Part shown: piece by piece, positions 1 through 64,000 of the stretch
How positions within the stretch are numbered: position 1 is the stretch's first letter
Layout of the letters: each line of letters begins with the position of its first letter
Origin: Pseudotamlana haliotis
Lineage (GTDB): Bacteria > Bacteroidota > Bacteroidia > Flavobacteriales > Flavobacteriaceae
Assembly (NCBI RefSeq): GCF_008806375.1
Contig: NZ_WAAT01000039.1
Coordinates: 1-64,000 of the forward strand
Length of the DNA: 64,000 nt
Direction: 5' to 3'
Notes under the pieces: model-generated
Told to the model about the DNA's origin: nothing
Database searches by the model: none
Seen by the model: the letters and a program-made list of their open reading frames with translations, nothing else
Position numbers and translations under genes: made by a program

Positions 1-148
1 TATGATTCCTAAAAAAACAATTACTATTTTTAACAACGAAACTTAATATTAAAAACGGTCAACATTATTTAGGGAAGTTCAGTTTGCCCATTTTTAATTT
101 TTAACTATTCATTTTTAATTGAAAACAAGCTTTTAAAAGGTTGCTTAA

Positions 149-2611
149 TCATTCAACTTCCAAAGTTGATAAATGACAAAACGGATTACCATTTTCTGTA
201 ATACCTTCTATTTTTATCCCATAAGTACTTTGAGAATCACTAGTAAAAAAGGATACCTCATGTGTGTTTTTATCTGTTTTTGAAAGTTCTACTAGAGGTT
301 CCCAATGCAGGGTGGTTCTTAAATCACGTTTGCCTGACATGGTGAATTCGTCATCATAATCGGGCGAATAAAATTCTCTAGCGCTATAGAAGCCATGTGC
401 TGTAAAATTAACGATACCTGGTTTGCGCTCTATGTTTGAACTGATGAACATTCCAGTTCTTGTGTGAATTACAATAACGCCTGAACCGGAATTACCATAA
501 GTTGTAGCGCTAACTCCGGTTAAAACATCAATAAAGTCAATCTCTTGGCCTGTCATATGTATAATATCTGAAACCTCTACTTGGGAGTCATCCACATAAA
601 TTTCAGTAACAAGCTTGGTACGAATATAAATGGAGTCACCAATTGTTGTCACTCCAGGAAGGTGACCTATTAGATTAATAGCAGGAAGGTGTCGAAAATT
701 TTCATGATCAGCCAAGTCTAAGCGTTTGCTAGGATGGCCATAATGTGTTCTTTCGTTGAGTTCTTCAGTTCCTTTAGCGGCTTCCGATTTCATCTTAGCA
801 GTAATTAGTACTTCATCAAGTTGTGTGGCCGATTCTAAATAAATAGAATCGATTTCGGAAATGGCCTTGGCTTGTGTTTTAAACTTGGTAATTTTTGTTT
901 TATCGCTTATAACAGGTTTTAAAACTTCTTTTTTTACAATTTTTGGCGGGTCGTAATATTTCTTATCTAAATAAATAGAAAGGTTTCTATTTGTTGTGCT
1001 TTTTTCATTTTTAAAATGGTCGGTTCGTGCTTCTATGAGTGCCTGAATGGAGTCATTGAAAATATAGGGGCCGAATTTAAAGGTGCCGTTAGTAGCAGTG
1101 CTTTGTTGTTCTTGGTGCACCTGAGCGCTCATAAAAGTTAATCTAGCCGTTGCAGGTTTTCTTGTTTTACCGCTTTCTAAAGCAGTGGTGTAACCCGAAA
1201 AATACAAGCCTTTTTCTGCTTCAAATTTCATTCTTTCCGGTGGGCCGTAAAGTAAATCTGTCCATTTAAATCGTCTCCAGCCATGGGTTAGCATGATTAA
1301 ATCCAGTTCAGCGCTTCGTCTTTTGTCATTTGGTTTTTCGAAGAAATAGCCCGGGTTTTCAATCGTTCCTCTCAAATCTGAATTAAGTAGGAGGTAAGTT
1401 TTTATGTTTTCACTTGTTGTTTTTTGGTCAATAGCATCCAAATCGGTGATGGCCATTGATAATTGTCCGGCTAAAGGTTGACCATTATCATCTTTTAGAT
1501 TTAAGTGCATGGTGATTTTTTCTCTAGGTCTAGGCTTTGAGTTACTAAGAGTTACTTGCACATCAATGTTATTATTAGGGGAGTCAATAAAAATGAGGCG
1601 TTCACAAACGGGTTTGCCATTATTGTCGAATAAAGTAAAACTTGCCACGCCATCCTTCAATTGCTTGGTGTCAAGAATTACGGTGTATTCATCGGTGACG
1701 TTAGATTCAAATTTCTCATAAATAAGGTGGCCTCGTTGGTGCCCAACTAAATAGGTGTGCTTTAAACCTATAGAATGGTTGGCGGTCACTTTAATAATGA
1801 TTCTATCTCCTAAGTTTACTAGCCTTAGGTGATGTCCATTAGGTAAAGCTTTTGGAAGAGGGAATTTTGCCTCTTTACCATTAGAGTTTACAGAAGCATA
1901 ATAGGTTTTGTTCGCTTCAGGCGTTAGGTTAATCAGGTCAATACCAAAGTGTTTTGTTTCAAATTGTGTGATGAAGTTGCCTTCGTTATCTTTTATCTGG
2001 CCGCTTATTACTTTATTGTTTTTAGCTTTAATCGCTATTTTTGATGTTAAGCCATTAACCAAATTTCCACCTTCTGGAAAGAATGAAATTTCAGAGGTTT
2101 TTGCAGTTTTGGAATCGAGTTTTAGTTTTTTTACGGCTGAAGAATTGGGAGTGTTTGTTTCTTCGGTGTCTGTATTCACGTCCCAAATAACAATTTCTTT
2201 TTGGAATAAATAACTTTCGTCCAGATTACGCATGTAGTTGGTGTAGGCTCTGAGTAAATACTTTCCAGGTTTAAAGTTTTTTTCAATTTTAAAATCTCCA
2301 GCAACAGCCATGTGATCGGCAAACAGTTCTCTTCTAGATACGATACTGTCTTGTTCGTTTATGAGTTCGGTGTAAATGACGGCACTTTTATCAGACCTTT
2401 TATGTGTGACCCCATTTACCAAGTAGGCTGTGAACCATATGTCATCGCCTAAAGCGTAATAGGGTTTATCGGTTTGAACATAAATTTTTTCGGGGTAAGA
2501 GTTCTTGGCGTAATCTTTGAGTTTAGTGTGAACGAGCGCCTTGAAGTGGTTAGCTAAGGCAAACGAGAACATGGCGGCAAGAGTCAGTCCAACGATTAGT
2601 TTTTTAATCAT
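149..2611 (-). CDS. MG2-like / TonB plug-domain surface protein
   Basis: This is an 820-residue exported protein. Residues 1-20 look like a signal peptide (MIKK, hydrophobic run, ending FALA). Residues about 44-60 carry the pattern YVQTDKPYYALGDDIWF, typical of the alpha-2-macroglobulin MG2-like fold found in large Bacteroidota exported proteins. From about 620 to 720 there is a TonB-receptor plug-like segment (LDEVLITA, then LPGVTTIGDSIYIR, YVDDSQVE, and VIVIHTRTG), but no 22-strand barrel follows, because only about 100 residues remain. The plug homology is therefore not that of a complete receptor. It is probably periplasmic or outer-membrane associated and involved in surface-polymer or protein binding; the substrate is unknown. 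It is monocistronic on the minus strand. The family assignment is firm and the function is inference. Confidence 0.75.
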   Translation of the reverse strand: MIKKLIVGLTLAAMFSFALANHFKALVHTKLKDYAKNSYPEKIYVQTDKPYYALGDDIWFTAYLVNGVTHKRSDKSAVIYTELINEQDSIVSRRELFADHMAVAGDFKIEKNFKPGKYLLRAYTNYMRNLDESYLFQKEIVIWDVNTDTEETNTPNSSAVKKLKLDSKTAKTSEISFFPEGGNLVNGLTSKIAIKAKNNKVISGQIKDNEGNFITQFETKHFGIDLINLTPEANKTYYASVNSNGKEAKFPLPKALPNGHHLRLVNLGDRIIIKVTANHSIGLKHTYLVGHQRGHLIYEKFESNVTDEYTVILDTKQLKDGVASFTLFDNNGKPVCERLIFIDSPNNNIDVQVTLSNSKPRPREKITMHLNLKDDNGQPLAGQLSMAITDLDAIDQKTTSENIKTYLLLNSDLRGTIENPGYFFEKPNDKRRSAELDLIMLTHGWRRFKWTDLLYGPPERMKFEAEKGLYFSGYTTALESGKTRKPATARLTFMSAQVHQEQQSTATNGTFKFGPYIFNDSIQALIEARTDHFKNEKSTTNRNLSIYLDKKYYDPPKIVKKEVLKPVISDKTKITKFKTQAKAISEIDSIYLESATQLDEVLITAKMKSEAAKGTEELNERTHYGHPSKRLDLADHENFRHLPAINLIGHLPGVTTIGDSIYIRTKLVTEIYVDDSQVEVSDIIHMTGQEIDFIDVLTGVSATTYGNSGSGVIVIHTRTGMFISSNIERKPGIVNFTAHGFYSAREFYSPDYDDEFTMSGKRDLRTTLHWEPLVELSKTDKNTHEVSFFTSDSQSTYGIKIEGITENGNPFCHLSTLEVE

Positions 2612-2754
2612 CTTAGTTGGTTTTTTGGGAGGGCGTTTGGTTTTGCTAAATATATGGAAGAATCATGTTAAAAAAACAAGAAAAAATCATCTTAACAGTA
2701 AAATGCCTGAAAATAATTAGGACTGATTGATTTAAAAAGCTAAGTGCTTGGTTT

Positions 2755-3870
2755 TTAGAATGATTTTGTGGTAAGTCGTTTTGGTTTTTGTGAAGGATCC
2801 ATGATAATTTCAAAATCAATAATGCCTAATACGAGCTCTTCTTGTGTGATAACCTCTACACTCCATAACCCTGGTTTTACATTCTTTTTAAAGGTATAAC
2901 CGCGATAGCCTTCATTTCTACCACCAGTAATGTTGAAACTGATATTATCAAAAGTTAGCCATTCATCTTTGTTGGCATCAAACCATTTCCATCGATGAAT
3001 AATGGATTTTTTCAAGGCTGTAGGTGCAAAAACTGAAGAGAAAATATAAACAGGTTCGTTGGCTGATCTTATAAATTGAGCCCGGTAATCTCTCCAGAAA
3101 ACTAATTTGGGCTTCTGTTCGTAGGTAACATTATAGGTGTTGTTTTGTTTTTTAATGTTATGAGCAACAATACCAGTTTGCAAGGCTAGAGGCACCGGAG
3201 GAATGAGTTTGAAATGATAGAATACATTAATCGTGATGTATATGGAGAAAATTAAAGCCATTAATTTTCCTAGATGTAATTCGGCTCTTGTGCTTGGACT
3301 CTTTTTATATATCACTCGGATTAAAGCAAGCGTGGTGCCTAGGCTTATAAGTCCGGAAGCGATAAAAATAAGATGTCCCATATCTCTTAGAAATACTGGA
3401 ATCATAAAAGCAAAAAATGTAAAGCTTATAAAAAAGTAGATGCTAAACTGCAAATATTTGTTAGAAATACGCTTTTTAAGCAATTCATTAGCCAAAAATA
3501 AAGCCACTAAAATCACAAAAAACGAAGTTGTTTTAGAGAGTGAAACGCTTCTTGAAAAGTAAATCACATAAGCACTAGATAAACCCCCGAAGAAAAACTG
3601 GATAGCTAAAGGAAAGTAGGGTTCCAGCCGTTCTAAAAAAGTATTTTTCCATTTGCCGTCATCAGCTAAGTTGAATAAATACAGGGTTAGCGTTAAGGTA
3701 GACATGTGTATGCATAGCACCGAAATGTCATAAACTCTGTCAATGCGCCCTAGGGTTAGACTATCAAAAATAAATCCGCCAATAAAGAATATAATTGGAG
3801 CGTATTTTTGATGTTTTTGAAGAAACCTAAGCAGAGCACTATTTCTAATTTTTACTAAGCGGCGTTTCAT
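2755..3870 (-). CDS. DUF2914 family membrane protein
   Basis: This 371-residue protein has about seven hydrophobic segments in residues 25-235 (for example around FIGGFIFDSLTLG, LIFIASGLISLGTTLALI and LMALIFSIYITINVFYHF). They are followed by a soluble C-terminal domain of about 110 residues containing IHRWKWFDANKDEW, GGRNEGYRGYTFKKN and GLWSVEVIT. That ending matches the DUF2914 pattern of a Trp- and Gly-rich beta domain. It is expected in the inner membrane with the C-terminal domain outside the cytoplasm. No enzymatic motif is visible. A TAnnTTTG-type box (TATATTTG on the minus strand, 3889-3896) lies just upstream, so it is probably transcribed alone. Function is unknown. Confidence 0.7.
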   Translation of the reverse strand: MKRRLVKIRNSALLRFLQKHQKYAPIIFFIGGFIFDSLTLGRIDRVYDISVLCIHMSTLTLTLYLFNLADDGKWKNTFLERLEPYFPLAIQFFFGGLSSAYVIYFSRSVSLSKTTSFFVILVALFLANELLKKRISNKYLQFSIYFFISFTFFAFMIPVFLRDMGHLIFIASGLISLGTTLALIRVIYKKSPSTRAELHLGKLMALIFSIYITINVFYHFKLIPPVPLALQTGIVAHNIKKQNNTYNVTYEQKPKLVFWRDYRAQFIRSANEPVYIFSSVFAPTALKKSIIHRWKWFDANKDEWLTFDNISFNITGGRNEGYRGYTFKKNVKPGLWSVEVITQEELVLGIIDFEIIMDPSQKPKRLTTKSF

Positions 3871-4192
3871 ATTCTAGTTTGGTTGAAACAAATATAGCAG
3901 AATAAATGAATTTATTAAGTAACCCCTAAAAACGGTTGTTATTATTTTAATATAGGATCATAACTATGAGTAATATTAAAAAAATTAACAAACTTAATGA
4001 GTAGTCTTAATGAAATTGTAAAGTTTGTTACTAATCCTGTTAAACAAATCTAAATTACTCAATTTTAAGATGTAAAATCACTCTCTTTGTAGTGTAATAA
4101 ATTTGAAACAAGAATAATTAAAAAGTTCCTCCTAAAATGACTTTTTAATTTTGAAATATTTTGGTTAAATTATTATGTTTAGTTAGTTAACA
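3871..4192. other. Intergenic stretch with two perfect inverted repeats
   Basis: This gap between the DUF2914 start and the lysS terminator has no convincing ORF. It holds a 10-bp perfect inverted repeat (TAACAAACTT at 3986-3995 with AAGTTTGTTA at 4021-4030, 25-nt loop) and an 11-bp one (AATTAAAAAGT at 4116-4126 with ACTTTTTAATT at 4140-4150, 13-nt loop). Both arms are AT-rich. They could be RNA hairpins or regulatory palindromes; no role can be assigned. Confidence 0.35.
3889..3896 (-). promoter_or_regulatory. Bacteroidota -7 box for the DUF2914 gene
   Basis: The minus strand reads TATATTTG, matching the TAnnTTTG -7 consensus, 18 bases before the start codon at 3870. No TTG -33 box is seen at normal spacing. 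The leader would be about 10-14 nt. Confidence 0.4.
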
Positions 4193-4222
4193 AAAAAAAG
4201 CTGGGTGGTTCCAGCTTTTTTT
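4193..4222 (-). terminator. Intrinsic terminator of lysS
   Basis: A perfect stem AAAAAAAGCTGG (4193-4204) / CCAGCTTTTTTT (4211-4222) has a 6-nt loop. Read on the minus strand it follows lysS by about 45 nt and ends in a U tract. The symmetric A/T tails make it potentially bidirectional. Confidence 0.75.
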
Positions 4223-4265
4223 ATGCAATACAATTAATAGGTTATAATTGGAATTATTTTCCCAG

Positions 4266-5960
4266 TTAAGCGATAATTTCAACAAACAAACCATCGTCTG
4301 TTTTCTCCACTTTAGCTAAGTTGTTTTTTGTCAATTCTTTAATGGTTTTATCCCATTTTTTATTTGATAAGCCAGATTGTGTTTTTAAGTCTGCTAAGGT
4401 CAATTGTTCAGCTTTCTTTAACAAGTCCAAAACGGCTTTACCTTCCTCACTAATAGGAGGCGCTTTTTTCTCTGGGCGCATTTGCGGGAAGAATAACACT
4501 TCTTGAATTGATTGGTTGTTAGTTAAGAACATGATCAGTCTGTCCATGCCAATTCCCATTCCAGAAGTAGGAGGCATACCGTATTCTAAAGCACGTAAAA
4601 AGTCGTGGTCAATAAACTCGGTAGCTTCATCATCTCCTTTTGCAGCAAGTTTTAATTGGTGCTCAAAACGCTCACGTTGGTCAATAGGGTCGTTTAGCTC
4701 AGAATAAGCATTGGCTATTTCCTTACCACAAACCATAAGCTCAAAACGCTCTGTTAATTCAGGGTTGTCACGGTGTTCTTTACACAGTGGGCTCATTTCT
4801 TTAGGGTAATCGGTAATGAATGTTGGCTGGATGTAATTACCCTCACATTTTTCACCAAAAATCTCATCAATAAGTTTCCCTTTCCCCATGGTTTCGTCAA
4901 CTTCAACCCCAAGGTCTTTAGCTGCCTGTCTTATTTCATCTTCAGTTTTACCTGTAATATCAAAACCTGTAAATTCTTTAATAGAATCGGCCATAGTCAC
5001 CCTAGCGTATGGCGCTTTAAAGTCGATTTCATGTTCGCCAAATTTTACTTTGGTTGATTCGTTTACAACCATAGAGCAGTATTCTAGTAAGCGCTCACAG
5101 AAATCCATCATCCAGTTGTAATCCTTGTAGGCGACATAAATTTCCATTGCTGTAAATTCTGGATTGTGGGTACGATCCATACCTTCATTTCTAAAGTTCT
5201 TAGAAAACTCGTAAACCCCATCAAAACCACCAACTATAAGTCTTTTTAAATAAAGCTCATTGGCAATTCGCATGTATAACGGAATGTCTAAACTGTTGTG
5301 GTGTGTTATAAACGGACGTGCCGCAGCACCACCAGGAATAGGCTGTAAAACAGGCGTTTCAACTTCAAAATACCCTGAGTTGTTAAAAAACGAACGCATG
5401 GCATTAAACAATTTGGTACGTTTAATAAAAACGTCTTTCACGTGTGGATTTACCACTAAATCGGCATAACGTTGTCTGTAACGGTGCTCCGGGTCGGTAA
5501 ACGCATCGTAAATCACACCATCTTTTTCTTTTGGTAATGGCAATGGTTTTAAAGCTTTACTTAAAAGGGTGAAGTCTTTAACTCTAACCGATTTTTCACC
5601 AACTTTGGTTTTAAATAATTCGCCTTCAATACCAACAAAATCGCCAAAATCGAGAAGTTTCTTAAAAACCTCATTGTATTTCACTTTGTCATCCCCAGGG
5701 CAAATTTCATCTCTATTAAAATAGACTTGAATCTTACCTTCAGAATCTTGTAACTGTGCGAAACTGGCCTTGCCTTGTACCTTTATCATCATTAATCGCC
5801 CAGCAATAATAACCTTTTTACCTTCTTCAAAGTCATTCTTGACATCTCTAGAGGTGTGGTTTACATGGTATAAATCAGCAGGATAAGGGTTAATCCCTAA
5901 TTCGCGAAGCTTCGTGAGCTTTTCTCTTCTTACAAGCTCTTGTTCAGATAATTGTGACAT
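4266..5960 (-). CDS. lysS: Lysine--tRNA ligase (class II)
   Basis: LysS charges tRNA-Lys with lysine in the cytoplasm using ATP. The 564-residue product has the N-terminal OB-fold anticodon-binding domain (about 50-150, with [23 protein letters not shown]-like strands). The class II catalytic core has motif 2 ([15 protein letters not shown], about 250-265) and motif 3 ([15 protein letters not shown], about 466-480). It is about 60 residues longer than E. coli LysS: after the catalytic domain a charged C-terminal extension (about 495-564) resembles a small winged-helix-like tail, as seen in many Bacteroidota LysS. The start [14 protein letters not shown] is supported by a TATCTTTG -7 box about 33 nt upstream. 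It is monocistronic and ends in a clear hairpin terminator. Confidence 0.97.
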
Positions 5961-5992
5961 GGTCTAAATACGGTGTGAAAATTTTTAAGACG

Positions 5993-6000
5993 CAAAGATA
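5993..6000 (-). promoter_or_regulatory. -7 box of the lysS promoter
   Basis: The minus strand reads TATCTTTG (plus-strand CAAAGATA), matching TAnnTTTG, about 33 nt before the lysS ATG. No TTG -33 element is visible at 17-23 nt. Confidence 0.45.
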
Positions 6001-6040
6001 ATCAATTGATTTCCTTTTTTTAACTAATGATTTATGAATT

Positions 6041-6135
6041 TTTAGGGCGTTACCCAAGGGTCGGGCTATCCGTTGCAATCTTTTTGTTCGTACCTCTCAA
6101 AAAGGATTTCCATTGCTATCCCTAACGCGCCAATC
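6041..6135 (+). repeat. Interspersed intergenic repeat, copy 1
   Basis: This element begins near GTTACCCAAGGGTCGGGCTATCC, with a central TTGCAATCTTTTTGTTCGTAC and a right arm AAAAAGGATTTCCATTGC followed by TATCCCTAACGCG. The right arm matches the 16230-16262 copy (AAAAAGGATGCCGCTGCAATC, then CTTAACGCG). Both arms match the reverse-oriented copy at 18645-18765. It is non-coding and its arms are loosely complementary (GGGCTATCC / GGAT...ATCCC). It occupies the gap between lysS and yqaE. Confidence 0.6.
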
Positions 6136-6208
6136 ACAACTATTTGCAAAATCTCTTGTAACATTTTATGTTTGTTGGCGTCTTACTTTTTGTTGGTAGG
6201 AGAGAGGA

Positions 6209-6252
6209 GTGAAAAATTAAAAATTAAAAATTAAAAGTGAAAAGTGAAAAAT
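6209..6252 (+). repeat. AT-rich heptamer repeat (AAAAATT)n
   Basis: Here TGAAAAATT is followed by AAAAATT heptamers and two GTGAAAA units, ending AATTTA. A shorter version of the same string, with one heptamer and one GTGAAAA unit fewer, occurs at 37431-37462. The copy-number difference suggests a mobile or slippage-prone intergenic element. Confidence 0.5.
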
Positions 6253-6317
6253 TTAGGTTGTAACAATATTAAATTTTAAAAGTATGCGCACGTTTACACT
6301 ACTAATTAATAAAGTAG

Positions 6318-6389
6318 AGATTCTTGAGTCGTACCTCCTTCATAATGACAAAATTAGTTGTTTGTCATTCCGACGCTAGGAGGAATCTT
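6318..6389. repeat. Degenerate inverted repeat (GTCATTCCGAC...AGGAGGAATC type)
   Basis: The left arm, at about 6318-6353 (AGATTCTTGAGTCGTACCTCC, then TTCATAATGACAAA), is the imperfect reverse complement of the right arm at 6361-6389 (TTTGTCATTCCGACGCTAGG, then AGGAATCTT). Such GTCATTCCGAC...GGAATCT palindromes are common interspersed elements in flavobacterial genomes. No ORF is present. Confidence 0.45.
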
Positions 6390-6487
6390 TTATAGAATCT
6401 GATTTCACGATTCAACAAATAAACGAATAAACAATTTTTCAACAGTCAATAGTCAACAGTCAGAAACCAATAACTAAAAACAAAAAA

Positions 6488-6652
6488 ATGTCATTCTGGA
6501 GAGTTTTATTATCTATTATTTGTCCGCCATTAGCCGTTATCGGTAAGGGGTGTGGCTCGGTATTAATCGTGTTTTTATTGTGGCTTTGTGGCTGGGTACC
6601 TGGCGTTATTGCGGCTCTAGTGATTCTAAACAATCCTAAATACGCCAATTAA
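6488..6652 (+). CDS. YqaE/Pmp3 family small membrane protein
   Basis: This is a 54-codon gene that begins MSFWRVLLSIICPPLAVIGK and ends VILNNPKYAN. The N-terminal ICPPLAV motif, two hydrophobic helices separated by a short turn (KGCG) and the overall length of about 50-55 residues are diagnostic of the YqaE/Pmp3 (UPF0057) proteolipid family. Members sit in the inner membrane and are linked to membrane potential and salt or cold stress. The opposite-strand open frame over the same bases has no family features and is a shadow. The gene stands alone, flanked on the left by several interspersed repeats. Family assignment is confident; the physiological role here is inferred. Confidence 0.85.
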   Translation: MSFWRVLLSIICPPLAVIGKGCGSVLIVFLLWLCGWVPGVIAALVILNNPKYAN

Positions 6653-6708
6653 AGCCCCTCAAAAACTAAAAACTAGTTTAGACTTTTTTTGTGGGTTTTA
6701 GAAAAAGA

Positions 6709-7407
6709 TTATTTCGAGAAAGAAGTCAATTCTTGTTTGCTCTCCAACTTACCATTTTTGCTATAAGTTTCTTGTTTTACAATACCAGCTTCTTTGGCTA
6801 TCCATTGTTTTGATTTGGTGTTTTTTGTAATTAACATGTTGATCTCAGATTCATGTTCAATAACCATACAATCAAAAGTTCCCGCCGGAACAGTTATTTT
6901 TTCTTCACCAACCACTTTTCGGTTATAAACTTTTATTTTAAAACTCATGTTCATTGATGCACTAGAAAGATTTAAGTTTAATAGATTGTCTGGAAGTGAT
7001 TGTCCAACTTTTAAGTTGTTAGGTATGACCATCATGGTGCCATCGACATCCACACTAATATCTTTTCCAGTCATTTCCGATGTCATTTTCTCAGTCAAGA
7101 GTTTATTAAAATCAATAGAAACTTTGTCGTCTTCACAAACCATGTCATATTTAAGGTTCAGCATTTCCTCACCTTTAGTATCTCTCATTACGGCATGAAC
7201 CGTTGCTTTGTTTCCTGAGCTAGAAACAACCTCATAATTATCAGTAGACTGCAATTTATTTTTCTTGTCATAGTGTGAAATTTCATATGTCGTCCCTTGA
7301 TCAAAAGTGTAATAATCGCTACAATCTTGAGCGCTTGCTTGCCAGGAGTTTATTAAAACTCCGAAGAAAAAGAGGGAGGTACTAAGTGTTTTTAAAGTAA
7401 TTTTCAT
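6709..7407 (-). CDS. Secreted TapB/DUF3108-like protein
   Basis: The 232-residue product starts with a signal peptide (MKITLKTLSTSLFFFGVLINSWQASAQ; mature protein begins near DCSDYYTF). The body is beta-rich, with YTFDQGTTYEISHYD, an internal KVGQSLPDN, and the late motif ITVPAGTFDCMVIEHE followed by KQWIAKEAGIVKQETY. The phrase VPAGTFxCxxI...WIAKEAGIVK is typical of TapB/DUF3108-like periplasmic or outer-membrane-associated proteins. No enzyme signature is present. It is apparently monocistronic, convergent with yqaE. Function is unknown. Confidence 0.65.
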   Translation of the reverse strand: MKITLKTLSTSLFFFGVLINSWQASAQDCSDYYTFDQGTTYEISHYDKKNKLQSTDNYEVVSSSGNKATVHAVMRDTKGEEMLNLKYDMVCEDDKVSIDFNKLLTEKMTSEMTGKDISVDVDGTMMVIPNNLKVGQSLPDNLLNLNLSSASMNMSFKIKVYNRKVVGEEKITVPAGTFDCMVIEHESEINMLITKNTKSKQWIAKEAGIVKQETYSKNGKLESKQELTSFSK

Positions 7408-7527
7408 GGTAATTAATAGTTTGTTTACAATAAAGATAATTATAATGTGTTGATATTCTTTGTTTTATATTGGTATTTGTAATCAGGCTGCGGTTTAGTC
7501 ACTGGTCTTTAATTCGTATTTAATAAT

Positions 7528-7535
7528 TATATTTG
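7528..7535 (+). promoter_or_regulatory. -7 box upstream of lipB
   Basis: TATATTTG matches the TAnnTTTG consensus. It is followed after about 15 nt by an unusually good Shine-Dalgarno-like AAGGAGA (7549-7555). No -33 TTG is visible at normal distance. Confidence 0.4.
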
Positions 7536-7558
7536 CAAAAAAAATAACAAGGAGATTT

Positions 7559-7605
7559 ATGTCTCAAGTTGTTTTATGAAAAATGTCAAGCACCTTAGTT
7601 ATTAG
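7559..7605 (+). other. Two overlapping short upstream ORFs before lipB
   Basis: ATG at 7559 follows AAGGAGA by 3 nt and encodes MSQVVL then TGA (7559-7579). A second frame, ATG at 7576 overlapping that TGA, encodes MKNVKHLSY then TAG (7576-7605). Together they run into the lipB start region (ATG 7583 or 7616). They may be a translated leader or may be fortuitous. Confidence 0.3.
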
Positions 7606-7615
7606 AGGACTTGCA

Positions 7616-8329
7616 ATGATAAAAAAGCCAGTGAATAAAGTTGTAGAAGTTCAAGAATTAGGGATTAAAGATTATAAATCTACCTGGGATTATCAGGAAG
7701 ACATCTTTAAAAACATTGTAGACCTAAAAATTAAGAATAGGCGTGAGGAAGTAGAATTGCCTACACCTAATTATTTATTATTTGTTGAGCATCCGCATGT
7801 GTATACTTTAGGTAAAAGTGGTGATTTGTCTAACTTACTCTTAAATAAAGAACAGCTTACCGAAAAGGGAGCCACTTTCTATAAAATAAATCGTGGTGGT
7901 GATATCACTTATCATGGTCCTGGACAAATAGTAGGCTATCCTATTTTAGATTTAGAAAATTTCTTTACCGATATTCATAAATACTTACGTTTACTGGAAG
8001 AGATGATCATTCTAACTCTAGCCGATTACGGACTCCAATCAGAGCGAAGTCCCGGAGAAACCGGTGTATGGTTAGACGTGGGAACGCCTTTTGCTCGAAA
8101 AATTTGTGCGATGGGTGTACGTGCAAGTCGTTGGGTGACTATGCATGGTTTTGCTTTAAATGTGAATGCCGATTTAGGTTATTTTGATAATATCATTCCT
8201 TGTGGTATTCGAGGTAAAGCAGTAACCTCCTTAAATGTTGAACTTGGTAAAAAACATATTGACGAAACTGAAGTTAAAGAAAAACTTCTAAAACATTTTA
8301 AAACCCTTTTTGAAGCGGAATATAAGTAA
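7616..8329 (+). CDS. lipB: Octanoyl-[ACP]:protein N-octanoyltransferase
   Basis: LipB transfers octanoyl groups from acyl-carrier protein to lipoyl domains, the first step of endogenous lipoate synthesis in the cytoplasm. The sequence shows the BPL/LplA/LipB fold with the family signature HPHVYTLGKSGD, then RGGDITYHGPGQIVGYPIL. The catalytic Cys/Lys region follows, with KICAMGVRASRWVTMHGFALNVN (Lys of KICA) and IIPCGIRGKAVTSL (Cys of IPCGI). The preferred start is the ATG at 7616 (MIKKPVNKVVEVQELG), giving 237 residues, in line with flavobacterial homologues. An in-frame ATG at 7583 would add 11 residues without family support. It has its own -7 box and an odd uORF leader. Confidence 0.95.
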   Translation: MIKKPVNKVVEVQELGIKDYKSTWDYQEDIFKNIVDLKIKNRREEVELPTPNYLLFVEHPHVYTLGKSGDLSNLLLNKEQLTEKGATFYKINRGGDITYHGPGQIVGYPILDLENFFTDIHKYLRLLEEMIILTLADYGLQSERSPGETGVWLDVGTPFARKICAMGVRASRWVTMHGFALNVNADLGYFDNIIPCGIRGKAVTSLNVELGKKHIDETEVKEKLLKHFKTLFEAEYK

Positions 8330-8345
8330 ACGGCACTAATAAACT

Positions 8346-8387
8346 TGTTTTCAGGTTGTTTGAGTCATGTTGGTTTACCTGAAAACA
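8346..8387. repeat. 11-bp perfect inverted repeat between lipB and the metal island
   Basis: TGTTTTCAGGT (8346-8356) and ACCTGAAAACA (8377-8387) are perfectly complementary around a 20-nt loop. No T tract follows on either strand, so it is not a standard terminator. It lies about 60-100 bp upstream of the -7 box for the 8462 gene and could be a regulator-binding palindrome or an RNA hairpin. Confidence 0.4.
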
Positions 8388-8446
8388 TCTAGCGGCTTTA
8401 ATGTTTTCTTAACACTTTTAGTGAGCAAGCTTCTATTTATATTTTC

Positions 8447-8454
8447 TAAATTTG
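8447..8454 (+). promoter_or_regulatory. -7 box directly before the 8462 gene
   Basis: TAAATTTG matches TAnnTTTG and ends only 7 nt before the ATG at 8462. If used, the transcript would be leaderless or nearly so. The -33 box is not evident. Confidence 0.4.
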
Positions 8455-8461
8455 CAGATTA

Positions 8462-8773
8462 ATGAGAACAAGTCGTATTAAAAATAATATCGCTTATTTT
8501 TTTCTTATCCTTTTTCTATCAGTGAAAATGGTAGGACTGCATGAGGTTTTTCATCATTCTGATGATGAAGATCATGCCCTTCATTGTGTGGTTTGTAACC
8601 ATGCTACGGCTTTTAATTTAACTCCAGCACTTGCTCCTGATATTCAAGAATTTTCTTTTGAAATCAAGGACTATGTTTACCAACAAGAATTAAGAAAGTA
8701 TTACAACTATAGGCATTCCAATGCCATCGATACCGACGAGCTGGTTTCTAGACCGCCGCCTTTCTTAGTATAA
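8462..8773 (+). CDS. Small exported His/Cys-rich protein, candidate metal binder
   Basis: The 103-residue product has one N-terminal hydrophobic segment (residues about 9-25, signal peptide or anchor). It is followed at once by a dense ligand cluster: His27, His31, His32, several Asp/Glu, His38, His41, Cys42, Cys45 and His47 (HEVFHHSDDEDHALHCVVCNH). The C-terminal half is polar and ends SRPPPFLV. No catalogued domain is recognised. The cluster is what a zinc- or copper-binding periplasmic protein would show. The position just upstream of a TonB-dependent receptor and two His-containing DUF4625 lipoproteins supports a role in metal handling. Function is inferred from composition and context only. 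Confidence 0.6.
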   Translation: MRTSRIKNNIAYFFLILFLSVKMVGLHEVFHHSDDEDHALHCVVCNHATAFNLTPALAPDIQEFSFEIKDYVYQQELRKYYNYRHSNAIDTDELVSRPPPFLV

Positions 8774-8999
8774 TTCCCCTTATTTATTTTAGCACTTTGC
8801 TTGAATGTGTTACCATGAAACACGTTTTTAACTATCAAAATTATTTCAAGAATCTACCTTTTTAAGGTTCTAGTTTGTTAGTTAAGCGTTGTAAATCATG
8901 TTAATACTGTTCTCGTGTAAGAGCTAAGCTTCATATTGAGGGGAAAATCACAAGTTCTATTACCAAGAACAATTTTTCAACTTTCATTAGTATTTTAAT

Positions 9000-11369
9000 A
9001 TGTTAAAAAAAACACTTAGTGTGTGGCTTTGGTTAAGCCTATGTACTATAGCGTTTGCACAAGAGTCTTTTAATATTGAAGGGACTGTGTTGGACGCTAG
9101 TAGTTTACATCCTGTAGAAGGTGCGACAATTTATGGAAAGGATATATTTTCTATTTCATCGCGCACTGGCGCGTTTACTTTAGAAAATTTAACTCCCGGA
9201 ACCTATGCGTTAACGGTTTCTAGCATGGGCTATGCTTCCGAAGAAATAAATATAGCGGTAAAACCTGAAATGCAGAAGCTAACCATCTATCTCAAAGAGT
9301 CGGCCACACATCTCGAAGAAGTTGAAATCTGCGGAAAAACGCAATTACGAGAAAATAAGGAAAAGCCCATTGTGGCTGTGGCAGTTTCAGAAGTTTTTCT
9401 AAAAGCCAATAGAGAAAATAGCTTGATGCAAACCCTAGGTAAAATTCCTGGTGTGAGTACGGTAAATATTGGGTCGGGGCAATCTAAACCTGTCATTCGT
9501 GGGTTGGGTTTTAATCGAGTTGCTGTAGTTCAAAATGGTATTAAGCACGAAGCACAGCAATGGGGGAGTGACCATGGTTTAGAAATTGACCAATACGGTA
9601 TTGAAAACATTCAAATCATTAAAGGACCAGCTTCTTTAGTTTATGGCTCAGATGCCATCGCCGGAGTGGTTGATATTCAGCCTAACAACACCCCTGAATT
9701 ACACTCTTTTAAAGGAGAGGTTAATCTATTAGGGGAGTCAAACAATGATTTATTTGGTATTTCAACAGGTATTGAAGCCAGAAAACATCATTGGTATTAT
9801 CGCGGACGTTTAACCTATCGTGATTACGCTGATTATAAAGTGCCTACAGATAAAATCACCTATGAAAACTACATTTTTGATTTGCATGACAATAATTTAA
9901 GAAACACGGCTGGTGAAGAGGCTAATGCGAGTTTTAGTTTGGGATATGAAAAAGATAATATTCAATCGGAAACCACCTTTAGTAATGTTTATGCTAAAAA
10001 CGGTTTTTTTGCCAATGCACATGGTTTGGAAGTGATTGTTTCAGATATAGATTATGACAGTTCAAGTCGGGACATTGATTTACCTTTTCATAAGGTGAAC
10101 CACTTTAAAATCACCAACAATACCTCTATAGAAAGTGGGAAGCATACGTTTTTATTCGATTTAGGTTTTCAAAATAACCAAAGAGAAGAACATTCTGAGC
10201 CTACACCGCATGGTTACATGCCAAAACCCGATAGCACGAAAGAGCGTATTTTTAATAAAAACACCTACGCTTTAAATGTTCGTGATGCTTTTAGTCCCAA
10301 TGACAAACACAATATGGTTTTTGGTGTTAATCTTGAGTATCAAGACAATAATATAGGTGGTTGGGGCTTTTTAATTCCGGAGTACAATCGGTTTACCGTA
10401 GGCGGCTTTGCTTTTGATACCTACCAGGTTAATCCAGATTTTCATATACTGGCTGGATTGCGTTACGATTACGGTGTTACAGAAACTAAGGCCTACTATG
10501 ACTGGTTTCAAACACCAAGAAATAACCCAGATGGTACGACTTCATACATATACATGCAGCGAGCGGAAAACAAAACCTTAGATTTTGGAAGTTTTAGTGC
10601 CTCCGCAGGGTTGAGTTATATTCATAACCACACCACTTATAAGCTGAACGTGGGTAAGAGTTTTAGAATGCCATTGGCTAATGAATTGGCATCAGATGGC
10701 GTAAACTATCACATGTACCGTTATGAAAAGGGGAATTTAGATTTAGATCCAGAGTCGTCATACCAATTAGATATAGATATCGACCATACTACAGAAGCTT
10801 TTAGTGTAGGTGTGAGTCCGTTTGTAAACTATTTTGAAAACTTTATTTACTTAAATCCAACTTCAAATTACTACGAAACCTTGCAGATTTATGAGTACAC
10901 GCAAAGTCAAGTGTTTCGGGTAGGTGGAGAAGTGCGAGCAAGTACAACGCTTTTCAATAATTTACATTTAGACGCTTCCGCGGAATACGTGTATTCTAGA
11001 CAAACAAGTGGCCCCAAAGAAGGTTTTACCATTCCGTTTTCACCGCCTTTAGTTGGGTTGGTTTCTGCAAGATATCAGTTTAAAAATCTGTTGTTTTTTG
11101 ACAAGCCACAGTTTATCGCTGAATATAAAATAGCCGCTGCCCAAGATGAAATTGTTCCGCCAGAAGAAGTGACTGATGGTTACCAGGTATTTAACCTATC
11201 GTATTTGTCAGAGATAGACCTTTTCAATAACGATTTGCCTGTAGAATTACGTATTAAACTCAACAATGTATTCAATACCAAATATTTTGATCATACTAGT
11301 TTCTATCGTTTGATAGACGTACCCGAAGCCGGTAGAAACCTATCATTATCAATAACATTACCCTTTTAA
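9000..11369 (+). CDS. TonB-dependent receptor, candidate metal transporter
   Basis: This 789-residue outer-membrane receptor has a signal peptide (1-20, ending IAFA). A carboxypeptidase-regulatory-like domain follows (about 24-100; NIEGTVLDASSLHPVEGATI, LTVSSMGY). The plug domain (about 115-225) has LGKIPGVSTVNIG, PVIRGLGFNRVAVVQNGI and IQIIKGPASLVYGSDAIAGVV. The beta-barrel ends with the C-terminal SLSITLPF, a terminal Phe as expected for BAM-dependent assembly. The plug loop includes a QQWGSDHGLEIDQY stretch seen in receptors of the ZnuD-like/metal class. It takes up a ligand across the outer membrane using TonB-ExbBD energy. Nearby His-rich genes suggest zinc or copper; this is not proven. 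A DUF4625 lipoprotein gene follows after 49 bp. Confidence 0.85.
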   Translation: MLKKTLSVWLWLSLCTIAFAQESFNIEGTVLDASSLHPVEGATIYGKDIFSISSRTGAFTLENLTPGTYALTVSSMGYASEEINIAVKPEMQKLTIYLKESATHLEEVEICGKTQLRENKEKPIVAVAVSEVFLKANRENSLMQTLGKIPGVSTVNIGSGQSKPVIRGLGFNRVAVVQNGIKHEAQQWGSDHGLEIDQYGIENIQIIKGPASLVYGSDAIAGVVDIQPNNTPELHSFKGEVNLLGESNNDLFGISTGIEARKHHWYYRGRLTYRDYADYKVPTDKITYENYIFDLHDNNLRNTAGEEANASFSLGYEKDNIQSETTFSNVYAKNGFFANAHGLEVIVSDIDYDSSSRDIDLPFHKVNHFKITNNTSIESGKHTFLFDLGFQNNQREEHSEPTPHGYMPKPDSTKERIFNKNTYALNVRDAFSPNDKHNMVFGVNLEYQDNNIGGWGFLIPEYNRFTVGGFAFDTYQVNPDFHILAGLRYDYGVTETKAYYDWFQTPRNNPDGTTSYIYMQRAENKTLDFGSFSASAGLSYIHNHTTYKLNVGKSFRMPLANELASDGVNYHMYRYEKGNLDLDPESSYQLDIDIDHTTEAFSVGVSPFVNYFENFIYLNPTSNYYETLQIYEYTQSQVFRVGGEVRASTTLFNNLHLDASAEYVYSRQTSGPKEGFTIPFSPPLVGLVSARYQFKNLLFFDKPQFIAEYKIAAAQDEIVPPEEVTDGYQVFNLSYLSEIDLFNNDLPVELRIKLNNVFNTKYFDHTSFYRLIDVPEAGRNLSLSITLPF

Positions 11370-11418
11370 ATTTTAAATCAAACAAGCAATTAATTAATAA
11401 TTTATCAAAACAAAAATT

Positions 11419-11877
11419 ATGAAAACAAACATTAAACTTTTAGCACTGTTCCTTTCTTTAGGGATCTTTTTTCAATCTTGTAGTAGTGATGATGATGGTG
11501 GTGGAACCATTGATGCGCCTGTCATTACCGATTTTGAATACGGTGAAGGCGATGCGCACTCTACCGAACCAGTAGCTTACAAAGGATCAGATTTACATAT
11601 AGAAGCTGAAATCTATGCTGAAGGTGTAATTAGTAGCATTACCCTTGAAATTCATTCGCATGATTTAGTTCCAGCTGATGATGAAGTTGATTGGGATTTT
11701 GAACAAGTTTATGATGGTTCAAAATACCAAGTGATCAACGCTGAATTTCATGAGCATATTGATATTCCTTCTAATGTTCCATCCGGAGAATACCATGTAG
11801 AACTTATCGTAACTGATGAACTTGGGAATACAACTGTTGCTGAAGGGCATTTGGAGATTTTAGATCCAATTATTTAA
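11419..11877 (+). CDS. DUF4625 family surface lipoprotein
   Basis: The 152-residue lipoprotein precursor has a lipobox at FFQSC, with the lipidated Cys21 followed by SSDDDGGG. This acidic stretch resembles the lipoprotein export signal that sends Bacteroidota lipoproteins to the cell surface. The body is an immunoglobulin-like beta domain of the DUF4625 type: PVITDFEYGEGDAH near the start, ITLEIHSHD in the middle, then FHEHIDIP, GEYHVELIVTDELGNTT and the terminal GHLEI strand. His residues recur (HSHD, FHEH). It follows a TonB-dependent receptor at 49 bp and is paralogous to the next gene. Likely an accessory ligand-binding protein for the receptor. Confidence 0.8.
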   Translation: MKTNIKLLALFLSLGIFFQSCSSDDDGGGTIDAPVITDFEYGEGDAHSTEPVAYKGSDLHIEAEIYAEGVISSITLEIHSHDLVPADDEVDWDFEQVYDGSKYQVINAEFHEHIDIPSNVPSGEYHVELIVTDELGNTTVAEGHLEILDPII

Positions 11878-11917
11878 GCATATTAGGAATTAATTTTCTA
11901 CCAAAAAAATAAATACG

Positions 11918-12013
11918 GGCTGTCAGAACAGTTAAACTCACTGTCAACTTGATTTAGATTATCATAATGAGTTCTCAAAGACGAATTTGATTGCTTCTCA
12001 GACAGCCTTTTTA
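11918..12013 (+). terminator. Long-range GGCTGTC...GACAGCC-T5 inverted repeat
   Basis: GGCTGTCAGA at 11918-11927 pairs, with one mismatch, with TCAGACAGCC at 11998-12007, followed by TTTTTATATC. The 70-nt interior contains a small ACAGT/ACTGT hairpin. It lies between the two DUF4625 genes. It may be a large-loop terminator or an interspersed palindromic element; similar CTGTC-type palindromes are common in flavobacterial intergenic DNA. Confidence 0.4.
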
Positions 12014-12025
12014 TATCTTTATAAA

Positions 12026-12505
12026 ATGAAACAGCTCTCAAAATTTAGTGCCGCCCTAATATTATTACTCTTTTTAGCCTCATGTTCTAGTGACGATGGC
12101 GCAGATAAAGATGAAGAAAAACCAACAATTACCATAAATTATGACGATGGTTTTCCGCAGGCCTGCGAAGCACTTAAAAGAGGAGAGACTTATAACTTTA
12201 GAGCTTTGGTTACCGATAATCAAGCCTTAGCGTCCTACAGTTTGAATATTCATAACAATTTTGATCACCATACTCATGATGACCAAGAGGGAGATTGTAG
12301 TTTAGAGCCCGTTAAAGAACCTGTTAATCCTTTGTTAGTTGTAGATAATTATGCCATTGATGGTGCACCAGATTCTTATGAAATAAATATCGCCATTACT
12401 ATTCCAAATGATGTTGATACAGGTGATTACCACTGTGCCTATTCGGTAACCGATGAAACCGGTTGGCAATCTAGAACTTCTGTTGATATAAAGATTGTTG
12501 ATTAG
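12026..12505 (+). CDS. DUF4625 family lipoprotein, His-rich
   Basis: The 159-residue lipoprotein starts MKQLSKFSAA with lipobox LASC (Cys20) and an acidic SSDDGADKDEEK tail typical of surface-exposed lipoproteins. The ATG at 12026 is preferred; an upstream in-frame TTG would add 13 residues in front of the signal peptide. The fold resembles the previous gene (NYNFRALVTDNQALASYSLNIHNN-like strands; GDYHCAYSVTDETGWQS near the end). It carries a distinctive ligand cluster NFDHHTHDDQEGDC (residues about 78-91) and Cys47. The cluster suggests Zn or Cu binding. It sits between two TonB-dependent receptors. Confidence 0.8.
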   Translation: MKQLSKFSAALILLLFLASCSSDDGADKDEEKPTITINYDDGFPQACEALKRGETYNFRALVTDNQALASYSLNIHNNFDHHTHDDQEGDCSLEPVKEPVNPLLVVDNYAIDGAPDSYEINIAITIPNDVDTGDYHCAYSVTDETGWQSRTSVDIKIVD

Positions 12506-12556
12506 AAATTGAAGAATAAGGAGTGTCATTTTTATATTTAAAGCTAGTTTTGAACT

Positions 12557-14872
12557 ATGGTTTTAAGACCGACTTTAAATATAAATTTACTTCTTCTAAA
12601 AGCAACCTTGTTATTTTGGCTGGTAACCTGTTGTTATACCTTATCAGCACAAACCGTTAGAGGCTATGTTGAAAATCAACAAGGTCTTGGTGTTGCTGAG
12701 GTTAGTTTGCTGCTAGATTCAACGCTAATCGCAAAAACGGATATATTAGGAGTATTTAGGCTTCCTGATAGTTTAATAGCTCCAATACAGCTTGTTCTGA
12801 AACACCCAAACTACGAAACGAAGACCGTTCGTTTAAGTACACGCCATACGATAATTCAGTTACTCCCTTTAGAAAATAGACAGCAACTTAATACTGTAGT
12901 AATTTCTTCAATTTTCCAAAAGGAAAGTCAGGTTATCATTCCTACCACCAAAATCAGTTCAAAAAAGATCGAAGCCTATAGCCCGGTTAACCTTGTTTCT
13001 GCGCTTAATGAAATACCAGGTGTTTATATACAAAGTGGCGCTTTAAATACCAATAGAATGGTAATCAGGGGTGTGGGGTCTAGAACCCTTTATGGCACCA
13101 ATAAAATTCGAGCATATTTTAACGGTATTCCCATAACCAATGGTGCCGGAGAAACATCCATCGATGCTTTTGACCCTGAAGATATTGCCAATATCGAGGT
13201 GGTAAAAGGGCCTAAAGCAACCCCTTACGGAAGTAATTTGGGTGGGACTTTAATGCTAAATACCAAACAAGCCACCGTAGGAGAAACACACTTTTCTAAC
13301 AATTTTACCATGGGAAGTTTTGGTTTACTTAAAAATAGAATCACTTTTGGTACAGCTGAAGAAAAATTCAATTTGCACCTTAATTATGATCATTTAGAAT
13401 CTGATGGGTTTCGTGACAACAGTGCTTACCGAAGAAATGCGGTGCTTTTAAATACTAATTACAAGTTTAATGAGAAAAATGAGTTGGGCTTACTTATAAA
13501 CTACACCAATTATTTTGCACAAATCGCCAGTTCTATAAGTCAATCAGATTTTGAAGAAGATCCTTCACAAGCAGCATACACCTGGGAAGCCGCGCAAGGC
13601 TATGAAGACAATGACCAAATTTTAATAGGTTTAAATTACACCCATCGATTTACCAACCGCTTTAGCAATACGACTTCGGTGTTTTATTCTTATCTCGATC
13701 ATTATGAACCGCGACCATTTAATATTTTAGATGAATATACCAATGGATATGGTGCACGTACACTTTTTGTTCAGGATTTTGAATTTCTAGATGACACCTC
13801 AAGTTTAAGTTTTGGTGCCGAATTATACGCCGATGAGTACCGTTGGAAAACACTTGAAAACCTATATGAATTGCAGCCTGGAAACGGTAGTGTAGAAGGC
13901 GATTTACTAAGTGATAATTTAGAAAAACGTCATAGCCTCAATCTTTTTGCTACAACAACTTTAGTGCTTACAGAAGCTCTAAAAGTACAGTTGGGTCTTA
14001 ATATGAATAAAACCAGCTTTTCGTTTTTAGATTATTATCATGTGGCTGAAGACAATGCTTCCGCTGATCGCGATTTTGACCCTATTTTGGCCCCAAATGT
14101 GAATGTTTTATATCAATTTACACCAAATTTAGAGGTTTATGCGAATTTTAGTGGTGGTTATAATTTTCCTTCAATAGAAGAAACCTTAACCCCAGAAGGG
14201 CTTATTAATCCTGATTTAGGACCAGAAACAGGCTATAATTATGAACTGGGTAGTGAACTTTATATTTTTCAGAAGCGTTTACGTATGCAAGTTTCAGCCT
14301 ATCTGCTTGATATTGATAATTTATTAGTAGCTAATCGCGTAGGTGAAGACCAATACATCGGAAGAAACGCTGGAAAAACAGAACATAAAGGGGTGGAGTT
14401 TTCCATGTCATATACTCAAGAGTTTAATAACAATTTAATGCTTCAGCCTTATCTGAATGCTGAAATAACAGATCACAGATTTATAGATTTTGTTGATGGT
14501 AACTCAAATTATTCTGGTAATGAACTTACCGGTGTGCCTGATCATAAAGTCAATGGCGGGCTCCAATTCGGCTTAAATCATGTCAGCTTTGATACCAATA
14601 TGTTATACGTTGGAGATATGCCCATGAACGATGCAAACACTTTGTATTCTGATCCTTATACCGTTTTTAATGTGAAATTCGCTTATAAAAACAAACTCTC
14701 AGAGCGTTTTAATGTTGAGGTGAATGCTGGTATCAATAATTTCACTGATGAAACTTACGCGGCTTCAATTTTAATAAACGCCGTTGGTTTTGGTGATTCA
14801 GAACCACGTTACTATTATCCGGGTGCACCACGTAATTGGTTTGGTGGGATTAAAATTCGATATGAATTATAA
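12557..14872 (+). CDS. TonB-dependent receptor (FecA-like)
   Basis: This 771-residue outer-membrane receptor has a signal sequence (about 1-31, ending LSAQ). A carboxypeptidase-regulatory-like domain (about 33-105; VRGYVENQQGLGVAEVSLLL) and a plug domain (about 110-230) follow, the latter with VSALNEIPGVYIQSGALNTN, RMVIRGVGSRTLYGT and IEVVKGPKATPYGSNLGGTL. The beta-barrel ends GGIKIRYEL. The plug resembles siderophore/FecA-type receptors more than the receptor at 9000. It starts 51 bp after the second DUF4625 gene and is probably the last gene of the same island. The substrate is unknown; a metal or metal-chelate is the best guess from context. Confidence 0.85.
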   Translation: MVLRPTLNINLLLLKATLLFWLVTCCYTLSAQTVRGYVENQQGLGVAEVSLLLDSTLIAKTDILGVFRLPDSLIAPIQLVLKHPNYETKTVRLSTRHTIIQLLPLENRQQLNTVVISSIFQKESQVIIPTTKISSKKIEAYSPVNLVSALNEIPGVYIQSGALNTNRMVIRGVGSRTLYGTNKIRAYFNGIPITNGAGETSIDAFDPEDIANIEVVKGPKATPYGSNLGGTLMLNTKQATVGETHFSNNFTMGSFGLLKNRITFGTAEEKFNLHLNYDHLESDGFRDNSAYRRNAVLLNTNYKFNEKNELGLLINYTNYFAQIASSISQSDFEEDPSQAAYTWEAAQGYEDNDQILIGLNYTHRFTNRFSNTTSVFYSYLDHYEPRPFNILDEYTNGYGARTLFVQDFEFLDDTSSLSFGAELYADEYRWKTLENLYELQPGNGSVEGDLLSDNLEKRHSLNLFATTTLVLTEALKVQLGLNMNKTSFSFLDYYHVAEDNASADRDFDPILAPNVNVLYQFTPNLEVYANFSGGYNFPSIEETLTPEGLINPDLGPETGYNYELGSELYIFQKRLRMQVSAYLLDIDNLLVANRVGEDQYIGRNAGKTEHKGVEFSMSYTQEFNNNLMLQPYLNAEITDHRFIDFVDGNSNYSGNELTGVPDHKVNGGLQFGLNHVSFDTNMLYVGDMPMNDANTLYSDPYTVFNVKFAYKNKLSERFNVEVNAGINNFTDETYAASILINAVGFGDSEPRYYYPGAPRNWFGGIKIRYEL

Positions 14873-15078
14873 GACTAGTATAATTCAGGTTTTAAATAGT
14901 TTTAGAGTGCTGATTTCAGGTGTTTAATAGGGTTTGTGTTGGGTGTTCTAAAAAGTATTGACTCTTTCCCAAAAATATCAAGAATCCCTATAATATGTAT
15001 AGAGCTAACACTTTGTGTGTTACGGAACCTATTTCTTCCTAAAAGCTTTTAGTTTAGTATTAAACTAAAACATATACT

Positions 15079-15381
15079 ATGCAAATTATATTTGAATATC
15101 ATGATGTAGATACTAGCAATGCTCTAGAAGCTTTTGCTAAAGAGAAGCTAGAAAAATTAGGCGAGAAATACGATATGATTATTCGTGCCGATGTTTTTAT
15201 TAAAACTGAAAATACAACTTCAGACGAAATTGGGAAAATCTGTAATATTAGATTAAGTCTTCCAGGTCCACGTTTATTTGCAGAGGCCAGTCATGACGAC
15301 TTTAGAAACGCTGTTTCAGAATCTATAAATGAATTAGAGCGTCAATTACGCAAGCGGAAAGAAAAGATGAAAACCTATTAA
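15079..15381 (+). CDS. HPF/RaiA-family ribosome-associated protein (paralogue 1)
   Basis: The 100-residue protein belongs to the short hibernation-promoting-factor/RaiA family: MQIIFEYHDVDTSNALEAFAK at the N-terminus, then KLEKLGEKYD, ADVFIKTE, CNIRLSLPGPRLFAEASHDD and a basic ELERQLRKRKEKMKTY tail. Family members bind the 30S decoding region and silence ribosomes in stationary phase or stress. A second paralogue lies at 49927 beside the tRNA-tuf cluster. This copy is more acidic, has the LPGPRLFAEA variant, and forms a two-gene unit with the small membrane protein 21 bp downstream. It may be the stress-specific member. Confidence 0.85.
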   Translation: MQIIFEYHDVDTSNALEAFAKEKLEKLGEKYDMIIRADVFIKTENTTSDEIGKICNIRLSLPGPRLFAEASHDDFRNAVSESINELERQLRKRKEKMKTY

Positions 15382-15402
15382 TAAACTTAAATCAAAAACA
15401 AT

Positions 15403-15585
15403 ATGAAATCAAATAAAGTATTAGGACTCGCCAAGTTGGCGACCTCAGGAAGAAAAACAAAAATTTTTTTAACAGCAGTTCAATTAGGCCTATTGACTTA
15501 CTATTATTTTCAAAGTAAAAAAGAAAAGTCCGAAGATTCTCAGGATAGAGAAGTTGCAGGCCATAGTGCAAAGGTATACGGTTAA
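15403..15585 (+). CDS. Small single-pass membrane protein
   Basis: This is a 60-residue hypothetical protein. A basic N-terminus (KLATSGRKTK) leads into one hydrophobic segment (IFLTAVQLGLLTYYYF, about residues 21-36) and a charged tail (SKKEKSEDSQDREVAGHSAK). It is 21 bp downstream of an HPF paralogue and followed by a strong terminator, so the two genes form a transcription unit. I do not recognise a family. Function is unknown; association with stress-time membrane physiology is only a guess from the neighbour. Confidence 0.55.
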   Translation: MKSNKVLGLAKLATSGRKTKIFLTAVQLGLLTYYYFQSKKEKSEDSQDREVAGHSAKVYG

Positions 15586-15612
15586 AAAAAACGTACCTAA
15601 TCTAAAATATAG

Positions 15613-15672
15613 AAGCTTTCTAAAAACGAACACTTAGTCATGTCGTGTTCATTTTTAGAAAGCTTTTTTTAT
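15613..15672 (+). terminator. Intrinsic terminator of the HPF paralogue operon
   Basis: A 21-bp stem with one C-A mismatch (15613-15633 with 15645-15665) has an 11-nt loop and is followed by a T tract (TTTTTT, 15664-15670). It ends the 15079-15585 transcription unit. Confidence 0.85.
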
Positions 15673-15716
15673 ACTGTTGTGGTGACACCAGCGTAGTATG
15701 AAGGAGTACTTGATTC

Positions 15717-15753
15717 AAAATAAAAGCCCTGAAAACGTTTGTTTTCAGGGCTT
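15717..15753 (-). terminator. Intrinsic terminator of ssrA
   Basis: On the minus strand, AAGCCCTGAAAAC / GTTTTCAGGGCTT form a perfect 13-bp stem (724-736 with 741-753 of the 15 kb block) with a 4-nt loop. It is followed by TTTATTTT. It begins 5 nt after the tmRNA 3' end. Confidence 0.9.
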
Positions 15754-15757
15754 AATG

Positions 15758-16149
15758 TGGAGTCGGAGAGAATCGAACTCTCGTCCAAACAAGTAACCAA
15801 AGGGCTTTCTACACGTTTATTCTTTTCTTGGGTTTTCGATTATAAGCTGGTTAAAGACAACCTATTTATAACTTATCTTCTTTAGTTTCGAAAGCAAATC
15901 GAAGCGCTTCACTTTCTATATTGACATTTACGATGCCTCAAAATGGAACGCCGTCAATCAAGGCTTTCCGGAGACATAAAGCTTGTACACCTTGTGTACC
16001 TAGGCTAATTCTACTATAATTCGAATTATGCAGCTAAAGCGTAGTTATTCTCGCCGTTTAAAAGTTGGTCTAGCCTTTTACGTGTTTCAATGCCATTACA
16101 CGACGTGCTTACCGTTCAATTAATCTCGCTGTCAAAACCAGTCGACCCC
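15758..16149 (-). ncRNA. ssrA: Transfer-messenger RNA (tmRNA)
   Basis: tmRNA rescues stalled ribosomes with SmpB. On the minus strand the 5' end GGGGTCGACTGG pairs with the 3' CGACTCC to form the 7-bp acceptor stem (one G-U); the discriminator is A at 15758 and CCA is not encoded. The 3' TPsiC arm reads GAGAG-TTCGATT-CTCTC. The tag frame on the minus strand (16055 down to 16026) reads GGC GAG AAT AAC TAC GCT TTA GCT GCA TAA, giving GENNYALAA then stop, the Bacteroidota-type tag. The length of about 392 nt is normal. A strong hairpin terminator follows. Confidence 0.95.
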
Positions 16150-16180
16150 ATTATATTGAAATAGTAATTTTTATTTTGGC

Positions 16181-16262
16181 GCCTGCCTGCCGAAAGGCAG
16201 GTTTCCCTTCCCGACAACTATTGGGAGGAAAAAGGATGCCGCTGCAATCCTTAACGCGGGCG
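16181..16262 (+). repeat. Interspersed intergenic repeat, copy 2, with CCTGCC-GAAA-GGCAGG hairpin
   Basis: A CCTGCC/GGCAGG hairpin with a GAAA loop (16186-16201) leads into TTTCCCTTCCCGACAACTAT, then the arm AAAAAGGATGCCGCTGCAATC with CTTAACGCG. The latter arm matches copy 1 (6108-6133) and, reversed, copy 3 (18649-18671). It sits between the tmRNA 5' end and the 16488 gene. The rest of the 16150-16487 gap shows no ORF; the ssrA promoter should lie in its left part, but no clear boxes are seen. Confidence 0.6.
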
Positions 16263-16487
16263 GCAAAGTTATTAAAAAACTTCTTACTGCCATTAAAAAC
16301 CATTACTAATTGTTCAAAAGCTATGCCAAATTAGCGGTTGTCAGGTTGAAATGAGGAGTCTTGTTGATGTTTAGCTTTGAATAAATAAAAAAAACCAGCT
16401 TAACATTGTAAACCACATCAGTATATAAATGAGTAAATTAGTAGAAGTCTAACATACGATCTAAAGTATTTTTTAAACAAGATTTTT

Positions 16488-17708
16488 ATGAATCAGTTAA
16501 AAATCGCCATTATCAAAGAACGGAAAACCCCACCCGACCGTCGCGTGGTGCTTTCGCCTGAACAATTATTGGCTGCTAAGCAACGCTTTCCTCAGACTGT
16601 TTTTAAGATAGAAGCTTCCAATATTCGTGTGTTTTCAGATAAAGCTTACCAAGAAGCAGGTTTTGAGGTTATCCATAATATCGCCGATTGTGATGTGATG
16701 ATTGGTGTTAAAGAAGTTCCGGAGGAAGCTCTTATTCCGAATAAAACCTACTTGTTCTTTTCTCATACCATAAAAAAGCAAGCACATAACCGTTCACTTT
16801 TAAAAGCAGTTTTAGATAAAAACATCACGCTTATCGACTTTGAAACCATGGTGAACAGTCAAGGAAAGCGTTTACTTGGTTTTGGTAAATACGCCGGCAT
16901 TGTTGGTGCTTATAACGGATTTAGAACCTGGGGCTTAAAATATAATACTTGGCAACTGCCTAGAGCAGGTGAGTTAAGTGGTAAACGAGATTTATTGAAT
17001 CATTTAAAAAAACTAAAACTTCCAAATTTAAAACTATTAGTTACAGGAAATGGGCGCGTGGCAAATAGTGTGCAGGACATGTTAGACGCCATGCCTATAA
17101 AATCAGTTTCTGTTGATGCTTTTTTAAATAAAACTTTTCACGAGCCCGTATATTGTAAAATTCACGTCGTGGACTACTACAAACATAAAGCCGGCACTGT
17201 GTTTAATAAGGTACATTTTTATGAAAATCCGCAAGATTATGAATCTGATTTCATGAAGTTTGCTCGGGTAACAGATGTATTGTTTACGGGTCATTTTTAT
17301 AGTCAAGGGGCGCCGTATTTTTACACTAAGGAAGATGTACAATCATCAGCATTTAATATTAAGGTCATTGCTGATATCAGCTGTGATGTTAACGGTCCTA
17401 TAGCTACAACCCTTAGAAGCTCTAATATTGAAGCGCCAATTTACGGTTATGACCCAGAAACAGGTAAAGAAACCAATTTCAAGAATAAAAATGCTATAGC
17501 AGTGATGGCAGTTAGTAACCTACCCTGCGAACTGCCAAAAGATGCGAGTCTTGGTTTTGGTGAAGTTTTTTTGCAAGAAATCTTACCGGCCTTTTTTAAT
17601 AACGATAAAGATGGTATTTTGCAACGGGCAAAAATTACCGAAAATGGTAAACTCACACCAAACTTTAAACATCTACAAGACTTTGTAGACCACCAAAAAC
17701 GATTTTAG
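16488..17708 (+). CDS. Saccharopine/alanine dehydrogenase-like NAD(P)-dependent oxidoreductase
   Basis: The 406-residue protein has the N-terminal AlaDH/PNT-like domain (IKERKTPPDRRVVLSPEQL; PNKTYLFFSHTIKKQ; LIDFETMV). A Rossmann-type nucleotide-binding segment follows with LLVTGNGRVANSVQDML, the GxGxxA-like loop at about residue 185. The C-terminal motif SNLPCELPKDASLGFGEVF is characteristic of the lysine-forming saccharopine dehydrogenase (LYS1/LKR) branch. It probably reduces or oxidises an amino acid or imine with NAD(P)H; whether it acts in lysine catabolism or elsewhere is not decidable here. The SDR gene follows at 20 bp, suggesting a two-gene operon. Confidence 0.75.
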   Translation: MNQLKIAIIKERKTPPDRRVVLSPEQLLAAKQRFPQTVFKIEASNIRVFSDKAYQEAGFEVIHNIADCDVMIGVKEVPEEALIPNKTYLFFSHTIKKQAHNRSLLKAVLDKNITLIDFETMVNSQGKRLLGFGKYAGIVGAYNGFRTWGLKYNTWQLPRAGELSGKRDLLNHLKKLKLPNLKLLVTGNGRVANSVQDMLDAMPIKSVSVDAFLNKTFHEPVYCKIHVVDYYKHKAGTVFNKVHFYENPQDYESDFMKFARVTDVLFTGHFYSQGAPYFYTKEDVQSSAFNIKVIADISCDVNGPIATTLRSSNIEAPIYGYDPETGKETNFKNKNAIAVMAVSNLPCELPKDASLGFGEVFLQEILPAFFNNDKDGILQRAKITENGKLTPNFKHLQDFVDHQKRF

Positions 17709-17728
17709 GCGTAACTAAGACATTTAAA

Positions 17729-18508
17729 ATGAAAACAGCTTTAGTCACCGGAGCCGCTTCCGGATTAGGATATGAATTGGCTATTTTATTAGCCAAAGAC
17801 CATTATAAACTCATATTAGTAGATGTAAATCCTGATACTTTAGCGCAAGCGAAAACAGACCTGCTTAAAGATTTTGATGTTGAAATTGTGACTTTAGTAA
17901 AAGATTTAGGTGTGCCCAATGTGGCTGTAGATATCATGAATGAAATTGATAATGCCCCTATTGATGTGCTTATAAATAATGCAGGGTTTGGTTTGTTTGG
18001 TACGTTTGTAGATACAGATTGGGAGCGCGAATCGGCTATGTTACACGTGCATATTTTAACCGCTACACACCTAACCAAACTGGTCTTAAAAGGTATGGTA
18101 GAACGTGGTTCGGGTAAAATTTTGAATATGTCTTCTTTAGCAGCATTCCAGCCAGGACCATTAATGTCTATTTATTATGCTTCCAAAGGCTATATGCTAT
18201 CTTTCTCTGAAGCCATTGCCAACGAATTAAAAGGAACTGGTGTTACGGTAACAGCGGTATGTCCAGGGCCAACGCAAACCTCTTTTCAGAAAACCGTTTC
18301 AGAAAATACAAAGGAGAATAAAATTAAATTCAATATGGGTACGGCCAGTGAAGTGGCTGCCTATGGTTATAAAGCCATGCTTCAAGGAAAATCTTATGCT
18401 ATTCCGGGGGCTTTTAATAAGTTTTTAGCCATTTTACCGAGATTTCTACCAAGAAGAACAGCGTCTCATATTGTGAGAACCATTCAGCAAAAAAACCGCG
18501 AAGATTAA
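17729..18508 (+). CDS. SDR family oxidoreductase
   Basis: This 259-residue classical short-chain dehydrogenase/reductase has the cofactor loop TGAASGLG (residues about 7-14) and Asp after beta-2 (ILVDVN), favouring NAD(H). It also has the structural motif NNAG (about residue 85) and a catalytic Ser in MSSLAAF with the YxxxK pair in YYASKGY (about 148-152). PG motifs near VCPGPTQT complete the Rossmann fold. The C-terminal part is basic and hydrophobic (KFLAILPRFLPRRTASHIV), as in membrane-associated DltE/YqjQ-like SDRs. The substrate is unknown. It follows the 16488 gene by 20 bp. Confidence 0.88.
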   Translation: MKTALVTGAASGLGYELAILLAKDHYKLILVDVNPDTLAQAKTDLLKDFDVEIVTLVKDLGVPNVAVDIMNEIDNAPIDVLINNAGFGLFGTFVDTDWERESAMLHVHILTATHLTKLVLKGMVERGSGKILNMSSLAAFQPGPLMSIYYASKGYMLSFSEAIANELKGTGVTVTAVCPGPTQTSFQKTVSENTKENKIKFNMGTASEVAAYGYKAMLQGKSYAIPGAFNKFLAILPRFLPRRTASHIVRTIQQKNRED

Positions 18509-18644
18509 TATTCCCTTGAGGGGATTACAGGGGTGTCCAGCCCTTCATGGGTTACCGAGGAATGTCCTCAATAAAGATTTTTTTTACGGTTATAGTGCAG
18601 TGTTAAGAAGTGTTTGTTTTTATTCATGCAGTTGCACAAGGGAT

Positions 18645-18765
18645 TGCAGCGGCATCCTTTTTTGTGCCAAATGTTAAGTTGAATTGAAACTTAATTAATA
18701 AATAAAGCTGAACTATAGAAACAGGTTTAGCACAAAAAAGATATAGCGGAAAGCGCGGTTTTTAA
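18645..18765 (-). repeat. Interspersed intergenic repeat, copy 3 (inverted)
   Basis: On the minus strand the element starts GCGCTTTCCGCTATATC with TTTTTTGTGC (from about 18760) and ends GCACAAAAAAGGATGCCGCT with GCAATCCCTTGTGC (to about 18650). Both arms match copy 1 at 6041-6135, and the right arm matches copy 2. The 18509-18837 gap also contains a flavobacterial TCCCTTGAGGGGATTACAGG-like string at 18511 and a weak AACAGC/GCTGTT-TT hairpin at 18783-18801 (plus strand). No ORF is seen. Confidence 0.6.
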
Positions 18766-18837
18766 GGTGTTGTGCATTTACTAACAGCTTATGGCTGTTT
18801 TCTTTAAAGTTTAAACCTTAAAAATGTGCCCAAAAAA

Positions 18838-19686
18838 TCAAATCCTAAAAAGACCACCAAAAGCCACAACGCGTTGTAAGTAAAAGAAGTGTTGAGAAGC
18901 CCTGTCGGTAGGATGCTGTGTCGTTCGAATATCACTCATATTAATGTAGCCGCCTTTCATGTCGAGCTGCATAAAAAAGTGTTTATAAAAAGTGAAGTTA
19001 ATGCCGGCGTGAGCTGAAACTCCAAAACCTGATAAGTGAAAATCATCATAGCGATCTTTTTTTAATAAGGTCGAATTGGTTTTTGGTAGCAGGATACCTC
19101 CAGCTAAGCCTTCGGTAAGGTTAATTTGAAATTTATCGGTATTTGGTAATCCTAAGAACTTTGAAATATCGTCGTAGCGCGCAAATTCAGCGTAGATATA
19201 GTTGAGGCCGTCAGTATGTTCAAACTGTAAAAAGTTTTTCGAGATAAAAACGGCGTCGTTGTTGTATGTGCCGTTAAAAACGGAACCTATGTCAGAGTCT
19301 GGTAAATCTATATAACCATCAATGTTTTTGGTCTGATTGTTATCCATGACATACTTCATATGGTCTAAACCAATAGAAACTGTGTAATTGTTTGAAACGA
19401 AATAACCGAATTTAGCATTGGTTTGTGGTATGGTCATCCGTGAAGGGTTTACGTAATCAATATGCCAACCTTTGGGTTTATCATGTGCGGTAGCATCTTT
19501 TATGGTGAAATCGTAATCGTTGCCTTTAAAATGGATGTCTGATTTTGAATAGGATTCACGGTTTCCGCCCCAGCTAAAAAAGAATTTTCCTTTGTTAGTG
19601 GCGGTATATTTTGCAGCTGTTTCTTGACTTATTAGGTTGAGAGAACAGAATAATAGGGCTAAGCCTAGAACAGGTTTTAGGGTCAT
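18838..19686 (-). CDS. Outer-membrane beta-barrel protein
   Basis: The 282-residue protein has a signal peptide (MTLKPVLGLALLFCSLNLISQ). Alternating amphipathic strands rich in aromatic residues follow: GKFFFSWGGNRESY, NYTVSIGLDHMKYV, INFTFYKHFFMQLDMKGGYI. It ends VAFGGLFRI, consistent with a beta-barrel closing strand. GKFFFSWGGNRE near the mature N-terminus is seen in flavobacterial outer-membrane proteins of unknown function. It lies 32 bp downstream of kdsA on the same strand, so it may be co-transcribed with lipopolysaccharide synthesis. Function is unknown. Confidence 0.6.
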   Translation of the reverse strand: MTLKPVLGLALLFCSLNLISQETAAKYTATNKGKFFFSWGGNRESYSKSDIHFKGNDYDFTIKDATAHDKPKGWHIDYVNPSRMTIPQTNAKFGYFVSNNYTVSIGLDHMKYVMDNNQTKNIDGYIDLPDSDIGSVFNGTYNNDAVFISKNFLQFEHTDGLNYIYAEFARYDDISKFLGLPNTDKFQINLTEGLAGGILLPKTNSTLLKKDRYDDFHLSGFGVSAHAGINFTFYKHFFMQLDMKGGYINMSDIRTTQHPTDRASQHFFYLQRVVAFGGLFRI

Positions 19687-19718
19687 GTTAATGGGGCACA
19701 GGGTATGTCAACGGTAAA

Positions 19719-20537
19719 TTAGAAAGCGTTTACCGTTTTTCTAATGGCTACTAAATGCGTTAAAAGTTGCTCCAAATTATCTAAATGAAGCATGTTAGCG
19801 CCATCACTTTTTGCATTTGCAGGGTCGAAATGTGTTTCTATAAATAAGCCGTCCACGTGGTTTACAATACCAGCTCTAGCAATGGTTTCAATCATATCTG
19901 GTCTACCACCGGTAACGCCAGCCGATTGATTAGGTTGTTGAAGTGAATGGGTGACATCTAAAACCGTAGGTGCGTATTCGCGCATGGTTGGGATGCCTCT
20001 AAAATCTACAATCATATCTTGGTAGCCAAACATGGTACCACGATCAGTAATCCATGCTTTGTCGCTTCCAGAATCTTTCACCTTTTGAACGGCGTGTTTC
20101 ATGGCTTCCGGACTCATAAATTGGCCTTTTTTCAAGTTGACTACTTTTCCTGTTTCGGCTGCAGCTACGACTAAATCGGTTTGGCGCACTAGAAAGGCAG
20201 GAATTTGCAACACATCAACATATTGTGCTGCTAAAGCGGCATCAGAAATTTCATGAATATCGGTCACCGTTGGAATATCAAAGGTGTCAGATACTTTCTT
20301 AAGGATTTTTAAGGCTTTTTCATCGCCAATACCGGTAAAACTATCAATACGACTGCGGTTTGCTTTTTTAAAACTCCCTTTAAAAATATAAGGGATTTCT
20401 AATTTGTTAGTGATTTCTACTACTTTTTCAGCAATACGTAATGCCATTTCTTCACTTTCTATAGCACATGGGCCACATAGTAAAAAGAAATTGTTAGCGT
20501 CGGTATGTTTTATTTTTGGAACATCCTTAAGATTCAT
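19719..20537 (-). CDS. kdsA: 3-deoxy-8-phosphooctulonate synthase (metal-dependent class)
   Basis: KdsA condenses phosphoenolpyruvate with arabinose-5-phosphate to make Kdo-8-phosphate, a precursor of the lipid A-core Kdo sugar. The 272-residue sequence shows LCGPCAIES near the N-terminus, KGSFKKANRSRIDSF, DIPTVTDIHE, PAFLVRQTD and FIETHFDPANAKSDGANM. The Cys24 in GPCAIES, together with the Glu/His of ETHFD and the Asp of KSDGA, fits the metal-binding set of metallo-KdsA enzymes; metal-independent KdsA has Asn at the Cys position. A TAACTTTG -7 box lies about 20 nt before the start. An outer-membrane protein gene follows. Confidence 0.95.
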   Translation of the reverse strand: MNLKDVPKIKHTDANNFFLLCGPCAIESEEMALRIAEKVVEITNKLEIPYIFKGSFKKANRSRIDSFTGIGDEKALKILKKVSDTFDIPTVTDIHEISDAALAAQYVDVLQIPAFLVRQTDLVVAAAETGKVVNLKKGQFMSPEAMKHAVQKVKDSGSDKAWITDRGTMFGYQDMIVDFRGIPTMREYAPTVLDVTHSLQQPNQSAGVTGGRPDMIETIARAGIVNHVDGLFIETHFDPANAKSDGANMLHLDNLEQLLTHLVAIRKTVNAF

Positions 20538-20556
20538 AGTCTTAAATTTTAGGCTG

Positions 20557-20564
20557 CAAAGTTA
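20557..20564 (-). promoter_or_regulatory. -7 box of the kdsA promoter
   Basis: The minus strand reads TAACTTTG, matching TAnnTTTG, 20 nt before the kdsA ATG. A -33 TTG is not clear. The leader would be about 14 nt. Confidence 0.45.
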
Positions 20565-20784
20565 CGTATTAAATATATTTATTTCGACTATTTTATTGAC
20601 TCTGGATTGAACTCTTGAATACGCTTCAAAAATTAAGGTTTTGCTCTTAAAAAGAAGATTTAACTTGTACAAAACATCAACTTGAAACCCTTTTATTATA
20701 TTCTGTCATTTAAACAAATGATCATCAGATGAAAAGGCCTTTTTAAAATAAAAAACAAAAAATCAATTTTCGATGAAAAAAGAG

Positions 20785-20792
20785 TACCTTTG
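20785..20792 (+). promoter_or_regulatory. -7 box of the typA promoter
   Basis: TACCTTTG matches TAnnTTTG and ends 23 nt before the typA ATG at 20816. No -33 TTG is seen at the usual spacing. Confidence 0.45.
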
Positions 20793-20815
20793 CCGCTCAA
20801 AATAAGGCACTATTT

Positions 20816-22615
20816 ATGGCTAATATTAAAAACATTGCAATTATTGCACACGTAGATCATGGAAAAACTACGTTAGTTGACAAAATCATGTACCATTGTC
20901 AATTATTTCGTGAAAACGAAAACACAGGTGATTTAATCCTGGATAACAACGATTTAGAGCGTGAAAGAGGGATTACAATTACTTCTAAAAACGTTTCTGT
21001 TATTTATAAGGACACAAAAATTAATATCATTGACACACCAGGTCACGCCGATTTTGGAGGTGAAGTGGAACGTGTTTTAAACATGGCCGATGGTGTATTA
21101 TTATTGGTTGATGCCTTTGAAGGACCAATGCCACAAACGCGTTTTGTACTTCAAAAAGCGATTGACTTAGGTTTAAAACCATGTGTGGTTGTAAACAAAG
21201 TTGATAAAGAAAACTGTACGCCAGATGAGGTACATGAAAAAGTTTTCGATTTAATGTTTGAATTAGGTGCTGAAGAATGGCAGTTAGATTTCCCTACCGT
21301 TTACGGTTCGGCTAAGAACAACTGGATGAGTGAAGATTGGCAAAAGCAAACTGAAAACATCGAGCCGTTATTAGATATGGTTATCGATCATATTCCTGCT
21401 CCAAAAATTCCTGAAGGGAATACCCAAATGTTAATCACCTCTTTAGATTTCTCTTCTTTTACAGGAAGAATAGCTATCGGACGTTTAACACGTGGTGAAT
21501 TAAAAGTAGGTCAAAATATTTCTTTAGTGAAACGCGACGGAAGTATTGTAAAAAGTAAAATTAAAGAACTTCACGTTTTTGAAGGTTTAGGCCGTATTAA
21601 AGTTGACGAAGTTCAAACTGGAGATATTTGTGCTATTGTTGGATTAGAAGGTTTTGAAATTGGTGATACCGTTGCAGATTTTGAAAATCCTGAAGGTTTA
21701 AAAACCATCGCCATTGATGAGCCAACAATGAGTATGTTGTTTACTATTAACGATTCGCCTTTCTTTGGTAAAGATGGTAAATTTGTAACATCACGTCATA
21801 TTAAAGACCGTTTAACTAAAGAGCTTGAGAAAAACTTAGCTTTACGTGTTAATGAAACCGATAGTGCTGATAAATTCATGGTTTTTGGTCGTGGGGTACT
21901 GCATTTATCTGTTTTAATTGAAACGATGCGTCGTGAAGGTTACGAGCTTCAAATCGGGCAACCACAGGTAATCATCAAAGAAATTGATGGTGTAAAATGT
22001 GAGCCGGTTGAGGAAATGACAATTGATTTGCCTGAAACAGTTTCTGGAAAAGCGGTTGAAATGGTGACTATGCGTAAAGGTGAAATGTTAAGTATGGAAG
22101 CTAAAGGTGACCGTATGGTTTGTGAATTCATCATTCCTTCAAGAGGGATTATTGGATTAAGAAACCAATTATTAACGGCTACTGCTGGTGAAGCGATTAT
22201 GGCACACCGTTTTAAAGAATACCAACCATTAAAAGGAGGTATTCCTGAACGTCAAAACGGATCATTAGTATCTATGGAAAAAGGACAAGCGATTCCTTAT
22301 TCTATTGATAAATTACAAGATCGTGGTAAGTTTTTCGTTGATCCAGGTGAAGATATTTACGAAGGTCAAGTTATTGGAGAAAATTCTCGTGGTGATGATA
22401 TGACGGTTAACGTAACAAAAACTAAAAAATTAAGTAACGTACGTTCTTCTGGAGCTGATGATAAAGCTAAAATTGTTCCGGCAATTAAATTTTCATTAGA
22501 AGAAGCTTTAGAATACATTCAGAAAGATGAATACGTAGAGGTAACACCAAACTTCTTACGTCTTCGTAAAATCTATTTAACTGAAGTAGATCGTAAAAGA
22601 AATAAAAGTATATAA
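20816..22615 (+). CDS. typA: Translational GTPase TypA/BipA
   Basis: This 599-residue ribosome-binding GTPase, related to EF-G and LepA, is needed for ribosome assembly and growth at low temperature or under stress. G1 is AHVDHGKTT (residues 11-19), the effector region is RERGITI, G3 is [12 protein letters not shown] and G4 is NKVDKENC. The C-terminal half has the TypA-specific signature [20 protein letters not shown] and the CTD region [21 protein letters not shown]. Length is normal. A small YgjV-like membrane protein gene starts 2 bp after its stop and is probably co-transcribed. Confidence 0.96.
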
Positions 22616-22617
22616 AG

Positions 22618-22851
22618 ATGACATTTTTAGGAATCTCTTGGGTAGAGTGGCTAGGTTATTTAGCTAGTGCTGTCCTTTTAGTTTCCTTTTTAATGAAATC
22701 TGTTGTTAAATTACGAATAGTAAACTCCGTTGGATGTTTACTATTCGTGTTTTATGGCATAGCCTTAACGCCGTCTTCCTTACCCATTATCATTACTAAT
22801 TCAGCGATAATGTGTATTAACTTCTACTACCTCTTCCTTAAAAAAAATTAG
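22618..22851 (+). CDS. YgjV-like small membrane protein
   Basis: The 77-residue protein is almost entirely hydrophobic, with three probable membrane segments (WLGYLASAVLLVSFLM, IVNSVGCLLFVFYGIAL, LPIIITNSAIMCINFYYLF) and a charged end FLKKN. The pattern WxGYxAS...LRxxNxxGCxxFxxYG is typical of the YgjV/CBU_0592-like family of small inner-membrane proteins; related entries are sometimes mislabelled uroporphyrinogen decarboxylase. The start lies 2 bp after the typA stop, indicating translational coupling. Function is unknown. Confidence 0.7.
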   Translation: MTFLGISWVEWLGYLASAVLLVSFLMKSVVKLRIVNSVGCLLFVFYGIALTPSSLPIIITNSAIMCINFYYLFLKKN

Positions 22852-22987
22852 CACAATTACCTTTAAACGGTTTAATGTGTGCGCTTCTCTAAGAAATCAT
22901 GTCAGTTTAAATGATTTTGTATATTTGGTTACACATGCTTTGATGAAAGTAGATTTGTCATCAATAAACAACCAAACCATATATTAA

Positions 22988-24310
22988 TTGAGGGAATTAA
23001 TAGACTATATAAATAGCAAGGTTTTAGAAAAAATTGCTTCATTACAAATATTTGCCGTACTCACTAGAATCGTAGCAGGTTTATTAACTTCTAAAGCTAT
23101 TGCGGTATTTATAGGAGCCGAAGGTTTAGCTTTAATTGGAAATTTAAGAAACTTTGTAACGGCCTCTCAAACGACTGCTTCTGCAGGGCTCTATAAAGGC
23201 ATTGTGAAATATATTGGGCAGTTCAAAGACACGACCTCCGAACTCAGCCGAGTAATCTCCACCACTTTTTACACCGGCTTTATAACCACTGTGCTGGTTT
23301 GTTTGTTTTGCTACCTGAATGCCAACTGGATTAATGATCTTATTTTTCCAAATTATAATGACTATGCTTATGTGATTCGGATTTTTGCTGTGGCACTTCC
23401 TTTTTACATCTTAAACATGTTTTCATTTTCGATAATAAACGGGTTTTCTAAGTATAAAATCTTAATTGTTATCAATATTATTGGTCAGCTTTTAAGCGTT
23501 TCAGTAACGCTCATTCTTATTTATCAAAACAAGATTGACGGGGCATTAATTGCTGCTGTAATTTCAGAGTCACTCATATTTTTAATCACCTTAGTCGGAA
23601 TTATAAACCGCCGCAGTTTAGTTCCTCTTATTAAAGCAAGCATGTTTAGTTTTGATATGTTGAAAAAAATGAGAGTGTATGCCCTTATGGCTTTATTTAC
23701 ATCGGTTTTGTTGCCTTTTGTTGCTATTGCTATACGCACACATATTATTGAAAACATTGGTTATAAAGATGCTGGTTTTTGGGAAGCCATGACTCGTATT
23801 TCTAAGTATTACTTGATGTTTGTGAGCTCATTAATAGGCTTGTATCTCTTGCCTAGGTTTTCAGAAATAAAGGATAATAAAGAGTTTAGAAGCGTTGTTT
23901 TTGGATTTTATAAAACAATTGTTCCTTTTTTAAGTATTGGGTTGATTCTTGTTTATTTTCTTCGGAAATATATTGTGCTCATCGTTTTAACTCCCGAGTT
24001 TCAGCCTGTAGAAAACTTATTCTTATGGCAATTGCTAGGTGATTTTGTAAAAGTCTTGGCCTTGGTTATCGCCTATCAGTTTTTAGCTAAAAAAATGTTC
24101 TGGCATTATGTGCTTACTGAAGCATTTTTAATCATTACACTTTATAGTACGAGTATATACTTTATCAACTTATATGATAACATAGAAGGGGCAGTCATTG
24201 CACATTTTGTGAGTTATGTGATGTATTTTAGTATAATTTTGCTCATCTTTGGAGGCTCCCTTTTTGGTCTTGATGGAGGGAAAGCCGAAGAAACAAAACT
24301 AAAGTCTTAA
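22988..24310 (+). CDS. O-antigen flippase (Wzx/RfbX-like), paralogue A
   Basis: This 440-residue polytopic membrane protein belongs to the polysaccharide-transporter/MOP superfamily. It has about 12 hydrophobic segments and the N-terminal pattern TSKAIAVFIGAEGLALIGNLRNF, shared with the next gene (SSKFTAIFIGPSGMAITGNLVNF). It should flip lipid-linked glycan repeats across the inner membrane. Homologues are called O-antigen translocase. The best start is a TTG at 22988 (TTG-AGG-GAA...); no in-frame ATG precedes the conserved region. The paralogue follows 6 bp downstream. It heads the plus-strand polysaccharide operon. Confidence 0.82.
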   Translation: MRELIDYINSKVLEKIASLQIFAVLTRIVAGLLTSKAIAVFIGAEGLALIGNLRNFVTASQTTASAGLYKGIVKYIGQFKDTTSELSRVISTTFYTGFITTVLVCLFCYLNANWINDLIFPNYNDYAYVIRIFAVALPFYILNMFSFSIINGFSKYKILIVINIIGQLLSVSVTLILIYQNKIDGALIAAVISESLIFLITLVGIINRRSLVPLIKASMFSFDMLKKMRVYALMALFTSVLLPFVAIAIRTHIIENIGYKDAGFWEAMTRISKYYLMFVSSLIGLYLLPRFSEIKDNKEFRSVVFGFYKTIVPFLSIGLILVYFLRKYIVLIVLTPEFQPVENLFLWQLLGDFVKVLALVIAYQFLAKKMFWHYVLTEAFLIITLYSTSIYFINLYDNIEGAVIAHFVSYVMYFSIILLIFGGSLFGLDGGKAEETKLKS

Positions 24311-24316
24311 ATTTTA

Positions 24317-25630
24317 ATGTTTAAAGGATTACTTAGTAAGCTTAAATCTAATGAACTTATTCAAGTCGCATCTGTAAATTCTTTAAGTGTTTTTGTACGT
24401 TTAGTTACAGGTTTCATCAGTTCGAAGTTTACTGCAATCTTTATCGGGCCTTCCGGTATGGCTATTACGGGGAATTTAGTTAACTTTTCTCAGTCGCTTG
24501 AAAACTTATCGTCTCTTGGTTTTAAGAACGGCATGATTAAATTCGTAGCTGAATACAAGCAGGATGAGAGTCGTTTCAAGACCATCGTTTCTTCCGGTTT
24601 TATTGTCGCACTTTCAATTGGTTTTTTACTGGGAATTGCTTTGTTTGTTTTTGCGAAACCTCTAAGTGCGTTCGTTTTTAATTCAGACCAATATATCTAC
24701 CTCTTTAAAATTTCGGCATTTATTATGCCCTTCCTAACGGTACAAGTGTTTTTCGTAGCACTACTTAATGGCTTAAAAAAGGTGAAGGATTTGGTGCTTA
24801 TTAATATTGTATCTTATATCTCTTCAGCGGGAATGATTGTTTATTTGATGAGCATCAATCAGCTAAAGGGCGCTTTATTAGCTATAGTGCTGACGCCTTT
24901 AGTGTTGTTTTTATCCTTGTTTTTAAGGTTCAATTTGTTTTTGAAACTTTGTCAAAGTATTTCGATTTCATCAGTTTCTAAAGCCTTTTTTTTAAAAATT
25001 TTATCTTTTTTTTCAATGACCCTGTTTTCAGGAATCATGATGCCCTTTATTTTTGTAGTAATAAGAAACTATGTGATTAACCATGTGGGAGTTGACGAAG
25101 CTGGATACTGGGAGGGCATGCGTAAGATCTCAAATTACTTTATGCTCTTTGTGTATACCTTGTTTCAAATGTATTTGCTGCCATCACTTTCAGAAAAAAA
25201 TGCACTGCTCAAAAATGTTGTTTCGCACTTTTATAAAATGGTTTTGCCTATAGTACTTATTTGTTTTTTAGTGATTTATCTTTTAAAAGTGTTTATTATA
25301 AAGCTAGTACTTACTGATGCCTTCTTGCCAATGCAAGAGCTCTTTTTATGGCAATTAATTGGTGATTTTTTCAGAATTATGTTTCTTACCATTTCTTATC
25401 AATTTTTAGCAAAAAGAATGGTGGGTTTATATATGGTTTGTGAAGCTATTTATATGCTTTTAATTTATTTTTTAAGCATTTATTTTATAGATAACTTTGG
25501 TCTTGTAGGTGTCGTGAAAGCCCATGCATTATCCTGTTTTATCTACCTGTTTGTATTATTATTTGTGTTTAGGAAAACACTTTTTACACCCCAAGTTTCT
25601 ACGATTCATGAAGCAGATGAAAAAGAATAA
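24317..25630 (+). CDS. O-antigen flippase (Wzx/RfbX-like), paralogue B
   Basis: The 437-residue product is a second MOP-superfamily polysaccharide flippase. It shares with paralogue A the N-terminal GPSGMAITGNLVNF motif, a central GxWEGMRKISNYFMLFVYTLFQMYLLP (equivalent to GFWEAMTRISKYYLM in A) and a late FLWQLIGDFFRIM (A: FLWQLLGDFVKVL). It has about 12 membrane segments. It begins 6 bp after paralogue A and overlaps the next gene by about 22 bp, so the operon is translationally coupled. Two tandem, clearly diverged flippases suggest two substrates or a hetero-assembly rather than a simple recent duplication. Confidence 0.82.
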   Translation: MFKGLLSKLKSNELIQVASVNSLSVFVRLVTGFISSKFTAIFIGPSGMAITGNLVNFSQSLENLSSLGFKNGMIKFVAEYKQDESRFKTIVSSGFIVALSIGFLLGIALFVFAKPLSAFVFNSDQYIYLFKISAFIMPFLTVQVFFVALLNGLKKVKDLVLINIVSYISSAGMIVYLMSINQLKGALLAIVLTPLVLFLSLFLRFNLFLKLCQSISISSVSKAFFLKILSFFSMTLFSGIMMPFIFVVIRNYVINHVGVDEAGYWEGMRKISNYFMLFVYTLFQMYLLPSLSEKNALLKNVVSHFYKMVLPIVLICFLVIYLLKVFIIKLVLTDAFLPMQELFLWQLIGDFFRIMFLTISYQFLAKRMVGLYMVCEAIYMLLIYFLSIYFIDNFGLVGVVKAHALSCFIYLFVLLFVFRKTLFTPQVSTIHEADEKE

Positions 25631-27233
25631 TATTAAATTATATGGCACTTACTTTTTGCCTATACTCGTAGCTTTTGTTTTTGAGTTGTTGTTTAGTAGT
25701 ATCTATATAGAACGTGTTTATAATGTTTTAGAAAATATTTTATTCGGATTTATTCTGTTGTTACCGGTTCAACTGCTCAACGGGCATAAGTTTCAAAAGG
25801 CCTGTTTAAAACTCATGTATTTAATACTTGTTTTTACGGTATTTTTTGAAACAGGGTATTACTTGATTTTTAATGCCAAGTTCAATGCGTCTTCTGTGTT
25901 TATCTTTTCACAAACTAATTATACCGAAGCCAAAGAGTTTTTATCTTTTTATTTAGATTATAGGGTCTACTTGTTATTATTTGTGCTTGTTGTGATTTCG
26001 CTCGTGTTTCTCAAAACACTAAAAAAGACCGCCACCATTAGTTTTTTAAATGCTGGTAAATCAAAAATACTCATAGCTTTTGCTGTATTGTTGAGTTCTC
26101 TTGTACTTGTGAGTTACACCCGGAGAGAAAACCTGCCGTTTATTGTTGGGAAATCTTTTTATGATTTGAATAAGGATTCCTATTATAGTGATTTAGATGC
26201 TTATAAAACGAAATTCGGACCTTTTGAAACGATACCATCTCAGGTAGCTAATGATTCTAAAGAAACTATTGTGGTTGTTATTGGTGAATCAACAAGCAGA
26301 CGTCACCTTGGTCTCTACGGATATGAACGAAATACAACCCCCTTACTGAATATTTTAAAACCTGAGCTAGTGGTGTATGACAATGTTATTAGTCCGCATG
26401 CACTTACCGTTGAAACTCTTAAAAAGGCGCTGACTTTAAATGTAGATGATGCAAATGGAACCATTGTGCAGTTGTTAAATAGGGCAGACTATAAAACCTT
26501 TTGGTTGTCTAATCAAAATCCAATTGGCTTGCATGAAAGTTTTGTGTCTAAAGTGGCTAATGCTAGTGATAAAACGGTGTTTTTAACGGCAGCGCGGTTT
26601 ATGAATAATAAAGTTTACGATGAAAATCTGAATGTCCATCTGGAAAAAGCTTTAGCAGATAAAGCCAAAAAGAAGGTCGTATTTATTCATCTGCAAGGCA
26701 CGCATTTCGATTATAAATATCGATACCCTGAAAGTTTTGAGGTGTTCCGTGGTGCTACTGGTACTAAGTTTCAAAGTGACAAGGCCAATCAGGTGATTAA
26801 TACTTATGATAATGCTGTTTTATACAATGATTTTGTAGTGAGTTCATTTGTTGAAACGCTTAAAAAGAATGAGAAGCATAGTGCCTTACTTTATTTTTCA
26901 GACCACGGAGAAGAAGTGTATGACAGCATGGAGTTTGTTGGGCATACCGATGATGTAGGTTCGTTGCCCATGTTTCAAATCCCTTTCATTTTATGGCAGT
27001 CTAAGGACTTTAAATCTACTCATGAATCGCGGTTTGAATTTAATCCTAAAAGACCATACATAACAGAAGGATTATTTCATAGTATAGCTGATTTATGTGA
27101 TGTAGAATCTACATTTGTAAATCCTAAAAAAAGTATTTTTAATTCTAACTTTGTTAAGCAAAAACGCATCATCTTAAATAATAAAGATTATGATTCGTTA
27201 TTATTAAAAGAACAGAAAACCCAATTTAATTGA
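25608..27233 (+). CDS. Phosphoethanolamine transferase-like sulfatase-fold membrane enzyme
   Basis: About five membrane segments occupy residues 1-170; they are followed by a periplasmic alkaline-phosphatase/sulfatase-superfamily domain. The nucleophile region is VIGESTSRRHLGLYGYERNT, with Thr in GEST near residue 226 as in CptA/EptA-type enzymes. The metal-binding FSDHGEEVYD and GHTDD follow near residues 430-446. It probably transfers phosphoethanolamine (or a similar headgroup) to lipid A, core or another surface glycan. Start 25608 (MKQMKKNNIKLYG, 541 residues) is preferred; the upstream ATG at 25524 lies deep in the flippase gene. It overlaps the flippase stop by 23 bp and abuts GT4. Confidence 0.85.
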   Translation: MKQMKKNNIKLYGTYFLPILVAFVFELLFSSIYIERVYNVLENILFGFILLLPVQLLNGHKFQKACLKLMYLILVFTVFFETGYYLIFNAKFNASSVFIFSQTNYTEAKEFLSFYLDYRVYLLLFVLVVISLVFLKTLKKTATISFLNAGKSKILIAFAVLLSSLVLVSYTRRENLPFIVGKSFYDLNKDSYYSDLDAYKTKFGPFETIPSQVANDSKETIVVVIGESTSRRHLGLYGYERNTTPLLNILKPELVVYDNVISPHALTVETLKKALTLNVDDANGTIVQLLNRADYKTFWLSNQNPIGLHESFVSKVANASDKTVFLTAARFMNNKVYDENLNVHLEKALADKAKKKVVFIHLQGTHFDYKYRYPESFEVFRGATGTKFQSDKANQVINTYDNAVLYNDFVVSSFVETLKKNEKHSALLYFSDHGEEVYDSMEFVGHTDDVGSLPMFQIPFILWQSKDFKSTHESRFEFNPKRPYITEGLFHSIADLCDVESTFVNPKKSIFNSNFVKQKRIILNNKDYDSLLLKEQKTQFN

Positions 27234-27235
27234 AG

Positions 27236-28321
27236 ATGAAGATTTGTATTGTGACGCCATCATTAGGTTTGGGTGGGGCCGAGCGCTCTGCAGCAATACA
27301 GTCTGTCATGTTCTCTAATTTGGGCTATGAGGTGCATGTTGTCACCATTACTGATATTATTAATTACGACTATGCTGGTGCGCTTTTTAATCTTGGAGCT
27401 TTTAAGGATAAACGGAATTCTGTTTTAAATAAAGTGAAACGGAGTATCATGCTTCGGAAGTATTTAAATACACATCAATTTGATTTTATAGTGGATAACA
27501 GAATGCGAACCAATGGCTTGTTTAATGAGGTGTCGGTTTGCAAATATGTTTATAGAGGTTTTAAAGTTGTCTATGTGATTCATAGTTCGGCTTACATCAA
27601 TGATTTCAAAAATAGTCCTGTCATCAATGAGTGGTTACTTCAGGACGCCTATCAGGTTGTTGCGGTTAATCCTCGCTTATGTGAGTCCATCAAATCCCTG
27701 TATAAAAAACGAGGTATTATTTGTGTTGAAAATGCTGTTGATTTGGAAGCCGTGCATAGGGCTACACAAAGTGAGTTTGACATAGACTACCCTTATATCT
27801 TGTATTGTGGCAGGTTAGACGAGCACTGTAAAAATATAAGCTTATTGATAAAAGGTTATGCAAAATCTCAAGTGTACAATTCAGGGGTTAAGTTGATAAT
27901 CTTAGGTGATGGTTTAGAAAAGCCGTTGTACGAACAAATGGTGACCGATTTAAATATAACTGAACATGTGGTGTTTAAACCTTTTACCAATAATCCTTTT
28001 GTATATATGAAACAGGCTATCTGTACAGTGTTAACAAGTTTGTACGAAGGTTTTGCTCTGGTTTTGATTGAGTCGTTAGCCACAGGAACACCAGTAATAG
28101 CTACTAATTGTGAAACTGGGCCTTCAGAAATTATTAATCATAATGAGAATGGTTTGTTGTTGGATTCTTATGACGATACGGTTTTAGCTGATGCCATAAA
28201 AAAGATGGTGAATGACCAAGAGTGGTACCAGCAAGTTAAAGCAAATGCCTTAGATAGTGTGGCTAAGTTTAGCAAAGATGCGATATCGAAAAAATGGCAA
28301 ATGGTTTTTGAGAAAGTCTAG
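27236..28321 (+). CDS. Glycosyltransferase family 4
   Basis: The 361-residue GT-B enzyme has the N-terminal glycine loop PSLGLGGAERSA and, in the C-terminal domain, YILYCGRLDEHCKNISLLI, LIILGDGLE and the EX7E nucleotide-sugar motif in EGFALVLIESLATGTPVIA (about residues 268-286). It then has ETGPSEII. These are hallmarks of GT4 retaining glycosyltransferases. It should add a sugar to a lipid-linked glycan in the cytoplasm. The ATG at 27236 (MKICIVTPSL) lies 2 bp after the previous stop; an overlapping TTG two codons upstream is less likely. It closes the plus-strand operon, and the minus-strand GT2 gene ends 12 bp away. Donor and acceptor are unknown. Confidence 0.9.
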   Translation: MKICIVTPSLGLGGAERSAAIQSVMFSNLGYEVHVVTITDIINYDYAGALFNLGAFKDKRNSVLNKVKRSIMLRKYLNTHQFDFIVDNRMRTNGLFNEVSVCKYVYRGFKVVYVIHSSAYINDFKNSPVINEWLLQDAYQVVAVNPRLCESIKSLYKKRGIICVENAVDLEAVHRATQSEFDIDYPYILYCGRLDEHCKNISLLIKGYAKSQVYNSGVKLIILGDGLEKPLYEQMVTDLNITEHVVFKPFTNNPFVYMKQAICTVLTSLYEGFALVLIESLATGTPVIATNCETGPSEIINHNENGLLLDSYDDTVLADAIKKMVNDQEWYQQVKANALDSVAKFSKDAISKKWQMVFEKV

Positions 28322-28333
28322 ATCGTATAGCCT

Positions 28334-29287
28334 TTAGTTAAAAGCACTCAATCTGATGTTTAATAGGTTTAATGTATGTTTCAATCGTGAAAATAGAACT
28401 AAAGTCAGCCGATTGCTATTGAGTAAAAATATTTGCTTGTTGTTTAAATTGCTCATGTCAATTTTATCCCTGTAAGCCTCAAATTGTTCAAAGTTTTTTG
28501 CCAATTTGTATTGTATGGCAAAGGCAAACCGGTTGTAATCCAGGTATTTTTTTAAGGACTTGTTGGTTTTTGCATAAGCATCATACTGGTCTAAATTTAT
28601 AAAACGTCTCAGGTTCGTATTGGAGTGCGAGATTCTGTTTGTGGCATCTAGATGATGAATCGCAGTTGGTGTATTGTGAAACGCTACCGGATATTTTAGC
28701 GCGGCACGCATCCATAAATCAATGTCTTCACCAGCTCCCATGGTGATTTTAGTGTCAAAACCATTAAGGTTATTAAAAACAGCTTTAGGCATGGCTACCG
28801 CCGAAGTCCAAGCGACACAGTTAACAATACTGGCATCAAAATAATCTTTCACGATGCCTTTCCAGTTAGGGGCTGTGGGTAGGTTGTTATATTTCGAAGG
28901 GTTTAGGGATTTACCTTCTTTTTTATAATAGGCTTTGCAATAGAGTCCGCAATCAGGATATTCTAAAAACAAAGCTTTTAAATCTTCCAAATGTGTGGGG
29001 TACCAAGAATCATCGGCATCTAAAAAAACAATACGCTCGGCACGCGCTTTTTCTACACCAAAATTTCTCGCAAAAGCGACACCTTGATTTTGTTTAGTGT
29101 GAAGTGTAATGCGTTCATCAGAAATGGCTTGCACTTGACTTTCGCTGCCATCTGTAGACCCATCATTTACAACAATAATTTCAAAATCTTCAAAGGTTTG
29201 ATCTAAAGCGCTTTCAATGGTGCTTTTAATATGATGCGCTTTGTTATAAAGCGGAATAATTATAGAAAAAAAAGGCGCATCACTCAT
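28334..29287 (-). CDS. Glycosyltransferase family 2
   Basis: This GT-A fold enzyme of about 317 residues has SIIIPLYNKAHHIKSTIES near the N-terminus, VVNDGSTDGS, GVAFARNFGVEKA and the metal-binding DADDSWYP (DxD). AGEDIDLWMRAAL is the acidic acceptor motif typical of GT2 enzymes. It probably elongates the same surface glycan as its neighbours. Start MSDAPFFS at 29287 is preferred over 29296 (MVNMSDAP), which would overlap the upstream gene by 8 bp. It is the last gene of the ftsE-methyltransferase-GT2-GT2 minus-strand operon and is convergent with GT4. Confidence 0.88.
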   Translation of the reverse strand: MSDAPFFSIIIPLYNKAHHIKSTIESALDQTFEDFEIIVVNDGSTDGSESQVQAISDERITLHTKQNQGVAFARNFGVEKARAERIVFLDADDSWYPTHLEDLKALFLEYPDCGLYCKAYYKKEGKSLNPSKYNNLPTAPNWKGIVKDYFDASIVNCVAWTSAVAMPKAVFNNLNGFDTKITMGAGEDIDLWMRAALKYPVAFHNTPTAIHHLDATNRISHSNTNLRRFINLDQYDAYAKTNKSLKKYLDYNRFAFAIQYKLAKNFEQFEAYRDKIDMSNLNNKQIFLLNSNRLTLVLFSRLKHTLNLLNIRLSAFN

Positions 29288-29288
29288 A

Positions 29289-30179
29289 TTAACCATTTAA
29301 GTCTTTGTAGCAGATAAATGTTAGTTTATAAAGCTGCAACAGCATCATGTTTGGTCTATCGCTAAGCATATTTTTTTCCATGGAAGTACCAAATAATTTA
29401 AAGCATAAACTGAGTAGGTAATTCAGTTTAAATTTTTTTAAAGATACAAAAGTAGATAATAATTTATTCTCGTGGTTGTCCATTTTGTGTTGCTTTTGCA
29501 ACCAAATTAGGGCCAAAACACTAGCTTTTATTTTATTAAAATAAATGGTGTTACTTTCTAATCCCAAGTGAAAAACTTCGTTGTTTATATGGTAAACCTT
29601 TGCGTTTTCTTCTTTTAATAACGAAGCAATATAATTATCGGTGCCATAAGTTTTGATGTCTATTTGCTTATAAACCTGATTAAAAATGGACTTTTTAATC
29701 ATAAAATTGGCCGAAATAATCACTTGATACGGATTTAAATTCCGCTTTTTTGCATCAACTTGTTCAAAGTTTTTGCCGTAAGTCCATCGTAAAACCGAGT
29801 CACCCTCTGGCTTTTGGTCTTCATATGCAAAACCACCAAATACCGCATCGTAGTTATTGGGGATTTCGTCCAGGTAATTTTTTATAAACGCGCTTGATTT
29901 AGGAATGACATCAGCATCTAAAAACAGGAGCCAGTCAAAGGTTGCGTTATCCGATAATTGTTGTCGGGCAGCAGTACGGCCAACATTGGAGTTGGCGTAA
30001 ATGTACTTACTGTGCTTAAGACTTTCAAGAGTTGTTTTGTTTTCTGTAGTAAATCTTTCAGAATGATCATCAAAACAAATGATTTCAAAATCAATATCGA
30101 GGCTGATTGCTTCTTTGTGAAGGGTTGTTGCAAGCTTTGAGATATTGTAGTTATAAACTGGAATTAAAATTGAAATCAT
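29289..30179 (-). CDS. Glycosyltransferase family 2 (paralogue)
   Basis: The 296-residue GT-A protein begins MISILIPVYNYNISKLATTL and has CFDDHSERFT, NVGRTAARQQLSD and DWLLFLDADVIPK (DxD variant DADV). AVFGGFAYED and YGTDNYIAS complete the catalytic region. The C-terminal portion is hydrophobic and basic and may associate with the membrane. It overlaps the methyltransferase stop by 4 bp (ATGA-type coupling) and the next GT2 start by a few bases, so the genes are translated in series. Substrate is unknown. Confidence 0.88.
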   Translation of the reverse strand: MISILIPVYNYNISKLATTLHKEAISLDIDFEIICFDDHSERFTTENKTTLESLKHSKYIYANSNVGRTAARQQLSDNATFDWLLFLDADVIPKSSAFIKNYLDEIPNNYDAVFGGFAYEDQKPEGDSVLRWTYGKNFEQVDAKKRNLNPYQVIISANFMIKKSIFNQVYKQIDIKTYGTDNYIASLLKEENAKVYHINNEVFHLGLESNTIYFNKIKASVLALIWLQKQHKMDNHENKLLSTFVSLKKFKLNYLLSLCFKLFGTSMEKNMLSDRPNMMLLQLYKLTFICYKDLNG

Positions 30180-30910
30180 AATTTAGAAGCGACTAAAACC
30201 GTTTCAGGTGATTTGAATCCGTTATAAAAATCGGCTTCCGGATTATTAAATGATTTTATAGCGACTTTAAAACCAGCAGCTTTCAATCGTTTTTTTAACC
30301 CTTCCGCAGAATAAATTCTTACGTGGTCATGCTGACCGAAGTATTTTTCTCTGTCTTGAGGTGAGGTGATATTATCATCCTCATAAATATCACCATCTTT
30401 AAAAGGTGTTTGAATAAAAACAGTTCCTGTCTTTTTTAAAACACGATAGAGTTCGCTCATAGCCTTGGAGTCATAAACAATATGTTCTAAGATATGATAA
30501 CAAATGATGGTGTCAAATTTTTCAGATTCCTGATTAATATTTGTAATATCAAATTTATAATCGGCAATAAATTCATTTTCAAAATCTGAGCTATAATAGT
30601 CTAGGGTATCTGTGTTTTTTAAATTACGAAACAAGCTTCTTGAAGGTGAAAAATGCAGCATTTTACCCGTTAAATGCTCTTGTAAAAGTATCCAAAGGCG
30701 TCTGTTTCTAGAAATGCTTCCGCAAAACGGACAAAGTAAATCGTTGTTTTCTAAAGTAATAAATTGCTTGATTTGATGACTACAAACAGGACATTCGTGT
30801 TTATTTCCTTTGTAAAAAGCAGCATAAAATTTACGAATAAAAAGTTCGTTTTTGTGTAAAAAACGTTTAGGTATTAGTGTTTTTATGTTCTTTTTAAGCG
30901 TGTTGTACAT
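30176..30910 (-). CDS. Zinc-ribbon / class I SAM methyltransferase
   Basis: The 244-residue protein has an N-terminal zinc-ribbon-like module (Cys40, Cys43, Cys60 and Cys63 in CPVC...CPFC). A class I S-adenosylmethionine methyltransferase domain follows: FHFSPSRSLFRNL-like entry, YKFDITNI, FDTIICYHILEHIVYDSKAM, LYRVLKKTGTVFIQTPF and HVRIYSAEGLKKRL. Proteins of this architecture occur in glycan clusters and probably methylate a sugar residue. It starts 4 bp after the ftsE stop and overlaps the next GT2 by 4 bp. Confidence 0.82.
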   Translation of the reverse strand: MYNTLKKNIKTLIPKRFLHKNELFIRKFYAAFYKGNKHECPVCSHQIKQFITLENNDLLCPFCGSISRNRRLWILLQEHLTGKMLHFSPSRSLFRNLKNTDTLDYYSSDFENEFIADYKFDITNINQESEKFDTIICYHILEHIVYDSKAMSELYRVLKKTGTVFIQTPFKDGDIYEDDNITSPQDREKYFGQHDHVRIYSAEGLKKRLKAAGFKVAIKSFNNPEADFYNGFKSPETVLVASKL

Positions 30911-30913
30911 ATG

Positions 30914-31597
30914 TTATCCGCGTCTTTGCACCACTTCAAAAATAGCACTATCCTCACATTTTAAGGTTTTACTAGGGTATTTTAGTAATAAAGCATAATC
31001 GTGAGTAGCCATTAAAATGGTGTTGCCGTTTTTGCTAATATCTTGAAGTACTTCCATGACCTCAATACTGGTTTGCGGGTCTAAATTACCTGTAGGCTCA
31101 TCGGCAAGAATAAGTTCTGGGTTGTTAAGTAGTGCTCTAGCAATCGCTACACGCTGCTGTTCACCTCCCGAAAGTTCATAAGGATATTTAAAACCTTTAG
31201 TTTTCATGTCAACCTTAGTTAAAACCTCTTCTACACGAGCATTCATTTCTTTTTTGTCTTTCCATCCTGTGGCTTTTAAAACAAATATGAGGTTGTCGTT
31301 TATGGTTCTATCGGTAAGTAGCTTAAAATCTTGAAAAACCACGCCGAGTTTTCGTCTTAAAAACGGAATGTCTCTTTCTTTAAGTGTTTTTAAATCAAAC
31401 TCTACAATATGACCTTCACCCTTTGTAAGGGGTAAATCACCGTAAAGTGTTTTCATAAAACTACTTTTTCCTGTTCCTGTTTTACCAATAAGGTAAACAA
31501 AATCACCTTTATTAACTTCTACATTAACATCAGAAAGAATCAGGTTTTCACCTTGATATATCGAAGCGTTTTTTAATTCTAAGATAGGGTTAGACAT
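30914..31597 (-). CDS. ftsE: ABC transporter ATP-binding protein FtsE
   Basis: This 227-residue ABC ATPase has Walker [13 protein letters not shown] (about residues 38-48), the Q loop in [10 protein letters not shown], signature [15 protein letters not shown] (about 142-156), Walker [14 protein letters not shown] and the H-loop MATHDYALL. The gene fits FtsE, partner of FtsX in controlling cell-wall hydrolases at the division site. No ftsX is adjacent; here ftsE heads a glycosyltransferase operon, a linkage seen in some flavobacteria. If ftsX is absent from the genome, a different lipid- or glycan-related function should be considered. Confidence 0.85.
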
Positions 31598-31728
31598 GAA
31601 ATAAGGAAATAATTTTTAGTGTTGTAAATGTATTACTTATAAGTGAAACCTTAAAACGTTTAAAACTTTTGTTTATTTCGATCAAGAAATATCATTTAAT
31701 AACTTGGTTTATAATTATACGTAGATTT

Positions 31729-31760
31729 TTGCGTTATGTTTCTTGTATTAAATATCTTTG
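31729..31760 (+). promoter_or_regulatory. Promoter of the TPR / beta-barrel operon
   Basis: TTG at 31729-31731 (in TTTTTG) and TATCTTTG at 31753-31760 form a -33/-7 pair with 21-nt spacing, a good Bacteroidota promoter. The TPR gene starts 25 nt later at 31786. Confidence 0.65.
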
Positions 31761-31785
31761 AGTTTCAATTAAAACCAAACTATTA

Positions 31786-34700
31786 ATGACTAAAAAAAAT
31801 ATACTGTCACTTTTAGTGGCGCTAACTTTTAGTTTACAAATCATAGCCCAGGAGTCTGCCATTTACACAAATCCGCTGGCTGATTATCAAAAAGCACTTG
31901 CTTTATATGATAATCAGGTATACGGGGCGGCACAAAACTTATTTCAAGAAGTCAAGAAAACCACCAATGAACATAGTGTTGCAGGCGATTGCGCGTATTA
32001 TGCGGCAAATTGTGCCATTCGACTCAATCAGCAAAATGCCGAGCAAATGGTTGAAGACTTTGTAGAAGACTATCCAACGAGTACTAAACGAAACACCGCT
32101 TATCTTGATGTGGCTAATTATTACTACGATCAAGCCAAGTATGCCTATGCCAGAAAATGGTACAATAAGGTCGATGTTGGGGCTTTGAGTTATGCAGAAC
32201 AAGAAAAGTATAACTTTAATAGGGGCTATACAGCCTTTTTAACCAAACAATATCCTGATGCTAAAAAATATTTAAGCAAAGTAGAAAGCTCTCAGGAATA
32301 TGGCTCACAAGCGAAGTATTATATAGGTTATATGGCCTACCAAGGCGATGATTATGATGAAGCTACAGCATATTTTGACCAAGTGAGTAATCAAGAACGT
32401 TACCAAGAAAAGATGTCTTATTACCAGGCAGACTTAAATTTTAAGCTTGGTAATTTTGAGAAAGCCATCGATTTGGCTAAAGGAAACTTAGATTCTAGTA
32501 CATCAGAAGAAGTTTCTGAACTTTCAAAAATCATAGGTGAAAGTTATTTTAATCTTAAAAAATATCCTGAAGCCATTCCGTATTTAAAAGCCTATGAAGG
32601 CAAAAAGGGGAAGTGGAATAACACCGATTACTATCAGTTAGGCTATGCTTATTACATGCAGAAGGATTACCAAAATGCGGTTTCTGAGTTTAATAAAATT
32701 GTAGAAGGTAATAACTCAGTGACACAAAACGCTTATTACCATTTGGGTGAAAGTTATATTAATTTAGACAAGAAACAAGAGGCTTTAAACGCATTTAGAA
32801 CGGCCTCGTACATGAATTTTGATGCAAAGATTCAGGAAGATGCTTGGTTAAACTACGCTAAAGTTAGTTATGAAATTGGAAATCCATACGAATCGGCACC
32901 ACAGGTTTTAACTGGCTACTTAGATAAATATCCCGATTCGGCACATACCGAAGAAATTCAATCACTTTTAATTGACTCCTATATTACCTCTAAAAATTAT
33001 AAAGAAGCACTAAAATTACTAAAAAGTAATAATAGTTATGAAAGTAAAGTCGCTTACCAAAAAGTGACTTTTTATAGAGGATTAGAATTATATGACGAAG
33101 GACAATACGCTGCTGCAAAAGAAATGTTTACGAATTCTTTAAGCGAGCCAAGAGATCCAAAATACACGTCTCGAGCCACCTTTTGGCACGCCGAATCTGA
33201 TTATAATTTAACCAATTACTCTGAAGCGCTTATCAGCTTCAAACAATTTGAGCAACAAGCGGAGTCGGCTGAAGCCCCTGAGATTAAGAACCTCGATTAT
33301 AATATGGCTTATACTTATTTTAAGCTGAAAAAATATGAGCAGTCTGCCGAGTATTTCAATCGTTTTGTTTCAGGGGGAACCGGTGATAAGGCAAGGCTGA
33401 ATGATGCTTATCTGCGTTTGGGTGATGCTTATTTTGTGTCAAGTAATTACGATGAGGCCATTTCAGCATACGATAAAGCTATTAATATTAACGAAATCAA
33501 TTCCGATTATCCAGCATTTCAGCGTGCTATGAGTATGGGTTACGCGGGGAGTGCTTCAAAAAAAATAAATGCTTTAGAGCAGTTTATCAGTGATTATCCG
33601 AAGTCTAAATTGCGTGACGATGCCATGTATGAATTAGGAAATTCTTATGTCAAAGAAAATAATATCGATAAAGCCATGACGGCGTACAATGCCCTAAGCG
33701 CAGAGTATCGCATGAGCTCATTTGTGCCAAAAGCCTTATTGCGTCAAGGTTTAGTGTATTATAACGCTAGTGATAATGCTAAAGCATTAACTAAATTTAA
33801 AACAGTAGCCAGCGATTACCCTGGAAGTCCAGAGGCAGTTCAAGCCGTTTCTACGGCGCGTTTAATTTATATCGATATGGGTGAAGTTGACCAATATGCG
33901 ACTTGGGTGAAAACACTCGATTATGTTGAAGTGACAGATGTAGATTTAGATAACGCGACTTACGAAGCTGCAGAAAAACAGTATTTAGATAATAATACAG
34001 AGAAGGCTATAAAGCAATTTAACGAGTACCTTAGTCAGTTTCCAAGAGGTTTAAATGCGCTCAATGCTCATTTTTATGTGGCACAATTATACACCAAACA
34101 AGGGCTGCCTGATAACGCATCATCACACTATAAATATGTTGTTGATGCGCCGCAAAGCCAGTTTTCTGAAGAAGCTTTAATGAAATTAGCGCAATACCAT
34201 CTCGATAAGAAAAGTTGGAATGGAGCAACGCCACTGTTGTCACGACTAGAAAACGAAGCTAGCTTTCAGCATAATGTCATTTTCGCACAGTCAAATTTAA
34301 TGAAGGCCAACTATCAAATGGCGAATTATCAGCAAGCAGTCGCTTACGCGGAAAAAGTACTAGCGAATCCAAATATTGATGCTAAAATTCAAGGAGATGC
34401 GCATATTATTATCGCGCGTTCAGCCATGAAAACTGGTGATGAAGCCAAAGCGAAAGCAGCTTATCAACGTGTTGAAAAGGTGGCCACAGGAGAAACTGCG
34501 GCTGAAGCTTTGTATTACAGTGCTTACTTTAAAAATGCAACAGGTGATTTTGAAGGCTCTAATGTTGAGGTTCAAAAATTAGCCAAAGACTTTTCAGTGT
34601 ATAAATATTATAGTGCGAAAGGCTTGGTGTTAATGGCAAAGAACTTCTATGCCCTTGAAGATGCCTTCCAAGCGACTTATATTTTAGAAAGTGTCATTCA

Positions 34701-34806
34701 AAATTTTTCAGAGTTTGATGATGTCGTTATACAGGCTTCAGAAGATTTAGCACTAATTAAGGAAGAAGAGTCTAAAACCAATGCCTCAGTTCATTCAGAA
34801 GATTAA
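31786..34806 (+). CDS. Large TPR-repeat exported protein
   Basis: The 1006-residue protein has a signal peptide (1-22, ending SLQIIAQE). From about residue 30 to nearly the end, tandem tetratricopeptide-type helical hairpins follow: repeated YYxAxxAxxLN/Y-type units such as AQNLFQEVKKT, AQSAEYFNRF-like, AISAYDKAININE and AIKQFNEYLSQFPRG. This makes a large superhelical scaffold, probably facing the periplasm or outer membrane. Such a TPR protein paired with a 16- to 18-strand beta-barrel is a recurrent two-gene arrangement in flavobacteria. The following barrel gene starts 31 bp downstream. Binding partner is unknown; a role in outer-membrane protein handling is plausible. Confidence 0.8.
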   Translation: MTKKNILSLLVALTFSLQIIAQESAIYTNPLADYQKALALYDNQVYGAAQNLFQEVKKTTNEHSVAGDCAYYAANCAIRLNQQNAEQMVEDFVEDYPTSTKRNTAYLDVANYYYDQAKYAYARKWYNKVDVGALSYAEQEKYNFNRGYTAFLTKQYPDAKKYLSKVESSQEYGSQAKYYIGYMAYQGDDYDEATAYFDQVSNQERYQEKMSYYQADLNFKLGNFEKAIDLAKGNLDSSTSEEVSELSKIIGESYFNLKKYPEAIPYLKAYEGKKGKWNNTDYYQLGYAYYMQKDYQNAVSEFNKIVEGNNSVTQNAYYHLGESYINLDKKQEALNAFRTASYMNFDAKIQEDAWLNYAKVSYEIGNPYESAPQVLTGYLDKYPDSAHTEEIQSLLIDSYITSKNYKEALKLLKSNNSYESKVAYQKVTFYRGLELYDEGQYAAAKEMFTNSLSEPRDPKYTSRATFWHAESDYNLTNYSEALISFKQFEQQAESAEAPEIKNLDYNMAYTYFKLKKYEQSAEYFNRFVSGGTGDKARLNDAYLRLGDAYFVSSNYDEAISAYDKAININEINSDYPAFQRAMSMGYAGSASKKINALEQFISDYPKSKLRDDAMYELGNSYVKENNIDKAMTAYNALSAEYRMSSFVPKALLRQGLVYYNASDNAKALTKFKTVASDYPGSPEAVQAVSTARLIYIDMGEVDQYATWVKTLDYVEVTDVDLDNATYEAAEKQYLDNNTEKAIKQFNEYLSQFPRGLNALNAHFYVAQLYTKQGLPDNASSHYKYVVDAPQSQFSEEALMKLAQYHLDKKSWNGATPLLSRLENEASFQHNVIFAQSNLMKANYQMANYQQAVAYAEKVLANPNIDAKIQGDAHIIIARSAMKTGDEAKAKAAYQRVEKVATGETAAEALYYSAYFKNATGDFEGSNVEVQKLAKDFSVYKYYSAKGLVLMAKNFYALEDAFQATYILESVIQNFSEFDDVVIQASEDLALIKEEESKTNASVHSED

Positions 34807-34837
34807 GCCCATGATTCATAAAAGTAAATCTATACCA

Positions 34838-36565
34838 ATGCGAAAGCACATTCAAAATATATTTTTAGTTCTAGTCTTATTAAACATCACGATTGGTTTT
34901 TCTCAGCGAAAAGAAAACGACACCTTAGAAACAGGTGTTATTGATGTGGTAAAACCTTATGTTCCTACAGTTTCTGATGCTTTTAAAGTTAAGGAGTCTC
35001 CTGCTCTAGATGATGAAACGACCGATACTAAAAAGGAGATTCAATATAATATCTTCTCGTTTCCTGTAGCCTCTACATTTACACCTTCAAAGGGTAATGC
35101 AGAATTACTTCAAAGAAAAAAACGTGAAAAACTATACGATAATTATGCCTCTTTAGGTGGCGGAAGTTTTCGAACGGTTTTGGCTGAAGCTTACGTGAGT
35201 AAAATGTTAAGTAGAAGCGAAAGTGTAGGCGGGTATTTGAGTCATCACTCCTCTAAAGGAGGTATTGAAGACGCTTTGGTGCCTAATAGTTTTTCAAACT
35301 CTAAGATTAACCTAAACTACAATTCTCAATTACGTGATTTGGCTTGGGGTATTGAAGGTGGTTTTCAGCACCAGTATTACAATTGGTATGGTATTCCAGA
35401 GCCCATTGCCAGTGATGATATTTTAGTTTATTACTTGGATGTAGGGCATTCGTTTTATGATGGGTTTATTGGCGGTGATGTGACTTTTGAAGATTCGTAC
35501 CTCAAATCAGGAAACGTGTTGATGCGTCGTTTTTTCGATAATAATGGTTCTACCGAAAACAGAATTGTTTTAGATGGTCAGTTTGATATTCCCATTAGTT
35601 ACTCTGAAGTGTCTACCACTTTTAAATTTGATTATTTAAGTGGTGATTTTGATAGGTCTTATAATGTTGATGAACTTTATGAGTACAGTAATTTTCAAGC
35701 GACTATCGCGCCGACGTTTGAGTTAAATGAAGGGGACTTTTCTTTTAATTTAGGGGCTGCAGTAACTTATTTTAATGACACAGTAGCTGGTGAAGGTAAG
35801 TTTTACTTCTACCCAAATGTATTGGCCTCGTATCAATTTGTTGATGGTTTACTAATGGCTTACGGTGGTGTAACCGGAGAATTGCAGCAAAATAGTTATC
35901 GTGATTTTGCTAACGAAAACCCGTTTGTTTCACCTACATTAACCATAGCACCAACCAATCAGGCTTTTAATGCTTTTGTGGGGGTAAAAGGAAAGTTGGC
36001 TAGTAATGTAAGCTACGATGTGAGCGGACGCTATATTTCTGATAAGAATAAAGCGCTTTTTAAGGCAAACACCATTAAAGATATTTCGGGAAGTCGTGAT
36101 TATGAATACGGAAACTCATTTGGAGTGGTTTATGATGATGTGACGGCATTTGGGATTTCCGGTGCTTTGAATGTAGACTTAGTTCGTAACCTAGAACTGG
36201 GGCTGAAAGCAGAATATTTTATCTATAACACCGATGCTGAAGCTGAAGCCTGGAATTTGCCTTCACTTAACGGGTCTTTGTTTGGTAATTATCAAATTGA
36301 TGAACACTGGTTTGCTGGAGCGAATATCTATTTTATGGGACAGCGCAAGGATGAGAAAAGTCTAGAGTCTACAGGAAGCGAAGAAACCGTTGATGTTGAT
36401 GGGTATTTTGATATTAATATCCATGGTGGGTATCATATCAATGACCAATTATCACTTTTTATAAAAATGAATAACCTTACGAATAATAAATACCAAAGAT
36501 GGCAGACTTATCAAGTGCAACCGTTCCAAATTCTTGGCGGTGCCACTTATAAATTTGGAATCTAA
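34838..36565 (+). CDS. Outer-membrane beta-barrel partner of the TPR protein
   Basis: The product, about 575 residues, is often called TonB-dependent receptor in databases. It has a signal peptide (MRKHIQNIFLVLVLLNITIG, then FSQ), a short linker (VIDVVKPYVPTVSDAFKVKE) and a beta-barrel of repeated aromatic strands (GGYLSHHSSKGG, YYLDVGHSFYDGF, GAAVTYFNDTV, GANIYFMGQRKDE). It ends LGGATYKFGI. No CarboxypepD_reg or TonB plug domain is present, so it is not a classical TonB receptor. ATGs at 34811 and 34781 would extend the signal region; 34838 gives the most typical signal peptide. It forms a two-gene unit with the TPR gene. Confidence 0.7.
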   Translation: MRKHIQNIFLVLVLLNITIGFSQRKENDTLETGVIDVVKPYVPTVSDAFKVKESPALDDETTDTKKEIQYNIFSFPVASTFTPSKGNAELLQRKKREKLYDNYASLGGGSFRTVLAEAYVSKMLSRSESVGGYLSHHSSKGGIEDALVPNSFSNSKINLNYNSQLRDLAWGIEGGFQHQYYNWYGIPEPIASDDILVYYLDVGHSFYDGFIGGDVTFEDSYLKSGNVLMRRFFDNNGSTENRIVLDGQFDIPISYSEVSTTFKFDYLSGDFDRSYNVDELYEYSNFQATIAPTFELNEGDFSFNLGAAVTYFNDTVAGEGKFYFYPNVLASYQFVDGLLMAYGGVTGELQQNSYRDFANENPFVSPTLTIAPTNQAFNAFVGVKGKLASNVSYDVSGRYISDKNKALFKANTIKDISGSRDYEYGNSFGVVYDDVTAFGISGALNVDLVRNLELGLKAEYFIYNTDAEAEAWNLPSLNGSLFGNYQIDEHWFAGANIYFMGQRKDEKSLESTGSEETVDVDGYFDINIHGGYHINDQLSLFIKMNNLTNNKYQRWQTYQVQPFQILGGATYKFGI

Positions 36566-36593
36566 AGGGGGTATAAACGACAGTAAATATTAG

Positions 36594-36620
36594 AAGGCGC
36601 TTTTGTAAAGCGCCTTTTTT
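36594..36620 (+). terminator. Intrinsic terminator of the TPR/barrel operon
   Basis: AAGGCGCTTT / AAAGCGCCTT form a 10-bp stem (36594-36603 with 36607-36616) with a very short loop and a T6 tract, 29 bp after the barrel stop. Confidence 0.85.
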
Positions 36621-36668
36621 CATAGCTTGTTATAAGATGATAAGCTGTTTTTATACTTCAAGATTAAA

Positions 36669-37373
36669 TTAAGAAGCTACGGTAAGCCGTGCCAAATAAT
36701 CAAAATGTTCACCTTCTTGAATAAGTTCACAATTTAACCCCACAGTTTCACAAGCTAAATTCAAAGTGTCTAGGTCTAAATACAGCCATTTCATAGCCTC
36801 TTCTTTTTCTCCTTTATAAGATAGAAAGTAATCGAGTTCACCATAATAGCCTGCATTCATGTCCATCCAATAGCCGCCATCTTCATCTTCATACATGTAT
36901 TTGATGTCTGATGAATCGATTAAAATTTGTCCGTTTGAATTTAATAAACCTTTTAAATGCTTTAAGTGAGTAGATATTTGAGAGGTTTCTTGAAAAATAC
37001 CAGTACCATTCATTAAAAGCAATATGGTATCGAAAGTTTCCGTTTCGTCCAATAGGCTATGTAATGCGGTATGTTTCACGCCACGTTTTTTTGCAACATC
37101 AATAGCGCCTTCCGAGACATCGATGGCTTTTACATTAAAACCTTTTTTCTGTAGATATAAACTATGAGAACCAGCACCCGAACCCACATCTAAAACTAGT
37201 CCTTTGGTTAGCTTTAAGGCCTTCTGCTCTAACTTGGGCATGTCTTTAAACTCGCGAAACAAGTAGGGCAGTGGCAAGCTGTCTTCATCAGAAATATTGG
37301 TTGATGTGATGAGGTCTTCAGTGTAATTACCGTTTTGGTAATCTTGTAAAGCCATCCCGAAAAGGTCTTTCAT
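36669..37373 (-). CDS. Class I SAM-dependent methyltransferase
   Basis: The 234-residue protein starts MKDLFGMALQDYQNGNY at 37373. Further upstream the frame is open but encodes an unrelated hydrophobic stretch across an AT-rich repeat. Motif I is LVLDVGSGAGSHSLYLQ, followed by GFNVKAIDVSEGAIDVAKK and FDTILLLMNGTGIF; this is the UbiE/tellurite-resistance-like methyltransferase fold. The C-terminus (YLDLDTLNLACETVGLN) places it near methyltransferases of the SmtA/Tam type. Substrate is unknown. A TATCTTTG -7 box (37393-37400) lies 20 nt upstream, supporting this start. Confidence 0.85.
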   Translation of the reverse strand: MKDLFGMALQDYQNGNYTEDLITSTNISDEDSLPLPYLFREFKDMPKLEQKALKLTKGLVLDVGSGAGSHSLYLQKKGFNVKAIDVSEGAIDVAKKRGVKHTALHSLLDETETFDTILLLMNGTGIFQETSQISTHLKHLKGLLNSNGQILIDSSDIKYMYEDEDGGYWMDMNAGYYGELDYFLSYKGEKEEAMKWLYLDLDTLNLACETVGLNCELIQEGEHFDYLARLTVAS

Positions 37374-37392
37374 AACTCTTATTTTTATTACG

Positions 37393-37400
37393 CAAAGATA
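37393..37400 (-). promoter_or_regulatory. -7 box of the 37373 methyltransferase
   Basis: The minus strand reads TATCTTTG, matching TAnnTTTG, 20 nt before the preferred ATG at 37373; it lies inside the longest open frame and argues for the shorter start. Confidence 0.45.
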
Positions 37401-37430
37401 CGTAGAGTCGCAAAGGTGGAGCGTTAAGAA

Positions 37431-37462
37431 TGAAAAATTAAAAATTAAAAGTGAAAAATTTA
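37431..37462 (+). repeat. AT-rich heptamer repeat, short version
   Basis: TGAAAAATTAAAAATTAAAA then GTGAAAAATTTA; it is the 6209-6252 string with one AAAAATT and one GTGAAAA unit fewer. Confidence 0.5.
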
Positions 37463-37501
37463 TATCATCAATAATCAATTCTAATATTAGAAGTTAGATA
37501 T

Positions 37502-37567
37502 TTCTCGACTCCGCTCGAAGACCGTAAAGAAGCTATAAATATACCGGTGTTCGAGCAGAGTCGAGAA
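37502..37567. repeat. REP-like 18-bp inverted repeat
   Basis: TTCTCGACTCCGCTCGAA (37502-37519) pairs with TTCGAGCAGAGTCGAGAA (37550-37567) with one mismatch. The inner ACCG/CGGT (37521-37524, 37545-37548) extends the stem around a 20-nt loop. CTCGACTCCGCTCGA-type palindromes are typical interspersed elements of flavobacterial intergenic DNA. It is not a T-tailed terminator. Confidence 0.65.
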
Positions 37568-37629
37568 CATTATTTATAGAGGTTCACAGCAATAATCAAT
37601 AATAATTCCAAAAGTCCTATTTTTGTACC

Positions 37630-38121
37630 ATGCAAGACCTAATAAAAAACCTTCCAAAGCAGGCCGCAGAAAAGCATAACGAGAGCAAAAAGTTTTTCGC
37701 GAAGCTTAGAAAGAAACCACCCAAAAACTTAGACTACATCATGCAGGAATTACATGAAGAAGAGTTTGAGCGCACCGATTGCTTGGAATGTGCCAATTGC
37801 TGTAAAACCACAGGGCCATTGTTTACCGATAAAGATATTGAGCGTATTGCTAAATTCTTTAGGTTAAAACCGCAGCAGTTTATTAGTCAGTATCTACGTA
37901 TTGATGAGGAAAATGATTATGTCTTGCAGTCTGTACCCTGTACATTTTTAGGTGCCGATAATTATTGTTCGATTTATGACGTTCGTCCAAAGGCCTGTCG
38001 CGAATTTCCACACACCGATAGAAAAAAGTTTCAACAGATTTCTAATCTAACCTTAAAAAATGTTGCCATTTGCCCTGCAGCCTTTAATATTGTTGAGGAA
38101 ATGAAGAAACGGATTAAGTAG
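37630..38121 (+). CDS. YkgJ family Fe-S/zinc cysteine-cluster protein
   Basis: The 163-residue protein has the diagnostic CLECANCC cluster (Cys51, Cys54, Cys57, Cys58) and the distal CTFLGADNYCSIYDVRPKAC motif, the YkgJ/UPF0153 signature that binds a metal or Fe-S centre. Tyr and Arg of the second motif (YDVRPKACREFP) are conserved. The N-terminus is basic and helical. Members may be involved in protein modification or redox sensing; the role is unknown. It precedes the toxin-antitoxin promoter by about 60 bp. Confidence 0.85.
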   Translation: MQDLIKNLPKQAAEKHNESKKFFAKLRKKPPKNLDYIMQELHEEEFERTDCLECANCCKTTGPLFTDKDIERIAKFFRLKPQQFISQYLRIDEENDYVLQSVPCTFLGADNYCSIYDVRPKACREFPHTDRKKFQQISNLTLKNVAICPAAFNIVEEMKKRIK

Positions 38122-38154
38122 AATTCGAATTCTTTTTACGATACGTGTTAATTT

Positions 38155-38187
38155 TTGTAAAATTACACGTGTAATTTTGTAACTTTG
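38155..38187 (+). promoter_or_regulatory. Toxin-antitoxin promoter with 20-bp palindromic operator
   Basis: The -33 TTG (38155-38157, in TTTTTG) and -7 TAACTTTG (38180-38187) are 22 nt apart. The spacer carries the perfect 20-bp palindrome AAAATTACACGTGTAATTTT (38159-38178). A weaker half-site-like ACGTGTTAATTTT lies at about 38143-38155. The antitoxin ATG is at 38207. A repressor bound here would block the polymerase directly, as in autoregulated toxin-antitoxin operons. Confidence 0.65.
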
Positions 38188-38206
38188 TGTATATAAGCTA
38201 AGTATT

Positions 38207-38458
38207 ATGAACACCAAGTTGACTTTGACGATAGAAAAAGAAATCATTGAAAGGGCGAAAAGCTACGCGAAGGACAAAAACCGTAGTCTTTCTGATATTA
38301 TTGAGAGTTATTTGAAAATGCTTACTAAAGTAGACCACGACACGGTAAATATGAAGTTAAACCCTGCGGTGGAATCTTTAAAAGGTTCTTTTAAAATGCC
38401 TAAGAATTTGGATTATAAAAAGGAGCTTAAGAATCGATTAGAAAAAAAATATTCATAA
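38207..38458 (+). CDS. DUF6364 family antitoxin
   Basis: This 83-residue protein has a ribbon-helix-helix-like N-terminus (KLTLTIEKEIIERAKSYAKDK) followed by NRSLSDIIESYLKML, the DNA-binding fold of many antitoxins. The C-terminal tail (FKMPKNLDYKKELKNRLEKKY) is basic/charged, like the disordered toxin-neutralising tails. It lies immediately upstream of, and abuts, the PIN-domain gene (stop 38458, next start 38459) and downstream of a palindromic promoter. It should bind the PIN toxin and repress its own operon. The pairing is inferred from context and family. Confidence 0.8.
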   Translation: MNTKLTLTIEKEIIERAKSYAKDKNRSLSDIIESYLKMLTKVDHDTVNMKLNPAVESLKGSFKMPKNLDYKKELKNRLEKKYS

Positions 38459-38884
38459 ATGGATAAAGTTTTAATTGATACCGATGTACTGCTTGATTTC
38501 TTTTATGACAGAAAACCGTTTGCAGAACATTCAGCAAGAGTATTGAATCTTTGTGCTGAAAAAGACATAGAAGGGTTTACTACTCCAGTAATCATTTCAA
38601 ATATTTATTATCTACTTAGGAAAACCGCGAGTCATTCAATTATAGTTGAAAAACTTAAACAGCTTCTTAATTTTATTGATATTGTGAAAATGGATAAGAA
38701 TGCAGTGGTGAATGCCCTGAATTCAGAGTTTAAAGATTTTGAAGATGCCTTACAGAATTTTTCAGCTATAGAATATGGTCAAATATCGATTATTCTAACA
38801 AGGAATCTAAAAGATTTTAAAAGGAGTGAACTCGCTGTTTTAACACCTGAAACCTATCTGAAAGGAAGGTCTAGTAATGTGTAA
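38459..38884 (+). CDS. PIN-domain toxin ribonuclease (VapC-like)
   Basis: The 141-residue protein starts MDKVLIDTDVLLDFFYDRKP; Asp7 and Asp9 of LIDTDVLLDFF are the first PIN-domain acidic residues. A further acidic set occurs in FKDFEDALQNFSA, and the final ILTRNLKDFKRS is the PIN C-terminal motif. PIN toxins cleave RNA, commonly tRNA or rRNA, when freed from antitoxin. It starts directly after the DUF6364 gene and shares its operator-containing promoter. It is convergent with namZ (gap 1 bp). All required acidic residues appear to be present, so the toxin is probably active. Confidence 0.85.
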   Translation: MDKVLIDTDVLLDFFYDRKPFAEHSARVLNLCAEKDIEGFTTPVIISNIYYLLRKTASHSIIVEKLKQLLNFIDIVKMDKNAVVNALNSEFKDFEDALQNFSAIEYGQISIILTRNLKDFKRSELAVLTPETYLKGRSSNV

Positions 38885-38885
38885 T

Positions 38886-40142
38886 TCAAGGGTACAATAA
38901 ATACTTACTACGAATGACTTCAAAACCTTCCAAACCATCTTTCCAAGAAGCTCGAATAGTTTCAGCATCTAAGCCGGCTTCAATCTGTTCTTGTAATTTT
39001 GAAGTTCCTGCCAGTTTTATAAAAAAGTTATTGAAAAAATCTTTTTTACTAACCGTATTTTGGTAAGCTTCAATAAGCCATTCGAGGTTAAGATAGTTAG
39101 GTGCTTCAACTCCAGATAAATCTTTTCCGAAGCATAATTTATTTTGATGTTTTGGGTATTTAGCACCTGCATTGGCTACCGGTGTATATTGGTATTTGAA
39201 TAGTGTTTTGTTTAAAAACGGACTCCCAAAAACTTGAAATTGTTTCTCGGTGCCTCGACCAGCATTGACATTCGTGCCTTCAAAAAAGCATAAACTTGGG
39301 TAAAGTTTAATCGATTGGTCATTTGGTAAATTCGGACTCGGTTTTATGGCTAAGCTGTATGGCAAGTCACGCTTGTAGTTTTTGTTAGAAATCACAGTAA
39401 GTTCACATTGTAAGCCGTTTTTTAACCATTTTTCACCATTAATCATTTTAGCGTATTCGCCAATGGTCATACCATGAACCACAGGAATAGGGTGCATGCC
39501 CACAAAACTTTGATTGGCTTTTTCTAAAATAGGACCGTCTGTATAACTACCATTCGGGTTCGGTCGGTCTAAAATTAGCACAGGAATATTTTGTTCTGCG
39601 CAGGCTTCCATAACATAATGCAAAGATGAAATATAGGTGTAAAAACGTGCACCCACATCTTGTATGTCAAAAACAATCAAGTCAATGCCTTCAAGTTGTT
39701 CTGCGGAAGGCTTCTTGTTTTTTCCGTAAAGGGAAATAATAGGTAGCTTAGTTTTGGTGTCTATGCCGTCTTTGACCACTTCACCTGCGTCTGCCTGGCC
39801 TCTAAAGCCGTGCTCTGGAGCGAAAACACTTTTTATATCAACCTCTAAGGAAACTAAAGAATCAACTAGGTGGGTGTAAGTTTGGTTACTTTTGAAGATC
39901 ACCGAGGTTTGATTAGCGACAATGCCAATACGCTTACCTTCTAATAAGGGTAAATAGTCTTCGGTTTGATTGGCACCAATAATGATGTCTTTAGAGTTTG
40001 CTTTTTTCTTGTTAGCATTAGCGCTTTCCTGAACCTGGATACCGTTAGAATTATCTCCATTTTTTGCTTTTACATCACCCGCACAAGAAATGTTTACCAA
40101 AACAAATAATAAAACTGTATTTTTGAAAATATTAAACCCCAT
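38886..40142 (-). CDS. Exo-beta-N-acetylmuramidase NamZ-like lipoprotein (DUF1343)
   Basis: The 418-residue protein has a lipobox NISC (Cys20) after a short signal peptide. The DUF1343 domain follows, with LEGKRIGIVANQTS near the N-terminus, SVFAPEHGFRGQADAGE, DIQDVGARFYTYISSLHYVM, ILDRPNPNG and AGRGTEKQFQVFG. Members of this family are exo-muramidases that remove N-acetylmuramic acid from peptidoglycan fragments, supporting MurNAc recycling. The start codon lies 8 bp from the start of the divergent lolE-like gene, so the two promoters must lie inside each other's coding sequence. Confidence 0.88.
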   Translation of the reverse strand: MGFNIFKNTVLLFVLVNISCAGDVKAKNGDNSNGIQVQESANANKKKANSKDIIIGANQTEDYLPLLEGKRIGIVANQTSVIFKSNQTYTHLVDSLVSLEVDIKSVFAPEHGFRGQADAGEVVKDGIDTKTKLPIISLYGKNKKPSAEQLEGIDLIVFDIQDVGARFYTYISSLHYVMEACAEQNIPVLILDRPNPNGSYTDGPILEKANQSFVGMHPIPVVHGMTIGEYAKMINGEKWLKNGLQCELTVISNKNYKRDLPYSLAIKPSPNLPNDQSIKLYPSLCFFEGTNVNAGRGTEKQFQVFGSPFLNKTLFKYQYTPVANAGAKYPKHQNKLCFGKDLSGVEAPNYLNLEWLIEAYQNTVSKKDFFNNFFIKLAGTSKLQEQIEAGLDAETIRASWKDGLEGFEVIRSKYLLYP

Positions 40143-40150
40143 AAGATAAA

Positions 40151-41386
40151 TTGAATTACGAATTTTTTCTAGCTAAACGCATTATTGGTAGTAAAGCGTA
40201 TAAAAGTAGTATATCGGCGCCAATAATAAAAATTGGTATCGCTGCAATTGCTATTGGAATTATAGTTATGATGATTGCTATTGCTACTGGAATTGGTTTA
40301 CAGCAGAAAATTCGAGATAAGGTGGTGGCCTTTAATGGGCACGTGACCATTTCTAATTTCGATAGTAACAACTCCCACGAAAGTATTAAGCCCATTTCTA
40401 ATAAGGTAGATTTTTATCCAGAATTTAATTTCGTTGAAGGGGTTAAGCACATTCAAGGGGTGGCGGCTAAATTTGGTGTGATACGTACCGAAGACGATTT
40501 TGAAGCCGCTTATTTAAAAGGTGTAGGAGCCGATTATGATTGGAGCTATTTTAATGACTTTTTAGTTGCTGGACGTCTTCCTGATTATACAGGCAAGCGA
40601 AACGAAGATATTTTAATTTCCTCTTATTTAGCAAACAGGCTGCATTTTGATGTAGGCGATACCATGCAAATGGTTTTTGCTAAGGAAGATACCGAAAAGA
40701 TGCCCAATATTATCAATTATAAAATTGTAGGTATTTATAATTCAGGGTTTCAAGAACTCGATGCCCGCTATATTTTAGGAGATTTACGCCATTTACAGCG
40801 TATAAATCGGTGGGAAAAAGACCAAATTGGAAATTTTGAAGTGTTTTTAGAGGACTATAATAAGCTACAATCTAAAACGGTTGAAATTTACGAGAATACA
40901 CCACCTACCTTAAATACCGAAAGTATTACAGAACGCTACGTGTCGGTTTTTGAATGGATTAAAATTTTCGATAAAAATATTTATGGCATCATTGGCATTA
41001 TGATTCTTATTGCCGGTATTAATATGATTACGGCATTGCTGGTACTCATATTGGAGCGTACACAAATGATCGGACTTTTAAAAGCCTTGGGAAGTAATAA
41101 CTGGAGCGTTCGTAAACTGTTTTTATATAACGCTTCTTATTTAATTCTTTTAGGATTAGTTTGGGGAAATGTTATTGGTCTCGGACTCCTATTTGCTCAA
41201 AAATATTTGAAATTACTACCTCTAGACCCGAGTGTGTATTATGTGACCGAAGCGCCTGTTTATATTAGTCTAGGCTATATTCTGGTGCTAAACATTGGCA
41301 CGCTAGTGCTTTGTTTACTCATGCTTCTATTACCTTCTTATATTATTACTAAAATATCTCCGGTGAAAGCCATGCGTTTTCGATAA
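40151..41386 (+). CDS. ABC transporter permease, LolC/E-FtsX family
   Basis: The 411-residue protein begins NYEFFLAKRIIGSKAYKS. A first membrane segment (ISAPIIKIGIAAIAIGIIVMMIAI) leads into a large periplasmic domain (about 60-270) and three C-terminal membrane helices (IYGIIGIMILIAGINMITALL; YNASYLILLGLVWGNVIGLG; LNIGTLVLCLLMLLLPSYI). It matches the MacB/LolC-E/FtsX permease fold, which extracts lipoproteins or controls envelope enzymes with an ABC ATPase. The start is a TTG at 40151, because homologous N-termini begin exactly at this residue. No ATPase gene is adjacent. Confidence 0.82.
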   Translation: MNYEFFLAKRIIGSKAYKSSISAPIIKIGIAAIAIGIIVMMIAIATGIGLQQKIRDKVVAFNGHVTISNFDSNNSHESIKPISNKVDFYPEFNFVEGVKHIQGVAAKFGVIRTEDDFEAAYLKGVGADYDWSYFNDFLVAGRLPDYTGKRNEDILISSYLANRLHFDVGDTMQMVFAKEDTEKMPNIINYKIVGIYNSGFQELDARYILGDLRHLQRINRWEKDQIGNFEVFLEDYNKLQSKTVEIYENTPPTLNTESITERYVSVFEWIKIFDKNIYGIIGIMILIAGINMITALLVLILERTQMIGLLKALGSNNWSVRKLFLYNASYLILLGLVWGNVIGLGLLFAQKYLKLLPLDPSVYYVTEAPVYISLGYILVLNIGTLVLCLLMLLLPSYIITKISPVKAMRFR

Positions 41387-41396
41387 ATTACGGTTG

Positions 41397-41807
41397 TTAT
41401 TTTTCAATATCACTTACCTTTTCAATATCGCTAATATGATGCTCTAGTGCTTTTACAGAAATTTGAATCTCCATAATTAAAAGGCCTAAAGAAATTATTA
41501 ATAAAACCAAGGCAAAACCAAAGACCCAAACCGCTACGGTGAACTGTTCAATATAGATTAAAAACATAGTAAGCACACAAAGCAATAAACTTGAAATACC
41601 AGCAATTTGCATAGAGCGTGTCAGGTAAAGGCGTTTTTTTATATTTTTTATTTGCTTGATGTAGCGCTCGTCAGGATTCTTAAGATATTTATCATGTAAA
41701 TCTCTAACCACAGCCGCATAGGCTAAAAAACGGTTAGTGTAAGCCAGCATAATTAAGGAAATTGCTGAAAATAGAAGTGCTGGGGTAGATAAATCAAGTC
41801 CGTGCAT
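41397..41807 (-). CDS. DUF2721 membrane protein
   Basis: The 136-residue protein has an N-terminal helix LLFSAISLIMLAYTNRFLAYAAVVRDL, the DUF2721 hallmark (Asn-Arg-Phe and R-DL), a basic linker (QIKNIKKRLYLTR), and two more membrane helices (MQIAGISSLLLCVLTMFLIYI; VWVFGFALVLLIISLGLLIM). The C-terminus is acidic, with repeated SDIEK. It is convergent with the permease gene (10-bp gap). A TAAATTTG -7 box lies at 41823-41830 on the minus strand. Function is unknown. Confidence 0.82.
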   Translation of the reverse strand: MHGLDLSTPALLFSAISLIMLAYTNRFLAYAAVVRDLHDKYLKNPDERYIKQIKNIKKRLYLTRSMQIAGISSLLLCVLTMFLIYIEQFTVAVWVFGFALVLLIISLGLLIMEIQISVKALEHHISDIEKVSDIEK

Positions 41808-41822
41808 AAATTATATTTTTTA

Positions 41823-41830
41823 CAAATTTA
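41823..41830 (-). promoter_or_regulatory. -7 box of the DUF2721 gene
   Basis: The minus strand reads TAAATTTG, matching TAnnTTTG, 16 nt upstream of the ATG at 41807. No -33 TTG at standard spacing. Confidence 0.4.
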
Positions 41831-41835
41831 GGAAG

Positions 41836-41995
41836 TTATACCAATTTAAGTGTATAATGCCGTATTCTTAATTTGAATTATTTTTTATTGAAATATGGGA
41901 GAAAAAGAAACAAATTACAGACGATATTATAGGGTTGAAATAGTATTAGTTCGTGACTAGCAGAATATGCTACTTTAATTGAGAAATATTTTGTA
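41836..41995. repeat. Degenerate interspersed repeat, copy A
   Basis: GTTATACCAATTTAAGTGTA, then ATTGAAATATGGG with AGAAACAAATTACAG and a GAGAAATATT-type tail. The 48731-48850 region has the corresponding GTTATATCAATTATGATTTA, ATTGAAATATGAG and AGAAACAAATTATAG strings. The alignment is loose; both copies are intergenic. Confidence 0.4.
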
Positions 41996-42016
41996 GGAAT
42001 TTTATATCTTTATTTT

Positions 42017-43288
42017 ATGAAGGAAGATTTTCTACATTACCTCTGGAAATATAAAAAGTTTGAGATAGGACATTTAAAAACTACTAGCGGTGAAGCTGTT
42101 TTAATCCAATCGGTGGGACAGCATAATTTTAATTCAGGCCCCGATTTTTTTAATGCCAAGCTAAAAATTGATGAACAGCTTTGGGCGGGTAATGTTGAGA
42201 TTCATGTCAATGCTTCAGATTGGTATGTACACAACCACGAACAAGACCCTGCTTATGATAATGTGATTCTTCATGTGGTTTGGGAGCATGATACCGATAT
42301 CTATAGAAGGGATGGTGCCGTGATTCCAACCTTAGAGCTGAAAGATTACATGAAACCCGATGTCTTCCATAATTATAAATCGCTGTTTACAAAAGGAAAA
42401 AAGTGGATTAACTGTGAAAAAGATTTTGCTTCAATTGACGATTTTATTCTAAATAATTGGTTAGAACGTCTGTTTTTTGAACGCTTAGAGCGGAAATCTA
42501 AGATGATAGAAAATCTTTTGGAAGCTTCAAAAAATGATTGGGAAGCGGTTTTGTTTAAAATGCTGGCTAAAAATTTCGGACTCAAAGTCAATGGTGAAGC
42601 TTTTTTTAGTTTAGCAGAGTCAATTGATTTTTCTATAGTGAGAAAAACACAAAGTAAGCAAACGGGTTTGGAAGCTTTGTTTTTTGGGCAAGCAGGACTT
42701 TTAGTAGATACCATTGAAGCGGCATATTATTTAAAACTGAAAAAGGACTATCAGTTTTTAAGGCAAAAATTTAAGCTAAACAATATACATGTGCTGCCTT
42801 TGCAATTCTTTAGGTTGCGTCCACCAAACTTTCCTACCATCCGCTTATCACAATTGGCGAGTTTGTATGCCGAACATCACAATTTGTTTTCAAAAATAAT
42901 AGCTTCCGATGATCTTGATTATTTTTATGACCTGTTCCGTGTTGAAACTTCAGCCTTTTGGAAAACCCATTACACCTTTCAAAAAACGTCAAAGCCTTCC
43001 GCGAAAGCGTTAACAAAACCTTTCATCGATTTATTACTTATAAATACCATATTGCCCATCAAATTTTTATACGCCAAACAAAGGGGTAGAGATGTCTCCT
43101 CAGATCTTATTGATTTAGCTCATAAAATCTCGGCTGAAAATAATTCGGTAGTTAAAGGTTTTAATAATTTAAAAAAGGTGGCTAATTCAGCAATGGATTC
43201 ACAAGCCATAATTCAGTTAAAAACCAATTATTGTGATGTCAACGCTTGCCTTAAATGTGCCGTGGGCAATCAACTTTTAAATAAATAG
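42017..43288 (+). CDS. DUF2851 family protein
   Basis: The 423-residue DUF2851 protein starts MKEDFLHYLWKYKKFEIGHL. It carries the conserved HNFNSGPDFFNAKLKID and AGNVEIHVNASDWYVHNH strings (residues about 35-72), then NVILHVVWEHD. The order GPDF...A.L...G.VEIH resembles the core of PD-(D/E)XK-type nuclease folds, with His in place of Lys, but no nuclease activity is established. The C-terminus has a Cys pair (NYCDVNACLKCAVGN). It is followed after 35 bp by pspC. Function is unknown. Confidence 0.78.
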   Translation: MKEDFLHYLWKYKKFEIGHLKTTSGEAVLIQSVGQHNFNSGPDFFNAKLKIDEQLWAGNVEIHVNASDWYVHNHEQDPAYDNVILHVVWEHDTDIYRRDGAVIPTLELKDYMKPDVFHNYKSLFTKGKKWINCEKDFASIDDFILNNWLERLFFERLERKSKMIENLLEASKNDWEAVLFKMLAKNFGLKVNGEAFFSLAESIDFSIVRKTQSKQTGLEALFFGQAGLLVDTIEAAYYLKLKKDYQFLRQKFKLNNIHVLPLQFFRLRPPNFPTIRLSQLASLYAEHHNLFSKIIASDDLDYFYDLFRVETSAFWKTHYTFQKTSKPSAKALTKPFIDLLLINTILPIKFLYAKQRGRDVSSDLIDLAHKISAENNSVVKGFNNLKKVANSAMDSQAIIQLKTNYCDVNACLKCAVGNQLLNK

Positions 43289-43323
43289 CTTTTAAAGCTT
43301 TACAGGAAGTCTTAAATTGCGGC

Positions 43324-43551
43324 ATGGACAATATTTATAAACTTTTATTGTTTTTTCAAAAACGCGGTTACTATGTGTGCCAGCGTATTGCCGATAAATT
43401 TGGAATTCGAGCTAAAGTAGTACGTACATCTTTTATGTACCTTACTTTTGTAACGCTTGGTTTTGGTTTCGCCTTGTATTTATTTTTAGCTTTCTGGATA
43501 AGAATTAAAGATTTGGTGTACACAAAACGCTCATCTGTTTTTGATTTATAG
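43324..43551 (+). CDS. PspC domain protein
   Basis: The 75-residue PspC-type membrane protein has a short basic N-terminus with GYYVCQRIADKFGIRAKVVRTSF, the PspC core, and a hydrophobic helix (MYLTFVTLGFGFALYLFLAFW) before RIKDLVYTKR. PspC proteins sense membrane stress and modulate phage-shock responses in other bacteria; no pspA or pspB is adjacent. It precedes a K+ channel gene by 3 bp, implying co-expression with DUF2851 and the channel. Confidence 0.82.
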   Translation: MDNIYKLLLFFQKRGYYVCQRIADKFGIRAKVVRTSFMYLTFVTLGFGFALYLFLAFWIRIKDLVYTKRSSVFDL

Positions 43552-43554
43552 CCT

Positions 43555-44574
43555 ATGAATTTAGTTGGTCGGTTTTTTAGAATCAGGATATACAAAGCCT
43601 TAGTTTTACTGCTCATAATCATTTTGATTGGCGTCTTTGGGTTTCGATATATTTCAGATTACACCTGGATTGATGCCTTGTATATGACGGTCATAACCAT
43701 GACTACTGTAGGGTTTAGTGAGGTGGTTCCGCTAGATGCAGAATCTAAAATCTTTACCATATTTTTAATATTCGCCAGCGTAGTGATTGTCGGGTACGCC
43801 CTCTCTATAATTACCGAGTATATTTTAAGTAAAAATGATGTTGAAGAACTTAAACAAAAAAGGATGCAAAAAATGATAGATAGTTTTAATGACCATGTCG
43901 TTATTTGTGGGTATGGCCGAAATGGAAAGCAAGCCGCTAAGAAACTCAAAGCTTATAAGAAACCCTTTGTTGTTATTGAAAAAAATAAAGAACTGGAAGA
44001 CCGTTTGCAAATGGATGATGTACCTTATGTGATTGGTAATGCCAACGAGGATGATATTTTAAAGCAAGCCGGTGTTGATAGAGCCTCTAGTTTTATTTCT
44101 GCTTTGCCCAACGATGCTGATAATTTATTTGTGGTACTATCGGCTAGACAATTAAACAGCACTATTAACATAGTGAGCCGGGCATCACATGAATCTTCTT
44201 ATGATAAGTTGAAATTTGCAGGAGCTGATAGTGTGATTTTACCAGATAAAATTGGCGGTGATCATATGGCGTCTTTGGTTGTGGTTCCTGGTTTAGTAGA
44301 GTTTATAGATAACTTATCTATTGTTGGGAGTTCAGATATTAATGTTGAAGAAGTTGCAGTAGAAGATCTCTATGATACTGGAAGTTTAAAAACCATAAAA
44401 GATTTAGATATCAGACAAAAAACCGGTTGCACGGTTATAGGTTTTAAAAACGAAAAGGGAGAATACCTTGTAAACCCTGAAGCCGATTTGGTTTTGGTGC
44501 CAAACTCAAAAGTTATCTTTTTAGGGCGTCCAGAACAGATAGCAGTTTTAAATTCTATATTTGGTTTAGATTAG
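43555..44574 (+). CDS. Two-TM potassium channel with TrkA-N (RCK) domain
   Basis: The 339-residue MthK-like channel has TM1 (about 14-31), a pore helix TWIDALYMTVITM and the selectivity filter TVGFSE (51-56), with Phe-Ser-Glu where canonical channels have Tyr-Gly-Asp. TM2 (about 66-88) follows. The cytoplasmic RCK part begins with the Rossmann loop VVICGYGRNGKQAA (about 115-128) and ends with a TrkA-C domain (EVAVEDLYDTGSL onward to about 338). The gating ring should bind ligand (Ca2+ or nucleotide). It forms an operon-like run with DUF2851 and PspC. The altered filter may change ion selectivity. Confidence 0.85.
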   Translation: MNLVGRFFRIRIYKALVLLLIIILIGVFGFRYISDYTWIDALYMTVITMTTVGFSEVVPLDAESKIFTIFLIFASVVIVGYALSIITEYILSKNDVEELKQKRMQKMIDSFNDHVVICGYGRNGKQAAKKLKAYKKPFVVIEKNKELEDRLQMDDVPYVIGNANEDDILKQAGVDRASSFISALPNDADNLFVVLSARQLNSTINIVSRASHESSYDKLKFAGADSVILPDKIGGDHMASLVVVPGLVEFIDNLSIVGSSDINVEEVAVEDLYDTGSLKTIKDLDIRQKTGCTVIGFKNEKGEYLVNPEADLVLVPNSKVIFLGRPEQIAVLNSIFGLD

Positions 44575-44678
44575 AGGTTTATTATTTTTAACAGCCTGAG
44601 TTTTAAAAAACCGATTTTTTTTAGCATCTTGCTAGCTTTTAGAACCAAATCAACAAAAAAAGTAATAATTACTAACTT

Positions 44679-46301
44679 ATGAGGAAATATCTTCTTTCAA
44701 TTCTTACCCTGTTAACTCCAATTTTAATTTTTTCTCAAGAATCAACCTCTCAACAAATAGACCGTATTTTTAAAGAATACACGGGTTGGTTTGTAGAGGC
44801 TATATTTTATGAAATTCCATTTTCTGAAACCTATCAAATTCCTTGGGTTTTAATCGTTTTGATGGGAGGGGCAATATTTTTCACCTTTTACTTTAAATTT
44901 ATAAACTTTACAGGATTCGGTAAGGCTATAAAAGTGGTACAAGGAAAATATGAAGACATTGAAAAACATGGTGCCGATACTTTATATGGTGATTCTACAC
45001 CTAATGAAGACGCTAATATTATTGAAACCCTTAGAGATGATAGTGCGCACGGTGAAGTTTCACATTTCCAAGCTTTAACAGCTGCCTTATCTGCAACAGT
45101 AGGTTTAGGAAATATTGCTGGAGTTGCTGTTGCGTTGTCTATAGGTGGTCCCGGAGCTACATTTTGGATGATTGTGGCAGGGTTGCTAGGTATGGCGTCT
45201 AAATTTGCAGAGTGTACTTTAGGAGTAAAATATAGAGATGTTGGTGAAGATGGGACTGTTTATGGTGGTCCAATGTACTACTTGACTAAAGGCTTTAAGG
45301 AAAAAGGTATGGGAGGTTTTGGCAAAGTGCTTGCTGTACTTTTTGCCATTTTTGTAATTGGTGGATCTTTTGGTGGAGGTAATATGTTTCAAGCCAACCA
45401 AGCAGCTGCACAGTTTACCAAACTATTTAACTTTGAAAATGAAAATGCCGGTATGTATTTCGGGATGGTTATGGCTGTTCTTGTTGCTGTAGTTATTATT
45501 GGAGGGATTAAAAGAATTGCATCGGTAACCGAAAAAGTTGTGCCTTTTATGGCAGGAATATATGTTTTGGCTTCTTTAATTATTTTAGGAGCTAACTGGA
45601 CCTTAATCGATGATGCTTTTGCCTTAATTTATGAAGGTGCTTTTTCTGGTTTAGGAATTGCTGGTGGACTTGTAGGCGTGATGATTCAAGGGATTAGACG
45701 TGGAGCCTTTTCTAACGAAGCAGGCGTAGGTAGTGCTGCTATTGCACACTCTGCTGTGCGTACAAAATACGCGGCGAGTGAAGGTATTGTAGCGCTTTTA
45801 GAACCTTTTGTAGATACTGTTGTGATTTGTACCATGACCGCATTAGTCATTGTGATTACAAATTTTGATGGTGGTTTTATGGACTACGGTGTGCCTATTA
45901 CCGAAGGGGTAGAGTTAACAGCTATAGCTTTTGATACGGTGATTCCACATTTCTCAGTAGTGCTAACTATTGCTGTAATTTTGTTTGCCTTTTCAACCAT
46001 GATTTCATGGTCATACTATGGTATGCAAGGTTGGGTGTTTTTATTCGGGAAAGGAAAATTAAGTGATTTAATTTATAAAATATTATTCTTATTCTTCGTT
46101 GTGGTAGGAGCTTCTATCAGTTTAGGTGCTGTTATAGATTTCTCTGATGCGATGATTTTTGCTATGGTTGTACCTAATATTATAGGTGTGGTTATTTTGT
46201 CACCAGTCATTAGAAAAGAATTGCGTAGATATTTAAAAGCCATTAATGTTAAAGAAGAAGCTTTAGATGAAGGAGCAGAAGACCTTACCAAGCACTTATA
46301 G
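44679..46301 (+). CDS. Alanine/Na+ symporter family (AGCS) transporter
   Basis: This 540-residue polytopic transporter belongs to the alanine or glycine:cation symporter family. It has an N-terminal extension with signal-like sequence (MRKYLLSILTLLTPILIFSQ), then the AGCS core: SATVGLGNIAGVAVALSIGG, GPMYYLTKGF, GGNMFQANQAA, GIRRGAFSNEAGVGSAAIAH and FSTMISWSYYGMQGW. It imports alanine or glycine with Na+ or H+. About ten or more membrane segments are evident. It is followed after 24 bp by the HhH gene. Confidence 0.88.
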   Translation: MRKYLLSILTLLTPILIFSQESTSQQIDRIFKEYTGWFVEAIFYEIPFSETYQIPWVLIVLMGGAIFFTFYFKFINFTGFGKAIKVVQGKYEDIEKHGADTLYGDSTPNEDANIIETLRDDSAHGEVSHFQALTAALSATVGLGNIAGVAVALSIGGPGATFWMIVAGLLGMASKFAECTLGVKYRDVGEDGTVYGGPMYYLTKGFKEKGMGGFGKVLAVLFAIFVIGGSFGGGNMFQANQAAAQFTKLFNFENENAGMYFGMVMAVLVAVVIIGGIKRIASVTEKVVPFMAGIYVLASLIILGANWTLIDDAFALIYEGAFSGLGIAGGLVGVMIQGIRRGAFSNEAGVGSAAIAHSAVRTKYAASEGIVALLEPFVDTVVICTMTALVIVITNFDGGFMDYGVPITEGVELTAIAFDTVIPHFSVVLTIAVILFAFSTMISWSYYGMQGWVFLFGKGKLSDLIYKILFLFFVVVGASISLGAVIDFSDAMIFAMVVPNIIGVVILSPVIRKELRRYLKAINVKEEALDEGAEDLTKHL

Positions 46302-46325
46302 TTTTAACAGATTAAAATAAATAAT

Positions 46326-47207
46326 ATGAAATCCCATTTCACGTTTTCTAAAAACCAGCGGAATGGGATTTTTTTATTGCTTATACTCATTGTAGCCTGT
46401 CAATTGCTTTATTTTTTTGTCGATTTGCCTTCGGAAGAAATTCATATGCAAAGCAAAGCATTCAATACTTTAGAAAAGCAAATCGATTCTTTGCGTCTGG
46501 CCGAACTTCAGAATAAAAACACACCAAAACCTTTCAATCCTAATTATATTGATGACTTTAAAGGTGCTGTTTTAGGTATGGGGAATGAAGAAATTGATAG
46601 ATTATTAGCCTTTAGAAGTAAAAATAAGTGGGTGAATTCTTCCGAAGAATTTCAAAAAGTGACTGGGGTGTCTGATTCGTTGCTTTCAGTGTTGTCTCCA
46701 AATTTCAAGTTTCCAGATTGGGTGCGTGAAAAGAAAAAGTCAAAACAGTTAGCTTATTCAAAGGTGAAGAGCACGAAATCCTTCCGAGATAAACAGGATT
46801 TGAATACCGCTACGGCAAAACAACTTCAGCAAATAAATGGTGTAGGGAAGGTGCTTTCAGGTCGTATTGTGAAATTTAGAAATACTTTTGTGGGCGGTTT
46901 CATTGCCGATGTACAGCTTGAAGAGGTTTATGGATTATCACCAGAAGTCATTCAACGTATTACGCGTGAGTTTACAGTAAAAAACGCTAATACTGTTCAG
47001 AAAATCGATTTAAATCGGGCCACAGTAAGTGATTTAGTGACCATACCTCATATTGATTACGATTTAGCGCATCATATTATTGAACAACGTCAATTAAGAA
47101 GTGGCTATAAAACCTTTAATGAATTATTGAAAGTAAAGGACTTCCCTGTAAATAAAATCAAGATAATTGAATTATATTTGCAGCTCGAAAAAAATATAGA
47201 TGAATAA
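46326..47207 (+). CDS. Helix-hairpin-helix (ComEA-like) protein
   Basis: The 293-residue protein has an N-terminal hydrophobic anchor (NGIFLLLILIVACQLLYFFV). Three ComEA-type helix-hairpin-helix units follow: one around FKGAVLGMGNEEIDRLLAFR, one at DLNTATAKQLQQINGVGKV (about residues 158-176), and one at DLNRATVSDLVTIPHIDYDL (about 227-246). HhH units bind DNA non-specifically, so it is probably a membrane-bound DNA-handling (competence or uptake) protein. Competence partner genes are not nearby. Its stop overlaps the acyl-CoA dehydrogenase start by 8 bp. Confidence 0.85.
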   Translation: MKSHFTFSKNQRNGIFLLLILIVACQLLYFFVDLPSEEIHMQSKAFNTLEKQIDSLRLAELQNKNTPKPFNPNYIDDFKGAVLGMGNEEIDRLLAFRSKNKWVNSSEEFQKVTGVSDSLLSVLSPNFKFPDWVREKKKSKQLAYSKVKSTKSFRDKQDLNTATAKQLQQINGVGKVLSGRIVKFRNTFVGGFIADVQLEEVYGLSPEVIQRITREFTVKNANTVQKIDLNRATVSDLVTIPHIDYDLAHHIIEQRQLRSGYKTFNELLKVKDFPVNKIKIIELYLQLEKNIDE

Positions 47208-48366
47208 TTTGTACTTCACAGAAGAGCATAACCTCTTCAGAAAGAGCCTTCAAGATTTTTTACAAAAAGAGGTTGTTCCGCATATTGATAAATGGGAGCA
47301 ATCCGGAGAAATCGAAAGATTTATTTGGAAGAAATTTGGAGAAATGGGCTTTTTAGGGATTAAATACCCGGAGGCTTATGGTGGTATGGACTTAGATTTG
47401 TTTTATACTATTATTCTTCTTGAAGAACTTCAAAAAGTAAATTCTGGTGGTTTTGCTGCTGCTATTTGGGCTCATGCTTATTTAGCCATGACGCACTTGA
47501 ATGCTGAAGGCAGTGAAGCGATTAAACAACAATATTTAGCGCCTAGTATTTCAGGTGATAAAATAGGTTGCCTTTGTATTACTGAGCCTTTCGGCGGAAG
47601 TGATGTGGCGGGCATGCGAACAACAGCCGTTAAAAATGGTAATAGTTACATTATTAATGGGTCTAAGACTTTTATTACCAACGGTGTTTTTAGTGACTAC
47701 CTCATTGTAGCTGCTAAAACGAACCCTGAAGCTGGAGGTAAAGGCATTAGTATTTTTGTTGTAGATAGAGATACTCCAGGTATTTCAGCTAGCAAACTCG
47801 ATAAGTTAGGCTGGAGAGCCTCTGATACTGCAGAGTTGGCTTTTGATAATGTAAAGATTCCAGCTGAAAACCTTATGGGTGAAGAAGGAAAAGGTTTTCC
47901 ATATATTATGCAGCATTTTTCATTAGAGCGCTTAATCATGGGGGTTAATGCCCACGCTCGTGCAGAATTTGCTCTTGATTACAGCTTACAATATATGAGT
48001 GACCGTAAGGCTTTCGGTAAGTCTATTGATCAGTTTCAAGCTTTGAGGCATAAGGTTGCCGATTTAGCTACTGAAGTTGAATTCTGTAAAGCCTTTAATT
48101 ATTCAGTGGCCTACCGTTTAGACCAAAGCGAATATGTGGTGAAAGAAGCGACTATGTCAAAACTAAAATCCACTAAAGTAGCCGATGATGTTATTTACCA
48201 ATGTCTGCAATTTTTAGGAGGCTATGGTTATATGGAGGATTATCCTTTAGCAAGACTATTACGTGATAGCCGTTTAGGGCCTATTGGAGGAGGGACTTCA
48301 GAGATTTTAAGAGAGATTTTATCTAAAATTATTATTGACAAAAAGGCCTATAAACCAGCGACATAA
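47200..48366 (+). CDS. Acyl-CoA dehydrogenase family protein
   Basis: The 388-residue FAD enzyme has the ACAD signature LCITEPFGGSDVAGM (about residues 124-138), INGSKTFITNG and RKAFGKSIDQFQALRHK. Near the C-terminus QFLGGYGYMEDYPLARLLRDS is followed by IGGGTSEILREIL. The latter has Gly where MCAD/SCAD-type enzymes have the catalytic Glu; the Glu in ARAEFALD (about residue 252) lies where the LCAD/isovaleryl-type subgroup has its base. It therefore likely belongs to that subgroup and oxidises a medium/long or branched acyl-CoA. It overlaps the HhH gene by 8 bp. Confidence 0.85.
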   Translation: MNNLYFTEEHNLFRKSLQDFLQKEVVPHIDKWEQSGEIERFIWKKFGEMGFLGIKYPEAYGGMDLDLFYTIILLEELQKVNSGGFAAAIWAHAYLAMTHLNAEGSEAIKQQYLAPSISGDKIGCLCITEPFGGSDVAGMRTTAVKNGNSYIINGSKTFITNGVFSDYLIVAAKTNPEAGGKGISIFVVDRDTPGISASKLDKLGWRASDTAELAFDNVKIPAENLMGEEGKGFPYIMQHFSLERLIMGVNAHARAEFALDYSLQYMSDRKAFGKSIDQFQALRHKVADLATEVEFCKAFNYSVAYRLDQSEYVVKEATMSKLKSTKVADDVIYQCLQFLGGYGYMEDYPLARLLRDSRLGPIGGGTSEILREILSKIIIDKKAYKPAT

Positions 48367-48381
48367 AATATTTTTTATTTT

Positions 48382-48414
48382 TTGCTGCTGAATTTAGAAA
48401 TATTTCTATATTTG
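48382..48414 (+). promoter_or_regulatory. rpsU promoter
   Basis: TTG (48382-48384, in TTTTTTG) and TATATTTG (48407-48414) are 22 nt apart, a close match to the Bacteroidota -33/-7 consensus. rpsU starts at 48453; the leader would be about 33 nt and contains the strong SD. Confidence 0.7.
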
Positions 48415-48432
48415 CAGCCTGAAAATTCTAAA

Positions 48433-48443
48433 AGAGAGGAGGT
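48433..48443 (+). promoter_or_regulatory. Extended Shine-Dalgarno of rpsU
   Basis: AGAGAGGAGGT (48433-48443) matches AGAAAGGAGGT, complementary to the 16S 3' end, with one mismatch; the GGAGG core is 10 nt before the ATG. Such SD elements are rare in Bacteroidota. In flavobacteria bS21 helps sequester the anti-SD, so a strong SD on rpsU fits autogenous control by bS21. Confidence 0.75.
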
Positions 48444-48452
48444 TAAGACACT

Positions 48453-48647
48453 ATGTTAGTAATTCCAATAAAAGAAGGAGAAAATATAGAGAGAGCGTTA
48501 AAGCGTTTTAAAAGAAAGTTCGATAGAACTGGAGCAAGACGTGCGCTACAAACGCGTAAGCAGTTTGATAAGCCCTCTGTTTTACGTAGAGCGCAGATTC
48601 AAAAAGCACAATACGTCCAAGGACTAAGAGATGCTGAGAACATCTAA
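48453..48647 (+). CDS. rpsU: 30S ribosomal protein bS21
   Basis: bS21 is a small basic 30S subunit protein near the anti-Shine-Dalgarno of 16S rRNA. The 64-residue product MLVIPIKEGENIERALKRFK is followed by the Arg-rich FDRTGARRALQTRKQFDKPS region, typical of the family. In Bacteroidota bS21, together with bS18 and bS6, occludes the anti-SD so that most mRNAs are read without SD pairing. Here rpsU itself has an unusually strong SD, so its translation should rise when bS21-lacking ribosomes accumulate. It is monocistronic, with its own promoter and terminator. Confidence 0.95.
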   Translation: MLVIPIKEGENIERALKRFKRKFDRTGARRALQTRKQFDKPSVLRRAQIQKAQYVQGLRDAENI

Positions 48648-48674
48648 ATTATTTTGAGTTCTAAAAATAGATAC

Positions 48675-48701
48675 AAATCCCGCTTCATGCGGGATTTTTT
48701 T
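48675..48701 (+). terminator. Intrinsic terminator of rpsU
   Basis: AAATCCCGC / GCGGGATTT form a 9-bp stem (48675-48683 with 48689-48697) with a 5-nt loop, followed by T4. About 28 bp after the rpsU stop. Confidence 0.88.
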
Positions 48702-48730
48702 GTTTGAGGTTGGAGGGGAAAAACATTTGG

Positions 48731-48850
48731 TGAGTTATATCAATTATGATTTAAAAGGCGTCCTAGATAATTTGGAATATATTGAAATATGAGTTTAATA
48801 GAAACAAATTATAGGGCTCATTTTAGGTTGTAATTGGTGTTAATAAACTT
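48731..48850. repeat. Degenerate interspersed repeat, copy B
   Basis: GAGTTATATCAATTATGATT with later ATTGAAATATGAG and AGAAACAAATTATAG resembles the 41836-41995 region. It lies between rpsU and xerC and has no ORF. Confidence 0.4.
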
Positions 48851-48912
48851 GTGCTTCATTAAATAATAAGTTAACTTTAATCCTTTGCTATAATTTTATA
48901 GAGAAACTTCAG

Positions 48913-49803
48913 ATGGATTTCAAATCATTCACAGATTATTTATTACTTGAAAAAAACTACTCCGCATTAACGGTTAAGGCTTATTATAATGACTTAACCC
49001 GTTTTTCTGAATTTATAGCAGAAACTTTCGATAGTCCTTCAATTAATACCGTTAATTATTCGCAAATAAGGTCGTGGATTGTGCTTTTGGTAGAAGACGG
49101 CATATCGAATAGAAGCATCAATCGAAAAATCTCTGCTTTAAATACCTATTATAAGTTCTTACTGAAGGTTGGTGATATTGAGCAAAATCCCTTAGCCAAA
49201 CACAAAGCTTTAAAAACAAGTAAAAAAGTACAGGTGCCTTTTTCAGAAGCCGAAGTCAAAACCGTTTTAGATGATTTAAATTTTGGTGATGATTTTGAAA
49301 GTATACGCAATAAACTCATCATTGAAATTTTCTACTCTACGGGTATTCGGCGTATCGAACTTGTGGAGCTTAAGTTAACCAGTGTCGATTTGCATAATAA
49401 AACGTTAAAAGTATTAGGGAAACGTAATAAGGAACGTATAGTGCCGTTGTTAGATTCAGTAGTACAAAGTCTAAAACGTTATTTAGAAGTAAGGCATGAG
49501 CTAGAAGACATCACCGATAAGCAATTTCTATTTTTGACAAAAAAAGGCGTTAAAATATATGAAACTCTTGTTTACCGGATAATAAATGATTATTTTAGTT
49601 CGGCATCTTCAAAAGTAAAGAAGAGTCCACATATATTAAGGCACTCTTTTGCTACACATTTGTTAAACCAAGGTGCCGATTTAAATGCTGTTAAAGAACT
49701 TCTAGGACATTCAAGTTTGGCTGCTACCCAAGTTTACACGCATAACAGTATAGCCGAACTTAAAAAAGTACATATAAATGCACATCCACGAAGTAAAAAA
49801 TAA
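48913..49803 (+). CDS. xerC: Tyrosine recombinase XerC
   Basis: This 296-residue tyrosine recombinase resolves chromosome dimers at dif with its partner XerD. The N-terminal SAM-like core-binding domain (FTDYLLLEKNYSALTVKAYY) is followed by the catalytic domain: Arg in STGIRRIELVEL (about 141), Lys/His in the beta-hairpin, HILRHSFATHLL (His-xx-Arg), LLGHSSLAATQVYTH (His and the nucleophile Tyr in QVYTH, near residue 276). All catalytic residues appear intact. The neighbourhood is housekeeping, with hpf and the tRNA-tuf cluster downstream, so it is the chromosomal Xer protein and not a phage integrase. Length is normal. Confidence 0.93.
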   Translation: MDFKSFTDYLLLEKNYSALTVKAYYNDLTRFSEFIAETFDSPSINTVNYSQIRSWIVLLVEDGISNRSINRKISALNTYYKFLLKVGDIEQNPLAKHKALKTSKKVQVPFSEAEVKTVLDDLNFGDDFESIRNKLIIEIFYSTGIRRIELVELKLTSVDLHNKTLKVLGKRNKERIVPLLDSVVQSLKRYLEVRHELEDITDKQFLFLTKKGVKIYETLVYRIINDYFSSASSKVKKSPHILRHSFATHLLNQGADLNAVKELLGHSSLAATQVYTHNSIAELKKVHINAHPRSKK

Positions 49804-49926
49804 TTTCACATATTGTCTAATCTAAAATAGTTAATACGTCAAAGGTTTTGAATAATATATTGATTTGAAGTAAAATTATCCAAAACTTATGGCGTTGTAG
49901 CTGTTTGTTAAATTAAAAGTAAACAG

Positions 49927-50229
49927 ATGAAAGTAAACACGCAATCCGTAAATTTTAATGCAGATGAAAAATTATTAACGTTTATCCAAAAGCGTATGGA
50001 TAAATTAGATTTGTATTATGACAAGGTTATCAAGTCAGACGTTTTTTTGAAAGTTGAAAATACTAGTGATAAAGAAAATAAAATATTCGAAGTTAAAGTA
50101 AGTGTTCCCGGTGATAGTCTTATTGTTAAAAAGCAATGTAAAAGCTTTGAAGAAGGCACAGATATGGCAGTTGCATCCTTAGAAAGACAACTAAAAAAGA
50201 AAAAAGAAAAGTTAAGAGCATATTTATGA
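49927..50229 (+). CDS. hpf: Ribosome hibernation-promoting factor (HPF/RaiA)
   Basis: The 100-residue HPF/RaiA-family protein MKVNTQSVNFNADEKLLTFIQ is followed by DKLDLYYDKVIKSDVFLKVE, EVKVSVPGDSLIVKKQCKS and the basic LERQLKKKKEKLRAYL tail. It is the short type (no C-terminal dimerisation domain), which in other bacteria silences 70S or favours 100S ribosomes in slow growth. The conserved location between xerC and the tRNA-tuf cluster is typical of Bacteroidota. A paralogue is encoded at 15079. Confidence 0.88.
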   Translation: MKVNTQSVNFNADEKLLTFIQKRMDKLDLYYDKVIKSDVFLKVENTSDKENKIFEVKVSVPGDSLIVKKQCKSFEEGTDMAVASLERQLKKKKEKLRAYL

Positions 50230-50251
50230 TAAAAATTATCAAAAAAATGTT

Positions 50252-50280
50252 TTGAATAATATAAAAAAACTATACATTTG
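50252..50280 (+). promoter_or_regulatory. Promoter of the tRNA-tuf transcription unit
   Basis: TTG (50252-50254, in TTTTG) and TACATTTG (50273-50280) are 18 nt apart, a good Bacteroidota promoter. The expected start is near 50284-50287, inside the adjacent terminator-like hairpin; see the findings. Confidence 0.65.
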
Positions 50281-50281
50281 C

Positions 50282-50309
50282 AGTCCGTTAGAAATAGCGG
50301 GCTTTTTTT
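50282..50309 (+). terminator. Terminator-like hairpin at the tRNA-tuf start site
   Basis: AGTCCGTTA / TAGCGGGCT form a 9-bp stem with two G-U pairs (50282-50290 with 50295-50303), a GAAA tetraloop and a T7 tract. It can serve as the hpf terminator and, because it overlaps the tRNA-tuf transcript start, could also attenuate that transcript. Confidence 0.7.
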
Positions 50310-50330
50310 ATATGTAAAAAAAGCAGAAAA

Positions 50331-50404
50331 GCCGATGTAGCTCAGCTGGCTAGAGCAGCTGATTTGTAATCAGCAGGTCGTGGGTTCGAGTCCCTCCATC
50401 GGCT
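50331..50404 (+). tRNA. tRNA-Thr (anticodon TGT)
   Basis: Acceptor GCCGATG pairs with CATCGGC; the discriminator is T. The anticodon loop TTTGTAA gives anticodon TGT, decoding ACA. CCA is not encoded. It is the first tRNA of the tRNA-Thr/Tyr/Gly/Thr-tuf cluster. Confidence 0.95.
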
Positions 50405-50409
50405 CAAAT

Positions 50410-50447
50410 TTTCTGCAAAAGCAGAAATCTCAAAATAAGATTTGAGA
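50410..50447. repeat. Tandem hairpins after tRNA-Thr
   Basis: TTTCTGC-AAAA-GCAGAAA (50410-50427) is followed at once by TCTCAAA / TTTGAGA (50428-50434 with 50441-50447). The first has the same architecture as the hairpins at 50764-50781 and 63714-63733; it may be a processing or REP-like element. Confidence 0.4.
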
Positions 50448-50479
50448 ACGTTCTTTAAAAGAAATGAAATAAGTTAATT

Positions 50480-50561
<82 letters not shown>

Positions 50562-50622
50562 CAAACTTTTTTTAAGATTCTTTAAAATATTGAAACCTGA
50601 TAAGTGTAAAGCTTATCGAAAT

Positions 50623-50695
50623 GCGAGAGTAGCTCAGTTGGTAGAGCGTCAGCCTTCCAAGCTGAATGTCGCCGGTTCGAACCCGGTCTCTCGCT
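50623..50695 (+). tRNA. tRNA-Gly (anticodon TCC)
   Basis: Acceptor GCGAGAG pairs with CTCTCGC; discriminator T. The loop CTTCCAA in the TCAGC/GCTGA stem gives anticodon TCC. Its last 16 nt plus 4 downstream are duplicated at 50743-50762. Confidence 0.95.
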
Positions 50696-50762
50696 CTAAG
50701 TGAGAAACGGGAGAGAAGTTTATGCTGAGCGTAGACGAAGTAAACCCGGTCTCTCGCTCTAA
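50680..50762. repeat. Direct repeat of the tRNA-Gly 3' end with REP-like core
   Basis: AACCCGGTCTCTCGCTCTAA occurs exactly at 50680-50699 (the tRNA 3' end and flank) and at 50743-50762. Between them lies GTTTATGCTGAGCGTAGACG with AAGTAAAC, an imperfect palindrome of the GCTGAGCGTAG-CGAAG type that is common in Bacteroidota. The unit is 63 bp. It looks like a local duplication or a REP-type insertion that copied the tRNA end. Confidence 0.6.
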
Positions 50763-50763
50763 A

Positions 50764-50792
50764 TTCCTGCGAAGGCAGGAAGCTCTTTTTTT
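50764..50792. repeat. TTCCTGC-GAAG-GCAGGAA hairpin with T tract
   Basis: A 7-bp stem (50764-50770 with 50775-50781), loop GAAG, is followed by GCTC and T7 (50786-50792). It resembles the hairpin at 63714-63733 and could act as a weak terminator or a REP-like element between tRNA-Gly and tRNA-Thr. Confidence 0.45.
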
Positions 50793-50842
50793 AGAATAAC
50801 CTTTTTAAGGTTTTTTGAGAAAATAGGAAATAAAAACTTTAC

Positions 50843-50914
50843 GCCGGTGTAGCTCAGGGGTAGAGCGTTTCCTTGGTAAGGAAGAGGTCACGAGTTCAAA
50901 TCTCGTCATTGGCT
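50843..50914 (+). tRNA. tRNA-Thr (anticodon GGT)
   Basis: Acceptor GCCGGTG pairs with CATTGGC (two G-U pairs); discriminator T. The anticodon loop TTGGTAA gives GGT. It is immediately upstream of tuf. Confidence 0.93.
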
Positions 50915-50984
50915 CTATATTTAGATTAAAAAATTAGAATACACTAATATTATTATATAACTAAGATTAAATTTTTTTAAAAAC

Positions 50985-52172
50985 ATGGCAAAGGCAACTT
51001 TCGATCGTTCAAAACCACACTTAAATATTGGTACAATTGGACACGTAGATCACGGTAAAACAACTTTAACTGCTGCTATTACTAAAGTATTAGCTGATGC
51101 AGGTTTATCAGAATCAAGAGATTTCGATACTATCGATAACGCTCCAGAAGAAAAAGAAAGAGGTATTACAATTAATACTTCACACGTTGAGTATCAAACA
51201 GAAAATCGTCACTACGCGCACGTTGACTGTCCAGGTCACGCCGATTACGTAAAGAACATGGTTACTGGTGCTGCTCAAATGGATGGTGCAATCTTAGTGG
51301 TAGCTGCTACTGATGGTCCTATGCCACAAACTCGTGAGCACATCTTATTAGGTCGTCAAGTAGGTATTCCTCGTATCGTTGTTTTCTTAAACAAAGTTGA
51401 TATGGTGGATGATGAAGAGCTTTTAGAGCTTGTTGATATGGAAGTTAGAGATTTATTATCTTTCTACGAGTACGATGGAGATAATGGTCCTGTAATTTCT
51501 GGTTCTGCTTTAGGTGCACTTAACGGTGAGCAAAAATGGGTAGATACTGTAATGGAATTAATGAATGCTTGTGATGAGTGGATTGAAGAGCCTGTACGTG
51601 ATATGGATAAGCCTTTCTTAATGCCTATCGAAGATGTATTCTCTATTACTGGTCGTGGTACTGTTGCAACTGGTCGTATTGAAACTGGTGTTGCTCAAAC
51701 AGGTGACCCTGTAGATATCGTTGGTATGGGAGCTGAGAAATTAACTTCTACTATTACTGGTATTGAAATGTTCCGTCAAATTTTAGATAGAGGTGAAGCT
51801 GGTGATAACGCTGGTATCTTATTAAGAGGTATTGAGAAATCTCAAATCTCAAGAGGTATGGTAATCGTTAAGCCTGGTTCTGTAACTCCTCACGCTAAAT
51901 TTAAAGCTGAGGTTTATATCCTTAAGAAAGAAGAAGGTGGACGTCACACTCCATTCCACAACAACTACCGTCCACAGTTCTACGTACGTACAACTGACGT
52001 AACAGGAAACATCCAACTTCCTGATGGAGTTGAAATGGTTATGCCTGGAGATAACTTAACTATCACTGTTGAATTAATCAACACGATTGCAATGAACGTA
52101 GGTTTACGTTTCGCTATCCGTGAAGGTGGTAGAACAGTTGGTGCAGGTCAGGTAACTGAAATTTTAGACTAA
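50985..52172 (+). CDS. tuf: Elongation factor Tu
   Basis: EF-Tu delivers aminoacyl-tRNA to the ribosome as a GTPase. The 395-residue protein has G1 GHVDHGKTT (19-27), the switch [16 protein letters not shown]3 [10 protein letters not shown]4 NKVD (about 135), G5 SGSALGA, and the C-terminal EF-Tu barrel ([32 protein letters not shown]). Codon use is strongly biased toward a small set of codons, as expected for a highly expressed gene. The order tRNA-tuf-tRNA-Trp-secE is preserved as in other Bacteroidota. Confidence 0.98.
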
Positions 52173-52203
52173 TTAATAATTAGTTGAATCAAAATAATAA
52201 GCT

Positions 52204-52229
52204 AAGGTATTCCTTTTTTGGAATACCTT
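52204..52229 (+). terminator. Hairpin downstream of tuf
   Basis: AAGGTATTCC / GGAATACCTT form a perfect 10-bp stem with a T6 loop (52204-52213 with 52220-52229). No clear T tail follows, so it may be a processing or attenuation structure between tuf and tRNA-Trp. Confidence 0.5.
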
Positions 52230-52240
52230 GACTTATGTTT

Positions 52241-52313
52241 ACGGGCGTAGCTCAGTTGGTAGAGCACTGGTCTCCAAAACCAGGTGTCGGGAGTTCGAGT
52301 CTCTCCGCCCGTG
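52241..52313 (+). tRNA. tRNA-Trp (anticodon CCA)
   Basis: Acceptor ACGGGCG pairs with CGCCCGT; discriminator G. The anticodon loop CTCCAAA gives CCA. CCA 3' end is not encoded. It is located between tuf and secE, the standard position. Confidence 0.95.
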
Positions 52314-52461
52314 CAAAAAATGAGAAATGGTTTTTATAACTGTTTCTCATCATTTGGATAAACGTGATGGCATAAGTGGTACTCACGACAAGTAAATAAT
52401 AGGATTGCCTGTTAAAAATTAAAATGGATACTTGTATCAATTAGATTAAAAAGAAACAACA

Positions 52462-52656
52462 ATGGCTGGATTTGTAAATTATATAAAGGAATCATTCGGA
52501 GAACTAAAGAATAATGTGACTTGGCCAACTTGGGCTGAAGGACAGAGTTTAACTATTTTAGTTGCTGTATTTTCAATTATATTTTCACTTGCTATTTGGG
52601 GTGTTGATACTGTATTTAGCAAGGTGATTGCAACTTACTTTGATTTGATTCGTTAA
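52462..52656 (+). CDS. secE: Preprotein translocase subunit SecE
   Basis: SecE is the small essential subunit of the SecYEG protein-export channel. The 64-residue product has the short amphipathic/charged N-terminal region (FVNYIKESFGELKNNVTWPTW, the family motif K-N-V-x-W-P) and one membrane helix (LTILVAVFSIIFSLAIWGVDTV). It is shorter than E. coli SecE, which has extra N-terminal helices, but normal for Bacteroidota. It precedes nusG by 25 bp, as in most bacteria. Confidence 0.93.
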   Translation: MAGFVNYIKESFGELKNNVTWPTWAEGQSLTILVAVFSIIFSLAIWGVDTVFSKVIATYFDLIR

Positions 52657-52681
52657 GACTAAACAGAAAAAAGAATATTTT

Positions 52682-53236
52682 ATGTCTGAAGTAAGTGATA
52701 AAAAATGGTACGTTGTTCGTGCAGTAAGTGGTCAAGAGAACAAAATTAAAAGTTATATCGAAAACGAAATTGCTCGTTTAGGTATGCAAGATTATGTTGA
52801 TCAAGTATTAGTGCCTACAGAACGTGTTGTTCAAATTCGTAACGGAAAAAAAATTCATAAGGAAAAAGTGTTTTTTCCTGGATATATTATGGTTCAAGCC
52901 AATTTAACTGGTGAAGTACCGCACATTATTAGATCGGTTACCAATGTAATTGGATTTTTAGGTGAAACTAAAGGAGGTGATCCTGTGCCATTAAGACAAT
53001 CTGAAGTAAACAGAATGTTAGGTAAAGTAGATGAGCTTTCTGTTGAGGAAACTGCTAATGTAGCGATTCCTTATACAAAAGGTGAAACCGTTAAAGTTAT
53101 CGATGGTCCTTTCAATGGATTTGATGGAACGATTGAGAAAATTAACGAAGAGAAGCGTAAACTTGAAGTGATGGTTAAGATTTTCGGAAGAAAAACACCA
53201 TTAGAGTTAAGTTATATGCAAGTTGAAAAAGTATAA
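52682..53236 (+). CDS. nusG: Transcription termination/antitermination factor NusG
   Basis: The 184-residue protein has the NGN domain (KWYVVRAVSGQENKIKSYIE near the N-terminus; FFPGYIMVQANLTGE) and the C-terminal KOW motif (GETVKVIDGPFNGFDGTIEKI). NusG binds RNA polymerase and couples it to ribosomes and Rho. Length is normal for Bacteroidota. It is part of the secE-nusG-rplKAJL-rpoBC block. Confidence 0.96.
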   Translation: MSEVSDKKWYVVRAVSGQENKIKSYIENEIARLGMQDYVDQVLVPTERVVQIRNGKKIHKEKVFFPGYIMVQANLTGEVPHIIRSVTNVIGFLGETKGGDPVPLRQSEVNRMLGKVDELSVEETANVAIPYTKGETVKVIDGPFNGFDGTIEKINEEKRKLEVMVKIFGRKTPLELSYMQVEKV

Positions 53237-53308
53237 TAGTGTTACAATTAAGATAGGTGAGTCTTTCGCTTCCAAAAGAGAGATAACACCAAAATTAAAT
53301 TATTAAAA
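53237..53308 (+). promoter_or_regulatory. nusG-rplK leader with potential base stem
   Basis: The 72-nt spacer can close a GTGTTA / TAACAC stem (53239-53244 with 53284-53289) with inner CTTT...AAAG pairing. L1 or L11 autoregulatory sites often lie in this position; no consensus is clear enough to assign one. Confidence 0.3.
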
Positions 53309-53746
53309 ATGGCAAAAGAATTAGGTAAAGTAGTTAAGTTACAAGTTCGGGGAGGTGCTGCGAATCCGTCGCCACCGGTTGGACCCGCTTTAGGAGCTGC
53401 AGGTGTTAACATCATGGAGTTCTGTAAGCAATTCAATGCTAGAACACAAGACAAGGCTGGTAAAGTATTACCAGTTGTGATTTCTGTTTACAAAGACAAA
53501 TCATTTGACTTTGTAATTAAGACACCACCAGCGGCAGTTCAATTATTAGAAGCTGCCAAGTTGAAAAAGGGTTCTGGAGAGCCAAACCGAAAAAAAGTAG
53601 CTAAAGTATCTTGGGACCAAATCAAGACTATAGCAGAAGACAAAATGGTAGATTTAAATGCATTTACAATTGAGTCAGCTATGAAAATGATTGCAGGTAC
53701 AGCAAGATCGATGGGAATCACTGTAACAGGAACATTTCCTTCTTAA
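53309..53746 (+). CDS. rplK: 50S ribosomal protein uL11
   Basis: The 145-residue uL11 binds 23S rRNA at the GTPase-associated centre. The N-terminal [20 protein letters not shown] is followed by [19 protein letters not shown], the family signature, and the C-terminal domain has [14 protein letters not shown]. It is followed by rplA with a 20-bp spacer, the classical L11-L1 pair. Codon usage is of the highly expressed type. Confidence 0.97.
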
Positions 53747-53766
53747 TCTATTAAAGACATTACAAA

Positions 53767-54456
53767 ATGGCAAGATTAACAAAAAAGCAAAAAGAAGCTT
53801 TAGCGAAAATTGAAAAAGGAAGAGTATATTCATTAGAAGATGCATCAGCCTTAATTAAAGAAGTTACCAATACAAAATTTGATGCGTCAGTAGACTTAGC
53901 TGTACGTTTAGGAGTAGATCCTCGTAAAGCAAATCAAATGGTAAGAGGTGTGGTATCTCTTCCTCACGGTACTGGTAAAGACGTAAAAGTATTAGCATTA
54001 GTAACACCAGACAAAGAAGCAGAAGCTAAAGAAGCGGGTGCTGATTATGTAGGTTTAGATGAGTACCTTGATAAAATCAAGAGTGGTTGGACAGACGTTG
54101 ATGTTATTATTACTATGCCTAGCGTTATGGGTAAATTAGGTCCTTTAGGACGTGTATTAGGTCCTCGTGGTTTAATGCCTAACCCAAAGACAGGAACAGT
54201 AACAATGGATGTTGCAAAAGCTGTATCAGAAGTAAAAGCTGGTAAAATTGACTTTAAAGTTGATAAAACTGGTATTGTACACGCTGCTATCGGTAAAGCA
54301 TCTTTCAGTGCTGATAAAATTGCAGATAATGCAAATGAATTATTACAAACATTATTGAAATTAAAACCAACAACTGCAAAAGGTGTTTATGTAAAAAGCA
54401 TTTTTATGTCTTCTACAATGAGCCCAAGTATCGCTGTTGATTCTAAAATTGGTTAA
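53767..54456 (+). CDS. rplA: 50S ribosomal protein uL1
   Basis: uL1 forms the mobile L1 stalk of the large subunit and is the usual repressor of the L11 operon. The 229-residue sequence has [37 protein letters not shown] and the [20 protein letters not shown] signature followed by [17 protein letters not shown]. It lies between rplK and rplJ in the standard order. Confidence 0.97.
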
Positions 54457-54475
54457 TTAAGTTAAAACTTTTATT

Positions 54476-54997
54476 ATGACAAGAGAAGAAAAATCATTGG
54501 TAATTGAGGAATTAACTGCAGAATTAGCTAATAACGCAAATATCTACTTAACTGATATTTCTGGATTAAACGCTGATACTACCTCAAATTTACGTCGTGC
54601 TGCTTTTAAAGCAAACGTACAAATGGCAGTTGTTAAAAATACATTACTTGCAAAAGCAATGGAGGCTTCAGATAGAGATTTTGGAGATTTACCTTCAGTA
54701 CTTAAAGGAAATACATCTGTGATGTATTCTGAGACAGGTAACGTACCAGCTAAGTTGATTAAAAACTTCCGTAAAAAATCAGAGAAGCCTTTATTAAAAG
54801 GTGCTTTTATTGAGGAAGCTGTTTACATCGGTGACGAACAATTAGACATGTTAGTTGATATCAAGTCTAAGGAAGAGTTAATTGGAGAGATTGTTGGATT
54901 ATTACAATCGCCTGCTAAAAACGTTGTATCGGCTCTTAAATCAGGAGGAAGTACAATAGCTGGACTTATAAAAACACTATCTGAAAAAGAAGGATAG
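54476..54997 (+). CDS. rplJ: 50S ribosomal protein uL10
   Basis: uL10 anchors L7/L12 dimers to the ribosome. The 173-residue sequence has NIYLTDISGLNADTTSNLR, MAVVKNTLLAKAM and a C-terminal helix region (VVSALKSGGSTIAGLIKTL) that recruits L12. It is 19 bp downstream of rplA; the stop is followed by a 62-bp gap before rplL. Confidence 0.96.
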   Translation: MTREEKSLVIEELTAELANNANIYLTDISGLNADTTSNLRRAAFKANVQMAVVKNTLLAKAMEASDRDFGDLPSVLKGNTSVMYSETGNVPAKLIKNFRKKSEKPLLKGAFIEEAVYIGDEQLDMLVDIKSKEELIGEIVGLLQSPAKNVVSALKSGGSTIAGLIKTLSEKEG

Positions 54998-55059
54998 TCT
55001 TAAATAGTACGCACTTTATTACAATTATATTATTACAAAATCATTAAAACGATAGAAAA

Positions 55060-55434
55060 ATGGCAGATTTAAAAGATTTCGCAGAACAATTAGTTAACCT
55101 TACTGTAAAAGAAGTAAACGAGTTAGCAACTATATTAAAAGATGAGTATGGTATCGAGCCTGCTGCTGCTGCTGCAGTTGCTGTTGCTGGTCCTGCTGCA
55201 GGTGGAGAAGCTGAAGAAGCTCAAACTGAATTTGATGTAATCTTAAAAGCAGCTGGTGGATCTAAATTAGCAGTTGTAAAATTAGTTAAAGAATTAACTG
55301 GTTTAGGATTAAAAGAGGCTAAAGGTTTAGTTGATGACGCACCAAGCCCAATCAAAGAAGCAGTTTCTAAAGACGAAGCTGAAGCTCTTAAAGCTCAATT
55401 AGAAGAGGCTGGAGCAGAGGTAGAGCTTAAGTAA
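55060..55434 (+). CDS. rplL: 50S ribosomal protein bL12
   Basis: bL12 forms the factor-recruiting stalk. The 124-residue sequence has the N-terminal dimerisation helices ([19 protein letters not shown]), the Ala/Gly-rich hinge ([15 protein letters not shown]) and the C-terminal factor-binding domain ([32 protein letters not shown]). A strong hairpin in the 124-bp gap separates it from rpoB. Confidence 0.97.
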
Positions 55435-55457
55435 GCTTAACATCTCAAACATTTAAC

Positions 55458-55493
55458 GGTTTAGGTCTGAAGGCGTTCTTCAAGACCTAAACC
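55458..55493 (+). terminator. rplL-rpoB intergenic hairpin (candidate attenuator)
   Basis: GGTTTAGGTCT (55458-55468) pairs perfectly with AGACCTAAACC (55483-55493); the interior adds GAAG/CTTC around a 5-nt loop. It is followed by only ATTTTG, so termination would be partial, as expected of an attenuator that lowers rpoBC relative to ribosomal-protein output. Confidence 0.55.
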
Positions 55494-55558
55494 ATTTTGC
55501 GTATATAACGTTTACATACGCTACTATTATTTTTTTTTAATCAAAATTCCGTCCATTG

Positions 55559-58500
55559 ATGTTATCAACACAAGCTGAAAGATTAAATTTCTCTTCTATA
55601 ATTAATAGAACGGAATATCCAGACTTCTTGGATATTCAGATTAAATCCTTCCAGGATTTTTTCCAGTTAGAAACTAAATCAGAGGAAAGAGGTGATGAAG
55701 GTCTTTATAATACCTTCATGGAAAACTTTCCAATTACAGATTCTCGTAATCAATTCGTTTTAGAATTTTTAGATTACTTTGTAGATCCACCAAGATATGC
55801 TATTGAAGAGTGTATTGAAAGAGGACTTACTTACAGCGTTCCGCTAAAGGCTAGGTTAAAGTTATATTGTACAGACCCTGAACATGAAGATTTCGAAACC
55901 ATTGTTCAAGATGTGTACTTAGGAACTATTCCTTACATGACGCCTTCTGGAACTTTTTGTATTAATGGTGCAGAGCGTGTTGTAGTATCTCAATTACACC
56001 GTTCACCAGGGGTTTTCTTTGGCCAATCTTTTCACGCCAACGGAACCAAATTATATTCAGCCAGAGTTATACCATTCAAAGGATCTTGGATTGAATTCGC
56101 TACAGATATCAACCAAGTGATGTATGCGTACATCGATAGAAAGAAAAAATTACCTGTTACTACGCTTTTCCGTGCCATTGGTTTTGAGCGTGATAAAGAC
56201 ATTTTAGAGATTTTTGACTTAGCCGAAGAAGCTAAAGTTTCAAAAACAGGATTAAAAAAATACTTAGGAAGAAAATTAGCTGCCCGTGTATTAAATACAT
56301 GGCATGAGGATTTTGTTGATGAAGATACGGGAGAGGTTGTATCTATTGAGCGTAATGAAATTGTGCTTGATCGTGATACAATTCTTGATAAAGAAAATAT
56401 AGAAGAGATTCTTGATGCTGATGTGAAGACTATTCTTTTACATAAAGAAAGTACTGAGCAAGGTGATTATGCTATTATTCATAACACACTTCAAAAGGAT
56501 CCAACAAACTCTGAAAAAGAGGCTGTTGAACATATCTACAGACAACTACGTAATGCTGAGCCGCCAGATGAGGAAACAGCACGTGGTATTATTGATAAAT
56601 TATTCTTTAGTGACCAACGTTACTCTTTAGGAGAAGTTGGACGTTATAGAATGAACAAAAAATTAGGTCTTGATATAGGAATGGATAAGCAAGTGCTTAC
56701 CAAAGAAGATATCATTACCATTATTAAATATTTAATCGAGCTTATCAACTCTAAAGCTGAGATTGATGATATTGATCACTTATCTAACCGTCGTGTACGT
56801 ACCGTTGGTGAGCAATTATCTTCTCAATTTGGTGTTGGTTTAGCACGTATGGCGCGTACCATTCGTGAACGTATGAACGTTCGTGATAATGAGGTGTTTA
56901 CTCCTATTGATTTAATTAATGCTAAGACTTTATCGTCGGTAATTAATTCTTTCTTTGGGACAAACCAGTTATCTCAATTTATGGATCAAACCAATCCACT
57001 AGCTGAAATTACGCATAAGCGTCGTTTATCAGCTCTTGGACCTGGAGGTTTATCAAGAGAGCGTGCAGGATTCGAGGTTCGTGATGTTCACTACACACAC
57101 TACGGACGTTTATGTCCTATTGAAACACCAGAGGGACCAAATATTGGTTTAATTTCTTCACTTTCTGTTTACGCAAAAGTTAACCCAATGGGATTCATTG
57201 AAACACCTTATAGAAAAGTTACTGATGGTGTTGTTGATATTAAAAATGAACCAACTTATTTAAGTGCTGAAGAAGAGGAAGAAAAATTAATCGCTCAAGC
57301 AACTGTTAAAGTTGATGACGATGGAAAAATTCTTCATGATAAGGTTATTGCAAGAATGGAAGGTGACTTCCCAGTAATTGATCCAGGTGCATTACATTAT
57401 ACAGATGTTGCTCCAAATCAAATTTCTTCAATTTCTGCTTCTTTAATTCCGTTCTTAGAGCATGATGATGCGAACCGTGCCTTGATGGGATCAAACATGA
57501 TGCGTCAAGCGGTACCATTATTAAGAGTTGATGCACCAATTGTAGGAACTGGTTTAGAGCGTCAAGTGGCTACTGATTCTAGAGTGTTAATTAATGCTGA
57601 AGGAGAAGGAGAAGTACTTTACGTTGATGCTAAAGAAATACAAATTAGATACGAGCGTACCGAAGATGAAGCTAAAGTAAGTTTTGATAGTGATGTTAAA
57701 ACATACCAATTAGTAAAATACAGAAAAACTAACCAAGGGACATCTATCAACCTAAAACCAATTGTTGTTAAAGGTGATAAAGTTTCTAAAGGTCAAGTTT
57801 TATGTGAAGGGTATGCTACACAAAAAGGAGAATTAGCTTTAGGTAGAAATATGAAAGTAGCCTTTATGCCTTGGAAAGGGTATAACTTTGAGGATGCGAT
57901 TGTAATTTCTGAAAAAGTAGTTCGTGAAGATATATTCACTTCTATCCATATTGATGAGTACTCTCTTGAAGTAAGAGATACTAAATTAGGAAATGAAGAA
58001 TTAACTAACGATATCCCTAACGTTTCTGAAGAGGCTACTAAAGACTTAGATGAAAATGGTATGATTCGCGTTGGTGCCGAGGTTAAGCCTGGTGATATTC
58101 TTATTGGTAAGATTACTCCAAAAGGAGAGTCTGATCCAACTCCTGAAGAAAAATTATTACGTGCGATCTTTGGTGATAAAGCTGGAGATGTGAAAGATGC
58201 TTCTTTAAAAGCTTCACCTTCATTGAATGGTGTTGTTATCGAGAAGAAATTATTCGCAAGAGCCGTAAAAGATAAACGTAAGAGAGCTCAAGATAAAGAT
58301 GATATTCTTGCTTTAGAGGCTCAGTACGATAGAAAGTTTGATGAATTAAAAGATATTTTAGTTGATAAACTTTTCAACATTGTAAACGGAAAAACAGCTC
58401 AAGGTATCTTTAATGATTTAGGAGAAGAAGTTTTACCAAAAGGTAAAAAGTTTACACTTAAAATGTTAAATGCTGTTGATGATTATGCGCATTTAGTGTC

Positions 58501-59371
58501 TGGAAAATGGACAACAGATGATCATACTAATCAATTAGTGGCTGATTTAATTCACAACTACAAGATTAAAGAGAACGATTTACAAGGTTCTTTACGTCGT
58601 GAGAAGTTTACAATCTCTGTAGGTGATGAGTTACCAGCAGGTATTATTAAATTAGCTAAAGTTTATATCGCTAAGAAACGTAAACTTAAAGTAGGTGATA
58701 AAATGGCAGGACGTCACGGTAACAAAGGTATTGTTGCTAGAATTGTTCGTCAAGAAGATATGCCATTCTTAGAAGACGGAACGCCTGTTGATATCGTACT
58801 TAATCCACTTGGTGTACCATCGCGTATGAACATCGGGCAGATTTATGAAACGGTATTAGGTTGGGCCGGACAAAAATTAGGACGTAAATACGCAACACCA
58901 ATCTTTGATGGTGCTTCAATTGATCAAATTAATGAATTTACAGATGAAGCTGGAATTCCAAGATATGGTCATACGTATCTTTACGATGGTGGAACAGGTC
59001 AGCGTTTCGATCAACCAGCAACAGTTGGTGTGATTTACATGCTGAAACTAGGACACATGGTTGATGATAAAATGCACGCACGTTCTATTGGACCTTACTC
59101 ATTAATTACGCAACAACCATTAGGTGGTAAAGCACAGTTTGGTGGTCAGCGTTTTGGTGAGATGGAAGTTTGGGCACTTGAGGCTTATGGCGCATCAAGT
59201 ACCTTACGTGAGATTTTAACTGTAAAATCTGATGATGTTATTGGTAGAGCTAAAACTTACGAAGCTATCGTAAAAGGTGAACCAATGCCAGATCCAGGAT
59301 TACCAGAATCATTCAACGTACTTATGCACGAATTGAAAGGTTTAGGTCTAGACATCAGATTAGAAGAGTAG
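55559..59371 (+). CDS. rpoB: RNA polymerase subunit beta
   Basis: The 1270-residue beta subunit starts [13 protein letters not shown] (ATG at 55559; an in-frame TTG immediately before is not used). The protrusion/lobe region has [13 protein letters not shown] and the rifampicin region [20 protein letters not shown] with [13 protein letters not shown], showing the drug-sensitive-type residues. The C-terminal clamp has GRHGNKGIV and the final [16 protein letters not shown]. The cluster-I motif [11 protein letters not shown] is intact. It is in an operon with rpoC (32-bp spacer). Length and codon usage are normal for Bacteroidota. Confidence 0.98.
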
Positions 59372-59403
59372 TTAATTAATTAAATTCATTTCAACCATAT
59401 ATT

Positions 59404-62400
59404 ATGGCAAGAAAACAAGATAAAAATACAGTTAAGAGATTTAATAAAATCTCAATTGGTTTAGCATCACCAGAATCTATTTTAGCAGAGTCTAGAGGTG
59501 AGGTTTTAAAACCAGAAACTATCAATTATCGTACTCACAAACCTGAACGTGATGGTTTGTTCTGTGAGCGTATTTTTGGTCCTGTAAAGGATTATGAGTG
59601 TGCTTGTGGTAAGTATAAAAGAATTCGCTACAAAGGTATTGTTTGTGACCGTTGTGGTGTAGAAGTAACAGAAAAGAAAGTACGTCGTGATCGTGTTGGG
59701 CACATCAATTTAGTTGTTCCTGTTGCACACATTTGGTACTTCCGTTCTTTACCAAATAAAATTGGTTACTTATTAGGATTACCTTCTAAGAAATTAGATA
59801 TGATTATTTACTACGAACGTTACGTAGTAATTCAACCTGGTAATGCTAAAAATGAAGAAGGTGAACCATTACAAAAAATGGACTTCTTAACAGAAGAAGA
59901 GTATCTAAATATCATGGAAACTCTTCCTCAAGATAATCAATATTTAGACGATTCAGACCCTAACAAGTTTTTAGCTAAAATGGGTGCTGAATGTTTAATT
60001 GAGTTGTTATCAAGAATTGATTTAGAGTCTTTATCATACGAATTACGTCATAAAGCAAATACAGAAACGTCTAAACAACGTAAAACTGAAGCTTTAAAAC
60101 GTTTACAAGTTGTTGAGTCTTTAAAAGAATCTAACAATAACCGTGAGAACCGTCCGGAGTGGATGATCATGAAAGTGATTCCAATTATTCCGCCAGAATT
60201 ACGTCCATTAGTACCTTTAGATGGAGGTCGTTTTGCAACTTCAGATTTAAATGATCTTTACCGTCGTGTTATTATTCGTAACAACCGTCTTAAAAGATTA
60301 GTTGAAATTAAAGCTCCAGAAGTAATTTTACGTAATGAAAAACGTATGCTTCAAGAGTCTGTTGATTCATTATTTGATAACACACGTAAGTCTTCAGCGG
60401 TAAAAACAGATTCTAACAGACCTTTAAAATCTTTATCAGATTCATTAAAAGGTAAGCAAGGTCGTTTCCGTCAAAACTTACTTGGTAAACGTGTAGATTA
60501 TTCAGCACGTTCGGTAATTGTTGTTGGACCAGAATTAAAATTATTTGAATGTGGATTGCCTAAAAATATGGCAGCCGAATTATACAAGCCTTTCGTAATT
60601 AGAAAATTAATTGAAAGAGGTATCGTAAAAACGGTTAAATCTGCTAAGAAAATTATAGATAAAAGAGAACCAGTGGTTTGGGATATCTTGGAAAATGTTC
60701 TTAAAGGACATCCGGTATTACTAAACCGTGCGCCTACCTTACACCGTTTGGGTATTCAAGCTTTCCAACCAAAATTAATTGAAGGAAAAGCGATCCAATT
60801 ACACCCATTAGTATGTACGGCCTTTAACGCCGATTTCGATGGTGATCAGATGGCGGTGCACTTACCACTTGGACCAGAAGCTATTTTAGAATGTCAAATG
60901 TTAATGTTGGCATCTCATAATATCTTAAATCCTGCAAATGGTTCTCCTGTAACGGTACCTTCTCAGGATATGGTACTTGGTCTTTACTATATGACCAAGC
61001 TACGTAAATCTACTCCAGAAGTGCCAATTCAAGGTGAAGGATTAACATTTTACTCTGATGAAGAGGTTGAAATTGCTTTCAATGAGAAACGTGTTGATTT
61101 GAATGCTGGAATTAAAGTAAGAACTATCGACATCAACGAAGATGGTAAACTTGCTCCAATGATTATTGAAACTACTGTTGGTCGTGTATTATTTAACAAA
61201 CACGTACCACAGGCAGCTGGATATATTAATGAGGTATTAACCAAAAAATCTTTAAGAGATATTATTGGTAACATCCTTAAGGCAACTTCGGTTCCTGAAA
61301 CAGCTGATTTCTTAGATGCTATTAGAACTTTAGGATTTAAATTCGCCTTCCAAGGTGGTTTATCGTTTAGTTTAGGTGATATTATCATTCCGCCAGAAAA
61401 ACAAGGTATGATTGATAAAGCTAACGGTTTAGTTGAAGGTATTACAGGTAACTATAACATGGGACTTATTACCAACAATGAACGTTATAACCAAGTTATT
61501 GATATTTGGACGTCTACAAATGCTGAATTGACAGAATTGTCTATGAAACGTATTCGTGAAGACCAACAAGGATTCAATTCGGTGTTTATGATGCTTGATT
61601 CTGGTGCTCGTGGATCTAAAGAACAGATTCGTCAGTTAACTGGTATGCGTGGATTAATGGCGAAACCTAAAAAATCTACTGCAGGAGGTGGTTCTATTAT
61701 TGAAAACCCGATTCTTTCTAACTTTAAGGAAGGTCTTTCAATTTTAGAATACTTTATCTCAACGCACGGTGCTCGTAAAGGTCTTGCGGATACGGCACTT
61801 AAAACGGCCGATGCAGGTTACTTAACACGTCGTTTAGTTGATGTATCTCAAGATGTTATTATCAATACTGAAGATTGTGGTACATTAAGAGGTGTTGAAG
61901 TTGAGCCATTGAAGAAGAATGATGAAGTTGTTGAAAGTTTAGCGGAAAGAATTGTAGGACGTGTGTCATTAAATGACGTTTACAATCCGTTAACTGAAGA
62001 AAAATTAGCTTCTGCTGGACAATTAATTGATGACGCTGTAGCGAAAGTTATTGGTGGATCTCCATTAGAAAGTATTGAAGTACGTTCTCCATTATCTTGT
62101 GAAGCTTTACAAGGAATTTGTGCTAAATGTTACGGACGTAACTTAGCTACAGGTAAAATGGTACAACGTGGTGAAGCTGTTGGGGTTGTTGCGGCACAAT
62201 CAATTGGTGAGCCAGGTACACAGTTAACACTTCGTACATTCCACGTAGGTGGTATTGCAGGTAACATTTCAGAAGAAAATAGCTTAATTGTGAAGTTTGA
62301 TGGTGTTGCTGAAATTGAAGATTTAAAAACAGTTAAAGGTCAAGATGGTGATGGAAACGATATTGATATCGTAATCTCTAGAACGTCTGAACTTAAACTT

Positions 62401-63705
62401 ATAGATAAGAAAACAGGTATCGTACTAAGTACGAATAACATTCCTTATGGTTCGACTATTAATATTAAGAATGGTCAAGAATTATCTAAAGGAGATGTGG
62501 TTTGTTCTTGGGATCCATATAACGGGGTTATTATTTCAGAATTTGCTGGTAAAGTAAGATATGAAAACCTTGAACAAGGGGTAACGTACCAAGTAGAGAT
62601 TGATGAGCAAACAGGTTTCCAAGAGAAAGTAATTTCTGAATCTAGAAACAAAAAGCTTATCCCAACGTTGCATATTGAAAATGCAAGTGGTGAAACCATG
62701 CGTTCTTACAACTTACCAGTTGGAGCACACATTATGATTGATGATGGTGAAGCTGTTAATATTGGAAAAATCTTAGTTAAGATTCCTCGTAAATCTGCTA
62801 AGGCAGGTGATATTACCGGTGGTCTTCCTCGTGTAACTGAGTTATTCGAAGCACGTAACCCTTCTAACCCAGCAGTAGTTAGTGCTATTGATGGTGTGGT
62901 TTCTTTCGGGAAAATCAAAAGAGGTAACCGTGAGATTATCGTAGAATCTAAATTAGGTGATGTTAAGAAATACTTAGTGAAATTATCAAGTCAGATTCTT
63001 GTTCAAGAAAATGATTTCGTAAAAGCGGGTATGCCATTATCAGATGGTTCGATTACACCTAACGATATCTTAAATATCAAAGGCCCTTCAGCGGTACAAC
63101 AGTACTTAGTAAATGAAGTACAAGAAGTATATCGTTTACAAGGGGTGAAGATTAATGATAAGCACTTCGAGGTTGTTGTAAGACAAATGATGCGTAAAGT
63201 TAGAATCATTGATTCTGGTGATACCATTTTCCTAGAAGATCAATTGGCTCATAAAGCAGATTTCATCAAAGAAAACGATGATATCTTCGGAATGAAGGTT
63301 ATTGAAGACGCTGGAGATTCTTCAACGTTGAAAGCAGGACAAATTGTTACCCCACGTCAGTTAAGAGATGAGAATTCTATCTTACGTCGTGAAGACAAAG
63401 CGCTTGTTTCAGCTAGAGAAGCACAACCAGCAACGGCAACTCCAATACTTCAAGGTATTACAAGAGCGTCGCTTCAAACGAAATCATTTATTTCTGCTGC
63501 TTCCTTCCAAGAAACAACTAAAGTACTTAACGAAGCTGCAGTAGCAGGTAAAGTAGATGCTTTAGAAGGCTTGAAAGAAAATGTAATTGTTGGACATAGA
63601 ATTCCAGCAGGTACAGGTATGAGACGCTATTCTGATATCATTGTTGGCTCTAAAGAAGAGTTTGACGAAATGATGCAAGTAAAGCAAGAACTTAATTACA
63701 ACTAG
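59404..63705 (+). CDS. rpoC: RNA polymerase subunit beta'
   Basis: The 1433-residue beta' subunit has the N-terminal zinc-binding cluster (Cys66, Cys68, Cys81, Cys84), the rudder/clamp region [18 protein letters not shown] and the catalytic Mg2+ motif [12 protein letters not shown] (about residue 476-487). The trigger loop/bridge helix region contains [20 protein letters not shown], and the second zinc cluster is in CGTLRG...[14 protein letters not shown]. All catalytic residues are present. It ends with a REP-like hairpin and a true terminator. It forms one operon with rpoB. Confidence 0.98.
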
Positions 63706-63713
63706 TATTTTGA

Positions 63714-63733
63714 ATTCCCGCGAAGGCGGGAAT
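63714..63733. repeat. ATTCCCGC-GAAG-GCGGGAAT hairpin after rpoC
   Basis: A perfect 8-bp stem (63714-63721 with 63726-63733) with a GAAG loop. It belongs to the same hairpin family as those at 50764 and 50410 and precedes the rpoC terminator without a T tract. Confidence 0.55.
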
Positions 63734-63742
63734 CTTAAAAAT

Positions 63743-63782
63743 AGAAGCCTTCAAGTATGAATATACATGAAGGCTTTTTTAT
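63743..63782 (+). terminator. Intrinsic terminator of rpoBC
   Basis: AAGCCTTCA (63745-63753) pairs with TGAAGGCTT (63768-63776); the loop contains an inner GTAT/ATAC pairing. A T6 tract and further T-rich sequence follow. Confidence 0.9.
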
Positions 63783-63838
63783 TTTAAAATCACATAACTT
63801 TAAAACATTTCCTCTATATTGGAAAAAAATATTTAAAT

Positions 63839-64000
63839 ATGGCAGACGAAAAAGACGCTCAAAAGCAAGGACAGATAAACATAGAATTAGACGAAAAAGT
63901 AGCGGAAGGAACGTATTCTAACCTAGCAATTATAAATCATTCGGTTTCAGAATTTGTTGTAGATTTTGTAAATATCATGCCTGGAGTTCCTAAAAACAAA
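63839..64000 (+). CDS. DUF3467 protein (truncated by window end)
   Basis: The open frame from ATG 63839 to the window end encodes 54 residues: MADEKDAQKQGQINIELDEK, then VAEGTYSNLAIINHSVSEFV and VDFVNIMPGVPKNK. This is the characteristic N-terminus of DUF3467, a small cytoplasmic beta-rich protein conserved directly downstream of rpoC in Bacteroidota. The C-terminus lies outside the window. Function is unknown. Confidence 0.8.
   Translation, partial: MADEKDAQKQGQINIELDEKVAEGTYSNLAIINHSVSEFVVDFVNIMPGVPKNK

Follow-up and report, generated by a model that had tools for sequence, protein, structure and literature searches.

An Extended Shine-Dalgarno Sequence before rpsU and a Second bS21 Gene without One in Pseudotamlana haliotis and Other Flavobacteriaceae

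The rpsU gene in the window (the whole stretch of 64,000 nucleotides of Pseudotamlana haliotis DNA analysed here) is preceded by an extended Shine-Dalgarno sequence (SD), and the same genome possesses, elsewhere, a second bS21 gene without an SD. As judged by comparison of sequences across the family, the SD is partitioned between two kinds of bS21 gene, rpsU-A with it and bS21-B without it. The mechanism acting through the rpsU SD is not new, as it has been published for Flavobacterium johnsoniae (McNutt et al. 2023, PMC9976891), and the window rpsU is a bS21-A gene that presumably operates under this known SD-dependent feedback. The two-gene layout, in turn, is apparently undescribed: a literature search of partial coverage brought up nothing on paralogs of bS21 in Flavobacteriaceae, and where PMC9976891 lists the organisms that have additional bS21 copies, no Bacteroidota are named.

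The rpsU-A Locus and Its Extended SD

The gene rpsU-A (48453-48647, on the plus strand, as are its signals and neighbours given below) encodes a bS21 protein of 64 aa with Tyr54 present, and both bS21-A (56.6 bits) and bS21-B of the same genome (60.7 bits) score above the cut-off of 27 for Pfam family PF01165 (Ribosomal_S21). Its extended SD, AGAGAGGAGGT (48433-48443), stands 9 nt before the ATG at 48453. A search for 16S rRNA in the own assembly found none, so the tail used for pairing, AACACCUCCUUUCU, was taken from three other genomes of the family (G019, G129, and G297), in which the 16S ends with GGAACACCTCCTTTCT and the anti-SD tail CACCTCCTTTCT is present. With this family-member tail, the SD forms 11 contiguous pairs, including one G-U, at -17.6 kcal/mol, which is below the published criterion of -13 kcal/mol for autoregulated rpsU (PMC9976891). 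The initial annotation had located the SD 9-10 nt before the bS21 start with one mismatch to the 16S tail; the site was correct, at 9 nt, and what was read as a mismatch is the G-U pair. It had also described such SDs as rare in the window, which agrees with our result that rpsU-A, with the strongest SD among the 48 window genes, is the only one below -13 kcal/mol, the runner-up lying at -8.0; this pairing exceeds what chance would give. Values of -7 kcal/mol or lower were found for 2/48 genes at the SD position and for 3/48 at a mock position. Over the own genome, RGARAGGAGGT with up to one mismatch gave 112 matches versus 106 for a reversed control, and a genome-wide excess of SDs is therefore absent; among the matches listed, the single exact one is the rpsU-A site itself.

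The genome G003, which belongs to the same genus, gave 55 exact matches to RGARAGGAGGT versus 2 for the control. An SD regulon in G003 was considered and rejected, because most of the sites examined belong to one repeat in a transposase-like frame: 20 further sites examined gave 21 matches, comprising 18 of one repeated stretch and three of a second, and two more G003 loci (L435 and L443) also contain the first stretch. This first stretch reads Gly-Lys-Lys-Lys-Gly-Gly-Ile-Lys in frame and runs into the transposase-like frame; we presume that it is part of the coding region of a mobile element present in several copies. Exact extended-SD matches also stand before the ATG of a frame in L445 (from G161, a genome with bS21-B only), at 4 nt, and in L418 (G179), at 5 nt.

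Upstream of the SD lie a TTTG (48381-48384, noted by sequence inspection) and the box TATATTTG (48407-48414, of the form TAnnTTTG), which we take to be possible -33 and -7 elements of a Bacteroidota-type promoter; the box is kept in the A leaders of relatives. Downstream of the gene, a terminator-like hairpin followed by a T run is present (48675-48701, folding z-score -4.75). A structured rpsU-A leader was rejected, since the leader folds no better than its shuffles (z 0.46) and has no Rfam match at the gathering score. The upstream neighbour is an open reading frame (47200-48366) that is presumably an acyl-CoA dehydrogenase-like gene, and the downstream neighbours are an xerC-like tyrosine recombinase (48913-49803, Phage_integrase match), which is a conserved neighbour of bS21-A, and an HPF/RaiA-type ribosome hibernation protein (49927-50229, Ribosomal_S30AE match). 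The stretch 48453-63705 thus holds rpsU-A, xerC, and the HPF-type gene, after which come tRNA genes and then long frames that by gene order are presumably tuf, secE/nusG, rplKAJL, and rpoBC. Elsewhere in the window, Flavo-1 RNA (RF01705) has two matches above the gathering score, at 6055-6145 (minus strand) and 18618-18764 (plus strand), and a tmRNA is located at 15755-16149 (minus strand).

Relation to the Published Mechanism

According to the available text of McNutt et al. (PMC9976891), a strong-SD reporter and rpsU'-gfp are translated more when bS21 is mutated or depleted in F. johnsoniae, but SD-less reporters are not, and ribosomes without bS21 initiate more quickly on rpsU mRNA and more slowly on SD-less mRNAs. 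There, Tyr54 of bS21 stacks on the 16S tail, the pocket for this tail is completed by bS18 and bS6, SDs are rare in the other genes of such genomes, and about 80% of Flavobacteriales are predicted to meet the criteria for an SD-autoregulated rpsU. As far as that text goes, the F. johnsoniae gene resembles the window rpsU in being a stand-alone gene with a short leader, an extended SD, and Tyr54 in a genome where SDs are rare elsewhere; unlike what is described there, P. haliotis carries an additional SD-less bS21 gene elsewhere in its genome. The initial annotation had proposed the window rpsU as a candidate for bS21 autoregulation, which fits what has been published for such leaders (PMC9976891), so that its kind was well chosen, although the idea had already been published. 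The same annotation had regarded promoter, leader, gene, and terminator as a compact, self-contained unit. The upstream box and the downstream terminator-like hairpin were indeed found; the loop, however, is not self-contained, because the own genome has the SD-less bS21-B, whose product may close the anti-SD.

A Second bS21 Gene, bS21-B

In the own genome, bS21-B (G000:C50; L001, 1468-1662, minus strand) begins 39 nt past the end of an rpoD-like sigma gene and has no SD. Two bS21 copies were found in 6/6 genomes of the genus searched, including the own, and, judged by bS21-B, the closest named relatives are Tamlana species. Among 299 genomes of the family, 175 have one bS21 match, 102 have two, 10 have three, and 12 have none, as tallied by hand and with the second matches in G032, G046, and G233 lying below the family cut-off. 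Some family genomes carry three bS21 genes, and the second copies in other family genomes (L280-L319) include many further diverged ones that fall outside the A and B clades described below. bS21-B itself is present in 85 of the 299 genomes (E <= 4.6e-24, counted by hand), and in eight of these it is the only bS21 match. Over 247 genomes of the class (seven of them of the family, the own included), the own match was the only one of B strength (>85 bits) among the matches listed, the next being 72 bits.

The neighbours of bS21-B are conserved in part. An rpoD frame is located upstream in 47 of 85 distinct B loci, a different gene family (AsmA-like by eye) takes this position in 29, and a convergent DUF2797-type gene lies downstream in 60. 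These conserved neighbours argue that B is a resident chromosomal gene, while the rpoD linkage is not general; in the own genome, rpoD and B may share a common transcript.

Partition of the SD between the Two Genes

The B copies were analysed in 88 genomes (85 of the family and three of the genus), and the A copies, chosen as those most like the A of the window, in 59 of the 80 genomes that have B and another copy. In these 59 two-copy genomes, read on both sides, every A copy pairs at -17.6 to -17.2 kcal/mol (59/59), whereas no B copy reaches -7 kcal/mol (0/59). None of all 88 B copies reaches -13 kcal/mol, and one of them, L135 (G158), has a medium SD-like site of -9.8 kcal/mol. B loci with organism names, whose species are partly the same, gave 0/80 at -7 kcal/mol. 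The rpsU-A leader is conserved among relatives: the spacing in the two-bS21 genomes is 9 nt in 50/59 and 8 nt in 9/59, and TAnnTTTG occurs within 60 nt of the start in 58/59. Both proteins keep Tyr54 (88/88 B and 65/65 A, both own-genome copies included).

In a tree of 227 bS21 proteins, A and B form separate clades with supports of 0.988 and 0.905, respectively. The A clade comprises 98 bacterial tips and one viral-contig tip, and a strong SD precedes 93 of the 98, the five without it being L267, L272, L279, L280, and L292. The B clade contains 80 tips, none with an SD at or below -13 kcal/mol; five of them are deep branches, three of which (G027, G178, and G277) come from genomes with a single, SD-less bS21. 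None of the remaining 31 bacterial tips outside A and B reaches -13 kcal/mol. Medium SD-like sites were observed before two bS21 genes of further lineages, L281 (G200, -12.0 kcal/mol) and L285 (G121, -10.2 kcal/mol). The feedback proposed in the initial annotation presupposed an SD conserved in related rpsU leaders, and the 59/59 A copies of two-bS21 genomes, together with the 93/98 bacterial A-clade tips, display this conservation. The A copy L041 (G209), excluded from the tree as its start was wrongly assigned, has an intact extended SD, an ACG at the usual start, and an in-frame stop two codons earlier; either the ACG serves as an unusual start codon, preceded by a very strong SD, or the sequence contains an error here.

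The sequence AGAGAGGAGGTT was found in 55/59 A copies of two-gene genomes versus 4/34 of a comparison set, which was hand-picked and includes the wrongly started L041 as well as L025 (G160) and L033 (G233), each from a genome with a second, diverged match. The idea that possession of B causes a weaker SD was rejected, because phylogeny confounds this comparison and the set was chosen by hand.

Genomes with bS21-B Alone

The recombinase gene xerC adjoins 123 of 128 distinct SD-bearing bS21 loci, and the acyl-CoA dehydrogenase-like gene occurs at 77 of the 128, a count limited by the length fetched. The xerC locus was examined in seven of the eight B-only genomes, G071 (80% complete) being left out, and about 1.5 kb upstream of xerC contained a bS21-A match in 0/7. 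In G161, a B-only genome in a single contig, the acyl-CoA dehydrogenase-like gene directly precedes xerC. As B has no SD in 8/8 B-only genomes and A is missing beside xerC in the seven examined, the SD goes with the A lineage and does not pass to the bS21 gene that a genome happens to retain. Genomes that possess B can thus lose control through the SD, and B, found alone in 8/299 genomes with A absent beside xerC in 7/7, seems able to serve alone.

Codon Usage of the Two Genes

The share of C-ending codons in Phe, Tyr, Asn, His, and Asp, counted from codon 17 onward, was used as a measure of codon bias. Its mean is 0.50 in B and 0.31 in A, with B higher in 46 genomes, A higher in 12, and one tie or undefined (Wilcoxon p 1.7e-6); Phe, Asp, and His account for the difference, to which Tyr and Asn do not contribute, and the genomes compared are not independent of one another. 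For reference, long open frames in the flanks have shares of 0.23-0.27, and in the window, the gene presumed to be tuf and the four genes after it, named by order, have 0.48 versus 0.30 for 11 others. A copies used as the single copy have a mean of 0.46 over a flank value of 0.34. The codon usage of B thus lies nearer than that of A to what highly expressed genes show, which points to a higher expression of B.

Comparison with Phage bS21 and Other Paralogs

The bS21 of Bacteroidetes phages, as described in the available text of PMC9723584, resembles bS21-B in being an extra source of bS21 with an aromatic residue at position 54. It is also like B in having no strong SD, as none of the viral contigs fetched reaches -13 kcal/mol. 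In contrast, B resides in the chromosome next to conserved neighbours, and of the 18 viral-contig proteins placed in the tree, one (L375) belongs to the A clade and none to the B clade. A phage origin of bS21-B is hence unsupported, with 0/18 viral tips in its clade and the viral proteins scoring about equally to A and B. Viral-contig relatives numbered 55 with B as the query and one with A, where the search patterns were query-specific. The viral contigs L320-L373 carry phage-type bS21, none of the distinct ones listed having a strong SD, and some viral-contig proteins share Arg-Asn-Val-Lys at positions 24-27 with bS21-B, yet lie outside the B clade. In Francisella tularensis, likewise, several bS21 proteins per genome could share one ribosomal site (PMC9976891); that organism differs in belonging to another phylum and in its paralogs being tied to macrophage growth, and no SD partition is mentioned in the available text.

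A Proposed Role for the Two Genes and Alternative Readings

The reading that we favour, and hold to be slightly better than even, is that the SD-less B gives the regular supply of bS21, while the SD-bearing A is a feedback top-up that senses total bS21, i.e., the known mechanism spread over two genes. Ribosomes without bS21 would have a free anti-SD and would read the extended-SD mRNA of A best, while filled ones would not. As an SD-less gene, B should be translated by filled ribosomes, in the same way as ordinary SD-less genes. Once in the ribosome, bS21-B should hide the anti-SD, as Tyr54 is kept, the one feature that leads us to this expectation, and A would then be turned down. In this way, A may act as a homeostatic top-up reporting the number of bS21-free ribosomes, and B would probably be the main supply. 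Against the top-up stand the eight fixed positions at which B differs from A, the B-only genomes, which show that SD control is dispensable, the lack of a strong SD in five bacterial copies of the A clade and in the odd lineages, and the occurrence of an rpoD frame before only 47/85 distinct B loci.

The simpler picture is a one-gene loop as in F. johnsoniae, with A as the main, self-regulated copy and B as a minor or condition-specific one that hardly affects the loop. F. johnsoniae functions with its SD-bearing rpsU, as far as the available text of PMC9976891 describes, and no features vary less from genome to genome than the A locus, its SD, and its leader; yet B is present in 85/299 family genomes, is the sole bS21 match in eight, and exceeds A in codon bias when the two are compared genome by genome, and we regard this picture as unlikely, though worth some weight. 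That the SD is merely a strong ribosome-binding site or a relic, with no regulatory role here, appears very improbable: in some relatives the SD, or even A altogether, has indeed disappeared, but across many genera the SD and its spacing hardly vary, in genomes where SDs are otherwise missing (as found here for the window, and as published in PMC9976891).

Two further readings give the A/B ratio a role of its own. A and B might compete for the one site to form two kinds of ribosome, whose ratio, set via the SD loop, would regulate the translation of other genes. The fixed A/B differences, at positions 13, 23, 24, 27, 29, 33, 36, and 47 with Tyr54 constant, are near positions where phage and host bS21 reportedly differ, in the region where mRNA would bind (PMC9723584, in its available text), and the two ribosomes might thus differ in function; moreover, the F. 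tularensis paralogs are all incorporated and only one supports macrophage growth, as stated in the available part of PMC9976891. However, the own genome shows no excess of SD-like sites, so that no set of mRNAs stands out as targets of ribosomes whose anti-SD is free, and we consider this reading rather improbable. Equally doubtful to us is a cross-regulated pair, in which B would be translated by filled and A mainly by empty ribosomes, the distinct middle regions of the proteins would lead to two mRNA choices, and the A/B ratio would tune the filling. If this were true, the ratio would report the filling, for example once ribosomes have been damaged or an infecting phage brings in an SD-less bS21 of its own.

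Few bacterial cases of specialised ribosomes are as clear as that of the SD-controlled rpsU, and the single-gene picture drawn from F. johnsoniae may fail for a good part of the family. The many relatives with an SD-less second bS21, and those that have dropped A, are natural strains for asking what purpose the feedback serves, whether one bS21 paralog responds to the level of the other, and whether ribosomes with A are unlike those with B.
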